Source of the DNA: Bdellovibrio sp.
GTDB lineage: Bacteria; Bdellovibrionota; UBA1018
DNA: 34,558 nucleotides
Assembly (NCBI GenBank): GCA_016185105.1
Contig: JACPOE010000028.1
Location: 32,197-66,754, forward strand
Direction: 5' to 3'
The notes beneath the pieces were generated by a model. That model saw nothing but the letters and a program-made list of their open reading frames with translations, made no database searches and had not been told where the DNA came from. A program made the position numbers and the translations under genes. Positions 1-34,558 of the stretch are shown one piece after another (positions within the stretch are counted from its first letter, which is position 1; each line of letters begins with the position of its first letter).

Positions 1-252
1 CGCGTTTGGGGAAAGCTGAGTGGGGGAATAGAGGAGGGTTACATCCCTCTGAATAATCGAGACCGAAAGTCTCAGCGCGTTAAAGAAGTCTCCTTCAGCC
101 GCCAGGGAGGTTCTTAGTCTAAAGGTTTGAGTAATAGCTTGATAGATTCCAAATCCAACAAAAACCAAAAGTGCCATGACAATGAGCACTTCCAGCAAGC
201 TGAAACCTTCGCTTCCTAAAGCTCTGCTGCGCGATAACGGTCTACTGGTCAT
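1..252 (-). CDS. gspJ: GspJ-like type II secretion minor pseudopilin (N-terminal part)
   Basis: This reading frame starts with ATG at 252 and runs off the left edge, so only 84 codons are visible. It shows the class III prepilin signal: a short basic leader (MTSRPLSRSRALGSEG), then FSLLEVLIVMALLVF with the conserved glutamate at position +5 and a hydrophobic N-terminal helix. In the family the leader is cut by the prepilin peptidase GspO, and GspJ caps the pseudopilus tip together with GspI and GspK. The start overlaps the gspI stop by 11 bp, as expected for translational coupling. The assignment to GspJ rests mainly on position after gspI; the pseudopilin class itself is secure. Confidence 0.8.
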   Translation of the reverse strand, partial: MTSRPLSRSRALGSEGFSLLEVLIVMALLVFVGFGIYQAITQTFRLRTSLAAEGDFFNALRLSVSIIQRDVTLLYSPTQLSPNA

Positions 253-781
253 TGAGACTGAACTCATGGTTTAGGTTTACCCAATAGGTTGTCAGTGAAA
301 AGCTTTGTTCTTTACCGGACTGTTTCCAAAGGACAGAGACGGTAACTTCTCTCATCGCTTTTGAAAGAAAATTAGTAGTCAGCTTTGTGACAAGTTCCTG
401 GATTTCACTGGTTCCCCCGCCACCTTTGCCTTCTGACTTTTGTGGAGACAGTGCCGAAAGTTGCGGAAACTGAATTTCTTTTGCGACAGACTTCCAGGTG
501 TAGTCCTGGTACGGAGGATCGAATGTTCCGCCATCCTCTTTCTTCATTTCTTCGAAAGTCTTACCCCTAAATTTAAATTCTGTTTCGATCATCTGATTTC
601 TGGCAAGCATTGCCACAATATTCATCTGTTTCGCACGAGCGGTCGCAACAATAGCGCCCCCCTGAATGGCAATAATAGACCCTAGCGCCATGGCCATGAT
701 CATGATGGCGATGAGAACTTCTAATAGGGTGAAGCCCTGATTATTTAGGAAAGGCTTCTTTCTTGTCCACATACCGATCAT
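242..781 (-). CDS. gspI: GspI-like type II secretion minor pseudopilin
   Basis: This encodes 179 residues with a prepilin leader ending in NNQG followed by FTLLEVLIAIMIMAMALG, with glutamate at +5 of the mature protein and a hydrophobic helix of about 20 residues. GspI is a tip component of the pseudopilus that pushes folded exoproteins through the GspD secretin. The start overlaps the end of gspH by about 40 bp. ATG at 781 and an in-frame ATG at 772 are both possible, and neither has a strong ribosome-binding site, so coupling to gspH translation is likely. The naming follows the H-I-J order of the operon. Confidence 0.85.
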   Translation of the reverse strand: MIGMWTRKKPFLNNQGFTLLEVLIAIMIMAMALGSIIAIQGGAIVATARAKQMNIVAMLARNQMIETEFKFRGKTFEEMKKEDGGTFDPPYQDYTWKSVAKEIQFPQLSALSPQKSEGKGGGGTSEIQELVTKLTTNFLSKAMREVTVSVLWKQSGKEQSFSLTTYWVNLNHEFSLNDQ

Positions 782-1409
782 ATAAATCTGTTTGTCCGAT
801 CACCGATGTAATCACAAGTGAGGCATGGTGATCTGATCTATCCTTAATATGAATAATGGTCTGTTCGGTTAGTCCGTGAGGGAAAAAATGGGCATACGCT
901 GTACCCTCGATAATTGGGTCGTTTCCGAGTTGATTCATGACATCTTCGAATTCAACCCCGATCGGGAGGGACGCTTTTTTCCGAGTGATAGTCGAGTCCA
1001 TTGAAAACCCAGAGTCTTTCTTCTGCTGACCGGGTTTCATAAACTTTTTCCGACTCTCTTCTTTGTCTTTGGATTCCTGAGTATCGAGCAATCCTCCGTT
1101 TCCAGACTCGATCCAGTACTGACCCTTTTTAATATCAATTGCGATTCGATACACTTTTCCAGTGATCACGGAGGCATTGTAGGCCTCTGTAATTACCGAG
1201 GCTATGCCACGGGCCGCAGAGTTTACCGATATTTTAAAGCTGCTGGTGATGCTCGGAAGAGCCATTACAAAAATAAGGACTACAAGCCCCACCACGACCA
1301 GCATTTCAATCAGAGTAAATCCTTTTTCCGAAAGGGAGCACTCCCGAGTCCGAAGACCCGGGAGTGCTGTACTCGATTGATCTGAAAAAAACCGTCGGAG
1401 ACTCTTCAC
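741..1409 (-). CDS. gspH: GspH-like type II secretion minor pseudopilin
   Basis: This encodes 222 residues with a leader of about 29 residues, then GFTLIEMLVVVGLVVLIFVM, a typical pseudopilin N-terminus with glutamate at +5. The globular part contains a charged insert (about residues 105-135, rich in K, E and D), making the protein somewhat longer than usual GspH. GspH is a minor pseudopilin linking the tip complex to the GspG shaft. The start is GTG at 1409, directly after the gspG stop codon and in the same reading frame; a GGAAGA motif seven bases upstream supports this start. Confidence 0.85.
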   Translation of the reverse strand: MKSLRRFFSDQSSTALPGLRTRECSLSEKGFTLIEMLVVVGLVVLIFVMALPSITSSFKISVNSAARGIASVITEAYNASVITGKVYRIAIDIKKGQYWIESGNGGLLDTQESKDKEESRKKFMKPGQQKKDSGFSMDSTITRKKASLPIGVEFEDVMNQLGNDPIIEGTAYAHFFPHGLTEQTIIHIKDRSDHHASLVITSVIGQTDLYDRYVDKKEAFPK

Positions 1410-1886
1410 TTATTCATCTTCCGATGAAACATCCTTGTGGGTGTTATGTTCGCTGTGTGAAGTGAGGACGGGGGTCTTGTTCCCATCGGAGACATAAATA
1501 TACTTATCGTTCCAGGGGTCCAGAGGAACCTTCTTACCTTTGATAAACCCTTCTGGATCGTATCCTTTACAGTTCAACCCCGCTGGAGCAGAAATCAGGG
1601 CCTCGAGACCTTCTTCGGTCGTGGGGTAACGTCCGCAGACTCGTTTAAAGTCATCACACATCAAAAGCAGCTGCTTCATCTGGATTTTTGCAGCGTTCAT
1701 CTTCGCCTCGTCAAACCTGCGCATAATATTCGTCGTAACGAACCCTGCGATCAAAGCGATGATCGAAATGACGATCATCATTTCGATCAGGGTAAAACCG
1801 GCAGTGTTTTGAAGTCCAGATCGAGCGGGTTTCCGTTTTTTCAAGAGTTCTCCCAGAAACAGCCTGGGATTGGATACAAATTTCAT
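1410..1886 (-). CDS. gspG: GspG, type II secretion major pseudopilin
   Basis: GspG forms the shaft of the periplasmic pseudopilus. The protein has a leader ending in NTAG, then FTLIEMMIVISIIALIAGFV, and the family-typical C-terminal part: RYPTTEEGLEAL, a GY segment, and VPLDPWNDKYIYVSDG, which contains the DPW region near the calcium-binding loop. The frame is open from 1925, but a strong AAGGAG motif nine bases before ATG 1886 makes that the likely start (158 residues). The tail after the DPW region is histidine- and acid-rich (HSEHNTHKDVSSEDE). It lies between gspF and gspH in the same transcription unit. Confidence 0.92.
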   Translation of the reverse strand: MKFVSNPRLFLGELLKKRKPARSGLQNTAGFTLIEMMIVISIIALIAGFVTTNIMRRFDEAKMNAAKIQMKQLLLMCDDFKRVCGRYPTTEEGLEALISAPAGLNCKGYDPEGFIKGKKVPLDPWNDKYIYVSDGNKTPVLTSHSEHNTHKDVSSEDE

Positions 1887-1935
1887 TTTATTATTCTCCT
1901 TAGGTTGATTTTCACTTTTGGACATTGTTCCTATA

Positions 1936-3159
1936 TCACCTTTGATTAATATTCATGATTTCCATAAGCGGCATAAATACTGACATGACAATAAATCCTA
2001 CCGCTCCGCCCATTCCAATCAGCATGATTGGCTCCATTAGGCTGACCATGGTTTCAATTTGGGTATTGACCTGTTCTTCGTAGGTTTCGGCTACATTTCT
2101 CAACATTTCAGGCAGCTCGCCAGTCTTTTCTCCAATAGAAATCATATGAAGCATCATTGCTGGGAATTGCCCGCTTCGTCGGAGGGGTTCGGCAATGGAT
2201 TGGCCTTCTGTAATGTTTTCGCGTGCTTGTGCGACTGCTTTTGCAATTGGAATATTTCCAACGAGGTTTCTGGCAATAGACATGCTCGTCAAGATGGGGA
2301 CGCCGCTACTCAAAAGCGTAGACATGGTATTGGAAAATCGGGTGACCGCAATTGTCCTAACGAGTGGACCTACTACGGGAAGTTTAAGTTTGAGGGTATC
2401 CCACTTTTCTGCCCCCGTGGGGGTGCTAATGTACCTGGAAAAAAGGGTCCCAATCAAAACAAAGGCTCCAACAAAAAGGAACCACCAGTTCACTAAAATA
2501 TCGCTGAAACTCAAAAGGGCTTGTGTGAGGGCGGGAACAGGCTTGTTGATGGATTCAAAAACTTTGGTCAATTTGGGAATCACAAAGGTGAAGATGGCAA
2601 TCATCAATCCACTAGCTACGACCACCATTAGGGCAGGATAGGTCATTCCACTGATAATCTTACTTCGAAGTCGCATTTGCGCTTCTTTTAGGTCAGCCAG
2701 ACGGATAAGGACCAGTCCGAGTGTACCGGAGCTTTCGCCCGCTTCAATCATGTTTACAAAAATTGTATCAAAGACCTTCGGGTGGGCTGCTGTGGCTTTG
2801 TTTAGGCTGGACCCCTCATTTACGTCCTGCCGCACTTGCGAAAGTATGACCTTCAGCTTTTCGTTTTCCGTTTGGTCAACGATAGCATTCAATGCCTCAA
2901 CTAGAGGAATATTCGCTTTAACCAGGCTGGCGAGCTGGCGAGTCATAAGCGTCACTTCTTTAGTGCTCACTCGATTTCCGAAGAAAGGAATCCCAACGGC
3001 AGATGAAGGTTTTGCCGCCGTTTTTTCAATAATAGCTGTTACCATTAGCCCTTGTTTTTTTAACTTCAACCGGGCGGCTTTTTGATTTTCCGCTTCAATA
3101 ATTCCTCGCGAAGACTTGCCGGTGGAATTCAAAGCTTTGTAATCAAAAATAGGAGGCAT
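1936..3159 (-). CDS. gspF: GspF, type II secretion inner-membrane platform protein
   Basis: This encodes 407 residues, normal for GspF/PilC. Two repeated cytoplasmic GspF domains are visible (about residues 70-190 and 270-395): the first contains LTRQLASLVKANIPLVEAL, the second RFSNTMSTLLSSGVPI with GEKTGELPEML. Hydrophobic segments lie near residues 170-194, 222-242 and 372-397. GspF is the multi-pass platform protein thought to couple ATP hydrolysis by GspE to extraction of pseudopilins from the inner membrane. The gene sits between gspE and gspG with short intergenic gaps. Confidence 0.95.
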   Translation of the reverse strand: MPPIFDYKALNSTGKSSRGIIEAENQKAARLKLKKQGLMVTAIIEKTAAKPSSAVGIPFFGNRVSTKEVTLMTRQLASLVKANIPLVEALNAIVDQTENEKLKVILSQVRQDVNEGSSLNKATAAHPKVFDTIFVNMIEAGESSGTLGLVLIRLADLKEAQMRLRSKIISGMTYPALMVVVASGLMIAIFTFVIPKLTKVFESINKPVPALTQALLSFSDILVNWWFLFVGAFVLIGTLFSRYISTPTGAEKWDTLKLKLPVVGPLVRTIAVTRFSNTMSTLLSSGVPILTSMSIARNLVGNIPIAKAVAQARENITEGQSIAEPLRRSGQFPAMMLHMISIGEKTGELPEMLRNVAETYEEQVNTQIETMVSLMEPIMLIGMGGAVGFIVMSVFMPLMEIMNINQR

Positions 3160-3191
3160 CCTGTCTACCTTTCTAGCTTACCTTTTTGGCC

Positions 3192-4916
3192 CTAGACTTC
3201 TGCGTGAGTAGCTCTCATGAGCTCGTCCACTGAAGTTAGCCCTTGCAAAACTTTGTTCACTCCATCTTCTCTCAAAGTTGTCATGCCTTTAGAGATCGCT
3301 GCTTTTTTGAGAGTCCCTGAATCAACATTCTTGATGATCAAACTTCGAATTTCATCGTCCACAACCATAAGCTCATGAATGACCGTTCGCCCGGAGTATC
3401 CACTTTGGGAGCAACTGGGGCAGCCCACCGCTTTGTAGATTTGAACGCCATCTGGAAGTTTATTCAGGGCCAGCTCCTGCATTTCATAAGAAGTCGGAGT
3501 ATGAGGGGTCCGGCATTTGGGGCAAATTCTTCGAATCAGTCTTTGGGCAATAATGCCAAGGAGCGAGCTTGCTACTAGAAAGGGCTCTACACCCATATCG
3601 ATCAATCGGGTTGGTGCTCCGGCCGCGTCATTAGTGTGGAGAGTTGAAAGCACCATGTGACCGGTGAGGGATGCATTGATTGCGATTTCGGCGGTTTCCT
3701 TATCTCGAATTTCCCCCACCATGATGATATCGGGGTTTTGTCGCAAAAATGCACGCAAGGCCCGTGCAAAAGTCAATTCAATTTTTGCGTTTACCTGAAC
3801 CTGATTGACCCCAGGGATTTGGTATTCAATAGGGTCTTCTACCGTCATGATATTTCTAGTTGGATTGTTCAGTTTGACCAGACATGCTGAAAGGGTTGTG
3901 GATTTCCCACTTCCTGTCGGCCCGGTGACTAAGATAATTCCATATTTTCTAAAAATGAGTCCATCGATCGTTTTCGTACTCTTTGGAGAAAATCCAAGCT
4001 GTTCGAGCTGAAGAATGGTGCTGGATTGCTCCAAAATACGCATGACCAGACGTTCGCCAAAGTTTGTAGGAACTGTAGAGAGACGAATGTCGACGTCTTT
4101 ACCAGCAATTTTGATCTTAATTCTTCCGTCCTGAGGAAGACGTTTTTCCGCGATATCAAGAGTGCCCATGACCTTCACGCGGGAAGAGATTGCAGCGTGA
4201 GCCCGCTTAGGCTGCCGAATGATATCGTAAAGGACGCCATCAATTCGGAAACGAACCACAAATTCTTTTTCAAAAGGTTCAATGTGAATATCGGAGGCTT
4301 TCTCCTTTACGGCTCTAAAGAGTAGCGAATTCACAAATTTGATTACGGGAGCATCGTCTTCGGTTGCCTCAAGAATATCAATGGGGCCTTCGAGGTCGTA
4401 GGCCTCATCAAACTCTCCACCGATATTGTCGACAATATTGCTGGTACTTCTCTCGTAGAGACGGTTGATGGCTTCCTGAACTTTCATACTGGTACTAGCC
4501 ACTACTTTGATTTGGTAGCCAGTGATCATTCGAAGATCTTCAATCGTCGTTGGATTAAACGGATCGGCCATCACAATGGTTAGAGTGTCGCCCTTTGGAG
4601 TAGCCTCCTTAAGAATAGGGATCACTTCCTTGGTCTTGGCGTAATTGATAGGAATTGCTGCCACAAGAGTTGGGTCAATCTCATTAGCTCGAAGGTCCTC
4701 GAGAAAGGGGACTCCCAGTTGAATGCACAGCGCACGCATAATTTCATGAGGAGTAATCAAATTCTTTTGAATCAGGATCTCCCCAAGCTGACCGCCCTGT
4801 TTTTTCTGAACTCGCATCGCATCGTCCAGTTGCTCGCGAGTCAGCGTAGTGTTCTTGAGTAGGATGTCTCCCAGACTCTCTCGACCTTTTTCTGTGTGTT
4901 CAGCTCTGGCGGTCAT
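3192..4916 (-). CDS. gspE: GspE, type II secretion assembly ATPase
   Basis: This 574-residue hexameric ATPase powers pseudopilus assembly from the cytoplasmic side of the inner membrane. The N-terminal part (about 10-150) matches the N1E/MshEN-type domain that contacts GspL. The ATPase core has Walker A GPTGSGKS at 332-339, the Asp box at about 357-365 (MTVEDPIEY), a Walker B region at 397-405 (IIMVGEIRD) and the His box GHMVLSTLHTND at 419-430. A tetracysteine zinc site is formed by C465/C468 and C499/C502. The length is normal. Start ATG 4916 follows an AGGA motif; the gap to the gspD stop is 10 bp. Confidence 0.96.
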   Translation of the reverse strand: MTARAEHTEKGRESLGDILLKNTTLTREQLDDAMRVQKKQGGQLGEILIQKNLITPHEIMRALCIQLGVPFLEDLRANEIDPTLVAAIPINYAKTKEVIPILKEATPKGDTLTIVMADPFNPTTIEDLRMITGYQIKVVASTSMKVQEAINRLYERSTSNIVDNIGGEFDEAYDLEGPIDILEATEDDAPVIKFVNSLLFRAVKEKASDIHIEPFEKEFVVRFRIDGVLYDIIRQPKRAHAAISSRVKVMGTLDIAEKRLPQDGRIKIKIAGKDVDIRLSTVPTNFGERLVMRILEQSSTILQLEQLGFSPKSTKTIDGLIFRKYGIILVTGPTGSGKSTTLSACLVKLNNPTRNIMTVEDPIEYQIPGVNQVQVNAKIELTFARALRAFLRQNPDIIMVGEIRDKETAEIAINASLTGHMVLSTLHTNDAAGAPTRLIDMGVEPFLVASSLLGIIAQRLIRRICPKCRTPHTPTSYEMQELALNKLPDGVQIYKAVGCPSCSQSGYSGRTVIHELMVVDDEIRSLIIKNVDSGTLKKAAISKGMTTLREDGVNKVLQGLTSVDELMRATHAEV

Positions 4917-4926
4917 TTAGATTTCC

Positions 4927-7710
4927 TCACGAGCTCGGCTGCCCCATCGGGCTGGTCGGAGGACTCCCTGCTCCTCCTCCTGTGTTTGGGTCAGCCCCTT
5001 CTCCGGAGTTGATCCGTTTTTCTTCTTTTTCCTGTACGCCGGGTACCGTTGGGGTGAATTTTTGATCGGTTGGACCCGTGGTGGGAGCAGGTGCTGGGAT
5101 GCGTCCTTCAGGGTTAAACTGTCCTTCTGTAACAGGAGAAGCTGGCCTAGGGCGCGCCGCCTCAACAGCACCAGGAACAGGTTTTTCCTCGTCGATCGTG
5201 AAAGTGTTGGCGGGTTTGTTTTCAGTCAACTCTTTGAGATCTGGAAGGGATCTGACAATTCCATCTCGGACATGGCGAAGGGCATCTTCTCCTCCGGCAT
5301 AGGCCTCGAGGAAGTCATCCCGTTCTTTCAGTTTCCGATCGAGAATTGACCGGATTTTTTCATATTGGCGGATAATTCTAGGGGTCATGAAGACCAACAG
5401 GTTTGTCTTGTCGACCGAGTTGATCTTAGACTTAAACAACCATCCTAAAAGAGGGATATCTCCAAGAATTGGGATCTTGTTGATATTCTCGGTGATCTTA
5501 TCTCGAATCAAGCCGCCAAGAACAACCGTGTCTGTGTCTCCAACTACGACGGTAGTCTGGACGCTGCGTTCGGTAGTTCCGACCGCAATATCAGCCACGC
5601 CTTTCGGCGCGGGACGATTGGAAATATCTCCTAGTTTTGCGGTAATATCCAATTTCACAAAATTTGTAGCTTTATTAATCTGAGGTTTAATTTTGATAGA
5701 AATAGCTACATTTTGGAAATTCACACTCGACTGAATAGCTCCTTGCACGGCATTCGACGAAAGAGTCGGGACTTTTTCAGCGGACTCAAAGTTTGCCTCG
5801 GTGTTATCGAGTGCAATAATTTGAGGCGTTGCCAAAACGTTCGAATTTCCCGTCTTCTGAAGGACCTTGATCAGTCCGGTAACTGAGGAGATCGGGTAGG
5901 AAACTCCTCCGACCTGCATCGTCGTTCCAGCTCCAGCAAGCACAGGGATTGTGGCACCTTCAACTGCAAACGGTCCGTTCGGAGAAAACAGTGAAGCGAT
6001 GTCCGTGGCGCTGGTGATATAGCCCGTCAGAGGAGCGTTCAACAAGTTCGCAGAATAGGTGAATCCACGGTTCACGTTGACTTCCATAATAACGATCTCA
6101 ACGTAGACCTGGTCTCTGGGGATATCCAAACGATCAATTACCCGTTTCACCGTCACAAAGTCAGCAGGTGATGCTGTGATCACCAACGAGTTGGTGGCTT
6201 TATCCGGAGAAATTTTGATCGAACCCTGGAAAAGAGTGGATTCCACAGGGTTGGTTCCGACGCCGCTCGGTCCTCCACCGCCGCCACCTGAAGAGCCTGT
6301 CGGTTTGGCTGCTGTGGAAGCCTGAGAAGAGAAGGCATTCAGTGTGTTGGCAACCTGTTCGGCATCCGCGAAAGAGAGGTAAACCACATGGACTTTGCCT
6401 CCGCCTGTAGAAGTCGGGATCTTCTGGTCGAGTTTTGCAACAAGCTCTCGCACCTGATCCGCTCCTTTAGCGTTTGCGTGGACGATCAGAGTATTGGTCC
6501 GCTCGTCGGCAATGATTGTATTAATGATGCCGCCTTCTTTAGTACGGCGTGCACTAAATCGACCACCACCGCTTGCTCCAAATCGAGGAGCTCCACCGGC
6601 CCCTCCAGAGGTCGGTGTGCCGGTGCCTGGGATCAAGGCGTCAATGAGCTTAGACAGTTCGACTGCTGATGCAATCTTGACCGGGATGACCTCGATGCCT
6701 GCATCAAATCCTTCGACGTCCAAGATTTCTAACATCTTCGCTAGCTTGGTGATGTTAGAACCGGTGTCCGTTACGATGATCGTGTTGGTCTGATCATAGG
6801 GAATGATTCGAGCATTGGCAGGAACAAAGCTTCTAAAAGTTCGCGAGACTTCTTCAGCATTGATGTACTTCAGCGGAAAAACGCGAGTAATGAGCGCATC
6901 TGTATCGGGAGAACTTTCCCCAGTGAAAGTGCGTAATTGCTTGTCTCGTGCATCACGTTGTCTAGAAATACGAATATATTTACCGGAAGGAATCAACGCA
7001 AATCCGTTGATATCCAAAGACGTCAAAAAGGCTTTCCAGGCATCAGAAACAGTGATGGGGGAGTTGGAAATAATTGTAATCTTCCCTTTAACGTCCTTGT
7101 CCAAGATAAAGTTTTTGCCCGTCAGCTTTCCCAGCGTCTTGGCGATATCCAGGATGTCTGCATCTGGGAAGTTGAAGTCGGTGACAATCGCTTTGCTGCC
7201 CTCAGCGGTATCGTCGTCAACTTTTAATAAGGGAGCGGGTTTGCTGCGAGGAATGACTCCATTTGGATTGGCGCCTCCTACTGAAACGCCCTTGTCAGAA
7301 ACCGTCGGGTTTGGACCGCTATGAGGGGTTCCTCCAGCCGAGAAAGTTTTTTGAGCCCCAGCTGCCGAGGCCTGCTGCGAAATTCGGCCCTGAGCCGAAG
7401 GCGGAGTGTTTGGAAAAAAATCATCGTCTTCGTCGTCAAAGTCTTCATCGTCTTCGATGGTATTCATCTTTGAGGCTGCATTATCTCCAAGTGGATTTCC
7501 AAATGGGCGCGCTCCTGGAAGTAGCGAGGGTCGATTCGAGTCGGCTGCAAACACCCCTCTAGAGACCAAAAGGATCAGGCCGAAAATCCCAATCCAACAG
7601 GCGATCCCGGCCAGGCGTTCGTGCCAGTCTAGGTCTTGGGCGACTCTGGAAGGCTTGTCCGCGGAAGGCTGATTTGTCGATGAATCGACTGGGCTAGTGA
7701 CCGATCGCAT
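4927..7710 (-). CDS. gspD: GspD, type II secretion outer-membrane secretin
   Basis: GspD forms the outer-membrane exit channel. The 927-residue protein has a long N-terminal extension with one hydrophobic segment at about 33-51 (cytoplasmic extension plus signal/anchor), then a low-complexity acidic and glycine/proline linker to about 165. The N0 domain follows (about 173-250), then N1-N3 repeats, with a glycine-rich loop between repeats, and the secretin core with GNSNVLATPQIIALDN and TVVLGGLIRDK. The C-terminal tail of about 90 residues is rich in Pro, Gly and Ser. Start ATG 7710 has AGGAG five bases upstream. Longer than the E. coli or Klebsiella proteins because of both tails. Confidence 0.95.
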   Translation of the reverse strand: MRSVTSPVDSSTNQPSADKPSRVAQDLDWHERLAGIACWIGIFGLILLVSRGVFAADSNRPSLLPGARPFGNPLGDNAASKMNTIEDDEDFDDEDDDFFPNTPPSAQGRISQQASAAGAQKTFSAGGTPHSGPNPTVSDKGVSVGGANPNGVIPRSKPAPLLKVDDDTAEGSKAIVTDFNFPDADILDIAKTLGKLTGKNFILDKDVKGKITIISNSPITVSDAWKAFLTSLDINGFALIPSGKYIRISRQRDARDKQLRTFTGESSPDTDALITRVFPLKYINAEEVSRTFRSFVPANARIIPYDQTNTIIVTDTGSNITKLAKMLEILDVEGFDAGIEVIPVKIASAVELSKLIDALIPGTGTPTSGGAGGAPRFGASGGGRFSARRTKEGGIINTIIADERTNTLIVHANAKGADQVRELVAKLDQKIPTSTGGGKVHVVYLSFADAEQVANTLNAFSSQASTAAKPTGSSGGGGGGPSGVGTNPVESTLFQGSIKISPDKATNSLVITASPADFVTVKRVIDRLDIPRDQVYVEIVIMEVNVNRGFTYSANLLNAPLTGYITSATDIASLFSPNGPFAVEGATIPVLAGAGTTMQVGGVSYPISSVTGLIKVLQKTGNSNVLATPQIIALDNTEANFESAEKVPTLSSNAVQGAIQSSVNFQNVAISIKIKPQINKATNFVKLDITAKLGDISNRPAPKGVADIAVGTTERSVQTTVVVGDTDTVVLGGLIRDKITENINKIPILGDIPLLGWLFKSKINSVDKTNLLVFMTPRIIRQYEKIRSILDRKLKERDDFLEAYAGGEDALRHVRDGIVRSLPDLKELTENKPANTFTIDEEKPVPGAVEAARPRPASPVTEGQFNPEGRIPAPAPTTGPTDQKFTPTVPGVQEKEEKRINSGEGADPNTGGGAGSPPTSPMGQPSS

Positions 7711-7721
7711 AGGGGCTCCTA

Positions 7722-8683
7722 TTAATGAATGTCATAGGTATAGGTCTGTGGCTTTCCGTCTCTTTTGACTTGAAGTTCAAGATGGCTTGAAGTCTTGAGC
7801 TCACTGATCATCTCAAATGCTTTGCCTGGGTCGGTGATTGGACTTCCGTTCACGCCTGCAATCACATCGCCGTTCACAAGACCTAGCTTTTCGTAAATAC
7901 TACCTGGGACAATTTGAAAGAGTTTGTAACCTGCGGGGACGCCATTTTCCATATTAGGTATGGCTCGCGCTTGGGTAAGGATATTATTGAGATCCTGAAG
8001 GGCTTTATAAATTTCAGCTCTGAAGGAAGCTCAACGTATTCCTTACGGTTCGAAATTTTGTTGATAAAAATGACCGCCTTGGGCTGCACCTGAAGAATTA
8101 GCGCCTTTCCAGGAATTTCGTCATCGATCTGCACAGGATAACTTTGGTTAGCTGATTTGTCTTCGATAGTGCCGACAGAATGTCTTTCATCTTCCATGAT
8201 GATTACACCTAGAAGATTAAAAGGCAGTGTTGTTTTGACCGGTACACCATTCATTTCGGATGGAGAACCCGGAGTTGAAACATTACCATCCTCGCCAGGG
8301 ATGAGACCCAGGCTGTTGAAAAGGTTCCTAGTAAAAATAGGATTGTAGTCCGCGATTGTTTTATTTCGAGGGCTGGGCTGGTTTACTGCTCTGGTTACCG
8401 GGGGTTCTGGAATGTATTGATCCAAAAGTAAAGAGGTGAGATCGGAAACAAAAAATGTTGATAGCGTTACGGTCGCCAAGGTGCCGTAGAAACCTGCGCT
8501 TCTCTTTTGGAGCTTCTTGGAAGCCCAGTCCAAGGTTGCTTGAGGGTCAAAGTTTTGGATGACCTTTTTCGCTTTTTCCTTGAGAAGGTTGAATTTGGAG
8601 TTTGGATCGTCGCTGGAGGTCTTGGCAAGCCAGCTCCTTAAATTAATTTTTTTGAATATTTCTGGTAGTTTCAGCTTCTTCAT
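7722..8683 (-). pseudogene. gspC: GspC, type II secretion inner-membrane linker protein, broken by a frame change
   Basis: GspC links the inner-membrane complex to GspD. Starting at ATG 8683 (MKKLKLPEIF) the frame encodes a basic cytoplasmic tail, a membrane segment (about residues 65-87) and the HR domain (PFNLLGVIIMEDERHSVGTI to VELPSELKF). After about 8030 the coding frame switches by -1: the second frame reads ALQDLNNILTQARAIPN and continues without interruption into the PDZ domain (GSIYEKLGLVNGDVIAGVNG) and stop at 7722. Upstream of the junction the second frame is closed by TGA at 8031-8033. The usual spacer between HR and PDZ looks shortened, so I infer a small deletion whose length is not a multiple of three, or a sequence error. 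The frame is open upstream to 9118, but that part has no GspC features and overlaps the acyl-CoA dehydrogenase gene. Confidence 0.8.
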
Positions 8684-8712
8684 TTCGAAATGGGCTCTCG
8701 TTAAGAATCCTT

Positions 8713-8729
8713 CGCAAGAGTAATGCCAA
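8713..8729 (-). promoter_or_regulatory. Candidate sigma-54 (-24/-12) promoter for the gsp operon
   Basis: Read on the minus strand the sequence is TTGGCATTACTCTTGCG. It matches the sigma-54 consensus (TGGCAC, five bases, TTGCW) at the essential GG and GC pairs, which are 12 bases apart as required. Transcription would begin near 8701, giving a leader of about 18 bases before gspC ATG 8683. Activator genes and rpoN are not in the window, so this is a sequence match only. Confidence 0.5.
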
Positions 8730-8755
8730 CTCTGCTGGAGTTCGAAACAAAATTC

Positions 8756-8772
8756 TTGAACAGATTGAACAG
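8756..8772. repeat. Tandem direct repeat TTGAACAG x2 (one-base spacer)
   Basis: Two identical 8-base units, TTGAACAG at 8756-8763 and 8765-8772, give a 9-base period. The repeat lies about 27-43 bp upstream of the -24 element of the candidate gspC promoter. Direct repeats at such a spacing can bind response regulators of the OmpR/PhoB type, but the function here is unknown. Confidence 0.5.
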
Positions 8773-8818
8773 GTGTTGCGGCGTCAATTCGCTTTTCAGA
8801 GAGATGAAGCGTTTTACC

Positions 8819-8850
8819 CCGGAAAATTGTTCCTGGTCCTATTTTTTTTT
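8819..8850 (+). terminator. Terminator-like hairpin with T9 tract, no gene upstream on this strand
   Basis: CCGGAA and TTCCtGG can pair (one bulged T) around the loop AATTG, and a run of nine T residues follows at 8842-8850. On the plus strand this resembles an intrinsic terminator, although six bases separate the stem from the T run. No plus-strand gene ends here, so it may be chance or end a small antisense transcript. Confidence 0.3.
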
Positions 8851-8890
8851 GGCACTTTGAGCGAACTCCCAAACGGTGGGTCCGCTTGAT

Positions 8891-8942
8891 TGACAATTTG
8901 TCATTCTGAAGCGTCTCTGCTAGATAACTCCGACAAATTGTC
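8891..8942 (+). promoter_or_regulatory. Promoter with two flanking palindromic operator-like sites, upstream of the acyl-CoA dehydrogenase gene
   Basis: A perfect odd-centred palindrome TGACAATTTGTCA lies at 8891-8903 and a second, GACAAATTGTC, at 8932-8942, 40 bp centre to centre. Between them a promoter can be read: -35 TTGTCA (8898-8903), 17-bp spacer, extended -10 TGC-TAGATA (8918-8926), with a start near 8933. One palindrome therefore overlaps the -35 and the other the start site, the layout expected for repression by a dimeric TetR/GntR/MarR-type regulator. Ligand and regulator are not identified. Confidence 0.55.
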
Positions 8943-8965
8943 AGCAACATTATGGAGAATTTTTC

Positions 8966-10708
8966 ATGCCGATCATGACAGAAAACAGTTTCATGAAGTC
9001 TTTGTTTTTCGGAGAAATTCGAGAAGACTTGGTTTTCCCTTTTCCCAAAATGAAACCAGACGCTGTGGAAACTGTCGGGATGATTTTGGACTCCTTTGAA
9101 AAGTTTTCTCGCGATCATGTGAAATCGGCCGAATGGGACAAAAAAGGGGAAATGCCTCGAGAGATGGTCTCCTACTTAGCTGAAATGGGAATCTTGGGAC
9201 TGATGGTTCCTGAAGAGCTAGGGGGAGTGGGTCTCCCTCAAGGAGGCTACGCCCGAATTATGCAGACTGTTTCAGCTACGGATGGTGCATTGGCCGTGAC
9301 CATGGCTGCTCATCAGAGCATCGGATACAAAGCGCTCCTTCTTTTTGGTTCAGATACTCAGAAGAAAAAATTCCTCCCTCGTCTTGCTACCGGAGAGTTA
9401 ATTGCCTGTTACTGTCTAACTGAGCCGGGCAGCGGATCAGACGCAGCTTCCATCAAAACTAAGGCAGTTCTTTCAGAAGATGGGAAACATTATATCCTGA
9501 CTGGGAACAAGCTCTGGATTACGAACGCAGGAATTGCCTCTTTCATGACTGTTTTTGCCAAAGTAGAAGTCGATGAAGGTGGAAAGAAAAAAGAGAAAGT
9601 TACCTGTTTTGTTTTGGAGCTTCCCGCTGAAGGTGTTTCTGTTGGCCCGCCCGAAGATAAGCTTGGGATTCGGGCTTCCTGGACGAATGCTGTTTTCTTT
9701 GATCATGTCAGGGTCCCTGTAGAAAATGTCGTCGGTGGAATTGGACAGGGCTTTAAAGTGGCTATGGGAGTTCTTAATCATGGACGGCTCGGTCTGGCAG
9801 CGGGCTGTGTGGGGGGAGCCAAACGAACGCTAGAAGCCGCTGCCTCGCATGCGAACGAGCGAGTTCAGTTTAAGAAGAAACTCGGCGAATTCGGGATGAT
9901 TCAGGAAAAGATTGGACGGATGGCCGCTAGTCTCTACGTTGCAGAGAGTATGGTCTATATGACCAGTGGGTTAATCGATCGTAAAGATGTGGATTATTCC
10001 ATTGAAAGTGCTGTGGTTAAAATTTTTGCTTCGGAACTGCTCGCAGAAGTTGTGGATGAGAATCTTCAGATCTGGGCGGGCGCTGGTTACATGACCGAGT
10101 ATCCTTACGAACGCTGGTACCGTGACGCCAGAATCAATAGGATTTTCGAAGGAACAAATGAAATTCTCAGAGCTTACATTGCCCTTTCGGGAATGCAGGC
10201 TCCGGGGCAGCAGCTGGCTGGCCTTGCAGAGGCAATCAAATATCCCTTGAAGGGGATGGGGCTAGTGACCGACTTTGCCATTCGGAAACTTAAACAAAAT
10301 ATTTTAGGACAGACCCTCACTCAGTCTCACCCAGCTTTGAAAAAAGTTGCAGGTATTTTGGAGGAGTACACCGTCGAGTTTGCGACCCAAGTGGAAGTCC
10401 TTATTCGGAGACATGGTCGTGATATTGCTACCAAACAGCTTGCGCAAAAGAGGGTCGCAGACATTGCGATTGATCTGTATGCGGTCGTTTGTTTGTTATC
10501 GAGAGTGAGCAAGGCGATTGAAGACAAGGGTGCCGCTGAATGCGAATTGGAATTAGCGATTGCCGAGTCCTTTATGAGTCGGGCCAATCGAAGGATTCGG
10601 GGGAACTTTAAGGCAATTGACCGCAATGATGATGATGCGGTGAAGTTGATTGCTAGAAAGATCTTTGAGACCGGAAGCTATCCGTTTGATGCTTTTCAGG
10701 GATTTTAG
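8966..10708 (+). CDS. Acyl-CoA dehydrogenase (VLCAD/ACAD9-like)
   Basis: This encodes a 580-residue FAD-dependent acyl-CoA dehydrogenase, which introduces the alpha-beta double bond in fatty-acid beta-oxidation. Signature 1 is CYCLTEPGSGSDA (148-160), signature 2 lies around QIWAGAGYMTEYPYERWYRD (368-387), and the catalytic base is predicted to be E395 in RIFEGTNEILR. Besides the roughly 400-residue core there is a C-terminal extension of about 170 residues, as in very-long-chain enzymes, which points to long-chain substrates. Start ATG 8966 has GGAG eight bases upstream; an in-frame ATG lies three codons downstream. It is monocistronic by position and divergent from gspC. Confidence 0.93.
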   Translation: MPIMTENSFMKSLFFGEIREDLVFPFPKMKPDAVETVGMILDSFEKFSRDHVKSAEWDKKGEMPREMVSYLAEMGILGLMVPEELGGVGLPQGGYARIMQTVSATDGALAVTMAAHQSIGYKALLLFGSDTQKKKFLPRLATGELIACYCLTEPGSGSDAASIKTKAVLSEDGKHYILTGNKLWITNAGIASFMTVFAKVEVDEGGKKKEKVTCFVLELPAEGVSVGPPEDKLGIRASWTNAVFFDHVRVPVENVVGGIGQGFKVAMGVLNHGRLGLAAGCVGGAKRTLEAAASHANERVQFKKKLGEFGMIQEKIGRMAASLYVAESMVYMTSGLIDRKDVDYSIESAVVKIFASELLAEVVDENLQIWAGAGYMTEYPYERWYRDARINRIFEGTNEILRAYIALSGMQAPGQQLAGLAEAIKYPLKGMGLVTDFAIRKLKQNILGQTLTQSHPALKKVAGILEEYTVEFATQVEVLIRRHGRDIATKQLAQKRVADIAIDLYAVVCLLSRVSKAIEDKGAAECELELAIAESFMSRANRRIRGNFKAIDRNDDDAVKLIARKIFETGSYPFDAFQGF

Positions 10709-10798
10709 GGTCTCGACCGATCATTTTAAACAGGTAAAAGTTACGTCGTTTTCATGTGTTAATTCAATGGGTTAGGTGGCTACCGCCTCATCTAGTGG

Positions 10799-10825
10799 TT
10801 GACTCCGTCCTATGTCTGTGATAAG
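10799..10825 (+). promoter_or_regulatory. Possible promoter of the carD-cysS-uvrB gene run
   Basis: TTGACT (10799-10804) is followed after 15 bases by GATAAG (10820-10825), preceded by TG in extended -10 position. The -35 is a 5/6 and the -10 a 4/6 match to the housekeeping consensus; the spacer is short. It lies about 95 bp upstream of the carD start. Confidence 0.35.
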
Positions 10826-10919
10826 GTCCTGCGGGTCAAAGTTCTGCCCTTGCTCGAGAGGCCTGTGAGGGGATCGGGTGCCCTGAGTTTTTGGGTTGAG
10901 TGTCGGAGGTTATAACAGC

Positions 10920-11402
10920 ATGTTCAAGGTCGGTGATAGTGCAGTTTATCCAGCCCATGGGCTCGCGGTGATCAAGAGAATTGAAGAGAAAGATGTCGGC
11001 GGGAAGAAGAAGAAATTCTACGTTCTTCAAGTCGTCGATAATCAGATGACCATTATGGTTCCCACTGACAATGTGGGATCTGTGGGTCTTCGTGAAATTA
11101 TTTCAAATAAAGACGTAAAGACTGTTTACGAAATTTTGAAAGAAAGAAACGTTAAGATTGACCAGACTACCTGGAACCGTCGTTACAGGGAGTATATGGA
11201 AAAAATTAAGACGGGTTCTATTTTTGAAATTGCGGAAGTTCTTCGCAATCTCTTTCTTCTTAGACACAGCAAAGATCTCTCCTTCGGTGAAAGAAAGATG
11301 CTTGATCAGGCAAAGCACCTTTTAGTTAAGGAAATCTCTCTTGCTAAGAAGGCCAATGAAGAAGTGATCGAGCAAGAAATTCAAACGATTTTCGCGTCTT
11401 AG
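10920..11402 (+). CDS. carD: CarD/CdnL-family RNA-polymerase-binding transcription regulator
   Basis: This encodes 160 residues from ATG 10920 (MFKVGDSAVYPAHGLAVI). The N-terminal Tudor-like RNAP-interaction domain (1-65) starts with the family hallmark VGD-VYP-HG and contains VPTDNVGSVGLR. The C-terminal helical DNA-binding domain (about 70-160) carries W and RRYREYMEKI plus the LSFGERKMLDQAK segment. Proteins of this family bind the RNAP beta subunit and stabilise open complexes, often at rRNA promoters. The frame is open from a TTG at 10896, but GGAGG at 10905-10909 fixes the ATG as start. cysS lies 92 bp downstream. Confidence 0.93.
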   Translation: MFKVGDSAVYPAHGLAVIKRIEEKDVGGKKKKFYVLQVVDNQMTIMVPTDNVGSVGLREIISNKDVKTVYEILKERNVKIDQTTWNRRYREYMEKIKTGSIFEIAEVLRNLFLLRHSKDLSFGERKMLDQAKHLLVKEISLAKKANEEVIEQEIQTIFAS

Positions 11403-11406
11403 TAGC

Positions 11407-11422
11407 CTAGAGGTTTCTCTAG
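11407..11422. other. Perfect hairpin between carD and cysS
   Basis: CTAGAG-GTTT-CTCTAG forms a 6-bp stem with a 4-base loop just after the carD stop codon. There is no T run, so it is more likely an RNA-stability or processing element than a terminator. Confidence 0.3.
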
Positions 11423-11494
11423 TTAGGTACCTGTAATGAACTGCTTTAGCTGGACGATCAGCAGGCGCCCAGTCTCACCTTAGGTCAAACCAAC

Positions 11495-13024
11495 ATGCCG
11501 CAACATACTCCAAAATCTATCCGTCCGATCAAGCTGACCAACACTCTGACTGGAAAAAAAGAAGACCTTCAGACGCGCACTGAAGGGAAGCTCAGTCTCT
11601 ATTCCTGCGGTCCGACTGTTTACGGCTTGATTCATATAGGTAATTTGCGGGGTGGATTAGTAGCGGACCTCTTTTTTCGTTACTTTAAGAGGGTCGGCTA
11701 TGATGTGACCTACGTCAGAAACTATACGGACGTTGACGATAAAATTATTCGGCGCGCACAAGAAGAAAAAAGCACCCCAGAAGAAGTTGCTAGAAAATAT
11801 ACGGTAGAAGTAGAAAAAGATTTTGCTGTTGCTGGGATGTTAGAGCCGACCCATAAGACAACTGTAACTACTCATATTCAGGAAATTATTGAGCTAATCT
11901 CAACTCTAATTGAAAAAGGGAAGGCCTACCAGGTAGAGACCGGCGAGGTTCTTTATTCGATTTCAAATTTTGAGGGATATGGAAAGCTTTCCCATAAAAA
12001 CATTGATGATCTGCAGGCTGGGATTCGTGTAGAAGTTCGGGATCTCAAAAAGGCCCCGCTTGATTTTAGCCTTTGGAAGCCCGCAAAGCCGGGAGAGCCC
12101 TCTTGGCCAAGTCCTTGGGGTGCGGGCCGTCCTGGGTGGCATATTGAATGTTCAGCTATGGCCAGAAAATGGTTGGGTGACCAGATCGATATTCATCACG
12201 GCGGGGAAGATCTGATTTTTCCACATCACGAGAATGAGATCGCTCAGACTGAAGGGGCGACTGGGAAAGACCCTTTTGTAAAGTATTGGCTTCATCACGC
12301 TTTTTTGACTCTGTCTAAGGAGAAGATGTCTAAAAGCCTTGGGAATATTTTTACAGCACATGATTTCCTTGCCAAATATTCGGGTGAAGTTGCGAGGTAC
12401 ATGCTGCTATCGATTCACTATCGATCCATTATTGATTTCAGCGAAGACACCATTGATCAGGCTTTGAATGGGTTGCATCGCATCTATGAAGCCAAGAAGC
12501 ACGCCGTGGAGCTGACCCGTCGGGGCCGAGCTCGGGCCGATCTTCGAGCCGAAGGTTTATGGGGTGAATTTGTCGCCTCTTGTGAGTCTGCGCGGAGGGA
12601 AATTGACGAGCATTTCGCCAATGACTTTAATACTGCAGGGGCCCTGGCAGTTCTTTATTCTCTCATTCGGGATTTCAATCGGACTCTGTCGGAACCTCTT
12701 GCCGCGGCAACACCCGCGGCGGTAATCGGAGCAAGTCAGCTGATTCGTGTTATGGAAGAAGATATTGGCGGAATTCTAGGAGTGGGAAGGGCTGAACCAG
12801 AGGCCGCGCTTCAAGAATTGATGCGAATTCGTGCCTCTATACCAGTGGATCAGGCCGGTCATCAAAGGCCTAGCGAATCCGAAATCCTTTTAGCTATTGA
12901 GGAACGTGCTGCTGCGCGAAAAGCCAAAGACTTCAACAAAGCTGACTCCATTCGGAAAGAGCTTGAATCAAAAGGTGTCCTCATTAAAGATAGTCCGAGC
13001 GGGACTACTTGGACCTACACTTAG
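11495..13024 (+). CDS. cysS: Cysteinyl-tRNA synthetase
   Basis: This class I synthetase charges tRNA-Cys. The Rossmann domain starts with YSCGPTVYGLIHIGNLRG, which contains the HIGH-type motif (HIGN, 47-50). The KMSKS loop is EKMSKSLGN (KMSKS at 277-281). The catalytic zinc ligands are C38, C219, H244 and E248 (IECSAMA and FPHHENE). The helical DALR-type domain follows, ending in an AARKAKDFNKADSIRKEL segment typical of the CysS C-terminus. The 509-residue length exceeds E. coli (461) by a moderate amount, mainly in the C-terminal half. uvrB starts 15 bp downstream, so the two are probably co-transcribed. Confidence 0.96.
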   Translation: MPQHTPKSIRPIKLTNTLTGKKEDLQTRTEGKLSLYSCGPTVYGLIHIGNLRGGLVADLFFRYFKRVGYDVTYVRNYTDVDDKIIRRAQEEKSTPEEVARKYTVEVEKDFAVAGMLEPTHKTTVTTHIQEIIELISTLIEKGKAYQVETGEVLYSISNFEGYGKLSHKNIDDLQAGIRVEVRDLKKAPLDFSLWKPAKPGEPSWPSPWGAGRPGWHIECSAMARKWLGDQIDIHHGGEDLIFPHHENEIAQTEGATGKDPFVKYWLHHAFLTLSKEKMSKSLGNIFTAHDFLAKYSGEVARYMLLSIHYRSIIDFSEDTIDQALNGLHRIYEAKKHAVELTRRGRARADLRAEGLWGEFVASCESARREIDEHFANDFNTAGALAVLYSLIRDFNRTLSEPLAAATPAAVIGASQLIRVMEEDIGGILGVGRAEPEAALQELMRIRASIPVDQAGHQRPSESEILLAIEERAAARKAKDFNKADSIRKELESKGVLIKDSPSGTTWTYT

Positions 13025-13039
13025 AAATAACGAAAACGA

Positions 13040-15229
13040 ATGAGCATTTTTTCAAACAGAAAATTTGAACTTGTGACACCCTTTCGGCCCACTGGGGATC
13101 AGCCTCAGGCGATTGAACGGCTGGTAAAGGGAATTCATGAGGGCCGCATGTCCCAGACTCTGCTAGGGGTTACTGGGTCTGGCAAGACGTTCACGATGGC
13201 AAACGTGATTGCTCAGACGGGTTTACCGACATTGATTTTAAGTCATAATAAAACTTTGGCGGCCCAGCTTTTTTCTGAGTTTCGTGAGTTTTTTCCGAAA
13301 AATGCGGTTGAATACTTTGTAAGCTATTACGACTACTATCAACCGGAAGCGTATGTCCCTCAGACGGACACTTACATCGAAAAAGACGCACAGATTAATG
13401 ATGAGATAGACAAGTTAAGACACTCTGCAACCCGTTCCCTTCTTGAAAGAAATGATGTCATTATTGTTTCTTCAATTTCTTGTATTTATGGTCTTGGTTC
13501 GCCGGAGGCCTATGAAGGGCTGCTTCTTTATCTTGAAGTTGGAAGATCGATCAAGCGTCAAGACGTGTTGCGAAAGCTGGTTGAAATTCAATACAAGCGC
13601 AACGACGTAGATTTTCATCGTGGAACCTTTAGGGTACGTGGGGACGTCGTAGAGGTTTTTCCAGCTTATGAAGAAGAACGAGCCATTCGGATTGAGTTCT
13701 TCGGGGACGAAATTGAGACCCTTTCCGAGATCGATCCGCTTCGAGGCATTCGTCTCCAGAAAATTTCTAGAGTGACAATTTATCCAGGCAGTCATTATGT
13801 CACAACTTTAGAAAATCGTAAGAAAGCCGCAGGGACTATTCGCGATGAGCTTCGTGAGCGCCTTCAGGAGCTTAATCAGCTGGGTAAGCCCATGGAAGCT
13901 CAGCGTCTTTCTCAGAGGACTCTCTTTGATTTAGAGATGATGGAGGAGTTGGGATATTGTCAGGGCATTGAAAACTATTCCCGACATTTGACGGGGAGAC
14001 CTCCTGGTGCAGCGCCGCCCACACTTTTAGAATATTTTCCTAAGGACTGGCTTCTGATCGTCGATGAGAGCCATGTGTCGGTACCACAGATTGGCGGAAT
14101 GTATCGAGGCGATCGAGCCAGGAAGATGACTCTAGTCGAACATGGTTTTAGGCTTCCGTCAGCGCTGGATAATCGTCCTTTGAATTTTCAGGAGTGGGAA
14201 GCTGGGATTTCAAAAGCAATTTATGTTTCGGCTACGCCCGGCGAATATGAATTGGGAAAGTCTGGCGGAGAGGTCGTCGAACAGGTGATTCGTCCTACGG
14301 GCCTTTTGGATCCCAAAGTGGAAATCCGAAAAGCTTCTACCCAGGTGGATGATTTATTAACCGAAATTCGGATTCGTGTCGAACGTTCCGAACGAGTCTT
14401 GGTCACGACTTTAACAAAGAAATTAGCCGAAGAATTGACTCGCTATTATCAAAAACAGGGAGTGCGAGTTAAATATTTGCATTCTGAAATCGATACCATG
14501 GAGCGAATTGAGATTTTACGGGATCTTAGGCTCGGACTTTTCGATGTGCTCATAGGAATCAATCTTTTACGAGAAGGTCTTGATCTCCCTGAAGTCTCTC
14601 TGGTGGCAATTCTGGACGCGGACAAAGAGGGCTTTTTGCGGAGCTTTAGGTCTTTGATTCAGACCATCGGAAGGGCTGCGCGAAATTCCGATGGCACTGT
14701 GATTTTGTATGCGGACCAATCCACAGAGAGTATTCGCAAAGCGATGGATGAGACCGCGCGGCGTCGAGCGCTTCAGATTCAATTCAATCTGGAGCATGGA
14801 ATTATTCCTCGGACAATTCAGAAAGCGATTCCAGCTCCAATTTCGCCAATGCAAGATGATCCTGTAGGTGATTCTACGGCTAGATCTCCGAACCGCTTCA
14901 AGCAGTCCCGCTTTTCAGATAAAGCTGAATTAACAAAGCGCGCTTTGAGAACCGGGGCTGGCTCTGGACACGGAAAGAGCATTTTAGCGGCGGCAGATTC
15001 TAGTAACGCTGAGGCTGTTTCGGGTTTAGATCTCCTGGATCCTTCCGAAAGGTTGGATGAAATTCGGAACACTGCAGGAGAGTTTTATGTGTCGCCGGAA
15101 AAACTCAAAGAAACCATCGAAGCTATGAGCAGTGCTATGAGAGATGCTGCCAAAGCCATGCAGTTTGAGAAAGCAGCAGATTTAAGAGACCGGATTAAAC
15201 GTTTGAAACTCATTAGCCTTGCGTTGTAA
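13040..15229 (+). CDS. uvrB: UvrB, excinuclease ABC subunit B
   Basis: UvrB is the damage-verifying helicase-like subunit of nucleotide excision repair. Walker A is GVTGSGKT (43-50), the strand-separating beta-hairpin is [12 protein letters not shown] (97-108), motif II is VDESH (341-345), and the later helicase motifs include [17 protein letters not shown] and QTIGRAARN. The C-terminal UVR motif that contacts UvrC is at about 689-723. Between the helicase core and the UVR motif lies a linker of about 90 residues rich in Ala, Ser, Arg and Lys, longer than in E. coli; total length 729 against 673. ATG 13040 lies 15 bp after the cysS stop. Confidence 0.96.
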
Positions 15230-15240
15230 GCTTGAGGCCT

Positions 15241-17337
15241 ATGTCGAATCGCCTCGCTCATGAAACAAGTCCATATCTTTTGCAGCACAAAGACAATCCA
15301 GTGGATTGGTATCCCTGGGGACAAGAAGCGCTTCAGAGGGCACGAGCTGAAAACAAGCCTATTCTTTTGAGTATTGGCTATTCAGCCTGTCACTGGTGCC
15401 ATGTCATGGAACACGAGTGTTTTGAAAATCCAGAAATCGCTGCGCAGATGAACCAGGCCTTTATTAATATCAAAGTAGACAGGGAAGAAAGACCAGATCT
15501 CGATCATATTTACCAGAATGTTGCCCAAGCTATTACGCATGCGGGTGGCTGGCCCCTTACTGTATTTTTGACTCCAGATTTAAAACCCTTTTTCGGAGGA
15601 ACTTACTTTCCTCCTGAAGATCGGTATGGAAGACCAGGTTTTCCGAAGGTCCTTCAGGCACTCTCAGAAGCTTACCGAGTCGATCGCCAAGGAGTGGAAG
15701 AGAACGCAACGAAGCTAACGGAGTGGATTGCTGCTGCCGATCCAGTTGTGCCTAGACCCGACCTACCCAAAACTGAAAAGAAATTTCCGGAAGAAGTTGA
15801 TTTTAGAAGTATTGCGGAGCTCTTGCTTGAAAGGGTGGACTGGCAGAATGGGGGATTTGGTGATGCTCCCAAGTTTCCGAATCCGATGCTTCTGTCTTTT
15901 CTGTGGCGGTTTGGATGTTCGAAAGACCATCCAAAGGCAAGAGAGTCTGTGATTTTAGCTTTGAGAAAGATGGGTGCGGGAGGAATTTTTGATCAACTGG
16001 GTGGAGGGTTCCACCGCTACTCCGTCGATGCGAGCTGGAGCGTACCCCACTTTGAAAAGATGCTTTACGACAATGCCCTACTTTTACGCCTCTATTCAGA
16101 GGTCCTGCTGACGGGTGGAGAGTGGCTCAGTATTGAAGATGAGGACCTGTTTCTAGAGGTCTTGAAGTGTACTAAGGATTATGTCCTGAGGGAAATGAAG
16201 ACGCCGGAAGGACCTTTTTTTAGTGCTCAGGATGCTGATTCTGAGGGAGAAGAAGGCAAATACTTTGTTTGGACACGCAAGGAAATTGAAACGATCTTAC
16301 CCGAGAAAGAACTTGCAGGATTTATTCACTGGTTTGGAGTGACGACAGAAGGGAATTTTGAACAAAACAATAACGTCCTCATTCCCAAAAATAATTGGAA
16401 GGAATTTTCCGAGTCGACTAAAAAGCCCATTCCTCAATTAAAAGCCGAGGTGGATTCAGCACGGAAAAAACTTTGGGAAGCCCGAAGAAAACGAATTGCT
16501 CCGGGTCTGGATAATAAAGTCCTGACCAGCTGGAACGGGCTGATGATTTCTGGTTTGGCTTGGGCGGGGAGGGTCTTCGATCATTATGAGATGAAACAAG
16601 ATGCTCGTGATGCCTTGGACTCGGCCTTAGCTGCCTTTCACTTTTTTGCGGAAAAAGTTTCAATTGATGATGGAAAACTCACTAGCACGGTTCAAGGTGG
16701 CGTTCGAAAGGGATATCCCTATTTGGATGATTACGCATTCTTAGCCCAGGGGGCGCTAGACTTAGCCCGATTTTATCGAACGGAAAAAAATCAAAACAAA
16801 GATGAAGTAAGCAGTCTTATTGAACAAGCAGAAGTTTGGCTCAAGAGAGTCTTAGAAGATTTTAGTGATTCGACCGGGGAAATAGGGTTTTTCTTCACTG
16901 GGAAGGATCATGAGCAACTCATTCACAGGCCTAAGGCCCTCTTTGATCAGGCTATTCCTTCAGGAACGGCTGTTGCTTTGTCCGCTATGGTGGTTTTGGG
17001 CGCGCTTTCGCCGTCAAAGGATACATTGCATTTTAATGTCTCGGCCGAAACCCATCTTAAAGGGCTGTTCCCGGTGATCCTGGGGAACCCTTATGGCTTT
17101 GGTGAGACCCTTTGTGCTCTTTTCCTAGCGAAGGAAGGGCCCGTCACTGTTTCTGGCCCAGGGGCAGAGGCTTTGTGTTGGCATAGCCATATTTTTAAAG
17201 GGGTGCAAGGCGTCAAGGCTCCAGGCCCTGAGTCGATCCAGATCTGCTATCGTCAAGTCTGTCATAGGTTTGACGGTCTTGAAGAGGCGTCAGCTAAAAT
17301 TAGAGAAATTCTCATCGATAAGGCGTCTTTGAGTTAG
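15241..17337 (+). CDS. Thioredoxin-domain protein of the DUF255/YyaL (SSP411) family
   Basis: From ATG 15241 this encodes 698 residues starting [20 protein letters not shown], the family N-terminus. A thioredoxin-like domain of about 160 residues carries a CHWC motif (C50, C53) in [14 protein letters not shown] and the conserved [20 protein letters not shown]. The remainder is an alpha/alpha-barrel region resembling glycosidase or epimerase folds ([25 protein letters not shown]). The exact reaction is not established for the family. An in-frame TTG at 15232 directly after uvrB is possible, but family alignment favours the ATG. It starts 11 bp after the uvrB stop, so it is likely in the same transcript. 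Confidence 0.9.
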
Positions 17338-17406
17338 CGCTTTGAGCCGTGAGCGGCGCATCCCTTTAAGCTTACTCAGCTTCTGTTAACTAAATCTAAT
17401 TTGTGT

Positions 17407-17414
17407 GCCGATAG
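17407..17414 (+). promoter_or_regulatory. GCCGATAG box, possible FliA (sigma-28) -10
   Basis: GCCGATAG matches the sigma-28 -10 GCCGATAA in 7 of 8 bases and lies 21 bp before the outer-membrane protein ATG. The matching TAAA element is 12 bases upstream rather than the usual 15, so the match is partial. Confidence 0.2.
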
Positions 17415-17435
17415 GAATATGTAGACGGCTACACT

Positions 17436-18032
17436 ATGATACGGTGGGTAATAAATGTTCTCATCTTGTTGTGTTTTCTGTCCGGGCTAAGTCTTGTGCT
17501 TCCTTCAGAAGCTCAGGCGGCACGTTCGTTCTTGCTTGCTAACAAGAAAGGCAAGCGGGCTCTTGGGTTTAGCATTGATGTAGGTGCCAGTTACAATTTC
17601 AATTACAGCCGTTTCCGAAGCATACTGACATCCCCAAACTTTCTTTTGGCCGAAGGACATCTGACCATCTGGTACAAAAACTCAATTGGAATTTACGGAG
17701 TCTTTGGAGTTTCGATGGAGCCCTTTGGGCAGATTCCTATGATTTACGGGGGAGGACTTAAGTTACCGTTGGTCAATCTAGTGGGTTCAAAAACGGGGTT
17801 GATTAACGGAATTTCAATTCGATTGCTCGCCGATTACATTTTTTTTACTTTTCCTGCTTCCACCGATCCAACCTCAATTTACCTAACCTCGGGGGCCGTC
17901 GTGCGCTACGGTGGATCGATCGAGTGGGGTTTATTTCATTCGTCCCTCTTTTTGGACACTACTGTTCTGATCACACGCTACTCGGAGCAGCTTTTCTTAG
18001 GACCCTACGTGGGACTAGGATTTCAGTTTTAA
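17436..18032 (+). CDS. Small outer-membrane beta-barrel protein, function unknown
   Basis: This encodes 198 residues. A signal peptide is clear: MIRW, a hydrophobic core (VINVLILLCFLSGLSLVL) and an AQA cleavage site near residue 28. The mature part has alternating beta-strand segments with aromatic girdles (IWYKNSIGIYGVFGVSM, YGGGLKLPLVNL, YGGSIEWGLFHSSLFL) and ends in GPYVGLGFQF, a C-terminal phenylalanine as recognised by the BAM insertion machinery. I recognise no specific family. No strong ribosome-binding site precedes the ATG. Its stop codon overlaps that of the convergent glycosyltransferase gene by four bases. Confidence 0.75.
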   Translation: MIRWVINVLILLCFLSGLSLVLPSEAQAARSFLLANKKGKRALGFSIDVGASYNFNYSRFRSILTSPNFLLAEGHLTIWYKNSIGIYGVFGVSMEPFGQIPMIYGGGLKLPLVNLVGSKTGLINGISIRLLADYIFFTFPASTDPTSIYLTSGAVVRYGGSIEWGLFHSSLFLDTTVLITRYSEQLFLGPYVGLGFQF

Positions 18033-20137
18033 ATAAGGGAGTTTAATTTCTTAATTTGATTTTGGGGGTCGGAAATCTCAAAGGCTCGCTTTGGTCCAAC
18101 CTTCTGATACTGCATTCTTTGATTCCGATCGAGAGAGAGAAAACGGGAGAGAGCATTCGCAAGAAGATCGCTCTTAGGTTCGGCTAAAAGAATCCCTATG
18201 TTTTGGGAAACGGTTTCACTTGGGCCTCCGTATCCTAAAGTAATGATCGGAAGGCCGCTATACATCGCTTCAATAAAAGTAATGCCAAAGGGTTCTGGGC
18301 TGAGGTTGGGCTGAACAAACAGGTCCGACGCTTGCATAAGGTCGTATACATCTTTTCGATCCCCCAAGAACTCGACACGACGATCTAAGTCCAATCTAGT
18401 GCAAAGGGATTTGAGATCATTCAGATAGTGAACTTCCTTTTTTCTCTGAGCACCCCCGACGATTAGAACTCGCCAATTCTGTAATGAGGTGAGTTTGCCG
18501 AGTGCTTCAAGAAGGAGTAGGTGGCCTTTCCAGGGCTCCATTCGGCTGACTTGAAGAATCACGAAATCATTCTCGGACAGGCCCAGCTTTGCTCTAACGG
18601 CTGCTCTGGAAGAGTCAGCGTCCGAACTGGTTGAAGGTGGAGGAACCGGACAATAAATAACGGAGGTAGAAACATCTTTGAAAAAGGGCCGAATTGTTTT
18701 TTCAGTATAACCGCTGTTACAGATAATTTTGTTAGGCTTGATTCTCAGTGATAGCCTTTCTAACCAGTCTTTACCGCGGAATCCATCATGAGCCCAAAAG
18801 AACAGAGGAATATCGGCTTTTCTGACGGTGTCTCCGAAGATTGCGTAGGACCACGGAGCATGGCAGATCACTGCTTCAAACTGCTTAGCTTCTAAGAGGG
18901 TTTTTAAATTTTTCCTAGCTTGTCTTAGGGTCCATGGCCGGCTCCATCTGACCGAGACCGGGGCGTCTGCACTGACACCATTCAGAAAATAGACATTCGC
19001 ATTAGACCGAAGCAGCTCTTCAGACAGTCGTCCCTTGAAACACAGAGCAAAATGGTGCTGGGTTCCGGGTTCTTTTTTTTGAAACTCTGCAAGAGTTGAA
19101 AGAACTTTTTCGATGCCGCCGTAGAGATTTCCGCTGTAAATATGAAGCACCGACTTGGTTTCCCCCAGAGGCCTAGTCAGGGTTAAATTCGTATTTGCTT
19201 TCCCTTGGCTCCAGGAAATCAGGCTCTTGGCGATTACGGGCCAGTCGAAAGTTTGAAAGTAGTAGGCTTCCCCCTTTTCCCCTAACGGAGGTCTGGTCCT
19301 GATGGCTTCTATTACCTTTTCGATGAACTCTTCTTTCCTCTCAGTGTGGGTAGTTACGCAGAATGAACTCCAAGGAACCTTTCCCAAACTTCCATAGCCC
19401 ACAGTGGTTAGGACAGGACGTCCGTGGGCAAAAGCGGCCATGGTAGTAGAGCGGCGAGTAGAGATTCCGTCCATAAACGGCGCTAGAACAAGGTCCGAGG
19501 CTAGAAACCAGGCAGAAACCTCTTTTTCAGAGAGGAAGCCTTTAAAAATAATTTCGTTTAAAAAGGGGCTGTCCGACTCTTGAAATTGGTCAGGCGTGAC
19601 TCCTACACAGACTAATCTAACTTTTGCTTTTCCAAAGATTTCCCGCGCTCGAGCATAGCTTTCGAAAACGAAGTGATACAAGTGTGTCGGGTGCTTTCCT
19701 CCGAAATGAAAGAGGAGTGTCTCATCTTCATGGATTCCATTTTTTCTTCTAAATTCTTTTATAAACTCGGGGTTAACAGATTCCGGTCTTACCGAGATAT
19801 TGCTTGCAATCGGAGCCCAAGAAATTTTTTCACTAGAAAAAGGAAGCCATTTTGAACGGTGGCGTAGTTTTTTACAGAAGTGTTCCGTCGAGCAAAAAAT
19901 CTGGTCGCAAATCCAGGTGAGGGCCAGGGTCTGAAAAAAGTGAGGTATTCCTAAAAGGATGCCCTTTAGGGAGAGGCTGACGGGATAGTTTAATTCGTGG
20001 GCAATTAGAACCACAGGCTTGCCTAGTTTTCTGCTCAACAACCAGAGCCAGATTGAAAAACCGGGTCCAACTCCCAGAGTTTCGGGTGACATGGCCTGCG
20101 TGGAAAAGGGCCGGTTAAAATCGCAATTCTCATCCAA
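18029..20137 (-). CDS. Two-domain GT4-type glycosyltransferase with a disrupted N-terminus
   Basis: The open frame gives 702 residues with two tandem glycosyltransferase modules, about 15-310 and 328-702. The second is a canonical GT4 module with LYGGIEKVLS, VSRMEPWKGHLLLLEAL and the EPFGITFIEAM (E-x7-E) donor site. The first has PVVLIAHELNYPV, LLFHFGG and STRRSTTMAAFAHGRPVLTT but lacks its N-terminal Rossmann strands. The frame's own start is a TTG at 20137. Four bases away, ATG 20133 has a GGAG six bases upstream and reads MRIAILTGPFPRRPC, a typical glycosyltransferase N-terminus, but in another frame that stops after 32 codons. I infer an internal deletion with frameshift. It probably adds sugars to the polysaccharide repeat unit. 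Confidence 0.8.
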   Translation of the reverse strand: MDENCDFNRPFSTQAMSPETLGVGPGFSIWLWLLSRKLGKPVVLIAHELNYPVSLSLKGILLGIPHFFQTLALTWICDQIFCSTEHFCKKLRHRSKWLPFSSEKISWAPIASNISVRPESVNPEFIKEFRRKNGIHEDETLLFHFGGKHPTHLYHFVFESYARAREIFGKAKVRLVCVGVTPDQFQESDSPFLNEIIFKGFLSEKEVSAWFLASDLVLAPFMDGISTRRSTTMAAFAHGRPVLTTVGYGSLGKVPWSSFCVTTHTERKEEFIEKVIEAIRTRPPLGEKGEAYYFQTFDWPVIAKSLISWSQGKANTNLTLTRPLGETKSVLHIYSGNLYGGIEKVLSTLAEFQKKEPGTQHHFALCFKGRLSEELLRSNANVYFLNGVSADAPVSVRWSRPWTLRQARKNLKTLLEAKQFEAVICHAPWSYAIFGDTVRKADIPLFFWAHDGFRGKDWLERLSLRIKPNKIICNSGYTEKTIRPFFKDVSTSVIYCPVPPPSTSSDADSSRAAVRAKLGLSENDFVILQVSRMEPWKGHLLLLEALGKLTSLQNWRVLIVGGAQRKKEVHYLNDLKSLCTRLDLDRRVEFLGDRKDVYDLMQASDLFVQPNLSPEPFGITFIEAMYSGLPIITLGYGGPSETVSQNIGILLAEPKSDLLANALSRFLSLDRNQRMQYQKVGPKRAFEISDPQNQIKKLNSLI

Positions 20138-20160
20138 TTCTCCACCAAGACGTTTGAAGA

Positions 20161-20724
20161 CTACTTTCGGGTCAATACAATTCCCACTGCGACGATAGAA
20201 AGGACGCTGGCGACAAAAGAGACTAGAACACCCATATCCTGGCTAATAATCGGCTTCTTTTGAGGGATGACCACGACGTCATTTGCCTGCAAAATAGGAG
20301 GCTTTGTACCAGTTCCCTCAAGCAGGTCTTCTGCATCGACATCGAGAACGATCTCTTTACCTCGAGACCATCTTTTAATGTAGACCCCGCCCAGTTTGGC
20401 GCTCTCAGTTGGACCGCCCGCATAAGACATGAGTGTAATCAGGTCCGTCTGAGTAGGTACAAAGTGAATACCGGGTTTCCCAACTGCCCCCCAAAGATTC
20501 ACCCGCATTAAAACAGCTCCCGGATAGTCCCCCGAGATAAACTCGCTACCTTGACCCGCCTTCATCGAGCCCAAGTCTTTCGAAACAGATAGGCCCGTAG
20601 TTAGGTCATCGGCTCGGGCCGAAGCAAAGGGGTAGAGTAGGGAGGCCGGAAATACTGCCTCGATCGCCAGTTCGAAAATCAAGAATAAGACCAAAGATCT
20701 TTTTAGTCCGTGATTCCATTTCAT
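20161..20724 (-). CDS. SLBB-domain polysaccharide export protein with C-terminal membrane anchor
   Basis: This encodes 187 residues: an N-terminal signal or anchor segment (about 10-37, ending ASARA), one SLBB domain (about 67-150) with VNLWGAVGKPGIHFVPTQTDLITLM and AGGP, and a C-terminal membrane helix MGVLVSFVASVLSIVAVGIV followed by LTRK. SLBB domains occur in Wza-type export channels, but the polysaccharide-export (Poly_export) domain is absent, so this is not a complete Wza. The start overlaps the stop of the upstream BY-kinase gene in an ATGA arrangement, implying coupled translation and a shared task in export. Confidence 0.85.
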   Translation of the reverse strand: MKWNHGLKRSLVLFLIFELAIEAVFPASLLYPFASARADDLTTGLSVSKDLGSMKAGQGSEFISGDYPGAVLMRVNLWGAVGKPGIHFVPTQTDLITLMSYAGGPTESAKLGGVYIKRWSRGKEIVLDVDAEDLLEGTGTKPPILQANDVVVIPQKKPIISQDMGVLVSFVASVLSIVAVGIVLTRK

Positions 20725-23039
20725 TTGTTTTTCCTAAACTCGTTTAATGTAACTACATAAGGGGTAAATTCATGGGCGGTCTTGGGGACGTCATTTAGAA
20801 CTCCAAAGCAGCGGCGGTGGCTGATTTGGAAGACTTTTCTGTGAGCGAGAAGCAACGAACTGCGTTTGGTGATTCGATACCGTGCCACTAGAACTACCGC
20901 ATCTGTGACTCCAGCGATAACGGGTGCATCTGCTACATAGACTGAAGGAGGGGCGTCCAAGACGATGTAGTCGTAGTGTTCGTTCAGAGTCTTCAGCAGG
21001 GTCTTAAATCGCTCACTTCCCACAAGTTCCGTTGGATTAGGCTTGAGGGGTCCAGCAGTGATGACATCCAGATTCTTGATTCTCCCTCTAAATAGAAACT
21101 CAAGGTAGTCTGAATCTTTGTTTGTTAATAGCGTTGAAAGCCCTTCGTCGTTGGTCAATCCAAAATATTTATGAACTGCCGGAGCCCGGATGTCGCAGTC
21201 TAGAAGAAGAACTCGAACATCCATTTTTGCCAGACTTACCGCTAGATTCGAAGCAAAAAGGGACTTTCCTTCGTGCTTGTCAGTTCCGCTTACGGTGATC
21301 GTCCGAACAGGGTTGCCCATGCTATTTAAGGATACCTTCAGTTGTTCACGCAAATATTTGTAAGCCATTGCTTCGGGAGAGTTAGGTCGAGATTCGCAAA
21401 CTAGGAGATCTGGATTGATTTCATCGTGCTTGAATTCGCCGAGCTTGGATTCCACATGGGGTACGTTTCCTAAGAGAGTAAGATCGAACTCTTCCAGCTC
21501 AGATGCGTGACGAACGGTTGTGTTCGTCAGTTCAATGACCATCACCAGAACAACTCCTAAAAAGATTCCAACTAAAATAGCAAAGGGTAGTCGAAAAATG
21601 AGACTGAGTCGAACTTCCCTAGGAGCTGCCAAGGTCAGTCCGTCTACACGAATCGATGGCTTAACTGTCAGTTTTTGAATCTCAATATCCTGAAGTTTCT
21701 TTTTGAAGGATGAATAGAGTTCGTAATTGAGTTTCAGACTTTCGCTACGAGAATAAAGCTCCTGTTCAATTTTAGGTATTTTAGAGGCCGATTTAAGAAA
21801 CTGGGCTTTGGACTCTTCGAGAGCCTCCAGCTGTGTATTCAACTCTTTATTCATGTTTTTCAAATCGGAAATCTTGCCGTTAATAAGCGCTGAGCTGACT
21901 GGAAGCTCGTCAGAGTCAGGCATTTTTCCCGATTGGAGCAGTCTACGGAGTTGTGAAGCGATGGTTCGGATAGCGGAGTTCACTTCAGCGACGCGAGAAT
22001 CCGATTCTGGGAGCCCCTCTGAGACCATGAGATATTTTTGACGTCTTAGATTGTCGAGCTGTCGTGAGAGAATTCTCGGGTCTTTTTGGTTTACTCGGTC
22101 CGGCGCTTTTCCTCTTAAGATCGAGGAAGTGTTTTCAGTAAGTTTCTTTTGATACAGCCGGATCAGACTCTCGTTTTCGTGAATCTTAAGGCGTGCGGTA
22201 GAAATTTGATTTTCAATCGTACTTGATCTTATCGAGGCGGTTTTCTCGCTATCGTTGGGGCCCAGAATTCGGTTTTGTTTTTTGAATTCTACGAGTTCTT
22301 GTTCCTCTTTTCTCAGCTGAGCGTTGGACTCTTCAAGGCGGATGCTGATAAACTTGTGGAGTTCGTTCAGATCATTGAGCTCTTGATTCAGGACGGACTT
22401 TACGTAGACCTGGCCTTCTAGATTTGCCAGGAATATTGCGGTCCGAGGATCGTAGGATCTCACTGACAGGGTAATCCACTGGGATCCTTCCGGGGTGACG
22501 GTGGTCGCTTCCTGTAAAAGAGAGGCGAGAAATTCGATGTTTTCTCGGGTCACCTTTGCGGGCGGGGTAATGCTAATTTTTTCGTCTACCACGGGCTCGG
22601 TTGAGAAACGATTGCGGAATCGGATCGACCAGAACTTGGATCTGAAAATCGATAGGTCGCTGGGTTGGGTGAAATCCAATGTTGAAAATTCAGGGAGTTT
22701 GACGAGTGCTTCAGCGACCATGATGTAGAAACTTCCTGCTTTGAGGCGAGAGAGATGTCGTGCAACTTCCTGGGACTCATCGTAGTAGCCCCCCATTCCC
22801 ATTTCTCCCATGCCCAGACGTGAGAACACATTGTCTCTTTTCGAAAGGACCTCTAGACGAGTCGGTGCGGAGTAGCCTGGAATGAACAAGAGATGGCTAA
22901 TAATCGAGCCGATCAGGGTTAGGACCGTGACAAAAATAACGTACTTCCGCTTCTCCTTCAGAACATATAAAACTTCTGAAAGTTGAATGCGGTCCTTGGC
23001 GTTCGATAGTGGTTGGCGGCTTTCTTTGGGGCCTGCCAT
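20721..23039 (-). CDS. Wzz/BY-kinase polysaccharide co-polymerase
   Basis: This 772-residue inner-membrane protein combines a Wzz chain-length domain with a bacterial tyrosine-kinase domain. Membrane helices lie near 33-53 and 484-504, framing a large periplasmic part with coiled-coil stretches (about 220-310 and 385-455). The kinase domain has Walker A GTDKHEGKS (585-593), Walker A' LLLDCD (611-616) and Walker B IVLDAPP (692-698). The C-terminal tail carries a single tyrosine (Y761) instead of the usual cluster of autophosphorylated tyrosines. A GGAGGAG motif lies about 14 bases before ATG 23039. It is the first gene of a minus-strand unit with the SLBB and two-domain glycosyltransferase genes. 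Confidence 0.9.
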   Translation of the reverse strand: MAGPKESRQPLSNAKDRIQLSEVLYVLKEKRKYVIFVTVLTLIGSIISHLLFIPGYSAPTRLEVLSKRDNVFSRLGMGEMGMGGYYDESQEVARHLSRLKAGSFYIMVAEALVKLPEFSTLDFTQPSDLSIFRSKFWSIRFRNRFSTEPVVDEKISITPPAKVTRENIEFLASLLQEATTVTPEGSQWITLSVRSYDPRTAIFLANLEGQVYVKSVLNQELNDLNELHKFISIRLEESNAQLRKEEQELVEFKKQNRILGPNDSEKTASIRSSTIENQISTARLKIHENESLIRLYQKKLTENTSSILRGKAPDRVNQKDPRILSRQLDNLRRQKYLMVSEGLPESDSRVAEVNSAIRTIASQLRRLLQSGKMPDSDELPVSSALINGKISDLKNMNKELNTQLEALEESKAQFLKSASKIPKIEQELYSRSESLKLNYELYSSFKKKLQDIEIQKLTVKPSIRVDGLTLAAPREVRLSLIFRLPFAILVGIFLGVVLVMVIELTNTTVRHASELEEFDLTLLGNVPHVESKLGEFKHDEINPDLLVCESRPNSPEAMAYKYLREQLKVSLNSMGNPVRTITVSGTDKHEGKSLFASNLAVSLAKMDVRVLLLDCDIRAPAVHKYFGLTNDEGLSTLLTNKDSDYLEFLFRGRIKNLDVITAGPLKPNPTELVGSERFKTLLKTLNEHYDYIVLDAPPSVYVADAPVIAGVTDAVVLVARYRITKRSSLLLAHRKVFQISHRRCFGVLNDVPKTAHEFTPYVVTLNEFRKNK

Positions 23040-23068
23040 AATTGTCTGGATGCTCCTCCTCAGAATGC

Positions 23069-23076
23069 GTATCGGC
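23069..23076 (-). promoter_or_regulatory. GCCGATAC box upstream of the Wzz/BY-kinase gene
   Basis: Read on the minus strand, GCCGATAC lies 30 bp before ATG 23039, a plausible -10 position. It resembles the box at 17407, but no good -35 element is found at the sigma-28 spacing. Confidence 0.2.
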
Positions 23077-23210
23077 TATTCGTCCAGGGTTCTTGATCAA
23101 AAAGCGTTTAACTTCAAAAAGATTCGATTCTACAGGAAGTATTTATGCAGTGTGTAAACTAATCAGAATAGATTAAGTGTTTCCAGGAGAAAACCGTAAC
23201 GATAGATGAG

Positions 23211-24668
23211 ATGTGGAAGACTCTTGCAGAGATCGCTTTTGGCACGGTATTGGTTGGAATTCCTATTCAGCTCCTTAACTTGAAGCTTGCCCGTAGATTT
23301 CAATGGGTTGATATACCGTCTGCTAGAAAAAGACACAGAGAGTCAGTTCCGATCACTGGCGGGGTTGCGGTAATTTCGACCTGGGCCATATCAGTAGGGG
23401 GGTTTTGCCTACTGAATCCTGCCTGGGCATCAGAGAATCAGCAGGCGCTCATTACTCTGGCTGTAGGATGCGGCGTCTTAGTCATTCTGGGATTGGTGGA
23501 TGATTTACGCGGCCTGTCACCTGGCTGGAAGCTTGCTGTGGAGTTTTTGCTTGCTGTAGGGGTTTTAACCCAGATTCCAGAGGTTACCGAAATTTGCTCC
23601 ATCTGGTCACATAAAATTGGTTTAATAGTCTGGCCTCTAGCCATTATCTGGATTGTTGGCATTACCAACACGATTAATCTTATTGATGGGCTGGATGGTT
23701 TAGCTGGTGGGACCTCTTTGCTGGTCCTAACCGGAATTGGGTTCCTGTGTCTGTTAGTTAAGACTCAGGCAATTCTCCCTATCGTTTTGACTGGATTACT
23801 TGTTCCGTCTGTGGCCGTTTTCCTGGCCTTGAACTGGTCACCTGCTCGGATTTTTTTAGGCGACAACGGAAGTCTCCCGCTCGGTTTTGTGATTTCAGTC
23901 ACAAGCTTGATGTGTCGCCCCCATATGAATTCCTGGATTATGATTGCCAGCATGGTTCTGATGTTGGGCTATCCTATTGTGGACACCGGATTAGCGGTGT
24001 TTCGCCGATATAGCAAAGGCCAGCCGTTGTTTAAGGCGGATCGGTATCATCTTCATTATCGAATCCAGAGACTAGGATTGACTACTCGTCAGACGGCTCT
24101 TCTTTTACTGAGTCTGAGCCTTTATCTTCAATTTACTGGAATTTGTGTCAATTTCCTTCAACCCTGGCAGGCAGGGCTTGTGATCGCTATCTCGATGGGA
24201 AGTGTCATTTCCCTTTTGCAACTCGTGTTTTCGATTGAACAGCGCAGGGTAGTGCGTCTGTTTCACCAGCTCCAAAACGATCCAGAGTACAAGAATTCGG
24301 AGAATGTCGCTAGTACCCGAACCGTCATTCATCTTGAAATTGGTGTTCTTTTAGAGACAGCAAGCGAGGACTCCGCTCTTCCGTACCTCCAAGTGATGAG
24401 GGCGCTTGAATTGCTTCTGAAAACAATGATTCGTAGAGAAGATGCGATTATCCTGAACGATCAAAAACTTTCGATTATTTTGGAAGGCAAGCTCAGTCCT
24501 CATGGCGAGGTATCAGCGCTGGTGACTCGCCTTAAGGCCAAGTTAGAGGCTTTTCTGACTCTCTATGGAATCCAAGGGTCTTTAGCTAGTATTCCAATCA
24601 AGGTAGAACAGCTCGTCTACGTTAAGCCCCAGGACACGTCCAATCCTCGAGTGAAAAAAGTAGCTTAG
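23211..24668 (+). CDS. WecA/TagO-like undecaprenyl-phosphate sugar-1-phosphate transferase with extra C-terminal domain
   Basis: This encodes a polytopic enzyme of the PNPT (MraY/WecA) family that transfers a sugar 1-phosphate, often GlcNAc-1-P, to undecaprenyl phosphate, the first step of repeat-unit synthesis. The motifs are DIPSARKRHRESVPITGG, the aspartate pair D97-D98, NLIDGLDGLAGG (156-167), FLGDNGS (215-221) and the HLHYR box (280-284). About ten membrane helices end near 340. Residues 365-475 are an added soluble domain whose pattern (IHLEIGVLLE, RREDAIIL, NDQKLSIILEG, then an amphipathic helix) resembles a degenerate GGDEF fold. Length 485 against about 360 for WecA. Divergent from the Wzz/BY-kinase gene. 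Confidence 0.88.
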   Translation: MWKTLAEIAFGTVLVGIPIQLLNLKLARRFQWVDIPSARKRHRESVPITGGVAVISTWAISVGGFCLLNPAWASENQQALITLAVGCGVLVILGLVDDLRGLSPGWKLAVEFLLAVGVLTQIPEVTEICSIWSHKIGLIVWPLAIIWIVGITNTINLIDGLDGLAGGTSLLVLTGIGFLCLLVKTQAILPIVLTGLLVPSVAVFLALNWSPARIFLGDNGSLPLGFVISVTSLMCRPHMNSWIMIASMVLMLGYPIVDTGLAVFRRYSKGQPLFKADRYHLHYRIQRLGLTTRQTALLLLSLSLYLQFTGICVNFLQPWQAGLVIAISMGSVISLLQLVFSIEQRRVVRLFHQLQNDPEYKNSENVASTRTVIHLEIGVLLETASEDSALPYLQVMRALELLLKTMIRREDAIILNDQKLSIILEGKLSPHGEVSALVTRLKAKLEAFLTLYGIQGSLASIPIKVEQLVYVKPQDTSNPRVKKVA

Positions 24669-24677
24669 TAAACAGGC

Positions 24678-25103
24678 TTAAGGATTTTCGTCTTCCTGGT
24701 TATCCGTCTGCGAAGGATTTAAGTGAAGTAATTCGGATACAATACGAATCAACTCTTCAATCAAAAAAGGCTTAGCGAGGTAGACTGGGAGCCTTTGGCT
24801 TCCCTGGGTCTTCTCTAGAAATTGAAGGGTCGAGATACCGGAAATGAACAAAAACTCAGTGTGTGGAAACTGGGTTTCCGTAACCTTCCAAAGGTCAAAA
24901 CCGGTCATACTTCCTTGGAGGGTGACATCCGAGATGATTAAATCATAATGGAATTTTGGATTAAGGGCCTGGGACATCATTGTTGGGGCGATTTCATCTG
25001 CGCTGTCAGCCGTGTCGATTTCACAGTCTGGCAGAAAATCCAATAAGGCTTCCATGATCATTTCGCGTAGGGCAGCATCGTCTTCGACTAATAGAAACCT
25101 CAT
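24678..25103 (-). CDS. Single-domain response regulator (receiver, CheY-like)
   Basis: This encodes 141 residues with a receiver domain only: acidic pocket E7-D8-D9, phosphoacceptor D60 in IISDVTL, S89 in FLFISG and K112 in LAKPF. There is no output domain; the last about 15 residues are polar and acidic. It sits between the WecA-like gene (convergent, 9 bp gap) and the Wzy-like gene, so it may relay a histidine-kinase signal to polysaccharide production; no kinase is present in the window. Upstream is AT-rich (TATAAAAT about seven bases before the ATG) without a clear ribosome-binding site. Confidence 0.88.
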   Translation of the reverse strand: MRFLLVEDDAALREMIMEALLDFLPDCEIDTADSADEIAPTMMSQALNPKFHYDLIISDVTLQGSMTGFDLWKVTETQFPHTEFLFISGISTLQFLEKTQGSQRLPVYLAKPFLIEELIRIVSELLHLNPSQTDNQEDENP

Positions 25104-25159
25104 AGGGTTATTTTATATCAATTTAATATAGTTGCTAGGGGCTGACTAAACAAAGGTAA

Positions 25160-26632
25160 CTACCTAGTGGGTAGGGCAGTTGGCTTTGACATGAAATAGA
25201 TTCGGACCAGGGTTCCAGAGAAAAACCAGAAGAACGCACCTTCGGGGTTATAAAGAATGGGTTCGGCTCCGTACGCACCGACCAAGATCGCAAAAAGCGT
25301 AAAGAAAAGCGTATTATGAAGCGGTCGAAGGTCAGGATCCTGAGTACGGAACCCCTTTACCGCATAGTAGCAAATTGAAATTAGGATCAGGGTGTAGATA
25401 AATGCACCGGGAATTCCCAAGTCTACGACGAGCTCGACCCAAAGGTTGTCAGCAAAGAACTCCTCTGAGAAGGATTTGTCTTTCTTGATCAGGTCTGAAA
25501 ATTTACCAGCGGCGGAACCACTTCGGGAAAGACCTGCTCCGAGGGGGGCTTTTGAGGCGTAGCGTAGAAATCGATCTAATGCTCCGGATCTGGCGCGCTG
25601 GATAGATTCGAGGTTAAAAAGAGTCAGGGTTCGTTTAACTGCCATTTCGTTGGTCGAACCTTTTTCGCTAATCGTGTCCAGAATGTAGGGAGTGAAAGAG
25701 GCGATGAGGATACCTCCGATTCCAATTCCCGTTAAAATGAGAATCCGAGCTTTTGCAGAAATTTGCTGAGTCCGAAAAATCGAAGCAGTCAGGTAGCCGG
25801 ACGCTCCCAAGATCGCTTTAAGAAGAGCCGAGCGAATCTGACAAACCAGCATCGTTGCGAGGCAGGCCGGCAGACTGAGAATGAGAAGCAGGGAAAGCAG
25901 CAGGGACCTGACGTGAAAGATGAAATAAACAATCGTAGGTACTAGCAGATATACAAAAATAGCAGGACCCCCCGGTTGACTGGCAAGTCCCGGCGGACGA
26001 AAGGCATAGCCACGGTATTTTTCAAGCACAGTGATATAGGCGTCACTGATACTGGTGACGCTCGTCGGCCCCACCTTAGCTTGGTAAAGAGAGGTTGCGA
26101 CCTGAAGGAAGCAAATCACTACCCAGGGTACGAGAAAGCCTCTAATCTTCTCTGCGTCATCCGAGAGCATGTAGCCAAAGAAATAGAGGCTGATGATTGT
26201 GACATAAATTTTCATTCCCGCTAAAGAAGCCACGAGGCTAAGCGAATAGGGATTAGCAATGGTGACTAGGAACCAGCCAAAGTGAATGAAAATCAAAGTT
26301 GTGACCGGGGGCATCTGGATCTGTTTGATGTCACGATTGATGATTCTTTCAATTCCTACTTTTACCCAGAGGACGATAATGAAGATATCCGCCCCGATAT
26401 GGATGATCGGGTTATAGTTGGTAATTAGCTTCGCGAATCCTTCTACACCGATATAGAGAAAGAATATTTGGATACAACGATGGAGAGGGAGGAAAAGAAC
26501 CCCCACGCAGCCACCCAAAAGAAGGACGAACATCACTCCCTTCAAGGTAATGGCCTGCATGAGAAAGCCAACACTCAGAGCCAGAATTGCACTTCCGGCT
26601 AATATACTTGACCTGACGAGGGCCTCCGTCAC
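25160..26632 (-). CDS. O-antigen polymerase/ligase-like membrane protein (Wzy-type)
   Basis: This encodes 490 residues with about 11-12 hydrophobic segments, a large loop around 330-390 and the conserved-looking stretch APLGAGLSRSGSAAG followed by FADNLWVELVVDLGIPGAFIY, as in O-antigen ligase/polymerase proteins. Such enzymes join lipid-linked repeat units at the periplasmic face of the inner membrane. The start is GTG at 26632. The sequence is too divergent to tell polymerase from ligase, but its place in a Wzz-containing locus favours a polymerase. It is divergent from the glycosyltransferase gene at 26687. Confidence 0.8.
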   Translation of the reverse strand: MTEALVRSSILAGSAILALSVGFLMQAITLKGVMFVLLLGGCVGVLFLPLHRCIQIFFLYIGVEGFAKLITNYNPIIHIGADIFIIVLWVKVGIERIINRDIKQIQMPPVTTLIFIHFGWFLVTIANPYSLSLVASLAGMKIYVTIISLYFFGYMLSDDAEKIRGFLVPWVVICFLQVATSLYQAKVGPTSVTSISDAYITVLEKYRGYAFRPPGLASQPGGPAIFVYLLVPTIVYFIFHVRSLLLSLLLILSLPACLATMLVCQIRSALLKAILGASGYLTASIFRTQQISAKARILILTGIGIGGILIASFTPYILDTISEKGSTNEMAVKRTLTLFNLESIQRARSGALDRFLRYASKAPLGAGLSRSGSAAGKFSDLIKKDKSFSEEFFADNLWVELVVDLGIPGAFIYTLILISICYYAVKGFRTQDPDLRPLHNTLFFTLFAILVGAYGAEPILYNPEGAFFWFFSGTLVRIYFMSKPTALPTR

Positions 26633-26640
26633 TAATTCAG

Positions 26641-26669
26641 TTTAACCCGCGCGTTTAGACTGGTAAAAT
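26641..26669 (+). promoter_or_regulatory. Promoter candidate for the two-gene glycosyltransferase unit
   Basis: TTTAAC (26641-26646), a 17-bp spacer and TAAAAT (26664-26669, 5/6 to the -10 consensus) would start transcription near 26676, about 11 bases before the ATG, leaving no room for a normal ribosome-binding site. Confidence 0.4.
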
Positions 26670-26686
26670 CATTTATTGTTTCAACT

Positions 26687-27874
26687 ATGCGAATCCTAAT
26701 TCTAGCGCAGGACTATAAGCCGATGGTTGGGGGGATTGCGACAGCTACGCATGAGCTCTGTGCCTCCCTAAGTAGGTTGGACGGAGTCTCAGTCAAACTC
26801 ATGGCGCCTTTTTTTCCGGGCACTGAGACTGAAACTTGGGTTGAAACTGGGTCGGGGTCTCGTCGATCCGGATTTAAGGTCCGCAGGGTTTCGGTACTTG
26901 GAGCATCCTTTTGGAGCATTCTTAAGTGGACCTTCTACTTGCGTTCCGAGATTTCAGTCTTCCAGCCCGACGTGATTTTAAATACCCTTTGGATGCCCTG
27001 TGCAGTGGCAGCCTTCATGAGCGCGGGAAAAATTCCAGTATTTACAGTTGTTCATGGGGTGGAGATTCTGGAATCAAACCGAACCTTCAAAAAGAGGGTT
27101 CGTGCACTCCTTTCCTTTTTTAAGAAATGGATTTTTAGAACTAACGCTGCAGTTTTTGCGGTAAGCGAGTTTACCGCTAGACTCGTTGTGGAAAAAACAG
27201 GAATTCCATCGAATCGGGTAAAAGTTATTTATAATGGGGTGGACTCACAGCGATTTCATCCGAAGTCGGCAGATAAGGCTCTCCGCGAGAAGTATGGGGT
27301 TCAAGACGGTTTTGTTTTTCTGACGCTTAGCCGGTTGGAGGATTACAAAGGCGTAGATCGCTTTATTGAATCCATGCAAACGATACACTTTGCCCATCCT
27401 GAAGCGGTCTATTTGGTGGCAGGAAGCGGACCTGACCTTGCGAGGCTCGAGGCATTGCGTGTGCAATTTAATTTGCATTCTCATGTGCGGTTTATTGGTC
27501 CGGTTCCAGAACAGGATCTCATCGAAATTTTCAATATATGTGATGTATTTGTTCTTCTTTCTAGAGATGATCGGGTGACCCCGAATTTCGAAGGACTAGG
27601 AATCGTATTACTAGAGGCCGGAGCCTGCGGCAAGCCAGCGATTGTCGGAAATTCCGGGGGAATGCCGGAGGTCGTCTTGGATCGAAAAACGGGCTGGGTT
27701 GTCAGTCCAGAGAACTGCGATGAAATTGTGGCTGCTGCTTTTGAGGCGATTCGAGATCGGGAACAAACAGAAGTTCTAGGCCGAGCGGCGCGCGAGCGGG
27801 TTCAAGATAGATTTACTTGGGAAAGGGTAGCAGAGGATGTGGTGAAGGAACTGAAAATCCATCTGCGAGGCTAA
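26687..27874 (+). CDS. GT4-family glycosyltransferase
   Basis: This encodes 395 residues with the GT-B fold. The N-terminal domain starts MRILILAQDYKPMVGGIAT with the glycine-rich loop and has H123 in FTVVHGVE. The C-terminal donor domain has LSRLEDYKGVDRFIES, VAGSGPDL and the E-x7-E motif E302-E310 (EGLGIVLLEAGACGKPA). It is expected to be a retaining, nucleotide-sugar-dependent enzyme acting on the lipid-linked repeat unit on the cytoplasmic side. The sugar is unknown. The next gene follows after 3 bp, so the two are translationally linked. Confidence 0.92.
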   Translation: MRILILAQDYKPMVGGIATATHELCASLSRLDGVSVKLMAPFFPGTETETWVETGSGSRRSGFKVRRVSVLGASFWSILKWTFYLRSEISVFQPDVILNTLWMPCAVAAFMSAGKIPVFTVVHGVEILESNRTFKKRVRALLSFFKKWIFRTNAAVFAVSEFTARLVVEKTGIPSNRVKVIYNGVDSQRFHPKSADKALREKYGVQDGFVFLTLSRLEDYKGVDRFIESMQTIHFAHPEAVYLVAGSGPDLARLEALRVQFNLHSHVRFIGPVPEQDLIEIFNICDVFVLLSRDDRVTPNFEGLGIVLLEAGACGKPAIVGNSGGMPEVVLDRKTGWVVSPENCDEIVAAAFEAIRDREQTEVLGRAARERVQDRFTWERVAEDVVKELKIHLRG

Positions 27875-27877
27875 ACT

Positions 27878-29086
27878 ATGACGCAAGGACAGAGTCTAAG
27901 CGTGTGCTATTACGGCGTGGCTTCTCACTTAGGAGGAGCCGAGCGCAGCCTTTTGGATCTCTTAATACAGCTCAAGAGGACAGGCGAGCTTTCTAAATCC
28001 TGGGTGCTTTTGCCGAAAAATGGTCCTCTGGTTGATGAGCTTGTTCAAGCTGAAATTCCCTTCCAAGTTCTTCAGATGCCTGCCTTGATCTTAAAGACGA
28101 CACGAGGAGCGCCCTTTAAATCAATCCTTTTCGGAATTCTCGGGCTCCCAGCATTTTTTACTTATTGTATTCGTCTGATACTTTTATTGCGCCGTCAGAA
28201 GCCAGATCTCATTCATACAACAGGATTGAAATGCCACTTCATAGCGGCTTTTTTAAAACCATTTGTCAGAAGACCTGTACTTTGGCATTTGAGGGATATT
28301 TTGCGGCCCGGGGTGACATTGTCCCTCTTAAGATTTACTGAAAGAGTGTTCAAGCCCAAGTTGGTTGCGAACTCGCGCGCTACTGCCCAAGCCTATGGCA
28401 GTCAAGCTCCGGTACAAAATTTAATGCCATTTGTTTATAATGGATTCGACTCAAAACGATACTATTCTAATCCAAATTCCTATTTTAGGGACTCGTTTCA
28501 GGTGTCTGAAAACATACCTATTATTGGGATCATTGGGGTATTGGCTCGATGGAAAGGGCAGGTCCAGTTTTTAGAGATGGCTGGAGTATTGACCCACAAA
28601 GGGCGGGCCGCTCGGTTTGTGATTGTGGGCGATCGTATCTACGATACGGGGTTGGACTCCGGCTATGAGGAAGAGCTAAAGACCCGCGTAAAGGAGTTAG
28701 GGCTAGAAGGAAGAGTTCTGTTTACTGGTTTTTTAGAGGACGTCAATCGGGCGATGAATGGCCTTACCGTTTTGGTTCATGCATCCAATCAGCCTGAGCC
28801 TTTTGGAAGGGTTCTCGTGGAAGCTTTAGGGTGTGGAGTCCCCGTAGTAGCATCGGCTGCTGGCGGAGTTCTCGAGGTTATTGAACACGGGAAAACAGGA
28901 TTGCTCTTTCCTCCTGGAAACGTAGATGCAATGGTGGACGCAGTCAGCTCGCTATTAGATCATCCCGAAGATGCTCGCCGTATGGCTGCCGAAGGAAGAT
29001 CGGTCTTCCTGTCGAAATTTTCTATGGAATCCTACGCAGCGGAGATGGGGAAAATATATAAAAGCGATTTAATCACGAGCCAGTAA
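27878..29086 (+). CDS. GT4-family glycosyltransferase
   Basis: This encodes 402 residues with GT-B architecture: SHLGGAERSLLDLL near the N-terminus, IGVLARWKGQVQFLEM at the domain junction, the E-x7-E motif in QPEPFGRVLVEALGCGVPVVAS and GVLEVIEHGKTGLLFPPGN. It looks full-length. It starts 3 bp after the preceding glycosyltransferase gene; its 3' end overlaps the convergent gene at 29073 by 14 bp. Donor and acceptor sugars are not predictable. Confidence 0.92.
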   Translation: MTQGQSLSVCYYGVASHLGGAERSLLDLLIQLKRTGELSKSWVLLPKNGPLVDELVQAEIPFQVLQMPALILKTTRGAPFKSILFGILGLPAFFTYCIRLILLLRRQKPDLIHTTGLKCHFIAAFLKPFVRRPVLWHLRDILRPGVTLSLLRFTERVFKPKLVANSRATAQAYGSQAPVQNLMPFVYNGFDSKRYYSNPNSYFRDSFQVSENIPIIGIIGVLARWKGQVQFLEMAGVLTHKGRAARFVIVGDRIYDTGLDSGYEEELKTRVKELGLEGRVLFTGFLEDVNRAMNGLTVLVHASNQPEPFGRVLVEALGCGVPVVASAAGGVLEVIEHGKTGLLFPPGNVDAMVDAVSSLLDHPEDARRMAAEGRSVFLSKFSMESYAAEMGKIYKSDLITSQ

Positions 29087-30046
29087 GAACGCTTTGGTAG
29101 AGGCTGAGATGGGCTTCGACCATCTTTGGCAGTGAATATTGATTATCAAAGCGTTTTTTCGCGGCTTCGCCAAGTTCTGCGCATAACTGCTTATTTGTAG
29201 TTAGTCGCAGGATTGCGCGTGCCAGTTCATTTGAGTCGGCTGGTCTTACTTGAAAGCCTGTCACTCCATCTGGGTTGACCTCGGAAACCCCCGATTTGAG
29301 TTGAGTCGTGATGAGAGGTTTTCCCTGGCGCATCGCCTCAAGAAGGACCACTCCGAAGGCTTCCGCATGAGTAATCGAGGGCAACACCAGAAATTCACAC
29401 CTTCGGTAATAGCTCACGAGATCCTGATCGTCCTGGACCCTGCCCTCAAAATAGACTCGTTTTTCAAGGCCCAGCCGCGAGACCTCAAGTTTCAGTGCTT
29501 CTTGCTCGGGGCCTTCTCCTACAATGACTAGGTTCAAAGGCATCTGGGTCTGAATTTGCCCCATAGCTTGAATTAAATAAGGGAGCCCTTTGTAGGAGAC
29601 TAATCTTCCGACAAAAAGGAAGTAGGCACCGTACTTTCTAGTCAGCTCCTGTTCTTTCTCTACAAAGGTTTCAAAAGTTTTTGTCTTTGAACTTCTGCGT
29701 GGAACGTCGCTACATAGCGTGGGGCTTCAGGAAGAAAGAGTGAGCCCAGCTCTGCAAGAGGATTGGGTACGTGAAAGTGCAGAACATCGTGCTTTTCAGC
29801 CTCTTTTAAGAGGGTTGGAATGAAGTGTCGGGACAGGGGTTGTGAAAAGAGGGTGAGCGGAGTGGGTACCCGTAGGACTCGGACTCCAGAGAGGTGATCT
29901 TCTGTAATTTGCTTCACCTGGGTGCTGAAGCAAAGCACAGTGACGTCAGTGCCTTTCTCAACCAACCCCTCAGAGAGCGTACGCACCACCGTTTCAATTC
30001 CTCCTAAAGAAGGGGCATAAAATTTACCAACCTGAAGAATTTTCAC
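29073..30046 (-). pseudogene. GT4-family glycosyltransferase, split by frame change and missing segment
   Basis: The 5' part starts with GTG at 30046, overlapping the preceding stop (GTGA), and encodes MKILQVGKFYAPSLGGIETV through ATFHAEVQRQKLLKPL, then TAG at 29660-29662. The 3' part is in another frame that is open through the junction: KTFETFVEKEQELTRKYG, FLFVGRLVSYKGLPYLIQAM, VIVGEGPEQEAL, the E-x7-E motif in HAEAFGVVLLEAM, to the stop at 29073. The two halves make one GT4 enzyme, but the usual stretch between the ATFH(x)E region and the KYG/VGRL segment, which I estimate at 70-80 residues, is absent. Real deletion or assembly error; as written it cannot give a full enzyme. Confidence 0.82.
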
Positions 30047-31215
30047 TTCATCACCTGCGATAGAAAATTTTTGAGAAACTCACGGTGTAAACGCCAGTCA
30101 AACCGCGTCTTGGCAATCTGAAGCGCCTTTTTTTCTAGCTCTTTTCTTAAAGATGGATTGTGGATCAACTTTAGAATTTCTTCAGCAAAACCATTTGGAT
30201 CAGATGCAATCAGAAGGCCATCACCTGAATTTAGCTCCAGGCCCTCGGCTCCCAATTCGGTGCTGACTACACTCTTGCCGACCGAAAACGCTTCCATGAT
30301 TTTTAGGCGGGTTCCGCTACCACTGAGCAGGGGCACGATAATGATCTCGGCTTCTTCGAGCAGGGGGACCATAGAAACTGGGTTTACAATGACTTCAAGT
30401 CCGTTCTGCCGAAGAAACTGTATAAAGACGGGAGATGGGTTTGCACCCGCTACCCGAATGCGGGGGAACAGTGCAGGAGAGATCCGGTTTTTCAAAATGG
30501 GTAAAACTTGTTCTACAAACCAAGTTAAGCCCTCCCGGTTTGGCTCGTAGCTAAGAGTCCCCGTAAAAAGAATTCCACTCTGGTTCGTAGTGCCTTGAGG
30601 TCTTCTGTAGCTTTCGGTGTCTAAGCAGTTGGGTAGAACCTCAACTGTCGCTCCGGGAGCTAGGCGTCTGAGCTGGCCAGCATCTGAGCGCGATACAGCG
30701 ATGACTTGATCTGCAGTTTCACAAAAGACCTTTTCGTAGTGGCGACTTTGCAAAGCGAGGAAAAGATGGGGCCAAGTTTTGACGTTGGACAAAGCGCTCT
30801 GAAAGAGCAAAGAGCTTTCTACGTTGTGTTCATCCAAGACCGTTCGGTAACCAAGCGTTTTGGCAAGGTTTAGGTACTTTCCCATCAAGAGTCTTGAACA
30901 CCATAGAATTTGATTAGGGCGGGAATTCTTTTCGAGGGCCTCCGCCATTCGACTACTGAACCCGTTAACTATGTAGGGACGGAGAGGAAAGAAGACTCGT
31001 TTCAGTCCTGGAGGCTCCCTTGGAATCACACGGATGGCTACATTCTCTGGAGCTGGGGTCTCGGGGTCTCCGTGGAAAGCTAGGATCTGAACTGGGACGA
31101 TGTCTCGAAGAAGCTCTAAAATACAGAAATCTCTTAGCTTGCCTCCGCCATGGGGAGGGTAGGGTAGGTCGTCAGTGAGAAAGACCACTCTTTCCGGCAA
31201 ATCCGTTCTCTGCAT
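30043..31215 (-). CDS. Glycosyltransferase (GT4-like)
   Basis: This encodes 390 residues. Features are FLTDDLPYPPHGGGKLRDF (N-terminal glycine loop), LDEHNVESSLLF, VIAVSRSDAGQL, ILFTGTLSYEPNREGLTWFV and SGSGTRLKIMEAFSVGKSVVST, all seen in GT4 enzymes of exopolysaccharide clusters, including the group often annotated as PEP-CTERM/exosortase-associated sugar transferases. No exosortase gene is visible here. The annotated ATG lies directly next to a GGGAG motif with no spacer, so a start a few codons downstream is possible. The stop overlaps the start of the next gene by four bases. Confidence 0.88.
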   Translation of the reverse strand: MQRTDLPERVVFLTDDLPYPPHGGGKLRDFCILELLRDIVPVQILAFHGDPETPAPENVAIRVIPREPPGLKRVFFPLRPYIVNGFSSRMAEALEKNSRPNQILWCSRLLMGKYLNLAKTLGYRTVLDEHNVESSLLFQSALSNVKTWPHLFLALQSRHYEKVFCETADQVIAVSRSDAGQLRRLAPGATVEVLPNCLDTESYRRPQGTTNQSGILFTGTLSYEPNREGLTWFVEQVLPILKNRISPALFPRIRVAGANPSPVFIQFLRQNGLEVIVNPVSMVPLLEEAEIIIVPLLSGSGTRLKIMEAFSVGKSVVSTELGAEGLELNSGDGLLIASDPNGFAEEILKLIHNPSLRKELEKKALQIAKTRFDWRLHREFLKNFLSQVMK

Positions 31216-31269
31216 CTCCCTTAATCTTAGGGGAATTTTTCGAATGTGAGTAGGGGTATCCCGGAGGAT

Positions 31270-31902
31270 TTACTCAAACTTCTCAAAAAACCGCTCAAAA
31301 GCGGTATTGGAAAGATTCTCAAGAAAACGGAGCTTTGGGGGGAGGTGAACTGCTTCTACCCGGGCATTAGCTTCGACCCTGTCTTTGGCCTCAGCAATGC
31401 CAGACGTGGTGTTACCCGAGGCTAAATCGGTAAATTTAAGGTCAAACCGAACGCTACCGTCGATCGATTTCGCCTTATAAACCCTTTCAGTCTTTCCATC
31501 GGTGCCATTTTCGTCTGCGAGCTGGGAATCGTAAACTTCTTCTTTGTTGTAACCACTTCTTTCGTCGGCATGAAATTCATCCACACTAACGCGAAGGGCT
31601 ACTTCTGCTCCAGCCCGTTTAGCCAGTGCTTTCCAGTCCGTCGGGTCCTGGTCCAAATGAGAGCGAGCAGACTCGACTGATCCCTTAGAAAGCAGCTCAA
31701 AGGTGCCCTTCTTAACTAGCTGGTTGATCAAGGCAACTTCCGTGACTTTTCGTGCGGTGTCCTCTCCCTCAATAGCTACAAGGGCAATCTTTTTTCCATG
31801 GAGCGCCGACAGAGAAAGCTTGTTTTTTGGGGTGCTTGAACAACCAAATAGGATAAGGGTAACGCCCAAGCTAAACCAAAACCACCCGCGCATGAAACTC
31901 AT
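31270..31902 (-). CDS. Lipoprotein with CsgG/LpoB-like domain
   Basis: This encodes 210 residues with a lipoprotein signal: hydrophobic h-region FWFSLGVTLILFG and lipobox LFGC with the lipidated cysteine at C21. Residues 35-110 (KKIALVAIEGEDTARKVTEV, LINQLVKKGTFELLSKG, AKRAGAEVALRVSVDEFH) have the pattern of the CsgG/LpoB-type fold, where a short beta strand is followed by a helix and an FELL strand. The role is unknown. Start ATG 31902 has AGGAG six bases upstream. It lies 21 bp after the zinc-ribbon protein gene, probably in one transcript. Confidence 0.75.
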   Translation of the reverse strand: MSFMRGWFWFSLGVTLILFGCSSTPKNKLSLSALHGKKIALVAIEGEDTARKVTEVALINQLVKKGTFELLSKGSVESARSHLDQDPTDWKALAKRAGAEVALRVSVDEFHADERSGYNKEEVYDSQLADENGTDGKTERVYKAKSIDGSVRFDLKFTDLASGNTTSGIAEAKDRVEANARVEAVHLPPKLRFLENLSNTAFERFFEKFE

Positions 31903-31923
31903 GACGACTCCTATCTGGAGAAA

Positions 31924-32379
31924 TCAGCCCATCGAAATCGCGTTACCTGCATGAATTAACACTTTAATATCATTGCGAAAAATGACTTCTAGCTTATTTG
32001 GGTAAATCAACTTCCCAACAATCCCGTCACCAAAAGTCGGGTGATGAAGTTTGTCCCCGAGGTCGAATTGGGTCTTCATGCTGTACGGTTTCACTGGATG
32101 GTCTTTATGGGTGGCCATCAGCTTTTCCCACTCCGCTTCAATGGAATGAGCAGCTTCTTCTACAGAGGCTTTCTTTGCGCGAGAGGTCTTAGGACCAGGC
32201 TCACTAGCACCTTTAGGGGCGCGATAGACATGTTCTTTTTTGCACGTGAGGCACTGAACCTTGGCAATCCGCTCTCCTTTCATTGCAACAATGATGTGAT
32301 TTAAGTCCATTTTGCAACTAGTGCAGTATGCCAGCGTTTCTTTAGCAACCGACGTGGCGCCAGACGCGTTCCGAGCCAT
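31924..32379 (-). CDS. Zinc-ribbon and Tudor-like (UvrD/CarD-type) domain protein
   Basis: From ATG 32379, set by a strong AAGGAGAT site, this encodes 151 residues (the frame is open further upstream to 32454, but that part overlaps uvrC). Two CxxC pairs, C19/C22 and C43/C46, form a zinc ribbon. A lysine-rich segment and a helix (72-92, EEAAHSIEAEWEKLM) follow. The C-terminal part (about 104-148, FDLGDKLHHPTFGDGIV, then KLEVIFRNDIKVLI) resembles the small Tudor-like module at the C-terminus of UvrD/PcrA and in CarD, which bind RNA polymerase. The function is unknown; a link to transcription or repair is inferred from the fold and from the divergent uvrC. Confidence 0.75.
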   Translation of the reverse strand: MARNASGATSVAKETLAYCTSCKMDLNHIIVAMKGERIAKVQCLTCKKEHVYRAPKGASEPGPKTSRAKKASVEEAAHSIEAEWEKLMATHKDHPVKPYSMKTQFDLGDKLHHPTFGDGIVGKLIYPNKLEVIFRNDIKVLIHAGNAISMG

Positions 32380-32390
32380 GAAAGATCTCC

Positions 32391-32441
32391 TTAAAATGAT
32401 AATCCCTTTTGTGGTTATAGTGTACTTCGATGGAAAATCAA
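32391..32441. promoter_or_regulatory. Overlapping divergent promoters of the zinc-ribbon gene and uvrC
   Basis: On the minus strand TTGATT (32441-32436), a 16-bp spacer and TATAAC (32419-32414) form a good promoter with a start near 32407, 28 bases before ATG 32379. On the plus strand TATAGT (32416-32421) can serve as -10 for uvrC with a start near 32427, almost at the ATG; its -35 (TTAAAA, 32391-32396) is weak. The two -10 elements share the same bases. Confidence 0.45.
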
Positions 32442-34166
32442 GCTTCGAAACCAAACCAGGCTCCTCGGACTGAATTATTGGAAAGAGCGCGTGAGGCTAA
32501 GACCGGCCCAGGCGTCTATCTGATGAAGGATATTCAAGGAGTTGTATTATACATCGGCAAGGCCAAAAATCTGCGAAATCGGCTCGTTTCGTATTTTCAG
32601 TCCTCTGTTCACGAAATTCCAAGAGTCGAGCTTTGGGTGTCCCGGGTCCAGCGGTTCGATGTGATCCTGACTGAGACTGAAGCCGAGGCCCTAATTTTAG
32701 AGGCGACTCTTGTTAAGAAGAACAAACCGAAATTCAATATTCGTTTAAAGGACGACAAAGCCTACCCTTATTTAAAAATACAAATAAACGACTCTTTTCC
32801 AAGGATCGAAATGACCCGGAAGGTGTTGTCCGATGGTGCTAGGTACTTTGGGCCTTTCCCTTCTTCGGGGTCTGCAAGACAAGTTATGCATCTTCTGAAC
32901 GAGACCTTCAGTTTAAGAGATTGTTCGGAAAACGTCTTTAGACACCGTAGCAGGCCCTGTATCCTCCACCAGATGGGCCGGTGTACAGCCCCTTGTGTGA
33001 ACTTAATTGAAGCCAACCAATACAGAGACCTGATTTTGGAAGTCATTCGGGTTTTAGAAGGAAAAGCTGACAGAGTCATCCACGAGCTTAGGGTAGGAAT
33101 GAATGATGCTGCCGAAAATGAGGAGTTTGAACAGGCAGCTTTTTTTCGGGACCAGATTCAAAACCTAGATTTAATCACCCAGACCCAAGCGGTTTTTGAG
33201 GCCGGATCACAAAAAGATCGAGATGTGGTGGGATTGGCCAGGCACTCCCAGGAATCTGCGAATGGTCACACCGAAGGACATGCAACTGTATTGAAAATCC
33301 GAAAAGGGAAGCTGATTGCTGTGCAACACTTTCGGCTTCAAAACACCGATATTACGTTACCCGTGGCCGATGTTTTGTCCCAGTTTTTAGTTCAATACTA
33401 TTTGCCCGCTGCTCAATCAGGAGATGGAATTTCGGAAGAAGTCTTGCTTCCGGAGGCTCCTTTGGATCTAGACCTTTTAGAGAAGGCTCTGGGAATCAAA
33501 CCGAGGCTCCCAGAAAATCCCGTTGATCAGCAGCTCCTCAATGTGGCTCGAACTAATGCCGAATACGCTTTAGAGCAAAATGATAAAAAAGAGCGGGGTC
33601 ATGGGATCAAGGCGCTGGAGGAAATTCAAACCAAACTCCATTTGCAGAGGTTCCCGTCGCGGATCGAGTGTTATGATAATTCAAATATTCAAGGTGCGGA
33701 CGCCGTGGCGTCTCGGGTTGTTTTTGTAGACGGTGCGCCTGATAAAAACCTCTACCGACGCTATAAGATTCGGACCATTGAAGGGGCAAATGACTTTGGA
33801 ACGATGAAGGAGGTTCTCGGTCGGCGTTTTTCAAACTCCGAAGAAGACCTTCCGGACCTCGTCGTCGTGGACGGTGGAAAGGGTCAGTTAGCCCAAGCGG
33901 TGGCTATTTTTGAGGAGCTCGGGATCCAAGGGGTTGGGGTGGTAGGTCTTGCCAAAGCCCGCGTTGAAAAGGATTTTCAGGCGGCCGAGGTGAAGTCCTC
34001 GTTTGAGAGGATCTTTATTCCCAATAGAAAAAACCCTGTCCCGCTTCTCCCTCATACAGAGGCTTATAAGCTGCTGACCCACATTCGAGACGAGGCTCAT
34101 CGCTTTGCAATCCAATACCATCGATTGCTTCGATCGAAGAGAACACTGAAGGGTACAAAGGCTTAG
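32430..34166 (+). CDS. uvrC: UvrC, excinuclease ABC subunit C, without the C-terminal HhH domain
   Basis: UvrC makes both incisions in nucleotide excision repair. The GIY-YIG nuclease is at the N-terminus (GVY 28-30, YIG 41-43, LRNR). Cysteines C165, C177, C185 and C189 have the spacing (11, 7, 3) of the Fe-S ligands in E. coli UvrC. A UVR motif follows (ENEEFEQAAFFRDQI). The RNase H-like nuclease has D416 (ECYDNSNIQG), D481 (VVVDGGKGQL) and H557 (DEAHRFA). After RLLRSKRTLK the protein ends with GTKA, where the family normally continues into a helix-hairpin-helix domain of about 60-70 residues. The product is 578 residues. ATG 32430 has no clear ribosome-binding site. Confidence 0.94.
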   Translation: MENQASKPNQAPRTELLERAREAKTGPGVYLMKDIQGVVLYIGKAKNLRNRLVSYFQSSVHEIPRVELWVSRVQRFDVILTETEAEALILEATLVKKNKPKFNIRLKDDKAYPYLKIQINDSFPRIEMTRKVLSDGARYFGPFPSSGSARQVMHLLNETFSLRDCSENVFRHRSRPCILHQMGRCTAPCVNLIEANQYRDLILEVIRVLEGKADRVIHELRVGMNDAAENEEFEQAAFFRDQIQNLDLITQTQAVFEAGSQKDRDVVGLARHSQESANGHTEGHATVLKIRKGKLIAVQHFRLQNTDITLPVADVLSQFLVQYYLPAAQSGDGISEEVLLPEAPLDLDLLEKALGIKPRLPENPVDQQLLNVARTNAEYALEQNDKKERGHGIKALEEIQTKLHLQRFPSRIECYDNSNIQGADAVASRVVFVDGAPDKNLYRRYKIRTIEGANDFGTMKEVLGRRFSNSEEDLPDLVVVDGGKGQLAQAVAIFEELGIQGVGVVGLAKARVEKDFQAAEVKSSFERIFIPNRKNPVPLLPHTEAYKLLTHIRDEAHRFAIQYHRLLRSKRTLKGTKA

Positions 34167-34193
34167 GCAGCCGTTAGTTTAACCTTTGTTTTT
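34155..34193 (+). terminator. Possible terminator between convergent uvrC and stomatin-like gene
   Basis: ACAAAG (34155-34160) can pair with CTTTGT (34184-34189), enclosing two small hairpins (GGCT/AGCC and GTTA/TAAC) in a three-way arrangement, followed by TTTT. The uvrC stop codon lies within it. The stems are short, so the call is tentative. Confidence 0.35.
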
Positions 34194-34558
34194 GAAAAAC
34201 CCGGAGAACATTTCAATCGGAAACGGCACGATGGTGGTCGTAGAATGTTCGTTGGACATTTCCCGAATGGTTTGTAGGTACCGAAGCTGCAATGACATCG
34301 GACTTCGTTCCATGATCTGTGCTGCCTCTGCCAGCTTTTGCGAAGCCTGTAACTCCCCTTCAGCGGCAATAATCTTAGCACGCCGTTCTCGTTCTGCTTC
34401 TGCTTGTTTTGCCATGGCACGTTGCATTTCGACTGGCAGGTCGATTTGTTTCACTTCCACATGCGAGACCTTTACTCCCCAGGGCTCCGTCTGAGTGTCC
34501 AGTATGTTTTGAAGGCGGTGATTAATAGACTCTCGTGAGGCTAAAAGTTCGTCCAATT
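34179..34558 (-). CDS. Stomatin/slipin-like SPFH (band 7) protein, C-terminal part
   Basis: The frame enters from the right edge; 126 codons are visible. [19 protein letters not shown] and [16 protein letters not shown] are the end of the SPFH domain of slipins, followed by the coiled-coil helix [20 protein letters not shown] and a tail ending [14 protein letters not shown]. Slipins form membrane-attached oligomers and are usually paired with an NfeD protein; that partner would lie outside the window. The apparent start at 34556 is only a TTG inside the domain. It is convergent with uvrC, 12 bp apart. Confidence 0.9.

Follow-up and report, generated by a model that had tools for sequence, protein, structure and literature searches.

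The transferase gene at positions 23211–24668 of the window, by which we mean the whole stretch of 34,558 nucleotides that was analysed, raises the question of what a soluble C-terminal domain is doing on an enzyme that is otherwise embedded in the membrane and initiates polysaccharide synthesis. The frame starts with ATG and is open throughout, and the following features can be distinguished along it.

23211..24668, + strand: 485-aa polyprenyl-phosphate sugar-1-phosphate transferase of WecA/TagO type (polytopic PGT), bearing a GGDEF-like domain at its C-terminus
23211..24230, + strand: PNPT membrane core, residues 1–340 (Pfam, AlphaFold2 helices, MraY/DPAGT1 fold matches, invariant motifs in the alignment)
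24162..24275, + strand: TM11 continuing as a cytoplasmic linker helix, residues 318–355 (AlphaFold2 model, conservation)
24312..24620, + strand: GGDEF-like cytoplasmic tail domain, residues ~368–470 (AlphaFold2, Foldseek, profile comparison)
24432..24443, + strand: RRED, residues 408–411, the kept RxxD of the I-site, a candidate c-di-GMP contact (conservation in 18 tails)
24456..24470, + strand: NDQKL, residues 416–420, degenerate active-site motif at the GGDEF position (hhalign register against 29 GGDEF domains)
24654..24665, + strand: C-terminal KKVA (an ending of the form [KR]x[AGS], enriched in the tailed clade)

The first-pass annotation, made from the letters alone, had described a complete PNPT core with its catalytic aspartates present, and this description holds up. 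Indeed, Pfam Glycos_transf_4 matches residues 82–235 (E 1.4e-31, 110 bits against a cutoff of 27 bits), the motifs D97-D98, N153/N156/D159/D162, D218, D258, D277 and H280/H282 are all there, and the invariant N, D, G and H columns of the core are intact in the alignment of relatives, the sole small deviation being that the usual HxHH reads HLHY in this protein (H283 to Y). The full-length AlphaFold2 model (pLDDT 83.5, pTM 0.73) has 11 transmembrane helices, in keeping with the 10–11 of the MraY/DPAGT1 fold, with the catalytic loops predicted to be cytosolic, and among PDB entries it matches MraY and DPAGT1 best. The protein scores 116.9 bits with the NCBIfam model of WecA proper, the UDP-GlcNAc-specific enzyme (TIGR02380, ECA_wecA), for which the curated cutoff of 326 is not reached. 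Exactly two transmembrane helices follow the HLHY loop in the model, which places the tail on the cytosolic side, that is, the side of the active site. The second of these runs on as the linker helix, in which most tailed relatives share E343 and all tails that keep the I-site have R349. At the far end of the protein, the ending [KR]x[AGS] is found in 47% of the tailed-clade proteins as against 9% of background ORFs, and is possibly a degron or an interaction signal.

Relatives of the transferase (P0001) were found in 85 of the 291 genomes of the phylum at E ≤1e-15, many of them as frames of 455–557 aa, and the extended ones sort into three tail subgroups. A search with the tail profile returned matches in 24 of the 291 genomes, the weakest few of them at E 0.001–0.01, and almost all of these matches are WecA C-termini. 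The survey for the same fusion that the first-pass annotation had proposed thus finds homologous tails in many genomes of the phylum, and the arrangement is not unique to this genome. A scan of genome contigs with the single protein found no relatives, and one with alignment A4 recovered a single tailed relative (L090, whose contig is also that of L002), the other matches being mostly TagO proteins of Bacillota that have no tail. Other kinds of extension also occur in the family: L009 (G017) and L011 (G003) are WecA homologues whose long C-terminal tails are unrelated to the GGDEF-like ones and look GAF-like by eye, and both were excluded from the tail comparison; L032, L038, L056, L057 and L058 are homologues of ~590–716 aa fused to a second membrane and nucleotide-binding-like region, CapD/FlaA1-like by eye.

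What the tail derives from can be answered with high confidence: it is very probably a degenerate GGDEF domain. A cyclase-type fold had been proposed for residues 365–475, with the proviso, set beforehand, that a predicted fold unrelated to nucleotide cyclases would speak against it, and both structure prediction and fold search gave a cyclase fold. In the AlphaFold2 model the domain follows the cyclase core order βααββαβ and ends after the fourth strand, the C-terminal part being shortened, and a Foldseek search of the PDB with the tail gives a GGDEF domain for each of the five best matches (probability 1.00). The TM-scores are around 0.5 and the E-values 3e-3 to 8e-3; taken by themselves these matches do not amount to strong significance, and the alignment behind the input model includes related tails. 

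The profile search that had been suggested alongside gave a divided result, Pfam returning nothing for the window tail and profile–profile comparison recovering the relationship by way of related tails. The window tail has no Pfam or NCBIfam match and does not reach the PF00990 gathering cutoff; PF00990 is the top Pfam match of L006 (E 2e-3) and L007 (E 4e-4), at 18–21 bits against a gathering cutoff of 23.8, and matches the tail of L189 weakly (E 0.21). With hmmsearch, the tail profile found chance matches only among PDB sequences. When 29 genuine GGDEF domains from the phylum serve as the hhalign reference, the B1 tails (L006–L008) score 93.7% (E 1.9e-7 over 156 columns) and the window group (A) taken together with B1 scores 89.9%, with reversed decoys at 0.5% or below. 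Group A alone gives a weak 3.9% in an unchanged register; the homology of the window tail to GGDEF domains, as judged by profile comparison, thus rests on its homology to the B1 tails. Group B2 alone is not recognisable against the GGDEF profile (0.2%) and is tied to GGDEF through its homology to the other tails and the shared model alignment.

Clearly, the domain does not have the residues of a diguanylate cyclase. The window-group profile alignment places NDQKL where GG[DE]EF would be, just as had been read from the sequence, E376 stands in for the metal-binding Asp, and neither the FK nor the ND motif is present: with these losses the domain would not be expected to act as a cyclase. The I-site has fared differently. 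As in receptors of the PelD/BcsE type, RxxD is kept (RRED, 408–411), its spacing being one residue shorter than canonical, which brings the motif of group A nearer to the GGDEF position by one residue. Across 18 tails (window group A, n=4; B1, n=2; the partial L189; group C, n=11) conservation over the 119 columns is highest at R349 of the linker helix, with D411 in second and R408 in third place, a ranking to which no p-value is attached, the I-site columns having been named once the alignment had already been seen. Within the window subgroup, L005 has K in place of the Arg of RxxD. In group C (n=11) the R and D of the motif and a later arginine, R416, are invariant, the latter being a candidate counterpart of PelD R402, the third I-site arginine; in the window tail the third basic residue may be R440 or K444, whose equivalence to PelD R402 is uncertain. 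Among the true GGDEF domains of the phylum, the R of RxxD is found in 26 of 29 and the D in 28 of 29, so near-universal a motif that part of its conservation in the tails is inheritance. As far as the alignments go, then, RxxD is inherited, yet it has been retained while nearly all else in the tail changed.

The same pattern bears on whether the tail might sense another ligand on its cyclase-like fold, be it GTP, a different cyclic nucleotide, a UDP-sugar or, by way of feedback, undecaprenyl intermediates. Cyclase-like folds bind varied nucleotides, and this one adjoins an active site that uses UDP-sugars. However, the GTP site (GGDEF, metal Asp, FK/ND) is gone and the residues that were retained are those of a c-di-GMP I-site, which makes a sensor of this sort improbable.

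We have also considered how the tail has evolved. In estimable pairs the dN/dS of the tails is 0.13–0.30, several pairs being saturated; the tails are under purifying selection, and these values, along with homologues across the phylum, mean that the tail is not a product of chance. In the core tree a weakly supported branch (58) sets the tailed proteins, together with the tail-less L004, apart from the others. A topology that groups the tailed proteins to the exclusion of L004 is rejected (p-AU 0.018), consistent with a loss of the tail in L004. Indeed, this relative (L004/L206, G016:C21) is syntenic with the window locus, and in it the domain is gone and a C-terminal KQVA ending is retained, which suggests that catalysis can probably dispense with the tail. 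The absence of the tail from so close a syntenic relative, together with the extreme divergence of the tails (8–27% identity to that of the window), is what might lead one to see in it a mere remnant, a GGDEF fusion in decay that no longer has a function; but purifying selection, intact frames across the phylum, the strong conservation of RxxD and an ordered model all run against decay, and this reading, already disfavoured, appears to us very unlikely.

The gene sits in a Wzy-type EPS locus, comprising a Wzz/BY-kinase, an SLBB protein, glycosyltransferases and a probable Wzy, and its neighbours relevant here are the following.

20161..20724, − strand: SLBB (Wza-like) export protein of the same EPS locus (sub-threshold Pfam SLBB match; synteny)
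20721..23039, − strand: Wzz/BY-kinase-like chain-length protein, divergent neighbour (Pfam Wzz and AAA_31; synteny with WecA in L203, L204 and L206)
24678..25103, − strand: single-domain response regulator (receiver), convergent neighbour (Pfam Response_reg, E 1.3e-9)
25160..26632, − strand: probable O-antigen/EPS polymerase, Wzy-like (inferred, no Pfam match; homologue in the syntenic L206)

Further along, a 702-aa protein (window 18029–20137, − strand) matches two separate adjacent glycosyltransferase genes in L206, which likely reflects a gene fusion or fission. The group C loci L211 and L212 have, by eye, a carbamoyltransferase-like gene before the tailed transferase and an ABC-exporter-like gene after it, a setting unlike the EPS locus. 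A functional coupling of the transferase to the adjacent receiver was considered and set aside, as the adjacency is not conserved in relatives.

In such a locus a GGDEF-derived tail that does not bind c-di-GMP could act as a protein–protein module, dimerising the transferase or docking the Wzz/BY-kinase, the glycosyltransferases or the response regulator. The sister group B2 retains the tail, has lost RxxD and has other conserved residues (DLLPYYKE), from which it follows that in the B2 branch the tail has some role besides, or instead of, that of an I-site. In the same vein, L186 (G234:C29), an ORF of 501 aa, combines a tail of B2 type with a membrane core in which no PNPT motif can be recognised and is, judging from its motifs, likely a pseudoenzyme keeping only the regulatory tail. 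Known proteins offer parallels as well, since the GGDEF domain of BcsE also binds BcsQ, via a separate face (PMC7439463), and a single-domain response regulator of Myxococcus xanthus activates the PGT EpsZ (PMC12802240), a single-domain receiver likewise adjoining the window gene. Yet the I-site pair stands near the top of conservation in A, B1, C and L189, for which pure docking has no obvious need, and the receiver is absent beside WecA in the neighbourhoods of the relatives examined. A purely docking tail is thus conceivable, though on balance we think it unlikely.

The reading that we prefer is that the tail is a c-di-GMP receptor domain fused to, and acting on, the initiating transferase, a proposal to which we would give about an even chance. 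The first-pass annotation had already raised a dead GGDEF domain as a possible sensor of c-di-GMP, GTP or another ligand that gates this step; the retained I-site, which it did not mention, lends the c-di-GMP variant support at the level of sequence. Both c-di-GMP binding and gating of the enzyme are inferred, from conserved residues and by analogy with characterised receptors. At high c-di-GMP the ligand would bind at the RxxD I-site, through R408, D411 and another basic residue, this one located in the last helix, and would probably bridge two tail domains into a dimer. Since the tail is joined directly to TM11, on the face where the active-site loops are also found, binding would be expected to shift the linker helix and to alter the arrangement of the dimer or of those loops, and this rearrangement would switch the commitment step of exopolysaccharide synthesis, namely the transfer of the sugar-1-phosphate to undecaprenyl phosphate. 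As for the direction, activation seems likelier than inhibition by analogy with PelD and BcsE, both of which turn on polysaccharide production in response to c-di-GMP, a point that we hold with less confidence than the receptor proposal itself. Of c-di-GMP proteins, the genome (82% complete) encodes two of the GGDEF and six of the PilZ type; none of the EAL type was found in it. Taken across the phylum, we would tentatively propose a family of polytopic PGTs allosterically gated by c-di-GMP via a dead GGDEF domain, in which one branch would have swapped the c-di-GMP site for another input and one would keep only a regulator-like pseudoenzyme; this broader picture we regard as somewhat less likely than not.

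Control of polysaccharides by c-di-GMP is known mainly in synthase-dependent systems (cellulose, Pel), where it acts via the synthase or a partner, and little is understood of how Wzx/Wzy pathways, and the transferases that initiate them, are controlled post-translationally (PMC12802240). If the proposal is true, a second messenger would control the first step of a Wzy-type pathway, the committed one, which consumes undecaprenyl phosphate, and with the receptor fused to the initiating enzyme a single purified protein would suffice to test this control of undecaprenyl-phosphate commitment directly. The subgroup that has lost RxxD and the syntenic relative that has lost its tail altogether can serve as natural controls. 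In the literature that we searched, with incomplete coverage, we came across no description of a polytopic PGT with a GGDEF-type domain fused to it. Degenerate GGDEF receptors and PGTs controlled by a partner, as EpsZ is by EpsW (PMC12802240), are both known; it is their union in one protein that appears to be new.

In its membrane core, motifs and fold the protein resembles the polytopic phosphoglycosyl transferases WecA, TagO and MraY, whereas the untailed homologues compared, TagO of Bacillota among them, end shortly past the last transmembrane helix. With EpsZ/EpsW of M. xanthus it would share, if our proposal holds, an initiating PGT of a Wzx/Wzy pathway under post-translational control (PMC12802240); there, however, the PGT is monotopic, the regulator is a separate response regulator and no c-di-GMP site is reported. 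Among c-di-GMP receptors, CdgA (Bd3125) of Bdellovibrio bacteriovorus likewise combines a degenerate GGDEF (GVNEF) with an I-site, and binds c-di-GMP with a Kd of ~2 uM (PMC3271064), but it is a separate receptor protein needed for rapid prey entry, with no transferase fusion. The GGDEF* domain of BcsE, from the cellulose system of E. coli, binds c-di-GMP at its I-site despite a degenerate core (PMC7439463), and the window tail, whose binding is putative, resembles it in the degenerate core, the RxxD-type I-site and the link to polysaccharide secretion; BcsE differs in being a soluble accessory protein with a receiver-GGDEF tandem and without an enzyme fusion. In PelD, of the Pel system of Pseudomonas, R367, D370 and R402 are required for c-di-GMP binding and for Pel production (PMC2170427), and the likeness extends to a dead GGDEF domain in an EPS membrane protein, with RxxD kept, GGDEF lost and polysaccharide production dependent on PelD (PMC2170427, PMC8461298). 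PelD, however, is a non-enzymatic partner with four transmembrane helices and a GAF domain in a synthase-dependent system, whereas here the GGDEF-derived domain is fused to the initiating transferase itself, in a Wzy-type locus.

Follow-up and report, generated by a model that had tools for sequence, protein, structure and literature searches.

ZRT, a core Cys4–Tudor protein with a UvrD-type barrel that may connect transcription to DNA repair

The open reading frame at positions 31924–32379 (minus strand) of the window (the whole 34,558-nucleotide stretch of Bdellovibrio sp. DNA analysed here, from an assembly of 1.69 Mb in 97 contigs) is a real gene and is core in its phylum. It encodes a 151-aa Cys4–Tudor protein, hereafter denoted ZRT (a label coined here), in which a Cys4 N-terminal module is followed by a basic linker and a helix, and then by a C-terminal barrel; this barrel is of the UvrD type. 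The presence of a UvrD-type Tudor part, together with the position of the gene beside DNA-repair genes, suggests that ZRT may connect transcription to DNA repair. Its most likely role is to tether repair or helicase activities to RNA polymerase (RNAP).

ZRT and its UvrD-type barrel

The features of the gene and protein are as follows:
31924–32379, minus strand: ZRT coding sequence; ATG-started, 151 aa, with relatives across the class and phylum
32387–32392, minus strand: ZRT ribosome-binding site AAGGAG, seven bases upstream of the ATG (read directly)
32224–32343, minus strand: N-terminal Cys4 module, residues 13–52, with CxxC pairs C19/C22 and C43/C46 (alignment, models, Foldseek)
32110–32157, minus strand: helix, residues 75–90, after the basic linker (model secondary structure, charge counts)
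31954–32094, minus strand: C-terminal UvrD/PcrA-type Tudor barrel, residues 96–142 (profiles, models, fold matches, contact residues)

Searches for relatives covered the phylum, with one contig scan (23 loci) using patterns from the window protein only; they located ZRT in 54 of the 58 genomes of the window's class and in 309 of 368 genomes across the phylum (214 of 234 in the good-quality subset). Relatives that bear names are metagenome bins of Oligoflexia, Bdellovibrionales and Bacteriovoracaceae, from which the phylum would be Bdellovibrionota. Of the four class genomes that lack ZRT, two (G009 and G013) are without a uvrC match, one (G026) has a weak uvrC match (E 1.1e-6), and in the last (G032) uvrC starts 14 bases from a contig end; thus, no class genome was seen with an intact locus yet without ZRT. 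Mobile or viral spread is rejected, since the plasmid search found no relatives and the viral search returned a single viral contig with a match of 35 residues. No Pfam or NCBIfam model covers ZRT (the window protein, 48 class members and the distant member L116 were searched), and word searches of the open PMC literature found no description of it. The kind of Tudor is known; its occurrence as a free-standing UvrD-type domain joined to a Cys4 module is new, as far as we have seen. A Tudor-only paralogue, which has an N-terminal tail rich in lysine and lacks the zinc module, is encoded at L085:3586–3990 (G057:C7), and Tudor-only matches resembling it are also present in other genomes (L137, L149 and L161).

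Residues invariant in the 48 aligned class relatives include C19, C22, C43, C46, W84, Y99, H113, F116, G117, G119, K129 and F134; phylum-wide, the Cys pairs C19/C22 and C43/C46 are kept in 93–95 of 95 relatives. AlphaFold2 predicts for the window protein (mean pLDDT 78.6) a Cys4 module of four strands (13–52), a disordered and basic linker, a helix (75–90) and the C-terminal barrel (96–142; block pLDDT mostly 90–95), and a model of L116 made from the phylum-wide alignment has the same layout (mean pLDDT 89.5). The charged helix proposed in an earlier, sequence-only reading of this DNA is present, following a linker with a median net charge of +3. The zinc ribbon proposed in the same reading stands as regards its two CxxC pairs, which are invariant in 48/48, although the models suggest that these cysteines may belong to a Tudor-like barrel of Cys4 type, and the module may thus not be a simple zinc ribbon. 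The module of the window protein also matches the TFS4 zinc ribbon (7oqy_Y; Foldseek prob 0.92, rmsd 1.7), and, like the TFS/TFIIS and Elf1 ribbons, has a small beta sheet bearing two CxxC knuckles; however, the matches to these proteins are all sub-threshold (a weak Elf1 Pfam match occurs in 11 of the 48 members), whilst the Cys4 module in the better model of L116 matches Tudor barrels (Foldseek prob 1.00 with a best E of 0.018; Z up to 5.8).

The C-terminal barrel is led in its profile matches by the UvrD/PcrA Tudors. The class ZRT profile has two E. coli UvrD Tudor entries as its top matches in the PDB (E 0.024 and 0.031), and the phylum-wide profile finds E. coli UvrD Tudor at E 0.0041 and 0.0049, followed by T. 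thermophilus UvrD at 0.0071. Using hhalign, ZRT scores 96.1% against the Tudor tails of the same phylum's UvrD and 89.3% against a single such tail. In the structural comparison, where rows within Z 1 of each other count as tied and values of 5 or less are classed by the tool as common and are weak alone, the M. smegmatis UvrD1 Tudor comes first (Z 5.0, rmsd 1.9 over 44), with the PcrA Tudor (Z 4.5, rmsd 1.4 over 41) and the UvrD C-terminal domain on the RNAP lobe (Z 4.5) and on UvrB (Z 4.2) close by; UvrD/PcrA Tudors hold ranks 1, 5, 6 and 12. For the L116 model, the best 50 structural matches are filled by the N-terminal module and contain neither UvrD nor CarD. The profile matches, the fold comparison and the 96.1% hhalign result together confirm the UvrD/PcrA-like Tudor module that had been claimed, and a fold check against the UvrD C-terminal domain, set in advance as a test of that claim, found similarity, with Z at most 5.

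The likeness to the UvrD/PcrA Tudors (PF21196; PDB 5dma, 6yi2, 7egs, 7egt and 9dqs) comprises the barrel fold, the H-x-x-F/W-G-x-G motif, and the K and L contact residues. The differences are that ZRT is not fused to a helicase, that its barrel is preceded by a Cys4 module and basic helix, and that its members score under the PF21196 (PcrA_UvrD_tudor) curated cut-off: four of 48 match weakly (best E 0.032), the window protein has no match at E ≤ 10, and no ZRT member among the matches listed passes a Pfam cut-off. ZRT has both the Tudor fold and the H, F/W, K and L contact residues of a UvrD/PcrA Tudor; as a free-standing frame of 151 aa, it is not the C-terminal part of an SF1 helicase.

The likeness to CarD that had also been suggested holds at the fold level (4kbm; Z 4.0, rmsd 1.9 over 42) but fails at the sequence level, where kinship with CarD or Mfd is rejected. 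Two of the 48 members match PF02559 (CarD_CdnL_TRCF) weakly and under its cut-off (best E 0.042), and hhalign against the window's own CdnL gives 2.2%, a comparison handicapped by the use of one CdnL sequence, although a single UvrD tail still gives 89.3%. CarD/CdnL and the RNAP-interaction domain of Mfd have in common with ZRT the Tudor-like fold, found there in RNAP-binding proteins; they differ in that a sequence relationship is not clear, and true CdnL and Mfd are encoded separately. A PF02559 match occurs in 58/58 class genomes; in nearly all of them it lies in an open frame of Mfd size, and the majority also have one of CdnL size, so that ZRT is an extra factor which replaces neither.

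In PcrA, the H681A, W684A, K712A and L714A substitutions each severely reduce RNAP binding (PMC5397179). The counterparts of these residues in ZRT, with the PcrA–UvrD–ZRT register taken from the profile alignments, are H113, F116, K139 and L141. Among 95 relatives, the histidine and the phenylalanine are each kept in 95 and the leucine in 94, and position 139 is K or R in all 95 (69 K, 26 R). The H, F and G of the ZRT motif may owe their conservation to folding and not to binding.

According to a second account (PMC8318588), the docking site of the PcrA Tudor on the RNAP beta subunit is a D-x-x-T-G-E hairpin, this helicase interaction motif is also present in B. subtilis UvrB, and UvrB competes with RNAP for PcrA. 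RpoB was recovered from 15 genomes of the phylum (a 16th, with no RpoB match, is left out of the count); the motif is strict in 13 of them and D-x-x-T-G-E is present in 15/15. The RpoB of the window genome (L225) has two strict copies, LDPKTGEVI and VDEKTGEVL. In UvrB, the strict motif occurs in 0/16 loci and a relaxed TGE form in one (L203), as judged with a region pattern that recovered 5 of the 16 UvrB loci; a search of UvrC found no such motif. In the window genome, the UvrB motif region reads IDPLRGIRL, without TGE, and UvrB is rejected as the main docking target there; thus, if ZRT docks like PcrA, RNAP is a likelier target than UvrB.

Neighbouring genes

The gene divergent from ZRT in the window and the intervening 50-bp region contain the following features:
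32430–34166, plus strand: uvrC; 578 aa, GIY-YIG, UVR and RNase H domains (Pfam); divergent partner of ZRT
32411–32423, no strand assigned: conserved GTGGTTATAGTG(G/T) element, with a putative promoter role
32416–32421, plus strand (uvrC) and 32419–32414, minus strand (ZRT): −10-like cores within the GTGGTTATAGTG(G/T) element, with a putative promoter role
32436–32441, minus strand: possible ZRT −35 (TTGATT), read directly

uvrC is divergent from ZRT in 53 of the 54 class genomes having ZRT, the 54th being without a uvrC match; measured between aligned ends, 51 of these pairs are separated by at most 260 bp and the other two by 597 and 1422 bp. At the 32 ZRT loci with long flanks, some of which are closely related to one another, uvrC adjoins in 32/32, a 210-aa lipoprotein-like neighbour is present in 13, and an SPFH-type gene lies beyond uvrC in six. 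Elsewhere in the phylum, 80 genomes were hand-chosen from those with a ZRT match, 29 from family f9 and 51 from f10–f29 (f1–f29 being the labels of the genome search), and the divergent pair is present in 26 of the former and in 0/51 of the latter. The neighbourhood test set in advance thus gave a non-random result, with divergent uvrC in the class and in f9 and a helicase (below) in f10–f29, although the pairing with uvrC is not borne out across all relatives; the link to excision-repair genes is conserved, in some clades only.

As regards the proposed promoter shared with uvrC, an GTGGTTATAGTGG-like element lies 5–8 bp upstream of the uvrC ATG in the majority of near relatives, and is found with ≤4 mismatches in 17 of 28 intergenic regions, compared with 8% of shuffles; in contrast, a sigma-70 scan of 2.7 kb gave one site where 2.2 were expected, i.e. 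nothing beyond chance. Since a ribosome-binding-like site near the start occurs in 26/28 near-relative regions for ZRT and in 3/28 for uvrC, we infer that the uvrC transcript is leaderless and that the two genes share a symmetric TATA core. The putative ZRT −35 falls within the first uvrC codons, 16 bp from the −10-like core; these codons (MENQ; 32430–32445) are conserved outside any domain, and would hold this element. The LexA box has the form TTACN3GTAA; it occurs in none of the intergenic regions with a definable uvrC start, and LexA control of the ZRT–uvrC region is rejected. The 578-aa UvrC has no Pfam match to the C-terminal helix-hairpin-helix domain, its last domain match ending at residue 561.

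Within f10–f29, a Rep/UvrD-like helicase is encoded near ZRT in 19 of the 51 sampled genomes. In f11 it is next to ZRT in 14 of 15, with frames that abut, overlap or lie within 90 bp, ZRT being upstream of the helicase gene, co-oriented with it and away from uvrC; in f14, f16 and f19, it lies within about 2 kb of ZRT in one of two, three of four and one of one sampled genomes, respectively. None of the 19 ZRT-adjacent helicases matches the Tudor profile at E ≤ 10, whereas all 30 control UvrD loci do so (23 of these built the profile and seven are independent of it). The helicase beside the ZRT of L116 resembles Rep or a Tudor-less UvrD in that the NCBIfam pcrA and rep models score about equally (554.6 and 551.6 bits, respectively); it differs in falling under both curated cut-offs, and in that the upstream ZRT gene supplies a separate Tudor. 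Of 35 such genomes checked, 34 have an ordinary UvrD-type Tudor match elsewhere at E ≤ 0.1, and in 31 it exceeds the cut-off. ZRT has neither uvrC nor a helicase nearby in 32 of the 51 genomes, including those sampled from f17, f18, f22, f28 and f29, and the pairing is thus clade-dependent.

Proposed role and alternatives

ZRT quite possibly acts as a stand-alone UvrD-type Tudor adaptor bringing excision repair or a helicase to transcribing RNAP, a reading which we hold tentatively; a free Tudor with intact contact residues, combined with two repair-type partners in different clades, makes an RNAP-docking adaptor the best explanation. The C-terminal barrel would bind the beta subunit at its D-x-x-T-G-E hairpin, in the manner of the PcrA Tudor, whilst the Cys4 module (with its predicted zinc), basic linker and helix would hold nucleic acid or the repair enzyme. 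Gene order points to the excision nuclease side as partner in the window's class and in f9 (uvrC, with uvrB nearby), and to a Rep/UvrD-like helicase without its own Tudor in f11, f14, f16 and f19. Overall, excision repair, or a helicase clearing stalled polymerase or R-loops, would be brought to the transcribing polymerase. Why a further tether would be needed is not evident, as the same genomes encode Mfd and an ordinary UvrD with a Tudor (34/35). The proposal of the sequence-only reading that ZRT links RNAP to repair is favoured by the UvrD Tudor fold, the non-random neighbourhood and the conserved RNAP-contact residues, but weakened by the lack of uvrC pairing in 51/51 sampled f10–f29 genomes and by a CarD likeness that is at the fold level only. 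It is possible, if doubtful, that the split-off UvrD-type tether is an exchangeable adaptor, joining UvrBC to RNAP in one set of lineages and lending a Tudor in trans to a Tudor-less Rep/UvrD-like helicase in another, and that it thereby forms a transcription–repair coupling route beside Mfd.

A general RNAP factor of the CdnL/DksA type, working in initiation or elongation and not tied to repair, seems rather unlikely; the proximity of uvrC, uvrB and cdnL would then reflect a housekeeping cluster only. The near-universal presence of ZRT in the phylum is consistent with such a factor, as are the tie that Foldseek makes between the Cys4 module and TFS4 on archaeal RNAP, and the position of cdnL, which is 5–34 kb from ZRT in 16/16 class genomes where a single contig carries the two genes (they are on different contigs in 30 others). 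It does not account for the adjacency of uvrC in all 32 long loci, at which other neighbours are not kept, nor for the second, different pairing of ZRT, which is once more with a repair-type helicase. Many divergently placed regulators control their neighbour and themselves from a shared region, and the divergent arrangement with its conserved TATA core would suit a local regulator of uvrC and ZRT acting from the 50-bp region. This is nonetheless unlikely: the lone helix between two beta modules means that there is no helix-turn-helix in the models, ZRT in f11 heads a helicase gene rather than facing uvrC, and ZRT is retained where uvrC is not nearby.

Use of the barrel for RNA, as in the picocyanobacterial Tudor protein PSHCP, would make ZRT an RNA- or ribosome-binding protein. 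The PSHCP Tudor (6nnb) matches the N-terminal module of the L116 model (Z 5.8, rmsd 2.3 over 52), the linker is basic, and there are weak NCBIfam matches to S27e (E 0.073) and to a Zn-ribbon RNA-binding family (E 0.12); since the matches of the C-terminal barrel are led by UvrD Tudors, the barrel keeps protein-contact residues, and gene order indicates repair, we regard this as decidedly unlikely. Finally, ZRT might compete at the beta TGE hairpin, keeping UvrD off RNAP and limiting backtracking. Its interface residues are the same as those of UvrD, nearly all of the genomes checked have a UvrD with its own Tudor, and competition of UvrB and RNAP for PcrA is reported (PMC8318588), but competition alone leaves the pairing with a Tudor-less helicase unexplained, and appears very improbable.

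The contribution of UvrD to transcription-coupled repair is disputed (PMC8318588), in our opinion partly because tether and helicase form one protein and the helicase serves many purposes; a separate tether gene would let polymerase docking be removed without touching the helicase. The reading of ZRT as an RNAP-docking adaptor would also give a function open to testing to a protein that is core in a phylum that includes predatory bacteria.

Wider neighbourhood in the window

Two further genes of relevance lie on the same contig as ZRT:
10896–11402, plus strand: cdnL, encoding a CarD/CdnL-type RNAP-binding factor
13040–15229, plus strand: uvrB

Together with cysS, these genes occupy 10896–15229. 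In L046, the order cdnL–cysS–uvrB–ZRT–uvrC is contained within about 7 kb, and uvrB is about 1–2 kb from ZRT in several relatives. For this reason, a block of glycosyltransferase/exopolysaccharide-type genes (18029–31215, assigned by eye from the open reading frames), located in the window between the uvrB/thioredoxin-domain gene and ZRT–uvrC, looks inserted into an older repair cluster. The lipoprotein-like 210-aa gene that is beside ZRT in 13/32 loci lies at 31270–31902 (minus strand) and is without a Pfam family. At the other end of the window, 242–9118 (minus strand) holds a type II secretion-like cluster with pseudopilins and GspF-, GspE- and GspD-like frames, named by eye.
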